Made by a program: the position numbers and the translations under genes. This document shows positions 1 through 64,000 of a stretch of DNA of 64,000 bases, piece after piece. Within the stretch, counting starts at the first letter, position 1; every line of letters begins with the position of its first letter. The notes below the pieces were generated by a model. The model did not search any database. It was not told the DNA's origin and was given only the letters and a program-made list of their open reading frames with translations. The stretch comes from Branchiostoma floridae (taxonomy: Eukaryota; Chordata; Leptocardii; Amphioxiformes; Branchiostomatidae), in assembly GCF_000003815.2 (NCBI RefSeq), contig NC_049996.1, positions 18,136,018-18,200,017 of the forward strand, read 5' to 3'.

Positions 1-304
1 CCTACATTTGGTGGCAGCGGTGGGATGCGAACCTACGTCATCGAAATGACACTTGTGCTCCCGTTGCCTGCTCAAAACTGCCCTACAGACTCAGGGTCTA
101 CTTACAGATGTGGCCTCCGAGTCTACAACACATTGCAACCTTCAGATATGCTCCAATTAATCGTAACGTCACACGTTTCTAGCTTGATAAGATGGTTACT
201 TGTCGGAGAAACAAGGTAGACAGGAACGATACGATATTCTATACTTCCGCTTGGAGATAAACAAAATTTATCATTCTGACTCTTATACCTTCTACTTAAA
301 CTAG

Positions 305-450
305 TGCCCGGACATACCTACCTCTATAGTACTGCCCGCATATATCGCCGTGATGCCCTGTGCTGGTACGTAGACGCCAGGGCCCAGTTCTATCGGTGGG
401 TCTATCACAAGGATGCCGACGGCCCGGGCTATCACTCCTGCGTGTTGTAA
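305..450 (+). CDS. Candidate terminal exon, unrecognised protein
   Basis: After a possible acceptor (actag at 300-304) an open frame of 47 codons runs to TAA at 448-450. It is rich in Tyr, Trp and Cys, including DALCWYVDARAQFYRW and a C-terminal YHSCVL. This composition looks coding rather than random, and upstream exons would lie left of the window. I do not recognise the family. The acceptor has only a weak pyrimidine tract and no transcript evidence is available, so this could be chance. Confidence 0.3.
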
Positions 451-832
451 AGTGTTGACTTATAAACTGTCTATTCTTCCAACTGACGAAATTGTCAAAT
501 GTGATTTAGGACTAGAATCCGCTCTCAGGTCCAGCTTTGGAAACGTGCGTTACGTTGAAAACATGGAACCATGAAAAACTGTGTCGTCAGTCGAAAGAAT
601 GACTGTATTGGAAGGACTAGCTTACCTACCTGCCACCAATGATACAAAGGCAGTACTACTTGAGAATGATAATATAAGGCTAAAAAGGTAATTAGGAAAA
701 TGAAAACAATGAAACAAAGGCACTCTGGAACATCTGACCGTTTCCGAAATCATATCTAGCTACTTTGGAAAAAAAAAAGATATTTGACGAAAACAGGCAG
801 ACAGGCAGACAGACGTAGCTATGTGTCCTCAC

Positions 833-1070
833 CTATGCAGGCCATGAAGTCGGACAGGGCGAGACAGAACACGATGACGGGGTTGGGGGACGGTCTCCGC
901 CGCTGCGCCGCCCCCGCGAGCCGCCCCCGCCACCGCACCACCTGCCAGCCGGCCCCGCCGAGCCCCAACACCGCCGCGCCGATGGCCACCCCGCAGTACG
1001 CCGGCCGCTCGGGCAGGCTCAGCTTCGTCTCCGGGATGCAGTAGAACGACTCCTCGTGCAGCGAGGCCAT
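833..1070 (-). CDS. First coding exon of a GPR143-like G-protein-coupled receptor
   Basis: From ATG at 1070-1068 the minus strand encodes about 79 residues and ends at a good donor (CATAG then GTGAGG, boundary at 833/832). The protein begins MASLHEESFYCIPETK, has a hydrophobic first membrane segment (AYCGVAIGAAVLGLGG), a basic loop (RWRGRLAGAAQRRR), then the start of a second segment, VIVFCLALSDFMACIG. The Cys near the N-terminus, the arginine-rich loop and the LSDFMACIG motif resemble human GPR143 (ocular albinism type 1; a melanosome/endolysosome receptor), where TM2 starts with a similar CDLLGCLG. GC content is high compared with the surroundings. Remaining exons would lie left of the window start. 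An upstream in-frame ATG at 1127 exists, but the downstream one gives the GPR143-like length. Another rhodopsin-like orphan receptor is the main alternative. Confidence 0.55.
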
Positions 1071-1199
1071 GATCGCGGCGGGGTGTTCCCGCTCAGAAGT
1101 CGTACTGTTGGGAAAAAAAACGAACATTTATTCGTACTGGGCAGTAACCTTGCTTTTGATAATTCAGCAGAAACCCGCTTTTACTAGTAATTGTGTGTA

Positions 1200-1490
1200 A
1201 CTATCACTATATGAATGAATGAATGATATTTTATTAAGGTGTCATGCGTTTTGAAAACGCCCAGCCCACGTGGGCTTATTGGGCACACACCAACATTTAA
1301 CTTAAATGAACAGAGTACCGTTGAAGAGAACGGAGAATGCATAATCAGAAACTACTAAACAAATTAGGTAACAGAACAGATATCGTAACATAGGCACATT
1401 AAAAAAAACTTAAAAAAAACATAATCGCATAAATCAACGCTATCAAACCAAGATTTCGCGGAAATGAACAGAGCAAAATATATATAGAAA
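1200..1490. other. Non-coding lead-in to satellite
   Basis: AT-rich sequence with a short (atga)n run near 1212-1227 and a GC-rich patch (cagcccacgtgggctt) around 1261-1276 that looks like the tail of a degraded retroposon. No coding signal seen. Confidence 0.3.
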
Positions 1491-4400
1491 ACTAGAAAGG
1501 CCGACATTTGCTTAGGAGCAAATACAGCATATTGCAATCCATCTTCATCCTTGAAAAAATCCCAAAATTCAACAATTTGAAGTAATGTTTGCTCAATGGG
1601 AAAATGAAGTACTGTGGGCACTTGTCCTACACACCTTCATGCCGAATTTTAGGTCATTTGGTTTCAATATAAGGGCATAGTAGCCAAAAATATACATTTT
1701 TTAGTTAAAAATGGCTACAAATCCCAAAATAACTCATTTTTGAGTGTTCTATGAAGAAAGTGTTGATGGGGTCCTGTTGTCATATGTCCAATTTACCTTT
1801 CTACCAAATTTCAGGTGATTTGGTTTACATACAAGGGCATAGAAGCCAAAAATATACATTTTTAGTCAAAAATGCCTGAAAACCCCAAAATAACTAATTT
1901 TTGAAGTCATCTATGAAGAAAGTGTCACTGGGGTCCTGTGAGCATATGTTCAATGCACCTCTGTACCAAATTTCAGGTCATTAGGTTTTCATACAAGGGT
2001 ATAGGAGCCAAAAATATACATTTTTTGTCAAAAATGACCAAAAACCCTAAAATAACTCATTTTTGGAGTAAACAATGAATAAAGCGTTGATGGAGTTCTG
2101 TGGTCATTTGTCAAACGCACCTATGTACCAAATTTCATGTCATTTGGTTTTAATACAAGGGCATAGGAGCCATAAATATACATTTTTAGTCAGAAATGGC
2201 CAAAAACCCTAAAATAACTCATTTTTAAAGCAATCTATGAAGAAAGTGTTTATGGTTTTCTGTGCTCACATGTTTAATGCACATCTGTACCAAATTTCAG
2301 GTCATTAGCTTGTAATACCAGGGCACAGGGGCCCAAAATATACATATTTTGTCAAAAAATGACCAAAAACCCTAAATATCATAAATTCTAAGGCCTCTAT
2401 CAAGAAAGTGAAAAAAACGTCTGGGGGTATTTGCTACTTCTACCACCCTGCCAAATTTCAGCTCATTTGGCCCAAAAATGAAAAAGTAGAATCCATTTGA
2501 AGATTTTGACAGGAGAAACTCAGGAAAAACAATATATTGCATCCCATACTATGTATGGGGATTGCAATATAACTAGAAAGGCCGACATTTGCTTAGGAGC
2601 AAATACAGCATATTGCAATCCATCTTCATCCTTGAAAAAATCCCAAAATTCAACAATTTGAAGTAATGTTTGCTCAAAGGGAAAATGAAGTACTGTGGGC
2701 ACTTGTCCTACACACCTTCATGCCGAATTTTAGGTCATTTGGTTTCAATATAAGGGCATAGGAGCCAAAAATATACATATTTTAATCAAAAATGGCTAAA
2801 AATCCCAAAATAACTCATTTTATAAGTGCTCTATGAAGAAGGTGTTGATGGGGTCCTGTTGTCATATGTCCAATTTACCTTTGTACCAAATTTCAGGTCA
2901 TTTGGTTTACATACAAGGGCATAGAAGCCAAAAATATACATTTTTAGTCAAAAATGGCCAAAAACCCTTAAATAACTAATTTTTTAAGTGATCTGTGAAG
3001 AAAGTGTCAATGGGGTCCTGTGAGCATATGTTCAATGCACCTCTGTACCAAATTTCAGGTCATTTGGTTTCTATACAAGGGCATAGGAGCAAAAAATATG
3101 CATTTTTAGTCAAAAATGGCCAAAAACCCTAAAATAACTCATTTTTGAAGTGATCTTTGAAGAAAGTGTTGATGGTTTTCTGTGCTGATATGTCCAATGC
3201 ACCTCTGTACCAAATTTCATGTCATTAGCTTGTAATACCAGGGCACAGGGGCCAAAAATATACATATTTTGTCTAAAAATGACCAAAAACCCTAAATATC
3301 ATAAATTCTAAGGCCTCTATCAAGAAAGTGAAAAAAACGTCTGGGGGTATTTGCTATTTCTACCACCCTGCCAAATTTCAGCTCATTTGGCCAAAAAATG
3401 AAAAAATTAATCCCATTTGAAGATTTTGACAGGAGAAACTCAGAAAAAACTAGAAAGGCCGACATTTGCTTAGGAGCAAATACAGCATATTGCAATCCAT
3501 CTTCATCCTTGAAAAAATCCCAAAATTTAACAATTTGAAGTAATGTTTGCTCAATGGGAAAATGAAGTACTGTGGGCACTTGTCCTACACACCTTCATGC
3601 CGAATTTTAGGTCATTTGGTTTCAATATAAGGGCATAGTAGCCAAAAATATACATTTTTTAGTTAAAAATGGCTACAAATCCCAAAATAACTCATTTTTG
3701 AGTGTTCTATGAAGAAAGTGTTGATGGGGTCCTGTTGTCATATGTCCAATTTACCTTTCTACCAAATTTCAGGTGATTTGGTTTACATACAAGGGCATAG
3801 AAGCCAAAAATATACATTTTTAGTCAAAAATGCCTGAAAACCCCAAAATAACTAATTTTTGAAGTCATCTATGAAGAAAGTGTCACTGGGGTCCTGTGAG
3901 CATATGTTCAATGCACCTCTGTACCAAATTTCAGGTCATTAGGTTTTCATACAAGGGTATAGGAGCCAAAAATATACATTTTTTGTCAAAAATGACCAAA
4001 AACCCTAAAATAACTCATTTTTGGAGTAAACAATGAATAAAGCGTTGATGGAGTTCTGTGGTCATTTGTCAAACGCACCTATGTACCAAATTTCATGTCA
4101 TTTGGTTTTAATACAAGGGCATAGGAGCCATAAATATACATTTTTAGTCAGAAATGGCCAAAAACCCTAAAATAACTCATTTTTAAAGCAATCTATGAAG
4201 AAAGTGTTTATGGTTTTCTGTGCTCACATGTTTAATGCACATCTGTACCAAATTTCAGGTCATTAGCTTGTAATACCAGGGCACAGGGGCCCAAAATATA
4301 CATATTTTGTCAAAAAATGACCAAAAACCCTAAATATCATAAATTCTAAGGCCTCTATCAAGAAAGTGAAAAAAACGTCTGGGGGTATTTGCTACTTCTA

Positions 4401-5930
4401 CCACCCTGCCAAATTTCAGCTCATTTGGCCCAAAAATGAAAAAGTAGAATCCATTTGAAGATTTTGACAGGAGAAACTCAGGAAAAACAATATATTGCAT
4501 CCCATACTATGTATGGGGATTGCAATATAACTAGAAAGGCCGACATTTGCTTAGGAGCAAATACAGCATATTGCAATCCATCTTCATCCTTGAAAAATCC
4601 CAAAATTCAACAATTTGAAGTAATGTTTGCTCAAAGGGAAAATGAAGTACTGTGGGCACTTGTCCTACACACCTTCATGCCTAATTTTAGGTCATGTGGT
4701 TTCAATATAAGGGCATAGGAGCCAAAAATATACATTTTTTAGTTAAAAATGGCTAAAAATCCCAAAATAACTCATTTTATAAGGGCTCTATGAAGAAAGT
4801 GTTGATGGGGTCCTGTTGTCATTTGTCCAATTTACCTTTGTACCAAATTTCAGGTCATTTGGTTTACATACAAGGCCATAGAAGCCAAAAATATACATTT
4901 TTAGTCAAAAATGGCTGAAAACCCCAAAATAACTAATTTTTGAAGTCATCTATGAAGAAAGTGTCAATGGGGTCCTGTGAGCATATGTTCAATGCACTAC
5001 TGTACCAAATTTCAGGTCATTAGGTTTTCATACAAGGGTATAGGAGCCAAAAATATACATTTTTTGTCAAAAATGGCCAAAAACTCTAAAATAACTCATT
5101 TTTGGAGTAGACAATGAATAAAGCATTGATGGGGTTCTGTGGTTATATGTCAAACGCACCTATGTACCAAATTTCATGTCATTTGGTTTTAATACAAGGG
5201 CATAGGAGCCAAAAATATACATTTTTAGTCAAAAATGGCCAAAAACCCTAAAATAACTCATTTTTTAAGCAATCTATGAAGAAAGTGTTGATTTTTTTCT
5301 GTGCTCATATGTTTAATGCACCTCTGTACCAAATTTCAGGTCATTTGGTTTTAATACAAGGGCATAGGAGCCAAAAATATACATTTTTAGTCAAAAATGG
5401 CCAAAAACCCTAAAATAACTAATTTTTGAAGTGATCTATGAAGAAAGTGTAAATGGTTTTCTGTACTCATATGTCCAATGCAGCTCTGTACCAAATTTCA
5501 GGTCATTAGCTTGTAATACCAGGGCACAGGGGCCCAAAATATACATATTTTGTCTAAAAATGACCAAAAACCCTAAATATCATAAATTCTAAGGCCTCTA
5601 TCAATAAAGTGAAAAAAACGTCTGGGGGTATTTGCTATTTCTACCACCCTGCCAAATTTCAGGTCATTTGGTCAAAAAATAAAAAAGTTATTCCCATTTG
5701 AAGATTTGACAGGAGAGACAAAGAAAAAACTAGAAAGGCCGACATTTGCTTAGGAGCAAATACAGCATATTGCAATCCATCTTCATCCTTGAAAAAATCT
5801 CAAAATTCAACAATTTGAAGTAATGTTTGCTCAAAGGGGAAATGAAGTACTGTGGGCACTTGTCCTACAAACCTTCATGCCGAATTTTAGGTCATTTGGT
5901 TTCAATATAAGGGCATAGGAGCCAAAAGGG
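1491..5930 (+). repeat. Satellite array, ~161-bp monomers in 0.88-1.2 kb higher-order units
   Basis: Monomers of about 161 bp repeat the phrases ccaaaaatatacattttt, ataactcatttttgaag, ctatgaagaaagtgttgatg and ctgtaccaaatttcaggtca. Each higher-order unit starts with the header actagaaaggccgacattt, found at 1491, 2572, 3449, 4530 and 5729 (spacings 1081, 877, 1081, 1199). The block 1491-3448 recurs at 3449-5406 with an exact offset of 1,958 bp at both internal headers and shared private variants, so this part duplicated recently. Units end with a palindrome around tatattgcaatcccatact. Short antisense frames starting MPTVLHFP are by-products of the header and show no coding conservation beyond the repeat itself. 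Confidence 0.9.
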
Positions 5931-6802
5931 CCAAAGTTCGAATAAAGCGTTTCCAACCCCCCCAAATAACTCATTTTTTGCGCATCGCGCGCTAGACTCT
6001 CGACGACGTNNNNNNNNNNNNNNNNNNNNNNNNNNNNNNNNNNNNNNNNNNNNNNNNNNNNNNNNNNNNNNNNNNNNNNNNNNNNNNNNNNNNNNNNNNN
6101 NNNNNNNNNNNNNNNNNNNNNNNNNNNNNNNNNNNNNNNNNNNNNNNNNNNNNNNNNNNNNNNNNNNNNNNNNNNNNNNNNNNNNNNNNNNNNNNNNNNN
6201 NNNNNNNNNNNNNNNNNNNNNNNNNNNNNNNNNNNNNNNNNNNNNNNNNNNNNNNNNNNNNNNNNNNNNNNNNNNNNNNNNNNNNNNNNNNNNNNNNNNN
6301 NNNNNNNNNNNNNNNNNNNNNNNNNNNNNNNNNNNNNNNNNNNNNNNNNNNNNNNNNNNNNNNNNNNNNNNNNNNNNNNNNNNNNNNNNNNNNNNNNNNN
6401 NNNNNNNNNNNNNNNNNNNNNNNNNNNNNNNNNNNNNNNNNNNNNNNNNNNNNNNNNNNNNNNNNNNNNNNNNNNNNNNNNNNNNNNNNNNNNNNNNNNN
6501 NNNNNNNNNNNNNNNNNNNNNNNNNNNNNNNNNNNNNNNNNNNNNNNNNNNNNNNNNNNNNNNNNNNNNNNNNNNNNNNNNNNNNNNNNNNNNNNNNNNN
6601 NNNNNNNNNNNNNNNNNNNNNNNNNNNNNNNNNNNNNNNNNNNNNNNNNNNNNNNNNNNNNNNNNNNNNNNNNNNNNNNNNNNNNNNNNNNNNNNNNNNN
6701 NNNNNNNNNNNNNNNNNNNNNNNNNNNNNNNNNNNNNNNNNNNNNNNNNNNNNNNNNNNNNNNNNNNNNNNNNNNNNNNNNNNNNNNNNNNNNNNNNNNN
6801 NN

Positions 6803-7706
6803 CTAATTTTTTCTGGCCAGTGATGGGCATGAAATTTGGTACATAGGTGCATTGGACATATGAGCACAGGGTCCAATCAACACTTTCTTTATAGATCCCT
6901 TTAAAAATGAGTTATTTTGGTTTTTTGGCTATTTTTGACAAAAAATGTATACTTTTGGCTCCTATACCCTTGTATGAAAACCTAATGACCTGAAATTCGG
7001 CATGAAAGTGTGTCTGGCAAGTGCCCACAGTACTTCATTTTCACTTTGGGCATGCAATACTTTAAATTGTTGAATTTTGGGATTTTTTGCCATTTACGGA
7101 CTAAAAATGTTAAGTTTTGGCTCCTGTACCTATGTATGAAAACCAAATGGTCTGAAATTTGGTATGAAGGTACCTACGTTATGTGAAGTCACAGGGCTCT
7201 ATTCACACCTATGGTGTACATCAATCAAAAATTGTTAAATTTGGGATTGGCATGCATATGAAGATGGATTGCAATATGCTGTATTTGCTCCCAAATGTTT
7301 CTTTCTTTCTTTCTTTCTCCTGTCAAATCTTCAGAACACGGTATCTCCGTTGTTCCTCAACCGAATGACTTGAAATTTGGCACTAGGGTAGAGTGGGCCA
7401 ATACCCTCAGGTGTTTTTTTCATTTTTTTCATATCTGTCTCCTAAATGATTTTATTAAGGTTTTTTGGTCATCTTAAGACCAAAACTGAATATTTGGGCC
7501 CCCTGTACCCTGGTATTATAACCGAATGAGCTGAAATTTGGCACAGATGTGCCTTGATAAGTCCCCCATATAGATTCAATATCAGTTTTGGTGTACAGTA
7601 CAACAAAATGCTTATTTTTGCGATTTTTTGACCAATTTTTGACCAAAAAAGGACACTTTTGGCCCCTGTACCCTGGTATTACAACCAAATGAGCTGAAAT
7701 TTGACA
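6803..7706 (-). repeat. Diverged satellite block in inverted orientation
   Basis: Beyond the 793-bp gap the same monomer phrases appear as reverse complements (for example aaatttggtacataggtgca, then ttggctcctatacccttgta), so the array is inverted relative to 1491-5930. Monomers here are much more diverged. The interior holds a (tttc)n microsatellite at about 7297-7318. The switch in direction lies inside the gap, so it may be a true inverted repeat or an assembly join. Confidence 0.75.
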
Positions 7707-8078
7707 NNNNNNNNNNNNNNNNNNNNNNNNNNNNNNNNNNNNNNNNNNNNNNNNNNNNNNNNNNNNNNNNNNNNNNNNNNNNNNNNNNNNNNNNNNNNNN
7801 NNNNNNNNNNNNNNNNNNNNNNNNNNNNNNNNNNNNNNNNNNNNNNNNNNNNNNNNNNNNNNNNNNNNNNNNNNNNNNNNNNNNNNNNNNNNNNNNNNNN
7901 NNNNNNNNNNNNNNNNNNNNNNNNNNNNNNNNNNNNNNNNNNNNNNNNNNNNNNNNNNNNNNNNNNNNNNNNNNNNNNNNNNNNNNNNNNNNNNNNNNNN
8001 NNNNNNNNNNNNNNNNNNNNNNNNNNNNNNNNNNNNNNNNNNNNNNNNNNNNNNNNNNNNNNNNNNNNNNNNNNNNNN

Positions 8079-8620
8079 ACATAAACAACTTTAAAATGAT
8101 TATTTTTGGCACTTTTCTGAGGGGAAATTTGTTTTCTTTTGGCCTCCTGACGTGACCTTCCGTGACCCCGCACAGAGCCACACCTGTGCGCGTCAGCCGG
8201 AGAGTTAATTGAATCAAAGACCTAGCCAATCAGCGAAGAGGAGGCCAAAGGCTAATTAATATTCATAAGCGGGGCCTCATGATCCCGTATATAGCAGTGT
8301 TCCCGCCAGGGGGAGCAAAGCCCGCCTAAGGCTCTCGCATTTTAGACTATTCAGAAGGCTTTATATTGTATCAGTTCTTAGGGGCATATCTATGATAATC
8401 GCAGCAGTCACTTAACTTCTCCTCAGGAGTTTAGCGTAACACTGTTTCAGGTCAAACCGTCAAAGGCAACTAAAAACAAACTTTAACGTTACTGAGTTCA
8501 ACAGTACTTATAACTTGTTATCCGAAGTTAATTGAAACGCTAGCGATGGTATTTTCGCTGCGCTGTTAGCTCCGTGCGACTGTTGTTGACGGTCTTATAA
8601 CGGTATATTTTGCACCCCTG
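8079..8620. repeat. CCAAT/TATA-bearing module, copy 1 of 2
   Basis: Copy 1 of a two-copy module. It contains agccaatcagcgaagagg (about 8224-8241), gctaattaatattcataagc and gtatatagcagtg (about 8286), then a GC-rich segment, then tctcgcattttagactatt and a long AT-rich tail ending near ctgcgctgttagctccgtgc. The order CCAAT box, AT-rich block, TATA-like block resembles a polymerase II promoter. No open frame follows. It could equally be the regulatory end of a degraded mobile element. Confidence 0.5.
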
Positions 8621-8689
8621 TACCCTGGTATGAGTAACATTTGGTATAGATAGGCATAATATAGTTGGTAAAATGATCCAAGTAAAATT

Positions 8690-9355
8690 TTTGGCATAAA
8701 GTACTGTAAAAGGCTTAATTACAGCACTTTTTTTAGGGGAAATTGGTTATTGGTTTTCTTTCGTTCTCCATGCCGTGACCTTTCGGACGTTCACCCACAG
8801 AGCCGACATCTGCACCTGCGTCTAGCCGGCAGGAAGAGTTAATTCAATTAATGGTTCAGCCAATCAGCGAAGAGGAAAGCGAAGGCTAATTAATATTCAT
8901 AAGCGGGACCACACAATACGTTAACTTGAAGACTCAGGCCGTACAGACTTCTCGCCAGGATTTTTTCAAAGCGTCGGACAGGGGTCCGGGGGCCACCGAA
9001 TGTCCCTGGCGGGGTCCAGGGGCAGGGCCACTGTGGGGGGGACCCAGGTGGGCGAAGCCCCCCCGGAAGCTCTTGCATTTTAGGCTATTGAGAAGGCTTC
9101 TTTTATCAGTTTTTTAGGGCCATATCTACGATAATCGTAGCAGTCACTTATTTCTCTTCAGCAGTTTGACTTTAAAATATTTCGGGTCAAAGCTTCAAAG
9201 ACAACTAAAACCTCATAAACAACAAACTTTACTTAGCTCAACAGTATACAAAAATATTGTACGGGTTGCCATCCTTAGTTGAAGCGCTTATTTATAGCGC
9301 TAGTATCTTCGCTGCGCCGTTAGCCGCCGTGCGACTTTTGTTGACGGTCTGATAT
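8690..9355. repeat. CCAAT-bearing module, copy 2 of 2
   Basis: Direct repeat of 8079-8620: the same agccaatcagcgaagagg (about 8862), gctaattaatattcataagc, gcattttaggctattgagaa and ctgcgccgttagccgccgtg, in the same order. The middle is replaced by an extra GC-rich segment (about 8920-9070, ggtccgggggccaccgaatg). Copy 2 lacks the tatata motif of copy 1. The block between the two copies (8620-8690) still carries satellite-like text. Confidence 0.5.
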
Positions 9356-9359
9356 CCCT

Positions 9360-10032
9360 ACGTCGCCGCCTGGCTGATATTCCCACGGACATGTTTAAAA
9401 AAAAATACCCAGCAAAAAACGCTGTTCTGCGTCAAATTCTATTCTATAAAACTCAGTGTTACAGTCTAAATATTTTGTAGAAGCACCGCTGTAGGAAAGA
9501 AGGTCCAAGCAATGTAAAACATCACGTAGCATGAAGTTCGCTGTCAACTGGCACACAGCACATGACTGTTTGAAACTCTAAGTCTAATCAACAGCCGTGT
9601 TTGATTGATAGCGGGCGGTCCTATGATGAATTCGGCGAAAGGTGCGTTAGTTAGAAAATCTGCGTTTAGTTTTGATACGTAATTATAAGTTAGACAGTGG
9701 CGAGAATGATTATTTTCTCATCAATATTTCTCTTCAGAATTATTTGAACTTAATTGTACATCTAAACAATTGGCTTACCTGTGCAATGTTTATATGATTA
9801 ATGATCAGTGTACTGAAATCATGTGTAACGTATGGCTCCTAGTCAATAGATCAGCATTTTCTCTATAGTGACCACCTGTCTATAGTGGCCACATTTCCTA
9901 GTGCTGTTGTTGTTTGACATAAACTTTGAACATTTAAATTGTAAGTAACTTTAAACTGCCAGAGTTTCAGCCCAATAAAACACTCTCAGCGCCAGGGTAT
10001 GAACAGACTGACCAGACAGACGAAAATAAATC
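9360..10032. other. Non-coding stretch, no gene seen
   Basis: AT-rich sequence with stops in all frames. I see no exon-like segment and no terminal repeats. Confidence 0.4.
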
Positions 10033-10588
10033 CTCGAACAAGGTTCAATCGTATCTTCCGGGTCTGGCAGGAAGTTGTTAAACTAAAATAAGAATAGGCT
10101 CGATGGTTGATTGCATACAAAGTAAAACAGTTTAACAGTTTTACAGCTTGAAGAAAACAAACGCTCCTACAGTACCTGCACCTGCTTGATAATTATTAAA
10201 TCGTATGCCCTACTTGAATAAAAAAAGTTCCTTGCAATAATAAATGTACCCACATCACAAGGAGCTTATACTTTTTTAAACTTACACCTAGTTATATCGT
10301 ACTGAAAATTGTTAATGACATTACATGAAGTCATTCAACAATTTTCAGTCATGATGAAAATTTTCTGAATGGAAGGTGTGATTATTGTCATTTTCTGAAA
10401 AATAGAAGCAAGCTCTGTTTTTACCTGGAGTCAATTCACAATACCAGTCCACTTTGGGGGATAATGTACTGTTAAGAGGATGTTCCATTTTTGCGCAGGG
10501 GTGATTTGGAACAGTCCAATGTTGCGTGGGAAGGGGTATGGCTGAAATATGCTGTATTTGCTCTTAAGCAAATGTCGGCCTTTCTAGT
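10033..10588 (-). mobile_element. Dispersed element sharing its terminus with the satellite, copy 2
   Basis: Reverse complement of 18433-18989. Both copies share the terminus actagaaaggccgacattt plus gcttaagagcaaatacagca, then ttcagccataccccttccca, and continue alike for about 550 bp to the region of cttcctgccagacccg. No open reading frame is visible, so it is non-autonomous. Its terminus equals the header of the satellite units, and satellite sequence resumes directly next to it at about 10600. Confidence 0.7.
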
Positions 10589-10599
10589 TTAGTTTAGAA

Positions 10600-11425
10600 T
10601 GGCTAAAAATCCCAAAATAACTCATTTTATAAGTGCTCTATGAAGAAAGTGTTGATGGGGTCCTGTTGTCATATGTCCAATTTACCTTTGTACCAAATTT
10701 CTGGTTATTTTGTTTACATACAAGGGCATAGAAGCCAAANNNNNNNNNNNNNNNNNNNNNNNNNNNNNNNNNNNNNNNNNNNNNNNNNNNNNNNNNNNNN
10801 NNNNNNNNNNNNNNNNNNNNNNNNNNNNNNNNNNNNNNNNNNNNNNNNNNNNNNNNNNNNNNNNNNNNNNNNNNNNNNNNNNNNNNNNNNNNNNNNNNNN
10901 NNNNNNNNNNNNNNNNNNAAAAAGGGCCCAAAAACCCTTAAAATTAACTCCTTTTTGGGGGAAACCAATGAATAAAGCGTTGAGGGGGGTCTGTGGGTCA
11001 TATGTCAAACGCACCCATGTACCAAATTTCCAGGTCATTTGGTTTTAATACAAGGGCATAGGAGCCAAAAATAGACATTTTTAGTCAAAAATGGCCAAAA
11101 CCCCTAAAATAACTCATTTTTGAAGTGATCTATGAACAAAGTGTTGATGGTTTTCTGTGCTCATATGTCCAATGCACCTCTGTACCAAATTTTAGGTCAT
11201 TAGCTTGTAATACCAGGGCACAGGGACCCAAAATATACATATTTTGTCTAAAAATGACCAAAAACCCTAAATATCATAAATTCTAAGGCCTCTATCAAAA
11301 AAGTGAAAAAAACACCTGGGGGTATTTGCTATCCCTAACTCCATGCCAAATTTCAGCTCATTTGGCCCAAAAATGAAAAAGTTGAATCAATTTGAAGATT
11401 TGCCAGGAGAAGAAGAAGAAGAACC
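10600..11425 (+). repeat. Satellite monomers (third block)
   Basis: Same approximately 161-bp monomer family as 1491-5930, forward orientation, interrupted by a 179-bp gap (10740-10918). Sequence just right of the gap carries many doubled bases (ccaaaaacccttaaaattaa, tgggggaaacc), which look like base-calling errors at a contig end. Confidence 0.85.
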
Positions 11426-11429
11426 CGAG

Positions 11430-11555
11430 GAAAACCAATATATTGCAATCCCATACTATGTATGGATTGCAATATACCAATATATTGCAATCCCATACTA
11501 TGTATGGATTGCAATATACCAATATATTTCACCATACCTATGGTATGGCTGAAAT
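11430..11555. repeat. Short tandem of a hairpin-forming unit
   Basis: Two copies (about 11436-11476 and 11477-11517) of a near-palindromic unit tatattgcaatcccatact followed by its mirror atgtatggattgcaatata, plus a partial third. The same palindrome ends satellite higher-order units at about 2530 and 4490. It can form a cruciform. Confidence 0.7.
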
Positions 11556-11569
11556 ATAAAAATTCTTCC

Positions 11570-14325
11570 CCACCAGAAAGTCACAGGGTCATCTTATAGC
11601 CATTGTAATAAAATGAGGGGGGGGGGGGCAGTTTTCTGCTGTATGATGTATCTTTCTGGAGAACCCAAAAGCTCAAATCTGCCTTATGCCAACTAAACTG
11701 CTGACCTGAGCAAATTTTGACCAAAATGGGAAAGCTTACCTGTTTCTTCTAACCTAAAAAGTCTCCAGATTGGGCCAAAATCTTTAATGAAAAGAAGGAT
11801 TTTCCAGGAAATTAGGTGCCAGTATAATCATACTCTCAGTTTGAGCTGTACTGTGCAACTCAAGAGGTTGTCTGCCCTAATGCCCCATCTTCAAATTGAG
11901 AATTCAGGATGGATCTTTGAATGCCATCTTTCCAAAATTTCATCACATCAGCCTTGAAATGCAAGCTGTGCCACAAAATTACTGTGTATAGATATCTAAG
12001 GTCAGAAGAAAAGCTGATCTGCAGGAAAGGAACTTGGCAACATTACCAGAGCTGAGCCAGCATACAGATTTTATGTGGTAGACTCTCATTCTCAATTTTA
12101 GTATGATCCATACTTCTTAAATTCAGAGTGGTGCAGGTAAAATTTGTCTGGTGCAGGTATTTTTCAATGTTATAGGATACTATCAAGGTTGACGGATCAA
12201 GGCCATATATAAATCTGAGTTATCTTATTGATAAAACCAATCAATAATGGTTTTATTACCTGCGTTTCTTTGTAAGATTTGAAAGAGAACTTCCAAAGGG
12301 GTCCCATGCAATAACGCTTTACTCCAAATTCAATAGGAGAGCTTATACATTATGGTAAATTTAGGGACTCAATTACATAATATGTGGCCATTTGGCCATA
12401 AATTACTGGGGTGTAAAAAGCTTTCCTACAAATTACTATGAGTAAAAACAGCTTGCCAGCACCATATGGAAAGAGGACATCCCCCCCGCCCCGAAATGGT
12501 GCGAACTTCTCTTCAAATACAGACACAGGCTATGTAACATCTCAATACACTTCTCCAGACATTCTAGACATGTCTCAGCACTTCCTGCAGATATGCGTGG
12601 CTCCAAGCCAGATAGACCAGAGCCAAGAGTCAAGCCTTGAAATTTCTCACATAAAATATATGCCTGAAACTGGTACTAAATTTTGTGTGTAACGGGGGAA
12701 CAACAAGACAGGTGAATTGTTATCTTGGTGTTGCAAGAAGATGAAGGCAAATAATATGGTACACAAGAAATTTCAATAAAACCTTGGCTACTGGAGCCCA
12801 AGGCCCAATTTACACAAAGGAAAATTGTTGGATGTATGACTATGATAACAGCGCTCAACGAGATCATATATATGTGGTCGTACAACACCTTTGGTTGCTG
12901 TGTGTAAATCGTCCCGCAGTGTCATACAAAAGGCATTTTTATGACTTGTCATACATCTACCTTGGTGGTGGTATGTGATATGACAGGGCCATGAAATTGC
13001 CTGTCGTATAATAGCAACTCATGTAGTATAACTGTTCTGTATGTATGTACAAGTTGCNNNNNNNNNNNNNNNNNNNNNNNNNNNNNNNNNNNNNNNNNNN
13101 NNNNNNNNNNNNNNNNNNNNNNNNNNNNNNNNNNNNNNNNNNNNNNNNNNNNNNNNNGGGTCGCGGTCAGGCCGTGAGATTATGAATTGCATAGCTGAAG
13201 TAATATTACTTTATTTATTGTAATGGAAAAGGTTGTACTATTCCCCAACTCAAGGCAATATTGGACTCACTGGAATTTTCGACTTGATCACTCAATTTCC
13301 TTCAGCTCGCTGGCCCAATGGACACATGACATGTGTGACGTCAACAATAGGTCAAAGGTTATTTGAAGTCGATGTCGGCCCCGCCCTGTAAATCGTACAA
13401 AACAGCTGCAATATGATCAAATACATGCCGTAGATTGCAAAAAAAAGTATACTAGTGTCATACAATGCCAGAGTCTATCTCCAAGGTCTAAGAAGAATAT
13501 GAAAGTACAAAAATGAAGAATCTATTGTTCCGTATACCATTCTCTGTGTGTTCAGTCATTTGTTCAACCTTCCTGCCCACTCTGCTATAGACTTTGCCAA
13601 ACTTTTCTTATTCGTCCGTTCTCAACAGTTTTGGGCTTTCTAGACGAAGTCATCCATATAATCAAATCAGCATGGCCTTAGTTGAAGACAAAGATGGACT
13701 TTCATGTTCTACTGGTGTTTTGCGTTTGTACATGCGTGTTGGAATCAATATTTCATTTCATTTTCAACGGGTAAGCATTGTTAGTAGGACTTCATAGCAA
13801 CGACTAGGCCTTAATTAATGCCAAATAACTCAAGCAACTGGAAATGGTTTTTGGGAACGGTCAGACGTTTCAGATAACACCCGTTATCTATCGTCCTTGA
13901 CACTAAAGAGATACTGTAGGAGAGCTGACGAAAGATAACAGATCAGTTTATTGCAAATTCTTGCCCGTGGGCTAATTGCAGGTAACATTAAAGGGTCCAA
14001 TGTTAAACCAATATAGCAAGCGCCTTCTTTAGTCTAAATAAATTTTACTCTAGAATAACGTATGTTATCTGAAATTGTTTCCAAAATCATATCTAGTTGC
14101 TTAAATAATTGCTGTTTGGCGTATCTTTAATTTTACCTTGATGTCTAACCTTCATCGACGTGACGAGGCATTTAATTTGGACCTTTTTAAATAGATATGA
14201 CACAGATACACCCCTGTGCTATAAAAGTAACCATGTTCTTGGTACAACTCTGCATTTCAACTTCTCACTATGTGATAATTAGATATGGGTGAAATACAAT
14301 TTTTCTTTGTTGGTGGCGACTACAG
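11570..14325. other. Non-coding stretch, no gene seen
   Basis: AT-rich sequence with a 100-base gap at 13058-13157. It should hold upstream exons or introns of the class B receptor that ends at 15145, but I find no exon encoding its earlier membrane segments. A fragment at 12129-12160 (gtgcaggtaaaatttgtctg) matches internal sequence of the terminal-inverted-repeat element at 41668-42020. Confidence 0.4.
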
Positions 14326-15145
14326 GAAGGCTCTGCGGGCCCTGTTCGTGCTGTTGCCTTTGCTGGGCCTGACTAACCTGCTGTTCTTCGTCGATCCGCA
14401 AGATGGCGGTGTTGGCGAGAACATCTTTCAGATCTTCAACGCACTGTTGCAGTCAACGCAGGTGCACACACTTAACATTGACATAAAATAATGACTCATA
14501 CAGTGTTACTAGTTTTTTTAAACCTTCTATTTGTACTTTTGATTTATGCAAAAATATCTAATCACATACGAATTTTACAAATATCGTACATCATGTTTTT
14601 TCAGGGCCTGGTCGTGTCCATAATCTACTGTTTCACCAACGACGAGGTAGGCCTACATTTTCAGAACTGATTCATTCGCAGTAGATGTAATGCTGTCATT
14701 TCAAGTGATAAGAAATGTAGACAATTGAGGAAAATTCAGATTCAGTATGAAATTCGCAAGGACAGTATGGCAATAGATATTTCATATTTCAATGTACTGT
14801 CATTTCAAGTAATAAGAAATGTAAAAAATTGAAGAAAATTCATATTCAGTATGTATGAAATTCGCAAGGACAGTATGTCATAGATATTTACCTACCTCCC
14901 CTCTGAAAGAAATGCATCAATTGAAATTGAAGGATGGATTATTGCATTAAGATCTGCTTTTGTAATATGTCTAGGTGAAATCCGTGATCAGGGATCGAAT
15001 GAACCGCCAGAAGCAGCCATTGACCAACAAAACGGTTCTCTCGGCCACTAACTGCCATCGGCGCAGCGCTCAGTCCACCACCTGCACCCCCGGCCGGGAC
15101 CCGGATGTACGGATACAGCGCAGTGAGCGCTCCAGCGTGGTCTAA
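14326..15145 (+). CDS. Class B (secretin-family) GPCR, last three exons (TM6, TM7, tail)
   Basis: Exons 14326-14461, 14605-14646 and 14975-15145 have consensus acceptors and donors and compatible phases. They encode KALRALFVLLPLLGLTNLLF (TM6), FNALLQSTQ GLVVSIIYCF (TM7), TNDEVKSVIRDRMNRQ (helix 8) and a short tail ending RSERSSVV before TAA. The VLLPLLG motif, the QGLVVSIIYCF motif and NDEV after TM7 are hallmarks of secretin-family receptors. The pattern is closest to CRF/DH44-type receptors ([35 protein letters not shown]). The 42-bp TM7 exon is typical of this family. Class B receptors sit in the plasma membrane, bind peptide hormones and usually act through Gs and cAMP. The extracellular domain and TM1-5 are not found in the window; they may lie in the gap at 13058-13157 or left of position 1. 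Confidence 0.88.
14690..14890. repeat. Two-copy direct repeat inside an intron
   Basis: Two copies, about 100 bp apart, of tgtcatttcaagtgataaga ... gaaattcgcaaggacagtat in the intron before the last exon of the class B receptor gene. No splice site is included. Confidence 0.7.
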
Positions 15146-15157
15146 CTCCTCAGGCTG

Positions 15158-15355
15158 ACGTCACATTTCCAAACCGGGCCCCGGCCGGGATGTTTTAAGA
15201 AACGAAAAATCAAATTTCCAGGGACATTTTGATTTTTCGTTTTATCATCAAGATATCAAAATACACAAAATGTCAAAATAATATACATAGGCATGACATA
15301 TCATTCATTTTGCTCCTGAAAGCTGCCCGGCCGGCCCCCGGTTTGGAAATGTGAC
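15158..15355. mobile_element. MITE, GC-rich-terminus family, copy 1
   Basis: About 198 bp, bounded by acgtcacatttccaaaccgg ... ccggtttggaaatgtgac with GC-rich inner terminal repeats (ccggccggg) and gaaacgaaaaatc next to them. No coding capacity. It sits 12 bp after the stop codon of the class B receptor, in its 3' UTR. Confidence 0.8.
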
Positions 15356-15364
15356 CTAAGCCTA

Positions 15365-15542
15365 ACGTCACATTTCCAAACCGGGGCCCGGTCGGGCTGT
15401 TTGTGGAAACGAAAAATCGAAAGGTATACGTAAAAATATACACAAATAACTCTTTGCGTCTTATGTACTTTGGTGTCTTTTGTACCGTAGTTTTCGTTCC
15501 CGCAAGCTGCCCGGCCGGGCCTCCGTGGTTTGGAAGTGTGAC
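15365..15542. mobile_element. MITE, GC-rich-terminus family, copy 2
   Basis: About 178 bp with the same termini (acgtcacatttccaaaccgg ... gtttggaagtgtgac), directly abutting copy 1 and separated by only nine bases. The pair suggests insertion side by side or one inside the flank of the other. Confidence 0.8.
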
Positions 15543-15545
15543 TAT

Positions 15546-16838
15546 GGGTTAGAAGGTGACGGAAGCTCGCGGGACTAGCGACTCTGCATACTGCGGATCG
15601 TGCGCGACTTTTGCTTTTGGATGTCACGGTCAAATGATGAAATACTAGATGATTGCAATCTGACATATATCATTTCAGACTTTTGGAAGATCAGTTAAAT
15701 CTTCGAACAACAACTTCACAGTTCCTGTTTGGCGATCAATGGAGAACTGTTCAGTTTGAGCCAAAGAGTTGATTTCAGAAATAAAAATTGTCAAAAATTA
15801 AAGGTCTTCTGTCGGAATAAGGAGGCCCGCGTACTAAGTACGCATGCGCAGACAAATGCATTGTGGGTAATACTATTACGTCAAATGTGAAAGCCCCTAA
15901 AAACCTTGTCTTGGCCATTTTTCCAGACATGGTTTGCTTCTTTCAGGGGTCTTCATCTTTGACGTATAACCTGCAATGCATTTCGCTCCACATGCGTACT
16001 TAGAATCGTGAACATTCCGATAGGTCAGATACCTTGCAAGAAAACATATCATGAAAAGTAGTTAAAAGTGATGTGTGTTTCAATTAGATTATATACTCCA
16101 GGGACCATTTTTCTACATATTTACACAGACCATGTACTGTAGGGAGCTAGCGCAATGTGGTCAGCCATAGACACCTTCTTCATTTGTCTAGATGTTACAC
16201 TTTTATTGCTTTTAAGAGAAGTACATTTCTTAAGTATTGTTTGGATGTACCAGTGAAATTTTCATTATTCATTGTTGTTTACCATATCGTCATTGTATTG
16301 GGTTGCACTAGTATGAAGTTTATAACGCAAGGTCATTACTTTGTAATATCTAAACTGTTGCTGTTTATATGTGTATGAAGGAAATATTTACCATACTATT
16401 CTATTTTCTGGACGAACACACGGACGGTCCTTCTTAATCTATTCGTTAGACTGTTTTGATGAGGTATACATAGCTGTTAGATTGAATTGTATTGTATTGA
16501 GATATGATTTAAGAAGGCATGTATATAAATATTTATGCCTGTACCTCAGATATTACTTGCCTAATGTGGTATATAGTATTTTCTGTATATTTAGCTGTGC
16601 AGCGATGGTTATTGCGTTGTCAGTGTATCGAGGTCCATGCAATTGGTACGCTTATCAGTGGATTGAATATACTCTGTACGTTCGTATTGCTTTTGTCTTT
16701 TTTGTGTGATAGGACAAGAAACAACACGTTCCACTTTGTGGTATATATTTTCTAAAAAAACGATGTGCATATGTGCGTTATACCTCACACCTATCGTGTT
16801 AATCATAACTGTAAATTCTAATCAAAATTTCCCTGATA
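15546..16838. other. Intergenic, no gene seen
   Basis: Contains an AATAAA-type signal (agaaataaaaattg, about 15777) that could end the class B receptor transcript. Hydrophobic plus-strand frames at 16157-16755 have AT-rich composition and no recognisable motif, so I treat them as chance. Confidence 0.4.
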
Positions 16839-18192
16839 TTAAGACTCTAAACATGGCGACTCCCTCTGGATGACGTCATCTAACTCCCAGCATGCATAGT
16901 ACCAGCCCAGCTGGTACAAGGTGGCGACAAGGTGCCACCAGTGATGACTGTAACCTGCAAACCACAGTTTCCCTGGGGCGGAAAGAGGTGAAATACAAGT
17001 AACATTAATATCTGATTATAACTGTGCATGTACTCCCTACTGGGTAGCACACATAGTAGACTGTCTTTATTTTGACAAATTAACGTATTTGATAATTGCA
17101 AGCGAATTAAGATACACTGTTAAAACATTTCCGAAGTAGCTTTCTTACCTGGGAAGAATCTTTCCGGAATATGAAGACCATAAAACGCCATGGCGACTAC
17201 ACCGGCGAGGTAGGCATTCACTAAGATCCTCAGTAAGGTCTGGAGATACATCCACACAAAAACATGGGTTACAAATAGATTATTCTCATTCATGTTATAG
17301 AAACTACCAGAATTATCATTCTTATGCAGTAGCATTCTCTTCTATCCCATGAATGTTGCACATTGGGAGACTCATATTTCAAAGTGATATCGCAACAAAA
17401 CAACATGAAATAATCAGAAAAATATACAGCGTACTTCTATCATGGAATGACTCTATATCTGTCTACCTAGGCCAATAGGTGTGTGCATATATAAACGACA
17501 GTTCATTAACTGCCTTCAAATAAGAAGTCAAACGCGACAATAGTATACAGTGTACCATATAGATATTTAGATTAGACACTGGCACAGTGTAACGTATCAC
17601 TCTATTTTCTACTCTTATCTTTCGAGACTGTACATGCAATTTGCCGTTGGGCATGATTTTGCAAATAAAACATTTATTATCATTAATAATGCTATGCAAA
17701 AAAGAATCCATCAATGCAAAAGACACTATCGTGCATTAGTTAATGATGTTATATTAGCGCATTACTATCTTACCGTCATGTGGAGCGTGTCCCAGTCCGT
17801 ACACAGTACCAGAAACAGGTGGAAGATGGAGATAAAGGGGAACGAGCCCACACACGCCGCCTGTGGGAATAACACGGTACTGCACTTTCAACATACAGAA
17901 TCAAACTTTTTAATACGTAAGGCGAATAAAAGGTGGAAAACTTTCAAAAGGCATCCGCCATCTTTCTTTATCTCTGAGGTTAGCCACGTGACACCTGGAT
18001 GTCAAAGGTCGCACAGGTGGATATTGTATAGGGATTTGCCTTGAAAAGTTACTCTGCAATCGTAACGGTTACCTGTACAAGCCTTTCCTCCCTCTTCTTG
18101 TCGCTCTCCGGCTCAAACGCATATCGGTAGATAGAAATGACGTTTGCAAGCAGGAAAACGGCAAATATAGACAGGTAGAAGTTTCTCCAACC
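16839..18192 (-). CDS. PAQR-family (adipoQ/progestin) receptor, last four exons
   Basis: Minus-strand exons 18192-18073, 17860-17774, 17239-17149 and 16954-16839 have good splice sites and matching phases and encode 137 residues plus TAA. The key segment is VVAMAFYGLHIPERFFPG followed by YSHHWWHLVATLYQLGWYY. The IPERFFPG motif followed by a SHxxWH segment is the C-terminal signature of PAQR proteins (in human PAQR3, KVPERYFPG then SSHQIWHIL). The earlier exons give hydrophobic segments (FYLSIFAVFLLANVISIYRY and FPFISIFHLFLVL). PAQR proteins are seven-helix membrane proteins related to hydrolases. The N-terminal exons are not found between here and the GOSR2 3' end at 20004. They may lie in the gap at 18990-19089, or the locus may be a partial duplicate. 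A subfamily cannot be fixed from this piece. Confidence 0.82.
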
Positions 18193-18432
18193 CTGCAATA
18201 GAACAATTCTGTCAATCACAAGCAGCAGTTCAACCAATGATAGCATGTCAATTGGCCATTTGACCAATGAGAGAGTACTAGTGGCTGTATGCCCGCAAAA
18301 AAAAATGTATTTCTATGTTTAGATTTTTTTTACCTAGGTGAGCAGGGCTATATTTGATAACAAAGGCAACTGTTTGGTAGATGTTGCTCAGATTATAATC
18401 GAATAAGACGAGTCATATCGACCGAACCGGAA

Positions 18433-18989
18433 ACTAGAAAGGCCGACATTTGCTTAAGAGCAAATACAGCATATTTCAGCCATACCCCTTCCCACGCAAC
18501 ATTGGACTGTTCCAAATCACCCCTGCGCAGAAATGGAACATCCTCTTAACAGTACATTATCCCAAAAGTGGACTGGTATTGTGAATTGACTCCAGGTAAA
18601 AACAGAGCTTGCTTCTATTTTTCAGAAAATGACAATAATCACACCTTCCATTCAGAAAATTTTCATCATGACTGAAAATTGTTGAATGACTTCATGTAAT
18701 GTCATTAACAATTTTCAGTACGATAACTAGGTGTACGTTTAAAAAAGTATAAGCTCCTTGTGATGTGGGTACATTTATTATTGCAATGAACTTTTTTTAT
18801 TCAAGTAGGGCATACGATTTAATAATTATCAAGCAGGTGCAGGTACTGTAGGAGCGCTTGTTTTCTTCAAGCTGTAAAACTGTTAACTGTTTACTTTGTA
18901 TGCAAGCGACCATCGAGCCTATTCTTATTTTAGTTTAACAACTTCCTGCCAGACCCGCGAAGATACGATTGAACTTGTTCGAGGATTTA
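18433..18989 (+). mobile_element. Dispersed element sharing its terminus with the satellite, copy 1
   Basis: Starts with actagaaaggccgacattt and gcttaagagcaaatacagca at about 18433 and matches the reverse complement of 10033-10588 until the gap at 18990. It sits upstream of the visible PAQR exons on their strand. No coding frame. The right end is lost in the gap. Confidence 0.7.
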
Positions 18990-19089
18990 NNNNNNNNNNN
19001 NNNNNNNNNNNNNNNNNNNNNNNNNNNNNNNNNNNNNNNNNNNNNNNNNNNNNNNNNNNNNNNNNNNNNNNNNNNNNNNNNNNNNNNNN

Positions 19090-19790
19090 AGAATAAAACA
19101 ACAACGTGTGCTCATTCCTCAGAATACCATAAGAGAAAATCCACCCCCATAACTGACAAATTGAAAAGTTGAGTCCAGAAAGTCTTATTTATTTTCTAAG
19201 TTATCTGATTAATGAACAACAATATGTACACTATTTATATTGGCATAAATTTATCTGGATACATGTAATAATATAGTTAGTTTATTTGATTATACAGTAA
19301 AATGTACAGGATTTGATATTGCAGATAGGTTCATACAATGTACACGACCATGCATGTAACGACTGGTGATCTTAACCAATGGAAAGGGTAGGACATGGCT
19401 GTTGTTCAAAGAAGAGTGTACCTGGCAGAAGGAGGAGTGTTTCAAGTCCCTGCCACACATGAAGGACCTTCCCATCACTTTTAACAGCTCCCAACCACTT
19501 CCCGACCAAGGGTGGAATCCGTCCTATTCTAGCTGCAGTTTTGCTGTTCTGATTGTATCTAAGAAGAATATGACTTTATTGAGTTTGATTTGCCAAAAGT
19601 CATAGTCAGTTGGCACAGACAGCTTTTACAGAATAGCCCACTAACTCCCAACCACAGATGACCTAACTCATGTCTTTACTATAACTCTTAACCATGGTCT
19701 GAGAAGGTTGGGAGGTCATGGTTGGCTATTGTACGTGAATCAAGGAATCACAACAATCGTTTGGAGAAGGTCAAGTGACAGGGGCTTCAA
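19090..19790. other. Non-coding stretch, no gene recognised
   Basis: A plus-strand frame at 19366-19605 (79 residues, with CTWQKEECFKSLPHMKD) has some coding-like composition, but it has no splice context and no family I recognise. This region should also contain the GOSR2 3' UTR (minus strand). Confidence 0.3.
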
Positions 19791-19794
19791 TTAG

Positions 19795-20003
19795 ACATTT
19801 ACAGATGTGTTACGTGTGTAAGATGACAGGTGTGACGTGAGAAAGACGACTGGTGTGTTACGTAAGACAACAGGTGTTTTACATCAGACGACAGGTGTGT
19901 TACATCAGACGACAGGTGTGTTACATCAGACGACAGGTGTGTTACATCAGACGACAGGTGTGTTACAGGCTTTACAGGTGCGTTACATCAGACAATAGGT
20001 GTG
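19795..20003. repeat. Minisatellite abutting the GOSR2 stop codon
   Basis: About eight units of roughly 21-25 bp (acatcagacgacaggtgtgt). The unit phrase gtgttacgtgag matches the sequence over the GOSR2 stop codon (TAA as tta at 20004-20006), so the array looks grown out of the gene's coding end. Confidence 0.75.
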
Positions 20004-20922
20004 TTACGTGAGGTACTGAAAGGCCAGGTACATGATGACACCTGTGACTATCATCCCGCCAAACAGGATGAATCTGTCGTAGAAGGTTCTCTTCTCGATG
20101 AGCCGCATGACTGTGTTGGACATTCCCAGCATGTTGGCGACATCCAGCATCTTCTTGTGAGCTCCCTGGGGTGGTGGGGGGCGAGAGTTCGTTAGTGATG
20201 GTGGGGGACGAGAGTTCGTTAGTGATACTTAGCTCCCTGAGATGGTGGGGGACGAGAGTTCGTTAGTGATACTTAGCTCCCTGAGATGGTGGGGGACGAG
20301 AGTTCGTTAGTGATACTTAGCTTTAATCAGTCCCAAACAGCAGCCTGCTTTCTGTTGTGGGTACATTTATGCACAACATTCTGTACATTACAAGAGAAAT
20401 CAGCAAAAGGCTTAGAAGTGAAGTTGTAAACATTTCAACATAATTTTCCAATGAAGATACAATCCTCCATAGTAACTGCTGGCTCAATCTTGTCGTGGTT
20501 GGCAAGCAAAATGATTAAGGGGTTACTATGAAGGAATGAACCCAGGATAGAAAGTTTAATTTCAAACAAAACTTTCCAAACAATGGAAAAAAAATTGTTT
20601 TCCTTTCACTTCAATCACAGGCAAAATACTTGTGTACAATTCAGATATAGATTTTAAGTGCAGTCTAGTGGGGTGTATTCACACACAGAAGGTGAAGATT
20701 ATTTAAATTATGTATATTCATCATTATTGTTGTTGTTGTTATGGTGTCCTATGTCCATGACCTCAGTGCCTGTTCAGACTGTACCTTGAGTGTGCTCCTC
20801 TGTCCCTGCAGGCTGGCCATGATAGAACTGCCTGATCCGATGAGGTCGTCGACCCCCCTGTGTGCATTGTGTAGGGAGGAGTTGTGCTGGAGGGCGTGGT
20901 CTATCATAATGGACGTGTCCTC
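20004..20922 (-). CDS. GOSR2: Golgi SNARE membrin, last two exons
   Basis: Minus-strand exons 20922-20785 (46 codons) and 20165-20004 (53 codons plus TAA) are both phase 0 with good splice sites. They encode [28 protein letters not shown], then [37 protein letters not shown] and the membrane anchor [16 protein letters not shown]. This matches the C-terminal half of human GOSR2 almost residue by residue (QRLTLKGTQKKILDIANML, then [15 protein letters not shown] and VVQYLT at the very end). The SNARE motif has Gln at its centre ([10 protein letters not shown]), as expected of a Qb-SNARE, and ends in a C-terminal membrane anchor. Membrin acts in ER-to-Golgi and intra-Golgi vesicle fusion. The N-terminal exons (about 110 residues in human) are not visible between 20922 and the divergent P450 gene at 21766. 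The gap at 21223-21322 may hide them. Both visible acceptors are multiplied in minisatellites. Confidence 0.93.
20155..20325. repeat. Tandem repeat of the GOSR2 last-exon acceptor
   Basis: Three to four units of about 45-50 bp (gctccctgagatggtgggg gacgagagttcgttagtgat). Read on the minus strand, each full unit repeats the CAG/GGAGCT junction that begins the last GOSR2 exon, so decoy 3' splice sites precede the real one at 20165. Confidence 0.8.
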
Positions 20923-21130
20923 CTGTGGGACAGTAAAAACAGTGGTCTATCATAATGGACGTGTCCTCCTGTGGGACAGTAAAAACAGTGGTCTATCATA
21001 ATGGACGTGTCTTCCTGTGGGACAGTAAAAACAGTGGTCTATCATAATGGACGTGTCCTTCTGTGGGACAGTAAAAACAGTGGTCTATCATAATGGACGT
21101 GTCCTCCTGTGGTGGATCAGTAAAAACAGT
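20898..21130. repeat. Tandem repeat of a GOSR2 acceptor plus exon start
   Basis: Five units of exactly 46 bp, starting ggtctatcataatggacgtg at 20898, 20944, 20990, 21036 and 21082. On the minus strand each unit carries the acceptor CCCACAG and the first coding bases of exon 20922-20785 (GAGGACACGTCCATTATG, residues EDTSIM). The copy at 20898 is the real exon. The last unit is altered (gtggtggatcag). Confidence 0.9.
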
Positions 21131-21322
21131 GGTAAACAGCCTTTCAATGCTGCCCTTTTGAAATCGGAAAACCATAATCAACTTCAAAACTTCAAGGGCA
21201 CACTTAGCCTGGATAGCATCCTNNNNNNNNNNNNNNNNNNNNNNNNNNNNNNNNNNNNNNNNNNNNNNNNNNNNNNNNNNNNNNNNNNNNNNNNNNNNNN
21301 NNNNNNNNNNNNNNNNNNNNNN

Positions 21323-21765
21323 ATAGAACGCCCCGGACCTCGCTGTCTTTAGTGTTGCAGACATGTCGTTTTCATTACTTACATTCGGTGTAGACACTGA
21401 TATACATATATATGGCAATGCAACAACAAGAAGAATCCAGTTAATTGCACAACGGATCACCGCACGATTCTATTAATTGCACGGAATCCCAAAATCCTAT
21501 ACCGGTGCGGTCCAGCTGGATAACTTCACATTGTCGCATCGGCATAAGAATAAAAGGGTTTGTTTACCTTTGTCCAGCATTTACGTCACGGAAGGAATAT
21601 AGTTTGCCCTAGTTTCCCAACTAGTAGGTAAGTTGACATACATACATACATACATAGGTAAGTATCGAACCAGTTCCTTTAAGCTACGAGGAGTTGTCGG
21701 ACGACCCCGTCAACAATTGTGCTGCGCACGCGCAAAAAATGTTGTCTGCATTCTTTGAAAAAAAA
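21323..21765. other. Upstream region of the first P450 gene
   Basis: Contains a (catacata)n run at about 21639-21656. No GOSR2 N-terminal exon is seen on the minus strand. No clear TATA box; cataagaataaaaggg (about 21543) is the closest AT-rich candidate. Confidence 0.35.
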
Positions 21766-24529
21766 ATGGCCGTAATTGTCAGCTGGATAGCTGAGCTCGT
21801 CTGGGAAATTTTTCAAATCTCTGGACTGACTATACAAACCTTTCTCGTCTTCTGTGTGGTCTTCCTCTTGGCATATGTTCTCTTGAAACGCCACAAAAAC
21901 CTGCCTCCCTACCCGGCAGGACGCGTGCCCGTTCTCGGGCACCTCCTCGCCTTGGGCCGAGAACCCCCTCTAAAACTGACGGCGTGGAGGCGGCAGTACG
22001 GGGACGTCTTCACCGTCAGGATGGGGATGGAAGATGTGGTGGTTCTGAACGGTTACACTGCCGTCAAGGACGCGCTCGTGGACAGGTCCGAGCTGTTCGC
22101 GTCCAGGCCGCCAAACTACCTGCTCGACGCGATTGTTGGTTGCGGAAAAGGTGACTATTCTTTCCCTATTAGATTTTCCTCCGCAGAAGGGCAAAGATTC
22201 TTTCTTTTATACACAAACCAACTGGTAGTATGTTAAGATATATAAGATAGTTTAGTGTTGTGAAGAATTGGGGCAACTATGTCAACTGTTTCTCCGTGCC
22301 CTAAGGGCAAGATTCTTTGTTTTCCAAGAAGGAACAGTGATACATGGGCCACGAATAAAACGGCTCTTGTACTGAGATGCTCGTGCAGATCTAGACGATT
22401 CTCGTGGATCTCACTGAACGTATCTGAGGGATTAATTAATAGCACGACTGGGCTACTACAAAGAAATGAATGTGTATTTCATACCACAAACCATAAATGC
22501 TGCATAAGAGAACCGAATTGGTTTGCTTTTGATGTACCATTGTTATGCTTGTCGTGGCGTCAAATGGCTAAGTGGCTAGGGTAGTGGACATGGGTTCGAT
22601 TTCTCACATTCCTTTCCTTGGGAAAGGCCCCCCATGTAAAATGCGTACCTGACTTCGGTTGGGGAAGTAAAGGGCGGTGGAAGAAGAGTATATAAGGCTG
22701 CTGTATAAGGCTACAGTGCCGGCAATGGAGGAGCTGCCCCTGGACACCGTGGTAGAATACAAGCAACGGCACATGCGTCTGATGCTCCGGCCTGGTGTTG
22801 GCGAGAACGTCNNNNNNNNNNNNNNNNNNNNNNNNNNNNNNNNNNNNNNNNNNNNNNNNNNNNNNNNNNNNNNNNNNNNNNNNNNNNNNNNNNNNNNNNN
22901 NNNNNNNNNNNNNNNNNNNNNNNNNNNNNNNNNNNNNNNNNNNNNNNNNNNNNNNNNNNNNNNNNNNNNNNNNNNNNNNNNNNNNNNNNNNNNNNNNNNN
23001 NNNNNNNNNNNAAAAGGCGTTCTCTCCGCCCCCCCACGACGCACTCTTCTTCCACCGCAAATGCAGGTCAAGACGATTCTCATGGATCTCACTGAATGTA
23101 GCCTGATTAAATCTCGCTTATAGCAGACCGCCGAACATCCGCCGGCGGGGAGGGGCCAGTTACAGCCCTGGACAGCAGAGTTTGTGTCACACAGACTACA
23201 CTGAACGTATCTGAGGGACAATTAGCAAAACTGGGGTCCTACGAAGAAATGACTGCGTGTTTCGTACCACAGAGCTGAATTACTGTAAATACAACATTGC
23301 AGTCCACATTGCAGTCTCTGTATCTGTATCTGTATCTACATAGCCGGTATAACCGCCCTTCTGTGTAACACACCAGCTTCTGTATCTGTATCTATATAGC
23401 CGGTATAACTGCCCTTCGGCGTAACGCACCAGCTTCTGTATCTGTATCTATATAGCCGGTATAACTGCCCTTCGGCGTAACACACCAGCAGAGTCTGTAT
23501 AGAAATAAGACGTGTTCTTCTTTTTTTGTTTTTCAAGAAATTGTTTCCGCACGCTGGGGGCCCGAGTTCAAACAGAGAAGGAAGTTTGCAACCGCCGCCT
23601 TGAAGAACCTGGGCATGAAGGTTGGCACTGGCAGCATTGAGGAGAGCATCCGGGAGGAAGCGAACTGTCTCCGCAACAGGGTAAGATCAGATGAAATCCT
23701 GCCTTTTTTACTTGACCCAAGGTGCTGCATTTTAGCTTGTCTGTACATGTATGTGTGTTTTTGTGTGCGTGCACGTACATCTGTCTGTCTGTGTTTTTCT
23801 GCGAGTTACAATACACGCATAGAAAGACAAAGTTGATGCAAATAAGTCAATTAGCTCCTGCTGCTGTGTTAGTTACAGGGGCTAACGTTACGTACCTCTT
23901 GTACCTAAATCAGGAGCTAATTGACTAAGGACTATGTTACATTTTCAAACCGGGGCCCGGCCGGGCAGCTTTCGGGAACGAAAAGTATGATCACCAAGCT
24001 ACGCAAAGCTTAAAGAGAATAGTCGTGCACGCGGGCATTGTTTGCGTGTAGTTTTGCGTATACATTTCTATTTTTCGTTTCCACAAAGAGCACGACCGGG
24101 CCCCGGTTCTGAAATGTGACGTTAGCCTAATCGAGTAACTGTTTTTTGGTGCATCTCATTACCTAGATGTCTAACCTTCATCAAGGTGATGTCTATATAA
24201 CCTCCTTGCCATCATCGACTTTCCTTCCACCATTCAGATTGCAGAATACGAGGGACAGGCGTTTAACATATCCAGCGACCTGGGCGTGTCTGTAGGAAAC
24301 ATCACCTGCTCCATGGCGTTCGGGAAGCGCTACGACTACGGAGATGAAACGTTCTGTGGGCTCCTGGAAGCTGTGATGAACGTTATTGCCGAGCTGGGAG
24401 CGGGGCAGATCATCAGCGTCTTCCCCTTGCTGCGGTTTGTTCCTGGAAGTGAGTATTACGTCAATGTACTCATTTAAAGCGCGATCACGTTCCATGAAAA
24501 ATGGAGGCATTGTTTTTGGCGTATTTGTA

Positions 24530-24562
<33 letters not shown>

Positions 24563-26550
24563 TGTCTGTCTGTCTGTCTGCCTGTGTGTCGGTTTGTGTT
24601 TCCAGTAATTTTGGTCTGGTCAGCATAACTTTTGACCTTGTATGGTATGGATTGGATTGGATGGTCGCTATCTTTTTTTTTTTTATTTCTTTATTGTTTT
24701 GGTGTCGGGAAACCCATGATCTGTGCCCTTCTAGTTCCTCAGTGGGCGGCGGCGCTAATCCCTGCCCGCAAACGCGCAAATGTCCTGACTCCATGACTGT
24801 AAAATTTCAACAGCAAGTTTCTAAGGGCATTTCTTACTGTCTACAATGTCTTTACTCTTACAACTTGTATTGGGATAAAATTCCAATCTTTCATTGTTTA
24901 AGTATCTACTAGGTTTGGACAAAAATACAATTCTGCAACATTCCATTGTTGATAAAAATTGTGTCGGGGAAATTATTTACCAGATTCTTATTTCCCGTGC
25001 TCTTTTCCCCCTAGTAAACCGAGCATTCATGGAAGTGCTCAAACAGAACTCCAAGATCCACGAAGTGCTGTGGGACGAGATAGCACGTCATCGCGAGAAC
25101 TTCGATAACGAGAACCCGCGAGACTTCATCGACTTCTGCCTTTTGGAGCTGGAACAGCAGGAGAAGGTGTGTAACAGTGGGGGTTCAAGGACTGCTAAAC
25201 TGAAGACGCAAAATGGCTTAAGCCTTTTGGCAGAATGGTTTGCAATTGCACGTTGAATTTTTGGTCTGCCGGCCGGGTTCGATCCCGGGTGTCGGCATGT
25301 TGTTTCTGTCTGTTTCTACTCGCCCCTCTGGTTGTTTCACTGGTTCCCTCACTGACCCTGTGAGTAACAGGCTAGAACATGTGCCACACAGTGAGCAACA
25401 GGCTAGAGATGTGCCGCACAGGGATTAACAGGCTAGCGGATGTACCACACACTTTATCGAAACCGGAGATTCGAAGACGAATCTTGAAAAGAAAAGGGCG
25501 AGTAGTGTAAGTTGTAACAGTGTGGTTCAAAGACTGCTAAACTAAAAACGCCAAACGGCTTAAGCAAACCCGGCGTTGCATGTTGGTTTGCACGTTGGAT
25601 TTGTGGTCTGTCGGCATGTTGTTTCTTGCTGTCTCTACTCGCCCCTCTCGTTGTTTCAGGTATCCGGTCTAACGGAGGAGAACGTCATGTACATGGCGCA
25701 GGATCTCTTCTTCGCCGGGACGGAGACTTCCACCAACACACTGCTCTGGAGTCTGCTCTTCATGACCTTGAACCCTGACATCCAACAAAAGGTACTCACT
25801 AATCTCCAAGCAGACCCTAAGGTTGCATATTAGATGGTACTAAACTGGCCAGGGAGTGTAGTCAGCCAAGAGGCGTACATTTGCCGGTAGCCAAACACAC
25901 TCTTTAGCCGGCTTCACTCCTCTGGCAGCTTTTGATGCTATCTTATGCTACCGTAGGATCTGCTTGGAGATTAGGTACTCTACCAACATAGCTTTGAAGC
26001 ACGACCAACGTAATTTTGTCTCTACTCTGAGGCCATCCCTGGATAGGAGAAGAAGTGTTGCTTGAGACGAAAAAGAAGTATTCTTCAGACTGCAGAATAT
26101 CTTGGCATCAGTGGTGTTCACAACATATGCAGCTCATTTGTGGTTATGTGTCGTACCTGTAGCCAGTGTAGGGTGTTTGGCTCACACTACTGAGGTCCTG
26201 GGCATTGCTCTCTTGCGAAAGACACATTACACCACTCTCCTCACTTCACTCAGGTGTAACATGTGTGGATGTAAAAGACAGGAGGATTGGGATCCGCCTT
26301 TCAATACCATGACCACAATTAATCATTCAATGGACGTCAATTGGCCATATTTGTCCAACAGGTCCATGAGGTGCTTGACACCGTTGTTGGTAAGAGTCTG
26401 CCCGCCCTGTCCCACCGTTCCCAGCTGCCCTACGTGAACGCCTGCCTGATGGAGACCATGCGGATCCGCCACATCGCCCCACTGATAATCCCTCACGCCA
26501 CCACGGACACCGTCAGAGTGCAGGAATACGACATCCCGGAGGGAACTCTG
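21766..26550 (+). CDS. CYP2-like cytochrome P450, six exons, 3' exons not found
   Basis: Exons 21766-22150, 23538-23680, 24238-24448, 25015-25166, 25660-25791 and 26362-26550 join in frame (phases 1, 0, 1, 0, 0, 0) as in vertebrate CYP2 genes. They encode an N-terminal membrane anchor (LTIQTFLVFCVVFLLAYVL), the hinge [19 protein letters not shown], helix C (ARWGPEFKQRRKFATAAL), the I-helix LFFAGTETSTNTLLWS with the oxygen-binding AGTET, and the K-helix ETMR. Met at 21766 is chosen because it aligns with the start of the second P450; in-frame ATGs at 21694 and 21739 extend upstream. Clan-2 P450s are ER-bound monooxygenases of xenobiotics, fatty acids or steroids. The expected exons with the PxRF motif and the haem cysteine (FSGGRRVCLG in the sister gene) are not visible between 26551 and 31742. 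They may lie in a gap or be lost, leaving the gene inactive. Confidence 0.9.
22560..22690 (+). mobile_element. tRNA-derived SINE
   Basis: Head with an A-box-like atggctaagtggctaggg and a B-box-like gggttcgatttct, followed by a tail (acctgacttcggttggggaa) shared with 60180-60270 (acctgagtttagttggggag). It lies in intron 1 of the first P450. Confidence 0.55.
22715..22811 (+). CDS. Candidate exon fragment cut by a gap, unrecognised
   Basis: After ggctacag an open frame reads PAMEELPLDTVVEYKQRHMR then LMLRPGVGENV and runs into the gap at 22812. Amino-acid use looks coding. It lies inside P450 intron 1 but does not belong to a P450. It may be an exon of an unrelated gene placed here by misassembly, or a chance frame. 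Confidence 0.3.
23310..23492. repeat. ~58-bp tandem repeat
   Basis: Three units of tctgtatctgtatctatata followed by gccggtataactgcccttcg. It ends 45 bp before the acceptor of P450 exon 2 but does not include it. Confidence 0.75.
23935..24120. mobile_element. MITE, GC-rich-terminus family, copy 3
   Basis: About 186 bp between tgttacattttcaaaccggg and ccccggttctgaaatgtgac, with gcccggccgggcagctttcg and gtttccacaaagagcacgac as inner terminal repeats. Lies in P450 intron 2. Confidence 0.8.
24533..24600. repeat. (TG)n / (TCTG)n microsatellite
   Basis: gtgtgtgtgtgtgtgtgtg followed by tctgtctgtctgtctg. Open frames of alternating Val-Cys here are by-products. Confidence 0.9.
25166..25659. repeat. 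Intron-scale direct repeat with a tRNA-like insert
   Basis: Intron 4 of the first P450 contains two copies, about 330 bp apart, of a block starting gtaacagtg..ggttcaa.gactgctaaact and ending tactcgcccctc..gttgtttca, the second of which supplies the real acceptor at 25659. Copy 1 carries an A-box-like tggcagaatggtt (about 25228) and a B-box gggttcgatcccgg (about 25275-25288), a tRNA-derived promoter without a full cloverleaf. Between the copies is a 30-bp tandem (gtgagcaacaggctagag). Confidence 0.65.
25800..25973. mobile_element. MITE inserted at the exon 5 splice donor
   Basis: About 174 bp with terminal inverted repeats taatctccaagcagaccct and aggatctgcttggagatta. Flanking copies of ggtactc (25791-25797 left, 25974-25980 right, base 25973 included) look like a target-site duplication. 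The left copy is the splice donor itself. Confidence 0.75.
26180..26340. mobile_element. SINE-like remnant
   Basis: Shares cactcaggtgtaa and ccgcctttcaataccatg with 60200-60275 (cacccaggtgtaaagacg, ccaccttccaataccatg). Head not preserved. Directly precedes the acceptor of P450 exon 6. Confidence 0.5.
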
Positions 26551-28057
26551 GTATTTTGGGTTTGTTCTGTGGCATATTTCAATATTTTCTCTATTTGATG
26601 TGTGTACAACATCATCTTTATTTCGCACACAAACATTTTGAAAAAGGACAAGTTTAAAAACACGAATACAAGATGAAGGTTAGAAACACACCTCGGACGA
26701 CCCCTTAATCAGATACAAAAAGATCTGCAGGCCGCAAGGTTAAAAAAAGTGGTACTATGCATCGGCCTTTCAACATTTCAATTGTATACGTCGCTTCTTG
26801 ATATATTGTCACGTGAAACCTCTTTGTAGTAGTGAACACCTCTGCATGATGACACTTTTTCGTGGTCTTTTAGATTGTTTCCCATTGATGCAAGCATTAA
26901 CACTCTATTGCAGCAAGGAGGTTTAAAAATTGTGGCCATGATTCTTCAAATTGCTGGTGCTTTTAGACTGAGAACTTTACTACATTTATGGTTTACGTTT
27001 CCAGTTGTAACATGGTTGTCCCAACTGCACTACGCAGTCTCCTCTATTAGATAATGTTCTCACTCAATAGTCGACCCCCGGAGGGGACGGGGTAATTAAG
27101 TCCGTGCACAACTGCAGCCCACGCCTGCCTGTCTGACATGACCGCTCCCATGTCCTCCTCCGCTAGCCCGGTATCCCTGGAGACCAGCCTCGGGAAAGTC
27201 AGCTTCCGGGAGTGATAATGTTAAGGACTACCAATGTCAATAATGAACCCCAGTCATCAGAGTTTTCCTTGTCAATTACTGTTGCTTCATGACTTTTTTT
27301 GGCGACGCCTCAGGGGCGAGCCTAATGTTTATAGTGTGCGACCGTTTGACAGGAATTCTAGGAATTCCGCAGGCATGCTAGGAATTTTTCTACGGGTATT
27401 CCCTAGGGAATTTGTTTTTGTGTGTGACCTTTAGTCTGTCTTGGGTATGGCGTATAATACGATGACGTGACCGATGTTATAAACCAGGAATTCATGTGTT
27501 AGATACTCGTTTCACCATCAAGTATACAGCACATTACATTTTTTAACAAATTACCCGATATTATGTATCGTTAGGGGAGAAAAGTGGGTCAGTCATATTT
27601 TTGGCTTGACCATTCGGCGTAATGATGTCGTGTACGTATGAGGATTGTTTTGTTTCGTTTGAAGGTTTTTATTTCATATCTTTCTGTTATATCATTTTGT
27701 ATGGTTGTGTGACTCTTGATTCTTCCCTTTTTTTCATATTGCTGTGATGTTCATTTGGTTCCCAAACCATCGCGACAAAGGGGTGTACTTGTCAGTCGAT
27801 TCTTCCGTAACCTGGGGGTTNNNNNNNNNNNNNNNNNNNNNNNNNNNNNNNNNNNNNNNNNNNNNNNNNNNNNNNNNNNNNNNNNNNNNNNNNNNNNNNN
27901 NNNNNNNNNNNNNNNNNNNNNNNNNNNNNNNNNNNNNNNNNNNNNNNNNNNNNNNAGTGTTGTTTTCTGTTAGATACAGGCAGTCGGAAGTGATGTAAGG
28001 CATCAAAGTAATTCAGATATAATTTATAGCAAAAGTGATACATATTGAATTACAACG
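26551..28057. other. No exon found where the P450 3' end is expected
   Basis: I searched the plus strand for the PxRF and FxxGxRxCxG segments and found none. A 135-base gap lies at 27821-27955. A GC-rich patch at 27075-27215 has no open frame of note. Confidence 0.4.
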
Positions 28058-28059
28058 CT

Positions 28060-28350
28060 TATATTGTCATGTCAAGTCAAAGTCCTTCCCGCTCCATGGT
28101 GCATAGGGCGGCGCCCATGTTCTTGCAGTAACCCTGGGCCAAACAACTGCAATTACTACAGCAGGGGGCCAGGACACTGGTTGTGGTGTGTGTTCAAATT
28201 TCATACTCTTTCCCGAATGCTGAGTGCTAAGCTGAGAAATTAGCACGACCATTTAACACGTCATACCATATTCGGCCGGGGATCGAACTTACCACGTACC
28301 GAATGCATGGCGAACACTTTTCCCACCCGTCTCATTGCACCGGCGATAAC
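28060..28350 (-). mobile_element. tRNA-headed SINE (shared-body family)
   Basis: Read on the minus strand: head with a B-box-like gtggtaagttcgatccccgg, then the body gcttagcactcagcattcgg, ccccctgctgtagtaattgc, ggcccagggttactgcaaga and acatgggcgccgcccta. The same body occurs at 57890-58185, 58265-58490 and 60720-60925. Confidence 0.75.
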
Positions 28351-29317
28351 GCTTGTGTAGACAGACCACAATACTCGGGATGCTAACGTGTCGTTACTTT
28401 GACCGATGAGGTCTATTTCTCTTATAACCAAAGGGCACAAAAGTGCATTATCATTTACCTTTTGGTGTAGCCCGAGTTTTGAAACATTAAAGAAGTTACA
28501 GAAATAAAATGTACCGCCGTGAATAAGAAATAATGACACAACATATCCTTTCTCGGCTTGGCTTCGCACGAACGAAGGCACATCAAAATATCAATATACA
28601 CGTCGGCCTAAAAGCCACAAGCGACGGCTATCGGGTCTAAAATGCAGTGCACTGTTACGTCGGGTGGCGTAAACCAGTATACAGAATATTTCGTCCAACA
28701 AACAAGTAAAACGGCTGCATTTGCAAGAGATATCCAACTTCTACGTGTGGAAGGGAGGTAAAGGTGATTGGAAAAGCATCCTGTATACAACGGCTATACC
28801 ATCACTAGCCTGTAATAAGACAGAATGAAATAAGTCACAGGTACGCTCACCGCTATTAAACTGCTCGGTGGACAAGCTACCCGCTAAGGCCACAGCATGT
28901 TAATTTTGTCGGTCACTTGAAGAAGAGGCTGACTCAGATACGATAGATGCCGTATAGTTCATTCGGACCAGATGTTGATGTTACTAGGTAGCTAGCCTAT
29001 TTTAGGAATAGAATATGTGACTAGACCATATATGTAGCATCGACCAATAATTCCCACGTCGATCCAACTTACATTCTGAAAATTACGTAAAGATTTGTAA
29101 GATTAAACACAGATACGTCATGCATTTACTGATGGTTAATGAGGGATTTCCGAACCGCGATTTTTATAACGTATCAACAGAAGTGTATCGACGTAACGGA
29201 CGCGTGCCATTTTCCCGTTTGGAACGTCATAACTAGTAAACAGAAAGGCCAAAAACACGCATTTGAGCCTGTAACGGACTAGGAACAGTTAAGTGGAACA
29301 GTGATGGTACGCCACTC
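28351..29317. other. Intergenic, no gene seen
   Basis: Stops in all frames at normal density, no exon-like segment, no repeat recognised. Confidence 0.4.
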
Positions 29318-29505
29318 GTGACATTTCCTACCTGGGCCCGGTCGGGCTGTTTAAAGAAACAAAAAAAGTTTGTGCCAATAAATATGCACAAGGCATGCTT
29401 TTGAATCATTTTTGGTCCGTTTTGGGGTTTTTTTTCTGTCTTTCCTATCGTACTTTTCGTTCACCAAAGGTCCCCGACCGGGCCCCTTTGTGGAATTATG
29501 TAACG
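29318..29505. mobile_element. MITE, GC-rich-terminus family, copy 4 (diverged)
   Basis: gtgacatttcctacctgggc with cccggtcgggctgtttaaag at the left; tccccgaccgggcccctttg with ggaattatgtaacgttggc at the right. Termini are more worn than in the other copies. Confidence 0.65.
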
Positions 29506-30165
29506 TTGGCCTTATCGGGAAAATGTTTGATATCTCTGTAATCATTTTCATATATAGAACGAATCGTATGTTAGCCTATAACAAATCTTTGGAGCGTTTG
29601 CTCACCTGCAACCTTAACGATCATACTACCGAGGGAAAACAACGGCAGCAATGTTTCTGTTGAAAGAGTATTTTTCTTTATGTTCAAAATTGTTTTCTAC
29701 TGTAGTGCTACGTCGGTTGAACCCATTTCCAGATTTTTTCCTGAATCTTTGCAGGCTGTAGTGTCAAGGCCAATGTCACCGGATGAATCTAATTAAAGCA
29801 ACTGTCAATCCCTAGTGGTATGAACATTGATACAGCGTTTCTTTACGTCCAGTTGCTAGAATAAATGATCCAGTAGTCCCTAACTGTTGATAAAAATCTG
29901 CAAAACTACAACATCACACATGCACATGGCTATGACGTCCTACGCGGAGCNNNNNNNNNNNNNNNNNNNNNNNNNNNNNNNNNNNNNNNNNNNNNNNNNN
30001 NNNNNNNNNNNNNNNNNNNNNNNNNNNNNNNNNNNNNNNNNNNNNNNNNNGGATGGTGTTAAAGAATCCGAAACTTTTGCACAGTCTGTTGAAGACATAA
30101 GCTGATTGCTGAAAGTGCCAAAAATGTGTTCATTTCCAAATACATTTTTGATGACATGTGTACAG

Positions 30166-30310
30166 CCACGCGAAGAAGATAGCAGACACCTTGGAATACT
30201 CTGAATCAGAATTCCAGAAAGCAGCAGAATGCAAGAAGCAGCTCCCGGAGTCCAAGTACTGGGAAGAGTCGCACAAAAACCTGCTGCGGGTCTGTGGATT
30301 GATTGACTGA
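30166..30310 (+). CDS. Candidate terminal exon, unrecognised charged protein
   Basis: After tgtgtacag, 47 codons read HAKKIADTLEYSESEFQKAA, ECKKQLPESKYWEESHKNLL and RVCGLID, then TGA at 30308-30310. The run is hydrophilic, probably helical, and clearly unlike neighbouring non-coding sequence. A frame directly right of the gap (about 30051-30105, ESETFAQSVEDIS) may be a preceding exon. I do not recognise the family. An alternative 3' end uses the weak donor at cgg/gtctgt. Confidence 0.4.
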
Positions 30311-30514
30311 CTCTAGACCGCGTTCGGCTTCAGATTCTGATGTCATGAGTAACGTTGTGTGTGTGTTCCAAAGCATAGTTCTTGAAGGTACAGAGAGTCA
30401 ACTTTTAGATTACTTAGATCCTTGCCTATTAACAGGTTAGTAGAAGTTTCAATCTCTAGCAAATGTAATTTGGCTACATACATCTGTGTTAAGTGGAAAG
30501 CTGTTTGATTATAT

Positions 30515-30830
30515 AAGTATGCACATAAGTTTGAGTATGTATACAAGTTTGAGTTTGTACATAGGTTTGAGTATGTACATGCGTTTTTTGGTATGTATAT
30601 AAGTTTGAATATGTACATTACGTTTTAGTATGTACGTAATATTTTAGTATGTACATAGGTTTGCGTATGTATATAAGTTTGAGTGTATACATAGGTTTGA
30701 GTATGTATATAAGATTGAGTATGTACATAGGTTTGAATATGTATATTAAGTTTTAGTATGTACGTAAGATTTTTAGTATGTACATAAGTTTGAGTATGTA
30801 TATAAGTTTGAGTATGTACATTAGTTACGT
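30515..30830. repeat. ~22-bp minisatellite
   Basis: About 14 units of gtatgtacataagtttgagt and variants (gtatgtatataagtttgagt, ttttagtatgtacgtaa). The antisense frame of Tyr-Thr-His-Gln repeats is a by-product. Confidence 0.9.
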
Positions 30831-30839
30831 AAGCTATCA

Positions 30840-31630
30840 TAGTTGAATAGCTGACATAGATACAGAAGTCACTTATTGCCACTTTTTTTTTAAATTTACA
30901 AGACTAGAAAATATAAATGTAACTACACAATTGCTTGTGAAGATAGGACTAGGGAGATTTTTAAAAGAATGTTGCTACATTTTTTATTGGTTCTGATTTT
31001 TAACTTTGCTTCAAACATTATAGTTTGTGCACGTGTTATATGTTTGTTAGTACAGAGAGAGATACTCAATTACATGTAACAGGCCCTCATTCGGGATAGC
31101 TTTTATTCATTTGATCATTGATGTCAAAATGGTCATTGTGCTTCAGGTATCAGCCACTGCAGATATGTGACTAAAGATGCAAGGCTTGGAGCCGTCCTAC
31201 AAGCTGTTAGAAACGTGATGGTTCATAAAGAATAATGGCGAAGTTGTCTTTATTACATTGTATTAATTGTTTCACTTCTTAACATCTTTAAGCTTTACAC
31301 AAGACGTACACCTGCAATTTAAGATTGTCTGGGATGTTTTCCTTGTCAATATTTCACTAATTAGCTAATATCTCACTAATTCACATACATTTTTACACCG
31401 TTATCATAAAAAGAAAGACACTATTTCTTATTGGAAGCCATCCACATCCACGATACATCCCGCTAGCATGTACATCGTCATCTCTGCAAACAAAAATACA
31501 ATTTTCCTAACCATATAAGGGTTATAACATCACGTCTGACTACATATTAAGTGGCAACTTGTGCCCGCCTGCACAGAAATGTTACAAACAGGAAGTAGCG
31601 TTTACGTTCCCTTGAAGCCTTGAAGTCTAT
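30840..31630. other. Intergenic, no gene seen
   Basis: AT-rich. A minus-strand acceptor-like tttgcag followed by an 18-codon frame ending DVDGFQ and TAA (about 31434-31490) is too short to call. Confidence 0.35.
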
Positions 31631-31633
31631 GCA

Positions 31634-31643
31634 TATATAAAAG
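31634..31643 (+). promoter_or_regulatory. TATA box of the NHL gene
   Basis: tatataaaag lies 100 bp before the start codon at 31743, so transcription would begin near 31665 with a 5' UTR of roughly 75 bases. It is a near-consensus TATA box, rare among the genes in this window. Confidence 0.6.
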
Positions 31644-31742
31644 CCCTACCTGGTACGTGACGTTTACGCCAGACAATTACTACAACATAATCGCAAGAGC
31701 AGGAAGACCACGTACCACAATCAGCCTTGGTGTGTCCACACT

Positions 31743-34700
31743 ATGGACCACAACAAGTGTCCTCGCGCCTTGACGATGGACAACGTTTACGATCAAGCTG
31801 AACCAGTGAACCCCAACCGAGCAATACATGCTTTAAGTGTAGAAGACCAACAGCGTATAAGCGGGTCTCAATACGAGGTAGCGGAGCCAGTTAGGCTGCC
31901 CCCGCGGGATCTCGACGCTGGACCGGCGGCGCCCGAGAGCGGGTGTCCCCCGGGCAGGCAGGAGGGCGTGTACGAAGAAGCTGTGAGAGTCGTGCTTCAG
32001 CCGGGAGAAAGTGTGAGACTGGGTCCTGTTGGACATGGGGACAACAACCCGGTCCAGAGGAGCGCCCCGCAACCCCCAGGTCAGTTTTAGATCTTTCAGG
32101 ATGGATACACGTTAAGGCTCTCTTTCCACTAGACGGCGATCGCGCTGCGCTCTCACTGCGACCTAAATAACCTGCGTAAGCTTTGATTTTATACTGGGTG
32201 TACCATACAGCATGTAAAAGTGTGACTGAGAGGACAACAAAACACACAAAGTGTAAGAAAATTGTTTGTTTTCTATGCAATTCGTTGAGAGATCTGTCAA
32301 ATTTTAGGTCGCAGAGAGCGCGCGTCGAGAGCGCCGTCCTTGTGGGGATAAGGTCTACGTCACATTTATTACCTGGGGTACGCCAGGGCAGCTTTCATGA
32401 ACGAAAAGTATGATATAAAAGACACCAAACTACACAAGATGTAAAGAAAATAGTCGTGGCCACTGGGCATTATTTGTGTATATTCTTACGTAAGCATCTC
32501 AGACTATTTCTCGTTTCCACAAACAGCCCGGCCGGGCCCCGGTTTGGAAATGTGACGTATAAGCAGTATTTTGTATTCTGAACGGATACACTTTTAAAAC
32601 GTTAAAACTGCAAAGAAATATGCAAGCAATGTTGCGAACAGTCAATACCTAAAACATAAAAGGTATGTTGTGATCAACACAGATATGTTCTATTCGATTC
32701 ATTTCGTTTTATGATCACATTCAGAACATATGAAAAAATGAAACGTAAATCAACACATTTTTGGTAAGAAAAAAGTGACAGCAGGAATCAATATTTCCCT
32801 ACGACACGAAATGGATCATATCTAGTCACTTGACGGTGTTTTAGAAACACTGATGACGTAACCAGTGTTCACCTCTCTCAGGTTACGTCGTTGCCATGGC
32901 AGCAGACATATTACTTCCATTTATGTATCATTATCTTGAAAACAGGATCTTGTAAAAGGAAACATATTTCCTCTCAACAGCTTTTGAGAATAACTTCATG
33001 TGACAAAACATTTTTGCTTTACACTTTTCAAGTTTATTCTTAAACTATTCTTATGTAAATCGATTGCTGATTATTCTTTCCTCGCAACCGCAGCTGGCAA
33101 CAAATATTTCGTATGTTGCTGGAACGTATCTTCATCGAGACTGATCTGTATAACCACGGCAACGGTTGCGTTGGTAACGCTGGTCGTCATGGGAACGACG
33201 CTACTCACCAAAGGGGCCATGGTCATGGCAAGCCTGTACCACTCACAACAGGTGGGTAAAGAACCTGTTTATTGTTGCCTTAACATCTAATAGGTCTAGC
33301 ATTATATTACTAGTACATCTTTCATATCTAAAACCATCCAAATAAACAAGTTTGCATAAACTTATTTTGCCAAGTAAAACCATTTGTTCAATTAATAGAA
33401 AACGCCTTCTTCGTCGATCTCGACGGTGGTGACCATCTTACCGACTGAACGTGACACAACGCTGGCAAGTGAGCTCTCAAGGAAAACCTTCCTCCGAGCA
33501 CGCGCCCCTCTACCCCGCACAACAGCCATGCCTGAAGAGGAAACGCCGCCCCTGCTCCTGGCGGAATGGACCCCTGCATGTATTAACAATAGACCGGTCC
33601 TGTCGAACACCATTTCGAACCCCCTGTTCCATTTCGAACACCAAGTGGAACAGAGGTGTTCGAAATAGAACCATGATCGAACATTGGAAGGGGCTTCGGG
33701 ATCGGCCGATTCCGTACAGAATCTAATGAATCATTTAATAGCGGTCAAATTGTAATAAATTTCGTGATAGCGGAAGGTACGAACTTAAATTCATTGCTGT
33801 GTAACTCAAATACAATCATGAAATGGTATTAGACAAGAATTTACCAGAGACAACTTTTTCTAATCAGACAGGAGCTCCTGGTTGTAGTTGCATGTTTGTA
33901 ATTTGCACATATTAAACCCTGTAAACAAATGTAGCAAATCTCATTGCATAAATAAATGACATCTAACGTTATAGACACCCGTTGCTCCTTACTTAAATAT
34001 CTTTGCATTGTTCTCATTCCAGACGCTGTAACAGGCCTAGGTCGCCCGGACGGGATGGTAATACTACTCGGCGAGAAGGGCTCGGGGCCCGGGGAGTTTG
34101 AGAACCCGCGGGGGGTGGCCGTGTCTGCCAACAACGAGATATTCGTGGCCGACAGGTTCAACCGCCGAGTTCAAGTGCACGACATCAAGGGCTTGCACCT
34201 CCGGCAGTTCCCGACTGTCACGCCAGGGGGATACTTGGTGGCTCCGGAAGACGTCTCCATCGACGGGGAAGGCAACTTGTGGATAGTCGGGAAGTACGGC
34301 ACCAACAGCGTTGTGGTGCAGTACAGCAGAGATGGCCTGCCGCTGAAAAAGATTCCCGTGCGCACCGTGTCGTTCTCGCAAGGCATCGCCGTGAATCGCA
34401 AGAACGGACGCGTACTGGTGACGGACGGACAGTTCGGTGAGGTGTTGATTTTCTTCCTCCATGAAATATTCGTAAATTTCAGTAGTGTTTGTCTGTCTGT
34501 CCGTCTGTCTATTAACAACATGACTGAAGAACGTGGATTGACTGGTTTCATACTCTTGTTCTTAGTACAATGCTACACACCACTGTTGGCAGTGTTGCCT
34601 ACTTCAGGATCAATGTTGGTGACCAATCACGTCAGAACGTAAACTCGCGAGAGTTAAAGTCATGCGATCTTATCAACACGTGATCTTGCGGTAACGTGAC

Positions 34701-35276
34701 ATCAGCAATTGGTCAAACATGCCAGGCAGGCGACTGGTCGTTGAATTGAAAAATTTGATCCATATAACCAAGGAGCTTTTGATATAACTTAGTCAAGGAA
34801 GGAAGTTTAGCACTGTACTATGATTACTACCAACAGTGATGAGCTTTCATGATAAAAAATTGTTCGTTGCAGGTGAGGTGCTGATGTTCCGCCCAGACGG
34901 CTCGCTGGAGCGCACGTTGGGGCGACAGGAGGGGATGGAACACCCCTGGTACGTCACTACCAACACGAGGGGGGACATCCTCGTGTCAGACTATGACACC
35001 AACTACGTCTACGTCTACGACCAGTCGGGAGTGTTCCTGAACAAGTTCGGCGGACACTTCCGCCACCCGGAGGGCCTGTGCACGGACAGGGACGGGAACG
35101 TCATCGTGGCGGACTCGGGAAACCGGCGGGTGGAGGTGCTGACCAGCCGGGGAGACCATGTCCGGTACGTCGGTGCAGGTCTCGGGAAGCCTTCAGGCGT
35201 GGCTGTCGGGCCCACCGGGCAGCTGGTGGTCACGTATGGGCTGCAGAACATGGTGGCCATCTTCACACATGGTTAG
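31743..35276 (+). CDS. Single-pass membrane protein with NHL-repeat propeller
   Basis: Exons 31743-32079, 33094-33251, 33399-33579, 34023-34436 and 34873-35276 join in frame into 497 residues plus TAG. The N-terminal region (about 1-125) has no signal peptide and repeats a Tyr motif (NVYDQAEPVNPN, SQYEVAEPVR, GVYEEAVRV). One membrane segment follows (about 130-150, LICITTATVALVTLVVMGTT), then a Ser/Thr/Pro stalk, then about 270 residues of NHL repeats forming a beta-propeller: EFENPRGVAVSANNEIFVAD, LVAPEDVSIDGEGNLWIVG, HPWYVTTNTRGDILVSDYD, RHPEGLCTDRDGNVIVADSG, KPSGVAVGPTGQLVVTYG. Topology is likely type II with the propeller outside the cell. NHL propellers bind proteins or RNA; outside the cell a protein or glycan ligand is likelier (inference). 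A TATA box lies 100 bp upstream. The 33579 donor (cat/gtatta) is weak but is the only one that keeps phase. Confidence 0.88.
32357..32559. mobile_element. MITE, GC-rich-terminus family, copy 5
   Basis: acgtcacatttattacctgg at the left (worn); cccggccgggccccggtttg with gaaatgtgacgt at the right; inner gaacgaaaagtatgat shared with copies 3 and 6. Lies in intron 1 of the NHL gene. Confidence 0.8.
34437..34872 (+). other. Intron with matching direct repeats at both ends
   Basis: The intron starts gtgaggtgttgattttc (34437) and the following exon starts gtgaggtgctgatgttc (34873). The two segments match at 15 of 17 positions. If unspliced, the exon frame continues as FGEVLIF, almost the same peptide as the spliced FGEVLMF. 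Confidence 0.8.
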
Positions 35277-35467
35277 TTATAAACGAGAAACTCTGGGACC
35301 CGGGTGGATTGAACTGGATGGAAAGATCAAAGAAAAAACACGACCTTACAAAAATCCTTAAAGATCCAGAAACAACCTACCGGATTATAAAATGAAAATG
35401 GACTGTACCGGGCGATGGTGGTGACTTACGGACTAAAGAACATCGTGGCAATCCTCACACATTTTCT

Positions 35468-35630
35468 ACGTCACAATATCAAACCGGGGCCCGACCGGGC
35501 AGCTTTCAGGAACGAAAAGTATGATGTAAACAACACCAAGCTACACAAGACGTAAAGAGAATAGCCGTAGGCATATTATCATTTTTACGTTTACATGTTT
35601 ATTTTCCGGCCCCGGTTTGGAAATGTGACG
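35468..35630. mobile_element. MITE, GC-rich-terminus family, copy 6
   Basis: acgtcacaatatcaaaccgg at the left; ccggccccggtttggaaatg with tgacg at the right; inner gcagctttcaggaacgaaaa. It lies about 190 bp after the NHL stop codon and is shorter than its relatives at the right inner repeat. Confidence 0.8.
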
Positions 35631-35639
35631 TTAGCCTTA

Positions 35640-37610
35640 TTAGGACAGAAAGGGTTGACTAGCAAGGTCAGTAAGAAACAGAGCAGTCTGAAACACCTGG
35701 GAATGAATCAAATGAACTAAGAACAAAGAAAACACACTACCTTTACCGGATTTTAAAATGGACTAATACTGTGTCATCATGACGACTGGAATTGAATTTT
35801 AGTCTTAATGTAACATTGTTGTCTTATTATGTAAAGGTAGTAACTTATCTGTACATGCATGTACAAATGTATGCATCTCACAAATGTATCTCACAAATGT
35901 ATACACATTTGCATACAGGGACACCTGAATGATAGGTCATGTGGTAAAAGAATCAAATCAAAAATCCGACAGATCCTCTCATGATCAGTCGCACCGAACC
36001 TACCTCGAGAACACACTCCACTGGCAGGACATTGTTAACACAACCATGAGCTCATGAGAGGCATGATTTCCTGTAGCCTATGATCCACTGCTCACTGAGT
36101 CACGTGTTCTATCTGCATAACGTGACGTCACGGCAGCAGTGGATTGTTCATTCGTTCAGTCGAAAATTTGGGTGATTCCAATTTCCGTGTTGGATTTTAC
36201 AGTTTAAATTAAACTGAGTTCAAGAATGGCGATACTTGGAACGGGCTTCAGGAGTCAAACCAGACATAAAATGTATTTGCTCCTGACATATATTCATATG
36301 ATTTATTGGTACTTTACAGGGCTTAAACCCTCTGAAAATGGCTGTAGATCCCATCAACCCCCTAACTTGGCCAACTTAATTGTTAACCCTAAGTCAGCGC
36401 GCGCACACTAACCGTTACCACATTCAGAAAAACTTCTGCCGGAGCATTTATTTAGCGCAACACGTGACAGTGTGGTTCAGGCATATCAGTGACAGCGGCC
36501 TGTAGGTTTGATGACTACTATTTTCATGGCTTTTCAACCTATTTTAGTCATTGTCATTGCCTAAAAGTTAGTGGCTAGTGATAGCACCAAATGGCATCTC
36601 TATCCCTTATATGATTTATGTATATGCTATTTAAGTAACTTTAATTTGGTTTTCTAACAATTAGTAATGTGTAATTTGCATCCTTGTATCTTTGATCTAA
36701 GTGATGTTAATGTCTATTGTTCAGGGGTTTCCCCAAGGCAGTCGATACTAGTATGTTTTCTATGGTTAACCAAACACTCCACCCAAAAACGTCTGATGAA
36801 AATTGACTTAGCATAGAATGGATATTCTTGACTTATATATAAATACCATTATATATTGACCTCATGTACAATGTAGTCAAGTGCCCATATTATGATGATG
36901 CCCATATTATTCCTTTCATTTGCAATGTAGTGCATTTGTAGAAATAATGTATTGTACATATCTTAATTAGTCAATCAACTAAACTTTACTATGCCCAACA
37001 TTGTAAATATAGTACAAATATAGTTCTAACTCACTTATGCTATTATTTGTCTTATTACCCCTACCCTGCTCTAAATATAGTGAAACGTGTTTTATTATTA
37101 TGCGTGTTTAAGGCTTAGGGTCTCATGCATGTAGCCACGCACTGCAAGAGGCACTTTCTCTCTGACAGCACTTGACCGCACAACTCAGAACCTCCGCCCT
37201 GGTGCGCAGCTATCGAACATTGCCTGATAATTTCTTCACTCACAAACAAACGTTCACCAATCAAACGGGAAAGGTGCAGTCTGTATCCCAAGGTACTTAA
37301 ACCTAATCGGAAGTAGAATTAACACCCATTATGAGATGTCCTAGCTCTCTGTCCGGAGAACGATTGGCGTCACACCGTGAGACCGTTGCTTTTCGTCCAT
37401 GTTAGAACAGCTCGAGGCTGTCCCGTCCCGGCCATTATTTGCCTAACTTAGGGCCCTTAAGCAGGCCTTTAACTATAGCTATTGTGTTCTGATTCTTGGA
37501 CAATAGTACATGATCAAAACGCGAAGGGAAAAAGCAATGCACACGACTGTTTCTTCATTCTTTCCTTTTTTTCCAAAAGAGGCTCCTGGCTTGACAGTGC
37601 AGCATATAAA
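35640..37610. other. Intergenic between the NHL gene and the second P450
   Basis: No exon-like frame. A short tandem (aaatgtatctcac) at about 35866-35905. The phrase cataacgtgacgtcac near 36116 recurs in part at 63354 (cataacgtgacatcac), suggesting a worn dispersed repeat. Confidence 0.4.
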
Positions 37611-40600
37611 CTAACGCTCTATTGCAAGAAGCTGGAACGGATGCGGCATAAACGTCAGCCCAGGTATCCCGTCAGTGTTTGGGGGAGGAGCGCCCACTGG
37701 CGTCTTGAAGGTGAAGGACTGCAGCAGGGTCGAGAAGAACAGGAAAAGCTCCATCCTGGCCAGCTGCTCACCAAGACACACGCGGCGGCCTGGAAATAAA
37801 GAATGCCCAGTGTTAGGATCAGGCATAAATGAAACAAGTGCTTTTAAAAAAGCTGGCATTTTGCCAATGTTTGCGTGTGTGAACGTTTTTTTCTAGTTAT
37901 TAGATTGTCATAAATAGAACAGAGTAACTAAACCTGATATTGGCGCATGGAGAGATTCACATATGTGCCTGAGCTGCAGCAGATCTAGACGCCACCTGTT
38001 AAAATTTGCGTGAACTGCAGCAAATTTCACTACACATTGCCTGTTTTTGAGTGAGCTCTGTTGCGGGGCATTTTTAAGTTTTTTTTTTTAATTTTTATTT
38101 CTATTCGGCAAAAAAACGAAGCGGCGAATCCGCTAACCAAAGAAATAAATTGGTGTGGCCAAATGGATGTAAAAATTAGTATTTTAATGGATGTAAAAAA
38201 GAAAAAAAAAAGTTGAAAAAAATCTACCTCCCCGGATTCGAACCGGGTGCATTGGTTTAGAATGCGTAAACTTTACCACTGCGCTAATGCGAACATGTTG
38301 AAGAAAAGCCTCAAATGTTTGGCATGGATTGAACAGGTCCGTTCATCTCAACATCACAACGGCGACTACACTGGCCAGAAGGCATTTTGCGACTGCAAGT
38401 CGCAAAATGCAAAAAGAATAGAAAGTATGTAACAATCACTGTGGTGACATACGTGTAAGTATAACATAAGCGGCATGATAATTACCTCCTGAAAAGGGCA
38501 TGAACGACTCGGGCTTCTTGATGACGTTCCCTTCTGCGTCCAGAAACCTTTCGGGGTCAAACCGGTCCGGGTCAGGCCAGTAGGCGGGGTCCATGTGGGG
38601 TGACGTAAGCATTAGCTGCAGTAGGAAAGACCCTACACTAGTAGAATTAGTTGTAAAAAATTACCTTTCTCCATCGAGGGGGTTTCCGCACCCCCCTGAA
38701 ATAGTGGTATCGTCGCCAGAATGGTGTTTTCAGCCAAATGGGCCAATCCAAGGGCTCTAATCAGGGGGGTGTATCAAAAGATAAGCCGTATAGAAATTCT
38801 TGCCAAGGACTTTGCCGAGACTGGATGTAGTAGGCTATCATTTGAAGGTAAGTTTGTATGGCTTGAACTTTTTATTCTTGAGATAATTGCATATTTGTTT
38901 CCTCAACTCTCCCATTGGAAGGCATATATTAGTGGGTGAAATTCTAATGTCATCGTCTCCCCATGTGGAGGGAGTACATGTTCATCATCACCTGGGGCAA
39001 CCAAGGGGACAATGAGGCCACAAACACATTTTCTAAAAATAAAGCTTCATTTGTAAGGATGAACTTGAGGCAGATTCACATTGACCTGACTAGAGGTGAC
39101 TTGATCACCTGTATCTACCAGGGAATGAAGGAATTATTTCTGCAACGGTACAGAAAGGTTGTGAAGCCCTATAGTACACAGATTTTTTTTAGCTAAAATC
39201 CACTCAACGTAAAATGAGGATAAGCCAAATATAGAAAAGGTCAGATATATAAAAAAATGCCTGTTGACGAAAGAACATGTAAATACTGTACAGTGATAGA
39301 AGTGGAAGATGGACTACATTTCATCTGTCAATGTTGACAATACCATCCTGAGAGAAATAAACTATCCCTAGAAATCTACAAAATTGTTCAAAACTTTTCA
39401 CATCTTAACGACCAACAAAAACAATCTTCTTACTTTAGTTGTCCAACAAGTTTATCTGTAAAAATATTGGACAATTCATCTCCCACTGCATAAAGAAAAG
39501 AAGTAGAATACTCCAGAAAGTTTAAGTGCACATAGATTTAGAATAGATATCATTTGCCTTTTATTGTGTCCATATATTTCATTTTCATTCTTTGTTAAAG
39601 TATACCACTGCATATTGTATACCACTCTCTTACTTTGAATTTAGCCTTTGGGCGGGATCTTGCAATTAAGTCACCTATATGCAACTATAAGTAAGTATAT
39701 GCAACTCATCATACCTGAGTTCCCTTAGGAATGTCATAACCCTGCACTTTGACCTCCTGCGTGGTGGCGTGACTTGCAAGAGGAACAATCGTGCGGATCC
39801 GCATGGTCTCCAGCAGGCAGGCATTCACGTAGGGCAGCTGGGAACGGTGGGACAGGGCGGGCAGACTCTCACCAACAACGGCATCAAGCTCCTCATGGAC
39901 CTATTAAGATGAAATTACATCAAAGTACCTTATGCATGCAAGAAAATTAAGAAGATCTAGGATCTTCTTAATTTTCTTTGCTATCTTTGCTCAGTCCTCC
40001 AGAACTGACAGAACCACACACTGAAACAGATAATTGTGAAGAACATATATATAGTATTACCTTATTTTGGACGTCGGGGTTCAAGGTCATGTAGAGTAGA
40101 CTCCAGGTCAGTGTGTTGGCGGTTGTGTCAGTTCCTCCGAGGAAGAGATCCTGCGCCATGTGAAAAACATTCTCCTCCGTCAGACCCTCCACCTTTTCCT
40201 GCTGTTCCAGCTCCAGTAAGCATAAGTCGAGGAAGTCTCGTGGGTTCTCGCGATCCAGGTGTTCGCGATGGCGAGATATCTCCTCCCTCATTACATTTTT
40301 GACCTTGGAGCTAGCTTCCAACGCTTTGATGATAGGTCTATTCACTGTGGCATATAAATGAGAATGATTATACAGAACTGAATTTTTTTCTGTGACAAAC
40401 TAACACCAACTTTGACGCTCCACTGCAGTACCACAACTTGTTGCCAGGAGGCCCATTTAATATCAAACTTGACCTTCAGTTTCCCAACCCCTACATAACT
40501 ACCAAATATCATGCAAAACGATCCACAGTGTCTCGAGTTATCAGTTATCAGCGTCTCGAGTTATCGAGTTATCGCGCACACACTCGCACCGCTGCAGTGC

Positions 40601-42455
40601 CGACGAAAAGTGCCAGGTGAACCGTTTTCAAACAATACCTCCGTTCCTGCAGCCGCTAGTCAGATACCAAATATCATGAAATTCTATCCACAGCTGCTCG
40701 AGCTATATGCAATTGACCTACATATTGGGACACAAAAAATTTTCTACCCAAAATATAACCTTCTTGGCAAAGGTAAAGATATTCTGCAAAGGATCAATTC
40801 GACCTACCGACAGGAACAAACCGTAGCAAGGGGAAAACGGAGGTGATGTGCCCTGCTCCGAGTTCAATTGATATCGTGGCAATCGCTTTAGTGAGCTCTC
40901 GGAACGTTTCATCCTCGTAGTCGTAGCGCTTCCCGAACGCCATGGAGCAGATGATGTTTGCAACCGCCACTGCGACGTCATGAGCAATGTCAAAGGGCTG
41001 TCCGTTGTTTTCTGCAATCTGAACAGAATTCGTTTGTCGGCAAAATAGAGCTTATCCAGATGGAAATGGTCTTATAAGGTGTTGGTGACCTTGTACTATG
41101 TACAGAAGGGAAAATGTGATTGATAATCAAACTTATCGACGTATTGATCATTGAAATGCATCCAGTACTATGACAAAATAACTGGACAACAGATGTCAGG
41201 ATACTACAATGTTCATCCGTTGTTTTCAGCTTACCCTGTTTCTGAGACAGCTCGCTTCCTCTCGGATGCTGTCCTCGATGCTGCCACGGCCGACCCTCAT
41301 GCCCAGGTTCTTCAGGACGGTGGTAGCAAACCTCTTCTTCTGTCTGAACCCGGAACCCCAACGTGCAGAAATAATGTCTACGGTAGCAAAGAACATGTCT
41401 TTAACATGTAATTCTATAAATATACATACGTGTCACACCTTCATCGATGTAACTGTTATACCGCTGAGAGGACACTGCAATTTGGTGAAACAGAATAGAG
41501 CACACTGAGGTCAGACAAGTCGTACGATTTTCAGCCAGGCCACGATATCGATAGAACCCAAAACAAGCGCTATCCGTCACTAGACAGGTTACAACGGGTC
41601 CTCTACTGTCTCTAGAATGCCCCACTTTTCTGTTATGATGTAGACCTGTCGTATTTTAAACACTTTTCAGGGTTCGAAATACTTCTTTCTGCATACCTGC
41701 ACTGGTGCAGGTAGCATTGACATTTACATGCACCAGACAAATTTACCTGCACAAATTTACTGAATTCAGGAAGTACAAGTATGGATCATACTAAAATTGT
41801 TGAACTATTGCTATTTTTTTATTTCATACTTAATAGGTGGTAATAGTGAATGCATCTAATAACAATCCACATACATCTACATCACAATCATATAACATGT
41901 ATATATAAAACCCAGTACATAGACCAGTGCAGGTTAGGTGCAGGTAGATACCAGAAATACCTGCACAGTTCCAATTTTATCTGCACTAACCTGCACATGC
42001 AGGTGGTATTTCGAGCCCTGCTTTTGTAATGCAGAAAGATACAAAGTAAACAGAAGTTTACCTTTTCCGAAACCAAATATGGCATCAAACAGGTAGTAAA
42101 ATGGCGACCTGGACGCGAACAGCTCGGACCTGTCCACGAGCGCGTCCTTGACGGCAGTGTAGCCGTTCAGAACCACCACATCTTCCATCCCCATCCTGAC
42201 GGTGAAGACGTCCCCGTACTGCCGCCTCCACGCCGTCAGCTTGAGGAGAGGTGCTCGGCCCAAGGCGAGGAGGTGCCCGAGAACAGGCACACGTCCTGCC
42301 GGGTAGGGAGGTAGGTTTCGGGACCGTGAACGATTGAAGACGACACATGCCAGGAGGAAAGTCGAACAGAGGACAAGAAACGTCTGCAGAGTCAGCTCAG
42401 AAATCTGCAAAATCTCCTGGACGGAGTCAGCTATCCACTGGACAGCACCGGTCAT
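37611..42455 (-). CDS. CYP2-like cytochrome P450, complete (508 aa)
   Basis: Minus-strand exons 42455-42062, 41377-41235, 41018-40808, 40344-40061, 39900-39715, 38615-38486 and 37789-37611 join without frame breaks into 508 residues plus stop, the normal CYP2 length. Visible parts in order: membrane anchor (about 20-40, [20 protein letters not shown]), hinge [19 protein letters not shown], helix C with ARWGSGF, I-helix [13 protein letters not shown] (about 318-328), K-helix ETMR (375-378), PERF (427-430) and the haem loop FSGGRRVCLG with the ligand Cys at about 454. It should be an active ER-bound monooxygenase using P450 reductase. Substrate cannot be read from sequence. It is a close paralogue of the P450 at 21766-26550 (nearly identical [19 protein letters not shown] stretch), in opposite orientation. 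Exon 40344-40061 is continuous where the paralogue has an intron. Confidence 0.95.
38224..38294 (-). pseudogene. tRNA-like sequence, probably a pseudogene or SINE head
   Basis: Minus strand: ttagcgcagtggtaaag resembles a tRNA A box and D-arm. An anticodon-like stem gcatt/aatgc encloses a 7-base loop, and cccggttcgaatccggg is a perfect T-arm with B box. The two ends (gttcgca and ggaggtag) do not pair, so there is no acceptor stem. A T run follows, fit to stop RNA polymerase III. Lies in an intron of the second P450. Confidence 0.55.
38960..39500 (+). mobile_element. LINE 3' fragment (RNase H and C-terminal zinc region), decayed
   Basis: Plus-strand frames give [18 protein letters not shown], like the GNExAD motif of LINE RNase H domains, then a region [21 protein letters not shown] like the Cys/His cluster at the C-terminus of jockey/I-type LINE proteins, followed by a stop. 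It lies in the long intron between P450 exons 39900-39715 and 38615-38486. Clearly inactive. Confidence 0.55.
41668..42020. mobile_element. Terminal-inverted-repeat element, cagggctcgaaatac type, copy 1
   Basis: About 353 bp from cagggttcgaaatac to gtatttcgagccctg, flanked by similar cttttn sequences. The ends look like hAT-family termini. The inside is built from repeats of acctgcac/gtgcaggt. No coding frame. In intron 1 of the second P450. Confidence 0.65.
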
Positions 42456-42849
42456 TTTCTCACCTTGACGGACAAAAATCCTTGGTGGAAGCTAGAGGCT
42501 TGGGGACGCCGTCCATGGTCGAAAAGCCACACACTGTTTGCTATAGTTATGATTGTTGACGATGTGTGTCGGCACCCTTTCGAATACGATAACCCGTTTT
42601 TCAAGGTCTCAGTTCAGTCCTTCTAACTCCTGGAATAGTCTCGGGCCCCTGAGAAAGCAAGGCCGCAGAGAGAACAGAGGCAGGGGTAGGGAGATGTGGG
42701 TTGGTGAGGGCACGATGGCGTTCACCTTGGGTGTTTGGCCCCCTGCCAAGGTCACTAGACACCCAACACTGACTCGTACCAACAGGGAGTATCAGGTTTC
42801 CAATGAAGCGTGTTTTGCCTAAGTCTGTAGCATTTATTTACTCTGCAAT

Positions 42850-43015
42850 CAGAGGTTTAGGCTCCGACTGTTTTCTTGGTCATTTTTATCGGGCTTTCTA
42901 GTTTGCCGTGTTCTTGACGTTAGATCGGCATGGTTGTCGGAAGTCAATAAACATGACAAAATAGAAAGCCCGACAAAACCGACTAAAAAAAACAACAGCC
43001 GGAGCCTAACCTCTG
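42850..43015. mobile_element. MITE with ~50-bp imperfect terminal inverted repeats
   Basis: Left end cagaggtttaggctccgact ... cgggctttcta; right end tagaaagcccgac ... agccggagcctaacctctg. 166 bp, no coding frame. Lies upstream of the second P450 start on its strand. Confidence 0.75.
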
Positions 43016-45460
43016 CTTGGAGAGTACTGTATTACGCCTGTGTCGGTAGAGACACTGTACTACCCGTGTTTGGAGGAGACACCATATTACACCTGTGTTT
43101 GATATACATTTACTTGATACGACTGTTGTTGACATAAGCTTTAGAATTTAGTCTGTAGATCATTAGAGGCAAATCATTGCTGTTACACAATTGTTACATT
43201 ATGATGTTGTTCCATCTAACTATACTTTATTGTTTTGGTGTAGTTTAACCACCATTAGTTTGTTTACTCCAGAAGTTTAGTTTGCCGTAGGGGGAAGAGT
43301 GTAAAAAGCCAAAATGGCATACACCCCCTACGACAGTAGAATAGCCCGTTGACCCAGAGATAAGAGAGGAACCAGTTGAACTGGTAGACATGGCTACATG
43401 GCTTTCTAGAATATAGTGGCTTGAGTCTTCCTTATTGGACAAACCTTGGGGTGAGGGACAGGGGAGGACAAACGTATATTCACAGTTTATAAGATCAGTT
43501 ATGATATCTCTGCTAATGACTTATCTTAAGGCTGGCTGTAAGAAGAATTTCTGTGTGTTACAGCACATTAAACCAACATGAAATGGGCCTTCTGATTGGT
43601 CTACATCGCCTAGCTAAATGACAATCAGACCATAGTAAAGGTTGTGTGTGTGTGTGTTAAGGCTAGCCAGGCTGTGTAAGACAGCTCAAATGGCAAACCA
43701 TTGAAAAACAATAACATTAACCAAGGACAATAACATTACAGACACCTTATCATTGCTTCTAACAGGTCACTTGTTGACAAATATCTCAACAGGACTAATG
43801 ACAATATAGAATAACTTATCATAAAGGATACTGCCAGGCTGTGAGCTGCCTATGCCTATGTGAATAAGGTTCTACTATAACGTATAATATTAACTACAGG
43901 CAGTGGTCTAGCCAAGCTGATACAATGATTGCTTTTTCAATCAATTTTAACATAATTTAGCTTGCACATTTAACAATAATATACGAAATTACATATTGAA
44001 TTAGATCTACATAATACAGAGATTATAATATATTAGCAAATAAAGATATGCAAATCATTAACTCCATTCTTCTTCTTTTAAAAGACCACCATTAAAGTAA
44101 CCTTTCTGATTGACCAACACTCTGTATCATACTCTGTATTTCACCTCCGTGATTGAAAGCATTTTCCTGTCATTCCAAGGTGCCAAATATGAAAAACAAA
44201 AGCCGGCAAGGTTGGTGTTCAACATTTTACCATATGGTGGATCATTTAGTTTTTACTTTTGAAACATCCAAAACTAGCATAAATCAAAGTTATGATAAAA
44301 TTTACGAAAATTCCTTTTGACCTTGAAATTCAAGATGGCGGAAGGTTACCGGTAGTGGTCTACTGTTTCCTACACAGAACTGCACTGAGCCAATGGAATT
44401 GCCACCATCAGAGCCTGTCATAGCCACATTGCACAGACTACTATGTACATGTACAGTGTTAGTTCTACTGTTTCTACAACAGTATCGTAGCAGGACAAAT
44501 TTTAGATAAATTTAAAACAAAAGACCTACATGGACTAGCCTGTGTCCATTATCAATAAGAGAACTAACATCTAAACTGTTACTGTTACCAGCCAGGTTTC
44601 CTAAATTGGAACCTTGGTTCATGTATCGCCAACAGAAACCAAACAGAATTAATTTTGCATTTTTGGTCAATCCTTGGAAAAGAGAACTGTACTACATTTT
44701 TTTAATACATATAGTATACTCTAAATGTAATACATTTACTTGATACAAAGTTATTTCTACTAAATGGTACCAAATATATCAGGTACAAAACTACAAAAGT
44801 AACAGTATTATTCTGCTTCTCTTGCGTTTGACAATACTGGTGATTTTCCCAAATCACACATGGGACTTGCACATAGCCGAACACCTCAAATTTTGACAAA
44901 TTCACTGATCTATTAGCTGATTTCAGCATATACCAATCTCCATTGCCTCTAAAACAATGAACTGTTTTTTTTTCATCATACAACATAAAATACATTAAAG
45001 TAATACACATTTCTCACGTTTACCGTTCTATACAATACTGAAGTTTAGTTGACTACTTCACTTGTCTTTTGATGCATGTCTTGAACTCCAATCTGTCATG
45101 ATGGACAGGAACTTGGGAAGAACCTGATGTCAACTCTCCGAGGATGAACTAAACTGTACTGGACGTTCTCTCCTTCACATAAGCTCTAGACCTAAAGCAC
45201 TTGACTGTGATTCACTCGTGTCTTCATCATTTTCTGCATCTTTGATTCTTCTCTGTCACTGTATCAAGCATTGGGCTTGGTGATTCAATTCTTTCTGCAA
45301 AGAGAATTTGCAGCTCACAGAACACGTTCAGATGTTCTTCTTCCAACACTGTGAAAAGCTGACGAAATGCCTACACTTTCCAATCAACTCCAACCTATGG
45401 AAAAAGAAACAACAGAGTAATGAGCAATGACATGAAAAAAAAAAAAATGTCACATTGATG
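43016..45460. other. Intergenic, no gene seen
   Basis: A short (gt)n run lies at about 43645-43658. aagatggcgg at 44333-44342 is a YY1-like site. tagggggaag..gccgta/taccccctacg near 43285-43335 can form a hairpin. The zinc-finger 3' UTR probably extends into 45.4-45.9 kb; AATAAA on the minus strand falls at about 45690. Confidence 0.4.
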
Positions 45461-45469
45461 TAGACCTAT

Positions 45470-45889
45470 ACTGCAGCCTAATGTGGAAGCCTGGGATAGC
45501 CATGGGGGTTTGTGAGAAACTGTATGCAGGTGCTATGCATGTGTGGCATGTATTAAACTAGTAAATACTCACCTGGTTTAATACACGGATTTTAAACCTA
45601 ATACTGCTACCTATTGTGGAAGCTGGGGGTCCTCATGGGGGTTTGTGAGAATCCCCTTGGTTGCTGACAGCAGGCATGAAGAATGTGTTTATTTATTTGA
45701 TGGCTAATTTCTTTATTGTGTGAAGCACTCACCTGGTGTAAAGCATGGATATGGACCTAATACTGCTGCCTATTGTGGAAGCCAAGGGTCCCCGTGGGGG
45801 TTTGTAAGAAGCCTTCCAGGTTACTGAGTGCAAGCATTACGCATGTGTAAGATATAGGTACACACCTGGTATGAAATTGGGGAATAAAC
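45470..45889. repeat. Partial copies of the zinc-finger gene's last exon
   Basis: Three diverged copies (about 45475-45540, 45590-45680, 45755-45840) of the exon's final part, seen as attgtggaagc.gggggtcc and catgggggtttgtgagaa. They continue the 3' end of the coding exon at 45890. Confidence 0.8.
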
Positions 45890-48800
45890 CTAATACTGCT
45901 GCCTATTGTGGAAGCCGGGGGTCCCCATGGGGGTTTGAGAGAACCCGCCTGGGTTGCTGACGGCAGGCATGAAGCCCATGAGCATGGGGATGGAGTACTG
46001 GTCGATGGTGCTGTACTGCTGCATGGGGTTCCCTGTCTGGTCGTGTCCCAGCGCTTGGCTGGTCGTCGGGATGTGCACCGTCTCCATGTTGGTCAGGGTC
46101 TGGGGGGACACAAACAGGGATGAGTTACAGGAAATACAAGGAAAAGTATCACAATCTACTTTAGTTTCCTGCCCTACATATTTTTGTATCAACAAAGGAC
46201 AGAGTACAAAAAATGTATTTGCAAAATGTTCCCATACTTTTGGACAGGCATAACAAATATTGACCCAAAACACAACTGCATATCTAAAAAAATGTATAAG
46301 TTTGATAACTGACCACTGAATTCCATGTACTACTTTGTGCTAGAACTTAATTCTACTTTTCACTGTTTTTTTTTTTCCACACACTCAAACACACACACAT
46401 TCACATACACAACGCCTGGTTGAATGGTCAATGTACAATTGTAGCTACAGCCGAGGTATGTAACACCAAAGAGGAGGGAAGTGACCCCTGAGACCTGTAA
46501 GGCTGCCTGGTCCATGTACCTAAATCTGGGCCACACAACTGAGATATGTAACACCTATGGGAAGAAGATGGCAAGAAGGGAAGAGAGAGTTTAGTTAGAG
46601 AGTGTTATAGGTACACATGTAGGTCTCCTCGCACCTGTAATGCTGGCTGGTCCATGTCCTGCCCCCTGTCCACAGAACTAACACGAGGACCAGGTTTGGG
46701 GAGGCTGCTTCCCTGGATATGTGACAACTAAGGGAGGAGGGAGGGGGTTATGGTAGGGAGTAGGGGTGATGGTAGGGAGGAGGGGTTATGGTAGAGACTC
46801 CCCTTACCTGTAATGCTGGCTGGTCCATCTCCTGCCCCCTGTCCACAGAGCTAACATGAGGACCAGGTTTGGGGAGGCTGCGCCCCTGGATCTGTGACAA
46901 CTAAGGGAAGGGGGAGGGGGTTATGGTAGTGGGGGGGGGGGAAGGGTTATGGTAGGGAGGGGGTTGTTGTAAGGACACAAAGTACCAGTACCTGTAATGC
47001 TGGCTGGTCCATCTCCTGTCCCCTGTCCACAGAGCTGACACGAGGACCAGGTTTGGGCAGGCTGCGCCCCTGGATCTGTGAGAGCTGCACGTTCCGGTCC
47101 ATCGTCATGCTCATGGTGTGGGACGGCAGCACATACTCCTGACGACTTGTCATCTGGGGAGAGAAAGGAAAATCCTAAATAAAACATATTCCTTTGAGCC
47201 ACGTTTGGGATGGCATTCTTGCTGCTGCAGCACCACCTACATGTACATCGGTTATAAGTAGCAGCAGAATCAGATTCAGTCATTCTAATCCTGATGATGG
47301 TGTCTGATAGACATCAAAATGTTGGAAGGGAGTACAATTCTGATTGTGTATTGAAGAACCTTACCATATGCAAACATATTCCTGTTTAGATATATCAAAG
47401 AATACAGAAAGTTTTCTTTCCACAATTCCTTGAACTCTTCAACAGTGAAAGGATAACTTCAAAATTCTTTTACCTGAGTGAATCTGTGTCTATAATGTAC
47501 CATTTCTTTTTAAAAGTATTGCTATTTTTTAATACAGGAAAGTTGCCTACATAATGAGATTGGACAAAACAATGCTTGTCAATCAAAGCAACTTTCAAAA
47601 CTAAAAAAAACAAACAAAACAAAACAAAACAGAACTACAGTTTACCATCAAATTGACAAAAATCCATGCTTGATTCCACTGATTTGTCTACTGTAAATTC
47701 TTGTACGTATTCTAATGCTTTAGGGTAAAGCTTTGAAAAAGCCTTTCACTATTTCCTGACCTGAAGCTGCTCCTGACTTGTCATCTGCAGCGGTGCCCGT
47801 TCTCGCTCCACGTAGCCCTGGTCCCGCATGACCTCCGTACGCAGCGCCTCGTTACGGAGCACGCTCAGGTCGATGCTCTGTGGCGCGGCCATCTGCAGGA
47901 GTTCCCGCCGGGGCGTAACGCTGTCCGGGCTCGCAGTGAAGGCTGAGCTCTCAACCTGGCATAACAATGTGGGCATCGAAACAGTTCTTAGAGATACACA
48001 ATACAAAAATATATCTGGCTGTGAAAGCTATCTGGTCTGGATGTGAAGGCAGAGCTCTCCACCTAGAGAACGTGAGCAATGAAATGGGATTAGCGGTGGG
48101 TACCGGTACAGAAAATTCGACTCCAGGTACGATCCAGGTCCAGAGGATCAGGTCCAGGTCCAGAAATAAGCAGGTGAGACTTTTACTAGTTGTGTAAAAG
48201 AAATTCCATATCCTAATAGACGTTCTACCAACCAGGCTATTTTTCAGATATTTGTATGACTTATTGATCAATAAAAGAGACAACAAACAAACAACCAGGC
48301 TGTCTGCACAAAGCATTGATCAAAATTGACCCTTGTCCTGCTGATCCCGTATATATATACAGGATGGACATATTGAACCCTTGTCATGCTGAGCTGTATT
48401 TTTAATAGTATGGGTTTTTTTCTCATGTAAAACTTGCATGCCACTAGCACTGCAAAGCCCATTGAATGGGGAGTAAATCTGCAGCAGCAGCACAGAACAG
48501 GTCAAGTTTCACTGATCTGATGAAGAAATCAGCTTTGGGAGGTTAAATTGGCCGAAAAATTGCCAGCAGGACAAAAATGTCTGTGAACAACTTCACAATA
48601 CGATAAAATGTAGTAGTATGTAGGAGTATGAAATTTCTGTGAACAACTTCACAATATGATAAAATGTAGTAGTATGTAGGAGTATGAAATTTCTGTGAAC
48701 AACTTCACAATATATATGATAAAATGTAGTGGTATGTAGGAGCATGAAGCCACCCAAACCCACCTGTATGAGTTCCTGTTGTCCCTGACTGGCTGAGACC

Positions 48801-51800
48801 GCTTCCTTCACCTCCTGCCGCGCTGCCTTGTCCTTGTTCGACACGCGACTGCGCCGGCCGATGGAAACCCGACTCCGCATGCTCGACACCGTGGACAGCG
48901 TCGCTAGGGCCTCGCCCTCCGGTTCCAGGATCGTCGCCATGGTAACAGGACATCCGTCGTGTCCGGGGGTCTGGATGATGCCGCGGAGATGCTTCTCAAC
49001 ATGACGGTCGAGGCGCTGCTTCTTGTCGATGGAGTAGGAGCAGAGGTGGCACTTGTAGCGCTTGTTCTGTAGGGTGCCCTCACCCATGTCTGGCTGCTGT
49101 AAGGGTTTATAACAGTGTATTTACTACAGTAGGAGCAGAGGTGGCACTTGTAGCGCTTGTTCTGCAGGGTGCCCTCACCCGTGTCTGGCTGCTGTAAGGG
49201 TTTATAACAGTGTATTTACAACAGTAGGAGCAGAGGTGGCACTTGTAGCGCTTGTTCTGCAGGGTGCCCTCACCCGTGTCTGGCTGCTGTAAGGGTTTAT
49301 AACAGTGTATTTACAACAGTAGGAGCAGAGGTGGCACTTGTAGCGCTTGTTCTGCAGGGTTCCTTCACCCGTGTCTGGCTGCTGTAAGGGTTTATAACAG
49401 TGTATTTACTACAGTAGGAGCAGAGGTGGCACTTATAGCACTTGTTCTGTAGGGTGCCCTCACCCGTGTCTAGCTGCTGTAAGGGTTTATAACAGTGTAT
49501 TTACTACAGGTAACAGTAGGAGCAGAGGTGGCACTTATAGCGCTTGTTCTGTAGGGTGCCCTCACCCGTGTCTGGCTGCTGTAAGGGTTTATAACAGTGT
49601 ATTTACTACAGTACAGCTGCTGTAAGGGTTTATAACAGTGTATTTACTACAGTAAGGGTTTATAACAGTGTATTTACTACAGTAAGGGTTTATAACAGTG
49701 TATTTACTACAGTAGGAGCAGAGGTGGCACTTATAGCACTTGTTCTGTAGGGTGCCCTCACCAGTGTCTGGCTGCTGTAAGGGTTTATAACAGTGTATTT
49801 ACTACAGTAAGGGTTTATAACAGTGTATTTACTACAGGTAACAGTAGGAGCAGAGGTGGCACTTGTAGCGCTTGTTCTGCAGGGTGTCCTCACCCATGTC
49901 TGGCTGCTGTAAGGGTTTATAACAGTGTATTTACTACAGTAGGAGCAGAGGTGGCACTTGTAGCGCTTGTTCTGTAGGGTTCCCTCACCCGTGTCTGGCT
50001 GCTGTAAGGGTTTATAACAGTGTATTTACTACAGTACAGCTGCTGTAAGGGTTTATAACAGTGTATTTACAACAGTAGGAGCAGAGGTGGCACTTATAGC
50101 ACTTGTTCTGTAGGGTGCCCTCACCAGTGTCTGGCTGCTGTAAGGGTTTATAACAGTGTATTTACTACAGTAAGGGTTTATAACAGTGTATTTACTACAG
50201 TAAGGGTTTATAACAGTGTATTTACTACAGTAGGAGCAGAGGTGGCACTTATAGCACTTGTTCTGTAGGGTGCCCTCACCAGTGTCTGGCTGCTGTAAGG
50301 GTTTATAACAGTGTATTTACTACAGTAAGAGTTTATAACAGTGTATTTACTACAGTAGGAGCAGAGGTGGCACTGGTAGCGCTTGTTCTGCAGGGTGCCC
50401 TCACCCGTGTCAGGCTGCTGTAAGGGTTTACAGCAGTGTATTTACTACAGTAGGAGCAGAGGTGGCACTTGTAGCGCTTGTTCTGCAGGGTGCCCTCACC
50501 CGTGTCTGGCTGCTGTAAGGGTTTATAACAGTGTATTTACTACAGTAGGAGCAGAGGTGGCACTTGTAGCGCTTGTTCTGTAGGGTGCCCTCACCCGTGT
50601 CAGGCTGCTGTAAGGGTTTATAACAGTGTATTTACTACAGTAGGAGCAGAGGTGGCACTTGTAGCGCTTGTTCTGTAGGGTGCCCTCACCCGTGTCTGGC
50701 TGCTGTAAGGGTTTATAACAGTGTATTTACTACAGTACAGCTGCTGTAAGGGTTTATAACAGTGTATTTACAACAGTAGGAGCAGAGGTGGCACTTATAG
50801 CACTTGTTCTGTAGGGTGCCCTCACCCGTGTCTGGCTGCTGTAAGGGTTTATAACAGTGTGATGTTGGTACAGTTTTACAGAAGGTAATTTGTTATAAGG
50901 TTACTGTAGTTAACAGTTAAGTAGGAGCAGAGGTGGCACTTGTAGCGCTTGTTCTGCAGGGTGCCCTCACCCGTGTCTGGCTGCTGTAAGGGTTTATAAC
51001 AGTGTATTTACTACAATAAGAGCAGAGGTGGCACTTGTAGCGCTTGTTCTGCAGGGTGCCCTCACCTGTGTCTGGCTGCTGCATTGATAAGATAATTATT
51101 GTATTTAATACAGTTTTACAGTATTTACTTTTGGTCTGGACTTTTCTGAAAGGTTTGATACATATACAACATATATACAGTTGTATGACTATGAGGTTCA
51201 TCAATAGGTCATTGTACAGTAGGTATGTTAACAACAAGATCAATGCATGCTGTGTGCTATATGATATCAGTATGCAATGTAGTTTAGAGTGTAGAGCAGA
51301 TGTGTCTTCACTGAGTTGTATACAGTCACCTCTCCTTTCCTCCCTCCCTCATTCCTTCATTCCTAATGTCTAGAACAACACTAACCTAAACAGTATCTGC
51401 CCCAGCCTGTTACACCTCAGTCCCTGCACTGTTAGTGACCCATGGATGTTTTTTCTGCATGTGTGTCTGGAAGTTGCCCTTCTATGAGGCTATCATTCCT
51501 CTCTCTCTCTCTTTCTCTCACTCTTTAATTCCTTATATCTCTACTACTACTAAGACTAACCTGTACAGTGTCAGCCGCTGCCTGTTCCCCTTCAGTAGCC
51601 CCACTGTTGGTGACCCAGGGATATTTTTTCTGCATTTGTGCCTGGAAGTTTCATTTCTGCATGGTTACCCATCCTCTCTCTCTCTCTCTTACTCTTTCAT
51701 TCTTTATGTCTATAACAACTAACCTGTACAGGATCAGCGGCTGCCTGTTCCCCTTCTGTTGCTGCACTGTTAGTGACCCAGGGATGTTTTTTCTGCATGT

Positions 51801-54800
51801 GAGCCTGGAAGTTTCCCTTCTGTGTGGCGGTGTACAGACAGTACTGGCACTTGAAGGGCCTCTCTCCGGTATGCTGCAGCATGTGCTGCTGCAGGCATCG
51901 CTTGAAGGGGGTGGAGTAGCTGCAGTGCTCACACTTAAACGGCTTGTCCTCCTGGAAAAATAATTAAAAATAAATGGTATTAAAAATACCACAAATCAAA
52001 TCTAACCATGTTCTAATGTTTGCTCTGTACATATCGAAATACATGTAACTTAGTTCCTTGCACAATCAGGAACTTATTGGAATGTACAAGGAACTATGTT
52101 ATATGCACAATGTCATACACATACAATACATGTACATGTATTTCCCAAATGTCATAGACATCTGAGGTAAACAAACCTTTATGGGAAATCATATTACACT
52201 CTGACAGCAGCATTCAAAATAAATGAGGTACCATTGCAAACATTGCAAGATATGTCAGCAACTTGCACAATAACAACTACTAGTCTGCATGATGGCATAA
52301 ACATACTGTAAATGCAGAAACTTTTGCGGTGGTTTAATGTTCACGGCTTTTATGGTGGCCGCTTCACCGCGAACTTAAAACCATCGCAAACATTCTTCTA
52401 TGGCAGTACGAGACTACAGTGCATGGTGCTACCACGAACTTAAAACCACCGCAAAAAGTCCTTTTTCCCACTACCGCAAAATTAAATCCCAGCGAACTTA
52501 AATTCATTTACAGTACTTAAAACTGCTTCATAATCATATAAACAAACTTATGTTAACCTTATGAGTCTTAATGTTCAGATAAAGACAGCCCTGTGATGTA
52601 CTTCACTATATGATTTTACTTCAATAAACAACATTACCTTATGAGTCTTCATGTGCAGATACAGCCCTGTAGGGTACTTGAAGCAGGAGTCGCACAGCTG
52701 ACACTGGTAGGGTTTGTCGGAGCGGTGTTTGCGGGAGTGCGAGCGCAGACTGCTCTTGGTGGAACAGCGGAAGCCGCACTGCTCGCACATGTAGGGCTTC
52801 TCCTTGGTGTGTGTGCGCACGTGGATCTTCAGCTTGTCCGAACGCTCGCAGGCGTAACTACAGTATGGACAGGTGAACGGCTTCTCACCTGTGGAAGGGA
52901 CAGAACAATGGTTAAGTCAGGTGAACCTCACCTGTGGAAGAGACAGAACAAAAGGTTACTGCTCGCACATGTACAGTTTCTCCTTGGTGTGCGTGCGCAC
53001 ATGGATCTTCAGCTTGTCTGAACGCTCGCAGGCGTAGCTGCAGTACGGACAGGTGAACGGCTTCTCACCTGTGGCAGGGACAGAACAATGGTTAAGTCAG
53101 GTGAACCTCACCTGTGGAAGGAACAGAGGAAAAGTTTACTGCTTGCACATGTAGGGTTTCTCCTTGGTGTGTGTGCGCACATGGATCTTCAGCTTGTCTG
53201 AACGCTCACACGCGTAGCTACAGTATGGACAGGTGAACGGCTTCTCACCTGGGGAAAGAACAGAGAAAAGGTTACTACTCGCACATGTAAGGTTTCTCCT
53301 TGGTGTGGGTGCGCACATGGATCTTCAGCTTGTCCGAGCGCTTGCAGGCGTAGCTGCAGTATGGACAGGTGAATGGCTTCTCACCTGGCAAAAGGAACAG
53401 AACAAAAGGTTACGTCGGGTGAACCTCACCTGTGGAAGGGACAGAACAAAAGGTTACTGTTCGCACATGTACAGTTTCTCCTTGGTGTGGGTGCGCACAT
53501 GGATCTTCAGCTTGTCGGAACGCTCGCACACGTAACTACAGACTACAGCACAGGTGAATGGTGTTTCACCTGGAGAAAGGACAAAACAATTGTTACGACA
53601 GGTGAACCTCAACTGTGGAAGAGACAGAAGAAAAGGTTACTGCTCACACATGTAGGGTTTCTCCTTGGTGTGGGTGCGCACATGGATCTTCAGCTTGTCC
53701 GACCGCTCGCACGCATAGCTACAGTACGGACAGGTGAATGGCTTCTCACCTGTGAAAGGGACAGAACAATGGTTAAGTCAGGTGAACCTCACCTGTGGAA
53801 GGGACAGAAGAAAAGGTTACTGCTCGCACATGTAGGGTTTCTCCTTGGTGTGGGTGTGCACATGGATCTTCAGCTTGTCCGACCGCTCGCACGCGTAGAT
53901 ACAGTACGGACAGGTGAACGGCTTCTCACCTGGGGAAAGAACAGAACAAAAGGTTACATCAGGTGAACCTCACCTGAGGAAGGGACAGAAGAAAAGGTTA
54001 CTGTTCACACATGTACAGTTTCTCCTTGGTGTGTGTGCGCACATGGATCTTCAGCTTGTCCGACCGCTCGCACGCGTAGATACAGTACGGACAGGTGGAA
54101 GGCTTCTCACCTGTGTAAGGAACAGAGGAAAAGGTTACTACTCGCACATGTACACTTCTCCTTGGTGTGCGTGCGCACATGGATCTTCAGCTTGTCCGAA
54201 CGCTCGCAGGCATAGCTGCAGTATGGACAGGTGAAAGGCTTCTCACCTGTGAAAGGAACAGAGCAAGGGTTAAGTCGGTATCCTGAAATCTGTGTGACAC
54301 ATCTGATGTAACCTCAGCTGGAAGAAAGATTGCTGCGTCAGACAATTTTCTGACTGTCACAGCCAATATGTCTTAGCCAGAGGCAAACCGTTTCTGACCT
54401 GGGGAAGGAACAAGACAGAAGATTAAGTCTTTAAAGACAATTCAATGTCCTCAACTGGATATTAAGATTTGCAGATTACTTCCAGATATTTCAAACGACA
54501 TCCAGCACTCTTAATCTTTTACAGCATCACCAAAATCAACTGGAAGAACCTGGGCTAGGCATACATGTGCTAGTATTGAATTGTTATGTACTAGGTTCAG
54601 ACTTTTAAAACCCCAGTGAGAGAATGATACTCCACCAAACTTGACCAAACAGATTTGTAACCGTCAATTAGACCATTCTTTTGAGTATTGCCCATTCATA
54701 GGTTTTCATGAACAATTAGGTCCAGGTTCAGGTCCAGAAAGGGACCTGATCCTCTGGACCTGGACCATACTTGTACCTAGGTTTCCCACCTCTAGTTCAA

Positions 54801-57800
54801 ACCAACCTGTGTGTGACATCTGATGGATCTTGAGCTGGTTGGCCCACTTGCAGGTATAAGGCAGTGTATGACAGCTAAGAAAGACTCTTGCAGTGACAAG
54901 AAACATTTCTAACATTTCTCTATTTCTAAACAATACTGGGGAAGCCCCCTCAACCCAGTAATCATGATGTCTTAGCCTTTTCCTTGAAGATGCCCCTCAC
55001 CTGTGTGAGACATCTGATGGATCTTGAGCTGGTTGGCCCACTTGCAGGTATAAGGCAGTGTATGACAGCTAAGAAAGAATCTTCCAGTGACAAGAAACAT
55101 TTCTAACATTTCTCTATTTCTATAAATTACTGGGCAAAGTCCACCCAGTAATTATGATGTCTTAGACTTTTTCTTGAAGAAGCCCCTCACCTGTGTGCGA
55201 CATCTGATGGATCTTGAGCTGGTTGGCCCACTTGCAGGTATAAGGCAGTGTATGACAGCTAAGAAAGACTCTTGCAGTGACAAGAAACATTTCTAACATT
55301 TCTCTATTTCTATAAATTACTGGGCAAAGTCCACCCAGTAATTATGATGTCTTAGACTTTTTCTTGAAGATGCCCCTTACTGTACCTGTGTGAGACATCT
55401 GATGGATCTTGAGCTGGTTGGCCCACTTGCAGGTATAAGGCAGTGTATGACAGCTAAGAAAGACTCTTGCAGTGACAAGAAACGTTTCTAACATTTCTCT
55501 ATTTCTATAAATTACTGGGCAAAGTCCACCCAGTAGTTATGATGTCTTAGACTTTTTCTTGAAGAAGCCCCTCACCTGTGTGCGACATCTGATGGATCTT
55601 GAGCTGGTTGGCCCACTTGCAGGTGTAGCCACACTCGGAGCAATGGACGTGAGGCAGTGTATGACAGCTAAGAAAATGTTTCTAACATTTCTCTATTTCT
55701 ATATATTACTGGGGAAAGCCCTGTTAACCCAGTAATCATGATGCCTTAGACTTTTTCTTGAAGATGCCCCTCACCTGTGTGTGACATCTGATGGATCTTG
55801 AGCTGGTTGGCCCACTTGCAGGTGTATCCGCACTCGGAGCACAGGTAGCGCCGCTCATCCTCATGCACTCGCTGGTGCACATGCAGCTGGCTCACCTCCT
55901 TAGCTGAGTAGTTGCACTTGTCACATCTGAAGTTACATGACATCAACATTTTATAATCATGATAATGATATTATAAGACTTTCTTAGTCCTATATGACTT
56001 TCTTCGTTCAGAATTGGTGAAAAAATTCCAATTTGAAACCCCTGTCCGTAGCCTAACACCCTGTTTTTTTAATACAACAGCCTTAGACTAATGAAACTTA
56101 CTTTTGGTTACAACACACAAAAGGACTTGTCACACCGCAACCAACAGTAGATATTGATTGCGAGGGACGTGTCTGTGTGCTTCGATGTAAACATGTTGTA
56201 AAATCATAATTACCAAATGAATCTCAATAATTGCTGAGAGTTTTTTCTGAGATTTTTCATTCAATAAACTTGTACAAAAACTTCCCATATAATCATCCTG
56301 ACTTTTTACAATGCAACATCATTATGGAATTTTAACATTCAATCAATGGAATTGCGCTAGTTATGAGTTTAAAGATCAAGCCTTAAGCAGGAATTAACCC
56401 ATAGCAGGTACAGGTACATACTTGTAAGAAGTTGCAGTGGAGTGCACCCTGCGCATGTGCCTGGCCAGGAGACAGCGTTTGGTCTGTGAGACTTAAGATT
56501 GAGCCTAAGACTTAAACCATAGCAGGTATGTACTTGTAAAGAGTTTTGTCTAGGAAACTAAAGATTGAGCCTAACACTTAAACCACAGCAGTTACGTACT
56601 TGTAAGGAGTTGCCGTGGAGTGCACCCTGCGCATGTGCCTGGCCAGGAGACAGCGTTTGGTCTGGGAGACTTAAGATGGAGCCTAAGACTTAAACCATAG
56701 CAGGTATGTACTTGTAAAGAGTTTTGTCTAGGAAACTAAAGATTGAGCCTAACACTTAAACCACAGCAGGTACGTACTTGTAAGGAGTTGCTGTGGAGTG
56801 CACCCTGCGCATGTGCCTGGCCAGGAGACAGCGTTTGGTCTGGGAGACTTAAGATTGAATCTAAGACCTAAACCACAGCAGGTACGTACTTGTAAGGAGT
56901 TGCAGTGGAGTGTACCCTGCGCATGTGCCTGGCCAGAAGACAGCGTTTGGTCTGGGAGACTTAAGATTGAATCTAAGACCTAAACCACAGCAGGTACGTA
57001 CTTGTAAGGAGTTGCAGTGGAGTGTACCCTGCGCATGTGCCTGGCCAGGAGACAACGTTTGGTCTGAGAGAAGTCGCACAGCTGACACTGGAACACCTTC
57101 TCAGGTTTGGGCTGGCGATGCTCCGCGTTCTGGTGCTTCTTCAGGAGCAGCTGGTGGCCGCAGGTGAAGTCACACTGGTCACAACTGGAGGACAACATAA
57201 TCATGAAAATTGCCTTATCAAAAAAGGACATACAAGTAAGTCCATTGTAATACTGTATTGAAAAAGCACAATCTACTGTATCATTATCATAATCCAAAAA
57301 TATCATAATCGTGAATAAAACTGTAGCTTGATAGGTGACCTTTCCCCTTTGACCAGCCCTAACCCCTGACCTCCCCTGACCTTACCTGATGTCGTCCTCG
57401 TCAGCATGAAGGTCTTAGATGTATATCTGTAGGTAGTTCTCTCTTGACCTTCCCTAACCCATGACCTCTCCTAACCCCTGACCCCCTAACCCATGACCTC
57501 CCGACCCTACCTGACCTCCCCTGACCCTACCTAACCTTACCTGATGTCATCCCCATCAGCGTGCAGGTCTAAGATGTGTTTCTGCAGGTAGTTCTCTCCT
57601 GACCTTCCCTAACCCCTGACCCCTGACCTTCCCTAACCCCTGACCTCCCTAACCCGACCTCCCCTGACCTTACCTGATGTCGTCCCCATCAGCGTGTAGG
57701 TCTAAGATGTGTTTCTGCAGGTAGTTCTCGCTGGATGTGGAGAAGGGACACCTGTCGCACTTGTGGGTCTTGTGCACCTTCTTATGTTCCTTCAGCTGGT

Positions 57801-60800
57801 CGTAGGTGTCAAACTCCTCACTGCACTTCAGGCACACCTGGAACAATGTAGCATGCAGTGGTGCTGTGGTTAGCAAACTTTCATCAAGATCAGAGGGGTG
57901 ATCTCTGGCTGAGTGGGTAGAGTGTTCGCCTTGCATTAGGTAGGTCGTAAGTTCAATCTCCGGCCAAGTCATACCAAAGACTTTAAAAATGGTACATGCT
58001 GTTTTCTCTGGTTAGCAATCAGCACTAATGAGGAAGAGCATGGAAGTTAAACACACATCACTACCAGCGGACCAGCCCCCTGCTGTAGTGACTTGCACAT
58101 GTGTGGCCCAAGGGCTACAGAAATGGAGATGGGCGCCAACCCTAAGCATCTGCACAGATGTACGGGCAACTTTAACTTTTTTTCAACAGGGGTGGGAGTT
58201 CAAATTCTAGAACACACTTTGACATCACAGGTACAAGTTACCATTCATTTACTTGTATTTTCTTCTAGAATGAGGGTAGAGTGTTTGCCTTGAATTCCCA
58301 AAGACTGTAAAAATGGTACACACTACTTTTCCTGCTTAGCACCCAGCGCTTATGAGAAGGAGTGTGAGAATTAAACACACTGCATTGCAAGTGGACTAGC
58401 CCTCTGCAGTCACCAGTGTGGCCCGAGGGCTATAGAGAGGGAGATGGTACTGGCCCTTTGTAAGGGACAGTGTCCACATAGAATAGGCACTATCGTGAAA
58501 AATTATGTACCTTAGTATTGTGTTTGTGTTGTGTTCCCAGTGCCAGTGTAGCAACAGTTGTAAGAAATTATACAAACCTTTGCCTTGTGTTCATCCGTGT
58601 TGTGTTTCCAGAGTCCATAGCGACTGTTGTAAGAAACGATACATACCTTAGCCTTATGTTCATCTGTGTTGTGTTTCCAGAGTCCATAGCGACTGTTGTA
58701 AGAAACGATACATACCTTAGCCTTATGTTCATCTGTGTTGTGTTTCCAGAGTCCATAGCGACTGTTGTAAGAAACGATACATACCTTAGCCTTATGTTCA
58801 TCTGTGTTGTGTTTCCAGAGTCCATAGCGACTGTTGTAAGAAACGATACATACCTTAGCCTTATGTTCATCTGTGTTGTGTTTCCAGAGTCCATAGCGAC
58901 TGTTGTAAGAAACGATACATACCTTAGCCTTATGTTCATCTGTGTTGTGTTTCCAGAGTCCATAGCGACTGTTGTAAGAAACGATACATACCTTAGCCTT
59001 ATGTTCATCTGTGTTGTGTTTCCAGAGTCCATAGCGACTGTTGTAAGAAACGATACATACCTTAGCCTTATGTTCATCTGTGTTGTGTTTCCAGAGTCCA
59101 TAGCGACTGTTGTAAGAAACGATACATACCTTAGCCTTATGTTCATCCGTGTTGTGTTTCCAGAGCCCGTAGCGACTGTTGGCCACGAAGTTGCAGCCCT
59201 CGTTCGGACACTTGAGGTCCTCTGGATCGCGCTTGCCGCGGTGCATGGTCATGTGGCGGTTCAGGTGCGCCTGTGAGTTGAACCGCCCGTCGCACGTGGG
59301 GCAGATGAACTCAAGGTCACCCGAGTGCATGTTCTGGCAAGGCAAAAAACAGTCAGGTGTCTAGATTATTCATAACATACATGTATATTCATTTCTGCTC
59401 TCTTTTACTGGGGTACTCTTTCAGTGACTGGGCACTATGTTTTTCAGCAAGGCCCTCGGTACATGCAGACAACGTTATTATTATATACATGGCCAAATGA
59501 GATTTGTACATTAAACAATGCAATAGCTATCCACAACTGTTGTTGTTATCAAGGTGGCCAGGTAGTAATAAGGTTTAAGGTTAAGAATAAGGTTTGGAGA
59601 TCAAACCACTCTACTGCACAGTGTGTTGAAACACAGAAAAGTAGTATAATGTACATTTGTATATGTTGGCTGCATGGTTTAAAAATTGTAAAAATGTACT
59701 GATCTTTCCCTACTTTTTCCTTTATTCGATCATATCAAAAATCATAAAAACCAAAGCTGAACTGGAAGAGCAACATGAAAACACAATCTAAAGGGGGACG
59801 TCTGTACCTTGGACACACAGTTCACCATCGGATCCAGAAATTTGTAACAGGGGGCATCTTCACTCCTAGGGCTTCTGCACACATTACTAATTCTGAACAG
59901 GGAGGGCATATCCGGTTCGTCTCCCCCTAAATCCGCGCATGCAGTTTACGGGATTGAATGTCAGGCTCAAATTGTCCTTCCAGCCCTTTGGGTTCATCTT
60001 CACTGCTTCCTCAATTCTTAGTTCTAAGTGAGTATGAACTAAGATATAAATTAGTGTAGCCTCATGGGGTTGTGTGGCATAACTGTAGAGTGGTTGACCC
60101 AGAACCCAGAACCCAGAGTCATTGAGTTTGAATCTTGTCATACTATCAATTGCATGCCCTGACTGAAGAAATTCCCTCAACACGACTTTCCTCACTCCAC
60201 CCAGGTGTAAAGACGGGTACCTGAGTTTAGTTGGGGAGGTAAAAGGCAATGTGCTCCACCTTCCAATACCATGCATTAGACACAATAGATAACAACCCAC
60301 TGCCTGTATGGCCTTTAAAAAATGCCATGAGACTACCTTTACCTTGTACTAGACCTTACCTTGATATGCCTGTTGAGCGAGGCCTGGTCGTAGCAGCCGT
60401 ACTCACACAGGTCACAGGTGTGTGTGGGCTGGCCGGAGTGGCGCAGCTCATGCTGCTGAAGATGGTGCTGTGTGGTGAAGGCCTGGCTGCACTCTCCACA
60501 TTTGAACTGGCGAGACTCGTCGTGGACGGCCATGTGTTCTGTCAGACGATACTTCTGGGCTGTAACAGGAGGGAAAAAGTTATATATGTGCATTGTAACA
60601 AAGGAGCTACGGCCGTGGCACGTTGGTACACCCGATCCCTCGATCTCGGAAGTTAAGCAACGTGCGGTCCAGACAGTACTTGGAGGGGAGACCACCAAGG
60701 AAGACTGGATGCTGTAGCAGGGTCATACCAAAGACTCTTAAAAATGGTACATACTCCTTTCTCTGCAAAGAGGAAGAGTATGGAAGCTAAACACACTTCA

Positions 60801-63050
60801 CTACCGGTGGACAAGCCCCCTGCTGTAGTGACTCATGTATGTGTGACCCCAGGGCTTAAAAACGGAGATGGGTGCCGGGCCTACGCATCACAATGTGATG
60901 CATGGCAACTTTAGCTTTCGCTGTAACAATACTTTGTAGATACAATTGGCATCATGATAAATAATAGTACTTTCTTTGACTTGAAGGGAGTTAGAATCCT
61001 GTGTTACCGAGTGACATAGGCTTGCATGTTTCAGCAATGCTACATGATCGGAAAAACAAAGAGTGATTGTCACTAAGTCTAGCACTGTCAAGTGCCCAAG
61101 AGGACACCGCAGAAGAACTTGGGAGGCTACTAAGGGTTTACAGAAGCCAACTGGGGGCCCTGGGATGAAAATAGAACATCCAAGAGAAAGGAATGTCTAC
61201 AGCCACCATATATCAACAATTCCAGAAATAAAAATAAATACTGAAATGGAAATTCTTGCCCTTGAATGATTAATTGATTGATTGTTATTCTCAATTCATG
61301 AAAAGACAGTGCTCCAGCTTGAATATTACCATTTTATGCTAATTTTTCAAACTTCTCAAAGGGAAGCTGTGATTGGCTCCCTAGATAATTTATGCAGCAA
61401 CGAAAGACATATGGAACACATTTGGCAATTAATTACCAATCAAGTGACCAATCAACTTAAATATTTCGCCAATTGCATCTTGAAAATGATACACATTTTT
61501 CCACTTACTCACTTGTCCAGATCATCTTCCTTTTGTACACAACAACTTAATATTATATACTAAGTACATGTTTTGACCCACAAACAAAATGTGCAACTTG
61601 CAAACCCACTACCCGTGTGGTGCAATGTATCCTGTGTACTGTTAACATTCATCATACCCAGTAGGGTTTCTCACCAGAGTGTAATTCACTCATTTCTGCA
61701 CAGCCATGTCTTAAGTGACAAAAGGGTGCACTCTCTACAGTTGTGTGGTTTCTCATGACTTGGATTCCACAATGCTGCGATTCACAATTTAAAGCAAATA
61801 GTAACCTAAGACTAAGTAACCTCTATGTGTGAAGGAACATCATGTCACAACTTCTGCTTTTCTTTGACGAATATGAATTAATTGTAGGCTAATCTTGTTT
61901 GATTCATAGCTATTTTTGCCTTCCATTGCCAGAGTAATAGTGGGATCTCTAAATACAATGGATTTCTTGAATACTTTTAGACTTCCAGTCCAAAAAAACG
62001 GTCAGGACATTCGTTTTTTTGGACTCAGTTCTTGGATGTTGTACCGGTAAAAACTGGTCCAGCCGAACCGGTATCCAGCCCTACTATCATCATCATCATT
62101 GTTCGGCTTCAATGCAGGTGACTGTTAACCCTTGTCCTGCTGAGCCAGTTTACATATGGGATGGACATATTCAACCCTTGTCATGCTGTGCTGTATTCTT
62201 ATGGGTTTGGGGTATTTCTCATGTAAAACTTGCATGCCACTGCAAAGCCCATCGATTGGGGAGCAAATCTGCAGCAGCAGCACAGAACAGGTCACGTTTT
62301 ACTGATCTGGTGAAGAAATCAGCTCTGGGAGGTTGAATAGGGCAAAAAATCACCAGCAGGACAAGGGTTTCCTGTAATTCCTTTTGCTACTGGCAAAGTG
62401 AGCAATTTGTGAGTTGGCTATATATGTACCAGAGGTTTTGTCCATTCTGTCCAAATGAGATTGAAGATGAACGTCACTTTGTAATGGATTGTTCTCTATA
62501 TAATGACAAACGCACAGAGCTGTTCACATTACTTTCCGCTTGCTCTAAAGAATTTGCTACTCTTTGTACGATAGATAAACTGAACTACATTCTTGGAGGC
62601 GATAATCCTCACTGTGTACAAGTAGGCAAATATATCCAAGAATGTCTATACCGTAGAAGCAATAGTGTAAATGACATGCTAGTCCCTATGTGCTGATTTA
62701 TTCATACCTATAGATATTCATATATGCGTGTTTAGTTGTACTGTAAGTAGTTGTTATACATGTAGATCTTACGAAAGTCGCTGTGCTTTTGTCGTGTCAA
62801 TAAAGATTTGTATCATTGTAACTATACATACATGTATAGCAGATGTAAAAGGAAAGAGAGTGTGGAATAAAATTGAGTAATGAGCTGGTCCCTCCCCACT
62901 GTGAGTCTGAAGCACCCCTGTAACCCACCTGCCTGGAAGTCGCACTGCTCACATTTGTAGGGTTTCTCCCCAGTGTGGGTCCTGAGATGGGTCTGCAGGG
63001 CCCTGTCCTGGTAACACGTGAAGTCACACTGGCTGCAGTTCAGGATCTTC
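45890..63050 (-). CDS. C2H2 zinc-finger protein with 18 fingers (12 exons, 5' end outside)
   Basis: Minus-strand exons 63050-62929, 60559-60360, 59333-59130, 57837-57674, 57184-57002, 55926-55775, 52888-52638, 51951-51724, 49096-48764, 47955-47761, 47153-46992 and 46099-45890 join in frame to about 800 residues ending NRQQY and TAG. They carry 18 C2H2 fingers, from [21 protein letters not shown] to [21 protein letters not shown]. One finger has a wider Cys spacing (CPNEGCNF). Several fingers are split by introns, and the joints restore C-x2-C-x12-H spacing ([25 protein letters not shown]), which supports the model. After the fingers come about 280 residues without domains, with an Arg/Lys-rich patch ([19 protein letters not shown]), then a Met/Gln/Pro-rich tail. 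It is probably a nuclear DNA-binding factor. Finger number and tandem style recall ZFAT-like proteins, but the tail does not match, so no symbol is given. Confidence 0.9.
46495..46900. repeat. Partial copies of exon 47153-46992 with its donor
   Basis: Three copies (ends near 46495, 46635 and 46807) of the exon's 3' part ([10 protein letters not shown]) plus donor, as cacctgtaatgctggctggt followed by ccatctcctgccccctgtcc. Period about 175 bp for the two full ones. Short gtagggaggagggg runs lie between. Confidence 0.85.
48090..48180. mobile_element. Fragment of an element with ggtccaggtcc repeats, copy 1
   Basis: Begins gcggtgggtaccggtac and holds ccaggtccagaggatcaggt. The same text is found inverted at 54718-54800. 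Two dispersed copies of a small family, boundaries unclear. Confidence 0.5.
48329..48577. mobile_element. MITE, cccttgtcctgctg family, copy 1
   Basis: acccttgtcctgctgatccc at the left and gccagcaggacaaaaatg at the right. The body tctgcagcagcagcacagaa and atctgatgaagaaatcagct are shared with 62126-62370. Confidence 0.75.
48583..48763. repeat. ~67-bp tandem repeat next to a donor
   Basis: Three units of tttctgtgaacaacttcaca then gatgtagtagtatgtaggag, directly after the donor of exon 49096-48764. The unit does not include coding sequence, unlike the other arrays. Confidence 0.75.
49097..51075. repeat. 17-copy array of acceptor plus exon start (~95-bp unit)
   Basis: On the minus strand each unit reads acaccgttataaacccttacag-type intron end, then the exon start of 49096-48764 (CAGCCAGACACGGGTGAGGG to TGCCACCTCTGCTCCTAC), then drops into intron again. 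I count 17 copies of the finger start, at about 49140, 49230, 49326, 49424, 49520, 49722, 49851, 49944, 50082, 50236, 50362, 50455, 50550, 50645, 50782, 50930 and 51020. Some are spaced wider by an extra copy of the intron part alone. Each holds a 3' splice site and half a finger ([12 protein letters not shown]). Confidence 0.92.
51380..51723. repeat. Partial copies of exon 51951-51724 with its donor
   Basis: Two diverged copies (about 51385-51490 and 51560-51660) of the exon's end (HPWVTN...DPVQ) plus donor, seen as cactgttggtgacccaggga and ttttttctgcatttgtgcct, separated by (tctc)n runs. Confidence 0.85.
52304..52515. mobile_element. MITE, tactgtaaatgca family
   Basis: 212 bp from tactgtaaatgcagaaactt to aattcatttacagta, with inner repeats gcggtggtttaa / cttaaaaccaccgc. 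No coding frame. Confidence 0.75.
52889..54250. repeat. Eight partial copies of exon 52888-52638 with its acceptor
   Basis: Each unit (about 140-185 bp) holds, on the minus strand, an acceptor then [20 protein letters not shown] and [15 protein letters not shown], that is one whole finger and linker, before returning to intron sequence (cagaacaaaaggttac on plus). Copies vary at the codon level ([19 protein letters not shown] in some), and most keep the frame open. Confidence 0.9.
54700..54800. mobile_element. Fragment of an element with ggtccaggtcc repeats, copy 2
   Basis: gacctgatcctctggacctg and cctaggtttcccacctctag form the inverted counterpart of 48090-48180. It lies inside or beside the first 55-kb array unit. 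Confidence 0.5.
54805..55774. repeat. Five partial copies of exon 55926-55775 with its donor
   Basis: Units of about 190 bp, starting near 54810, 55000, 55190, 55380 and 55575. Each carries, on the minus strand, [16 protein letters not shown] and the donor GTGAGG, followed by intron text (tagctgtcatacactgcc). The copy nearest the exon also keeps a worn CSECGYTCK start. Confidence 0.9.
56400..57001. repeat. Partial copies of exon 57184-57002 with its donor
   Basis: Four copies (near 56425, 56600, 56770 and 56885) of [20 protein letters not shown] plus the donor GTACGT, as aaggagttgcagtggagtgc and accctgcgcatgtgcctggc, spaced 110-180 bp, plus two short scraps (cttgtaaagagttttgtcta). Confidence 0.9.
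57380..57673. repeat. Partial copies of exon 57837-57674 with its donor
   Basis: Two copies (57387-57445, 57541-57600) of [18 protein letters not shown] plus donor, separated by (cctaacccctgacct)n runs. Confidence 0.85.
57890..58185 (+). mobile_element. tRNA-headed SINE (shared-body family)
   Basis: Head with an A-box-like tggctgagtgggtagagtgt and a B-box-like ggtcgtaagttcaatctccg, then the body gtcataccaaagac, ggaagttaaacacacatcac, agccccctgctgtagtgact and atgggcgccaaccctaagca. Sits in a zinc-finger gene intron, just upstream of exon 57837-57674 on its strand. Confidence 0.8.
58265..58490 (+). mobile_element. SINE of the shared-body family, worn head
   Basis: gggtagagtgtttgccttga is the remnant of the tRNA-like head, joined early to the body (ttcccaaagactgtaaaaat, agtggactagccctctgcag, cagtgtggcccgagggctat). 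The B box is lost. Confidence 0.7.
58505..59129. repeat. 69-bp array of exon end plus donor, open in frame
   Basis: Eight nearly identical 69-bp units and one or two diverged ones copy the 3' end of exon 59333-59130 ([17 protein letters not shown]) and its donor (AAG/GTATGTATCG), each followed by 18 intron bases read as VCIVSY. Donors recur every 69 bp from 59130 down to about 58647. Because 69 is divisible by three and no stop occurs, the frame stays open through all units. Other frames (192 and 252 codons) over the same bases are by-products. Confidence 0.93.
60060..60275 (+). mobile_element. tRNA-type SINE remnant
   Basis: gtagagtggttgaccc and gagtttgaatcttgtcatac resemble worn A and B boxes. 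The tail cctgagtttagttggggagg and ccaccttccaataccatg is shared with 22560-22690 and 26180-26340. Confidence 0.5.
60606..60925 (+). mobile_element. 5S-rRNA-headed SINE (shared-body family)
   Basis: Bases 60606-60719 match 5S rRNA nearly end to end: gctacggccgtggcacgttg, cccgatccctcgatctcgga, agttaagcaacgtgcggtcc, gacagtacttggaggggaga and actggatgctgtagc. The internal promoter boxes (agttaagcaacg and ggaggggagaccaccaagg) are kept. At 60720 it joins the body ggtcataccaaagactctta, ccggtggacaagccccctgc and cagggcttaaaaacggagat that follows a tRNA-like head in other copies. It is a retroposon, not a working 5S gene. Confidence 0.85.
61000..62100. other. Zinc-finger gene intron, nothing else recognised
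   Basis: Several short frames without motifs. tgattaattgattgattg at about 61267 is a short tandem. ggtaaaaactggtccagccg near 62045 looks like a scrap of the element at 48090. Confidence 0.35.
62126..62370. mobile_element. MITE, cccttgtcctgctg family, copy 2
   Basis: 245 bp with clean terminal inverted repeats aacccttgtcctgctg and cagcaggacaagggttt. The inside repeats acccttgtcatgctgtgctg near the left end. Homologous to 48329-48577. Confidence 0.85.
62400..62815 (+). mobile_element. LINE 3' end (C-terminal Cys/His region)
   Basis: A 95-codon frame ending at 62696 reads [20 protein letters not shown] then [20 protein letters not shown]. The C-P-F-C ... E-x-E-x-H-F ... C pattern is the C-terminal zinc-like region of non-LTR reverse-transcriptase proteins. 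A 3' UTR follows to about 62815 (caataaagatttgtatcatt). 5'-truncated, hence inactive. It lies in a zinc-finger gene intron. Confidence 0.7.
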
Positions 63051-63544
63051 CTGCAAGGGGGCAGTGCAAATCATCAGTGCTGTTTCTTATTGAAAAATAA
63101 GTTTCTTTGCTGTACTGTTAATAGTGTTATCAGTAACATTTTGATGTTTTGTATGTAGCCTCGTAGTACTGTTGTTTATTAGTTATTGCCCTACATTGTA
63201 TAAGGTCCGATTGTTGAGTAATAAAGTTCATTCATTTTGTGTGGTTGCAACTTCAAACACCAGCACTTTACAAGCATCTTTTAACAGAGATGCTTGGTCT
63301 CTGTCACCTTCCTGCAACTTATGTTATCAACTTATGTCGTGTATTCTATTCTCATAACGTGACATCACAGAAACAACTTGGATTGCTCATTCTTTGACAA
63401 AGACTGGAGCTGGACTGTTTGGGTAAGTACAGTTTAACTCTGCATAAGATTAAGAATGATTTCTACCAACAGTGTCTAACTCTAACACAAACGAACTAAA
63501 AACCTAACAAGCACAAGGTACGTAGCATGTCAGAGGCTGTAAAA
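63051..63544. other. Zinc-finger gene intron, nothing recognised
   Basis: aataaagttcattcattttg near 63219 looks like a retroposon 3' end. No upstream zinc-finger exon is visible before the window end. Confidence 0.35.
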
Positions 63545-63890
63545 CAGGGCTCGAAATACCCACTTGCCCACTTGAAAATGCAACCACATTTTGCTGTGCG
63601 CAACTTAATTTTAAACCCAGGTTGCACACTGCGCAACCTGAAATTTTGCAGTTGGAACACTGCTTTTTCCCTACCTACATGCATAAGCTTTTGTATTTAT
63701 TTTTTGATAACAATATTTAAAACATATTTCATAGTTACATATTTAACTGGAAGAAAAGATGGATATGTAGCTGATTTGAAGAAAGTAACAAGTTGAAAGT
63801 GGGCCAACCTGAAATATTGATGGCGCAACCTGGCTTTTGACTCAGGTTGCCAGTTGGACAACCTGGCTGAAAAAAGTATTTCAGGCCCTG
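63545..63890. mobile_element. Terminal-inverted-repeat element, cagggctcgaaatac type, copy 2
   Basis: 346 bp from cagggctcgaaatac to gtatttcaggccctg, flanked by gtaaaa on both sides. Internal repeats are aacctg/caggtt based (gcacactgcgcaacctga), different in sequence from copy 1 but of the same design. Confidence 0.65.
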
Positions 63891-64000
63891 TAAAATCAAA
63901 TTCTTTACCCTTTTTACCCTTTTTTCAGATAAACAGAGCAAATTCCTTCGTAAATTCTAACACTAGATTTAGATAACAAATGATTTGAAAACAAATCCAG

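Follow-up and report, generated by a model that had tools for sequence, protein, structure and literature searches.

Tandem arrays across exon ends of a lancelet zinc-finger gene resemble amphioxus 'mirages' and hold coding-like extra copies

The window, a 64,000-nucleotide stretch of the Branchiostoma floridae genome, carries on its minus strand a putative C2H2 zinc-finger gene, predicted from one 800-aa open frame formed by 12 joined exons and from zinc-finger Pfam matches. The 12 coding exons, A to L, join in phase, and the sole stop in the 800-aa frame is the last codon of exon L. From the reading frame we infer that the gene would use the exon-proximal splice sites. A structure-sequence search with the C-terminal part returned nothing useful (four matches, all with E 0.33 or worse). 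The gene model is as follows:

45890..63050, minus strand: putative C2H2 zinc-finger gene
63050-62929, minus strand: exon A
60559-60360, minus strand: exon B
59333-59130, minus strand: exon C
57837-57674, minus strand: exon D
57184-57002, minus strand: exon E
55926-55775, minus strand: exon F
52888-52638, minus strand: exon G
51951-51724, minus strand: exon H
49096-48764, minus strand: exon I
47955-47761, minus strand: exon J
47153-46992, minus strand: exon K
46099-45890, minus strand: exon L, ending at the stop codon

Self-comparison with 120-b probes at the 24 exon ends, in which a copy had to extend 8 b or more to either side of the edge, found edge-covering copies at 11 of the 24. Clear arrays lie at nine of the tested ends, namely eight splice edges and the coding end:

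58510..59181, minus strand: exon C donor array, 69-b unit, 9 extra copies
57336..57735, minus strand: exon D donor array, steps of 133 and 155 b, 2 extra copies
56370..57071, minus strand: exon E donor array, steps of 112 and 66 b, 6 extra copies
54805..55841, minus strand: exon F donor array, steps of 190-199 b, 4 extra edge-covering copies and one stopping 2 b past the edge
52761..54301, minus strand: exon G acceptor array, units of about 136-185 b, 12 extra copies, several units with two AG|GTGAG sites
51325..51828, minus strand: exon H donor array, steps of 163 and 175 b, 2 extra copies
49033..51114, minus strand: exon I acceptor array, 95-b unit with variants, 17 extra copies
46543..47086, minus strand: exon K donor array, steps of 184 and 173 b, 2 extra copies
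45453..45975, minus strand: exon L end array, taking in the stop codon and, 23 b past it, a donor-like site, 2 extra copies
48020..48090 (approximate limits), minus strand: degenerate exon J acceptor copy, 71% match
52556..52603 (approximate limits), minus strand: degenerate copy of the exon G end, reaching 2 b past the G donor

Clear arrays thus touch six of the 11 introns plus the coding end, or eight of the 11 if the degenerate G donor and J acceptor copies are counted. The first-pass annotation had named nine array coordinates, and the arrays are real, with all nine coordinates falling on exact exon ends; it was also right that donors are multiplied at some exons (C, D, E, F, H and K) and acceptors at others (G and I), and that units vary, their lengths differing from array to array. 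Its statement that nearly every exon edge is affected was too strong, clear arrays being present at 9/24. It had further placed a splice site within all nine arrays, which holds for eight edges; the ninth, at 45890, is a TAG stop, and the donor-like site 23 b past it reads CCAG|GTGTGT (CCAG|GTGAGT in two of the three copies). Among the weaker signals, the J acceptor has a single match (71%, 103 b away) that is likely a degenerate copy, and the H acceptor a single match (67%, 1.4 kb away) that probably reflects zinc-finger similarity. The I donor is matched within its intron only, at an intronic array (48575-48748), and the remaining 11 of the 24 edges gave no copies in this self-comparison.

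Arrays of this kind have been called mirages in amphioxus, where passages of PMC3087553 and PMC3902484 describe them in a few genes (Adh3, TnC, the globins BflGb6 and BflGb9, and PGBD5) and report length instability, between haplotypes or somatically, together with regular mRNA. The report of minisatellites across exon-intron boundaries at amphioxus Adh, mentioned in the first-pass annotation, is borne out there at second hand. Two published globin mirages recur in the assembly with their published unit lengths (150-160-b and 157-b), and in the approximately 300 kb of genome that we examined, exon-edge arrays were also found in a SNARE gene, where one spans or starts at the stop codon (~20007), in a neighbouring paralogue, in other neighbours and in a C10 myosin gene. 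A mechanism local to one gene, as had been suggested at first pass, is therefore not supported, and neither is one tied to the short finger sequence, which was rejected as the cause in view of the arrays in the SNARE gene, globins, a myosin gene and other neighbours. In the neighbouring paralogue, two introns absent from the zinc-finger gene bear an array at one end.

Genes may differ in how many of their edges carry arrays. The zinc-finger gene has them at 10/26 edges, compared with 16/130 in the rest of the region (Fisher 0.003, post hoc), and the C10 myosin gene at 9/26, compared with 2/106 at seven other, almost array-free myosin loci (5e-6, post hoc and based on 9/26; this count includes one duplicated edge and one doubtful abutting pair, and 8/24 or 6/22 would be fairer). 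Gene-to-gene heterogeneity within the region was not significant (P 0.09). The zinc-finger gene holds 11 arrays, one of them (64211-64480) just outside the window, and 10 of these lie on an edge, with 2.3 expected; because the gene was chosen for its arrays, a region-wide placement test weighs more than this single-gene one.

Since extra copies fall in introns by construction, repeat coverage of positions was rejected as a test, and one unit per array was placed on a collapsed map with predicted exon edges covering 150 kb. In the version reported here the largest period served as the unit, capped at 250 b, and two arrays inside exons were dropped, giving 63 arrays; an earlier version, with the smallest period as the unit, had an expectation of 4.6 of 65 arrays. 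The comparison of splice-site overlap with random placement, proposed in the first-pass annotation, revealed an excess: 26 of the 63 arrays lie on a predicted exon edge and none of 4000 draws was as high, with an expectation of 9.0. That expectation depends on an exon finder that used general splice weights, was trained partly on the zinc-finger gene, called 10 decoys (extra copies) as exons (8 in the G array, removed by hand, and 2 in the I array) and misses exons; exon L and two exons of the SNARE gene were supplied manually. Without the zinc-finger gene, 16/52 arrays are on an edge, with 6.8 expected and 2 of 4000 draws reaching that count. For arrays that are 95% or more alike, the figures are 9/17 (2.2 expected), or 5/13 (1.3 expected) with the zinc-finger gene excluded. 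Some of the edge excess is associated with GC content. Exon edges are GC-rich, the frequency of off-edge arrays is two to three times higher where GC exceeds 45%, and GC matching raises the expectation to 11.5. Limiting placement to 800 b around exons raises it to 12.4, and the excess persists in every null run (26 vs 9.0, 10.8, 12.4 and 11.5). Three edge arrays, 35271, 142771 and 144019, are doubtful (65% match, wrong-side copy, lost dinucleotide) and probably not mirages; subtracting them leaves 23, to be read with an expectation that comes from the full set.

The intronic decoys of the zinc-finger gene look much like working exon ends. Their splice dinucleotide is intact in 57/57 cases, with 46.5 expected from neighbouring intron pairs (an earlier realignment gave 51/52, one being lost to a gap). 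Differences between true exon and decoy are mostly synonymous, with a pN/pS of 0.14 (bootstrap 0.09-0.19) that is biased low, as decoys too decayed for alignment are missed. A separate count likewise gave 0.14 for true-decoy pairs and 0.23 for decoy-decoy pairs; for it, identical C decoys were merged to one, and the C and L copies that had degenerated most, both half-unit E copies, the J array and, in each G unit, the non-coding second site were set aside. Other genes give a milder ratio: 0.34 for all 20 arrays, and 0.25 (0.13-0.44) for the 14 left once six doubtful edges with antisense, wrong-side, weak or isolated copies (big 142772, 144020, 126750, 126573, 113976 and L033 2189) were dropped. 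Of the 59 unit steps, 45 are indivisible by three, so that most decoys would be read in another frame if exon extension reached them; eight of the 14 divisible steps belong to the C array. Four-gamete conflicts between units affect 90/153 column pairs in the G array and 6/21 in the I array, although recurrent mutation at such divergence can mimic exchange, and are absent from the E (0/3 pairs) and F (0/10 pairs) arrays. The motif AG|GTGAG, an acceptor directly followed by a donor, occurs at 12/14 G-array sites, and within this gene in the G array only; the decoys of the I array have AG|CAG instead, and 20 CAG|GTGAG occur in an acceptor array of the C10 myosin gene.

That the arrays are assembly artefacts, made when collapsed or duplicated haplotypes were mis-joined into tandem copies, seems exceedingly improbable. 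The window does contain N runs, and PGBD5 copy numbers are unequal in two published sequences (in a passage of PMC3902484), but the zinc-finger gene is free of N runs, divergence among its array copies reaches about 25-30%, exon K matches a single genomic locus, and the published globin mirages recur, as described above. Exact array copy numbers are uncertain. It is also quite unlikely that the decoy ends are themselves used, as alternative donors, acceptors or small exons under protein-level selection. Such use would fit their low pN/pS and intact dinucleotides, the ten decoys called as exons and the C array, which stays open in frame through its 69-b units; at the same time, most steps break the frame and over half of those that do not are the C array's own, decoys of D, G and H hit stops, and globin RT-PCR and Adh3 data, in the part of PMC3087553 concerned, suggest regular splicing.

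The edge excess itself could arise if splicing or transcription aimed mutation at exon edges, for example through R-loops or repair at exon-intron borders, or, with no mutational preference, from tolerance and GC content together with a bias whereby arrays tied to conserved exon sequence survive and are detected more easily. We regard the former as improbable: the excess over the GC-matched expectation, its strength in the most alike arrays, with and without the zinc-finger gene, and the patchiness between the C10 and other myosin loci (as counted) all point to it, while arrays also sit at stop codons rather than splice sites (exon L, albeit with a donor-like site nearby, and SNARE ~20007) and heterogeneity within the region is not significant. 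The latter we consider unlikely, if slightly less so. GC-rich edges, the GC dependence of off-edge arrays, the higher expectation under the 800-b restriction and the exons missed by the finder all speak for it, but the excess is kept under all nulls and in young arrays, where survival counts least.

From their sequence and their agreement with published cases, the arrays appear to be amphioxus mirages, in which a minisatellite unit holds the exon end, the splice site and the adjoining intron. Our preferred explanation, which we think somewhat probable, is that the units of these mirages exchange sequence with the functional exon end while selection purges bad versions. A tandem duplication across an exon edge would do almost no harm, since normal mRNA could still be made from the exon-proximal copy, and the array would then expand and contract through unequal exchange or conversion, like other minisatellites. 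As the functional end is one unit of the array, it could trade sequence with the decoys, and any version whose splice site was broken or whose codons were altered would be purged on reaching the functional position. GC-rich exon edges would raise the rate of array origin, and something beyond GC and tolerance may add about a further twofold excess. The placement excess, the intact dinucleotides, the low pN/pS, the frame-breaking steps, the four-gamete conflicts in the G and I arrays, the recurring globin mirages and the stops found in the distal D and H copies count in favour of this explanation. Counting against it, the E and F arrays lack such conflicts, the ratio is milder in other genes, the G array has no simple rise of nonsynonymous changes towards its distal end, and the intron part of the exon K array diverges starting at the edge, a poor fit to simple contiguous duplication.

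In the zinc-finger gene, as in published mirages, minisatellite-like tandem copies cross the exon-intron boundary at a donor or an acceptor, the copies carry AG/GT signals, and the units are imperfect and range from tens of bases to about 200 b. The gene differs in having arrays at nine exon ends at once and coding-like decoys; here, moreover, the edge excess is measured over 150 kb of one assembly. Ordinary intronic minisatellites are likewise tandem, show unequal copy divergence and are commoner in GC-rich DNA, but the arrays of this gene contain an exon end and a splice site. In the proposal by Rogers, cited in PMC3087553, introns are gained by tandem duplication of AG|GT. Several edges here are AG|GT, and the two paralogue-only introns, identified in a comparison that covered these two paralogues, have an array at one end and would at most be candidates for such an origin. 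At a recursive-splicing ratchet site an acceptor is directly followed by a donor and the intron is removed stepwise. The AG|GTGAG sites of the G array and their C10 myosin counterparts have this form, although the motif is seen, in sequence, in two acceptor arrays only. Tentatively, splice-edge minisatellites could be a sequence reservoir: functional exon ends and intronic decoys would trade sequence again and again, and entire arrays would evolve in concert under the coding constraint of the used copy. Decoys with AG|GTGAG may also be ratchet points for recursive splicing.

Lancelet mirages had previously been described in a handful of genes; in this gene they are dense, and their extra copies look like working coding sequence. 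What appears to be new is that intronic decoys keep their splice dinucleotides and that most of their differences from the real exon are synonymous. To the scattered cases the placement test adds a measurement, for one region, of how far arrays exceed expectation at exon edges. With up to 18 nearly identical splice sites competing at one exon, the arrays also offer a natural series bearing on how the spliceosome chooses among them. The codon-level cleanness of the intronic copies is a testable sign of sequence trade between tandem arrays and exons, a trade that would matter for intron gain and for the way genes are shaped by minisatellites.

The zinc-finger gene of the window (G000:C18:18136018-18200017; its 18.55-Mb contig ends about 0.35 Mb away, in an assembly of 431 contigs and 513,431,437 bases) lies on the minus strand, and its twelve exons, A to L, splice into a single 800-aa open frame whose sole stop is at the end of exon L. 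Pfam matches of the product are zinc fingers (C2H2), and an extra exon predicted at 64012-64245, just beyond the window, probably belongs to the same gene. When a 120-b probe was centred on each of the 24 exon ends, copies across the edge were found at 11 of them, nine being clear arrays.

Clear arrays of the zinc-finger gene (120-b probes)
Minus strand: donors of exons C, D, E, F, H and K
Minus strand: acceptors of exons G and I
Minus strand: end of exon L

Degenerate single copies are present at the J acceptor and the G donor; the H acceptor gave a single match, weak and distant, and the match of the I donor is confined to its intron. The first-pass annotation had placed arrays at nearly every edge of this gene: its nine coordinates are exact exon ends and nine arrays are indeed clear, but 11 of the 24 edges showed no copy with these probes, and clear arrays touch 6 of the 11 introns. 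Similarly, position 45890, taken for an exon edge, does have an array at the end of L, but it is the stop codon of that exon, with a donor-like site 23 b beyond. Among full units of one array the exon-side limit is near-constant, from 52 b into the exon (C) to 111-128 b (G), and every array reaches less far than the length of its exon. Similarity of the outermost F copy (window 54806) to the other copies ends 2 b past the splice site, which suggests that the exon part was copied and the adjoining intron was not. The C-donor array (window 58512-59360) is open in the exon C frame across its 69-b units (a 282-aa frame), and its extra donors could, judging from the frame, add 23 residues each. At the left of the window, 1488-5984 is a satellite-like array with a 162-b unit, and the left flank has repeats of similar spacing near its outer end.

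Such arrays have been called mirages: PMC3087553 describes exon-intron boundaries duplicated in the manner of minisatellites in Adh3 and globins (BflGb6, acceptor side, 150-160 b; BflGb9, donor side, 157 b), suggests regular splicing from Adh3 data and globin RT-PCR, and proposes a role in intron gain. Its second-hand account of Adh3 matches the amphioxus Adh minisatellites mentioned at first pass. PMC3902484 adds PGBD5, with copy number unequal between two sequences, and cites TnC. Among titles and abstract openings, in a search with most subscription journals outside it, no genome-wide mirage survey was recognised. As a control for the published cases, nine globin exons were fetched from the same assembly: one exon has an acceptor array (158-b x 3.7) and a second exon a 157-b donor duplication, both in agreement with publication, and 2 of 16 globin edges carry arrays. 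A third globin exon (709-931 of fetched locus L046) has a degenerate 117-b donor duplication (76%), which is absent from the globin cases in the accessible part of PMC3087553.

The phenomenon is not confined to the one gene for which the first-pass annotation suggested a local mechanism: arrays are also present in a SNARE gene, neighbouring genes, a myosin gene on contig C10 and the globins.

Arrays in other genes
20896-21133, minus strand: SNARE-like gene in the window, acceptor array, 46 b x 5
20172-20322, minus strand: same gene, 44-b array beside the next acceptor, which its units hold
19844-20007, minus strand: same gene, 21-b array starting at the stop codon
L035 153-3253 and L038 (G000:C10:21155000-21168500): C10 myosin gene, arrays at several exon edges

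We take the SNARE gene to be GOSR2-like. Exons were predicted with a finder built on codon use and splice consensus, which was exact on 11/11 internal exons of the zinc-finger gene, although those were its training exons; it also called 10 of the extra copies as exons, and at threshold 25 gave 62 exons in 210 kb vs 6 on reversed sequence. Over window coordinates 19500-170000 (window and right flank; 78 predicted exons, 156 edges), 26 edges lie within arrays. Neighbours with intron-side copies include genes that we presume, from the likeness of their translations, to be BECN1-like, guanylate-kinase-like and LRR genes, and the adjacent zinc-finger paralogue (loci L020-L021, 10-19 kb beyond the right end of the window at window coordinates 74110-83058), which has arrays at four edges. 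Paralogue exons ending SGEKPY and HQLTHT correspond, matched by eye, to E and F, and E- and F-type donors have arrays in both genes; two paralogue introns missing from the window gene are each flanked on one side by an array. Predisposed edges or a turnover of introns are hinted at, but four edges prove neither. Among eight myosin loci picked by position, seven have arrays at 2 of 106 edges and the C10 gene at 9 of 26 as counted, including a P-loop exon whose acceptor has an array of 50 b x 22 and a donor with one of 53 b x 22. Edge arrays are thus widespread yet patchy among genes.

Excess over chance, which the first-pass annotation had thought worth checking, was found for the predicted exons of the region. 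A single unit of each array was placed randomly on a map with extra copies removed, positions inside an exon or covering a whole exon being barred (4000 draws). On edges were 26 of 63 arrays vs 9.0 expected (SD 2.6; 0/4000 draws as high), figures that come from an incomplete predicted exon set, with three of the 26 doubtful, and a region picked because of the zinc-finger gene; leaving that gene out gave 16/52 vs 6.8 (2/4000 draws). For arrays at least 95% alike the counts were 9/17 vs 2.2, and 5/13 vs 1.3 without the gene (9/4000 draws; 44 and 31/4000 with narrower regions). When placement was confined to the surroundings of exons, the expectation rose to 10.8 (1500 b) and 12.4 (800 b), and GC matching raised it to 11.5; off-edge arrays are two to three times as frequent where GC exceeds 45%. 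Tolerance and GC explain part of the excess; about twofold remains.

The decoys (extra copies of exon end and splice site in the intron) are coding-like. All 57 in the zinc-finger gene keep the splice dinucleotide vs 46.5 expected from adjoining intron pairs, as do 70/78 in other genes vs 55.7 (59/60 vs 45.7 minus six doubtful edges). Where their exon fragments depart from the true exon, most changes are synonymous (nine arrays pooled: pS 0.283, pN 0.040, ratio 0.14, bootstrap over arrays 0.09-0.19; 14 arrays of other genes, 0.25, 0.13-0.44); between decoys the values are pS 0.289, pN 0.067, ratio 0.23. Neutral copies left alone should, by reasoning, give ratios near 0.5 and 1, respectively. 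In the intronic portion of these units mean identity runs from 0.37 (K) to 0.94 (I), a divergence roughly of synonymous size on average, not array by array. Use of decoys as protein seems unlikely in general from their sequences, since the spacing from copy to copy is no multiple of three in 45 of 59 steps, and stops interrupt several decoys. Units of the G and I arrays, true exon included, are mosaic (90/153 and 6/21 column pairs in conflict, to which recurrent mutation can add some); the same test found no conflicting pairs in E and F. The simplest reading of the decoy pattern is that decoys and the functional copy would exchange sequence, with bad versions purged on passage to the functional position. 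Two acceptor arrays (window 52888-54246; L035 1358-2406) contain AG|GTGAG copies, combining acceptor and donor consensus, which resemble ratchet points of recursive splicing in their sequence.

We infer the mechanism beyond the excess and the coding-like decoys; the zinc-finger gene arrays are a dense case of the known amphioxus mirage kind, to which this analysis adds a measured edge excess and coding-like decoys.
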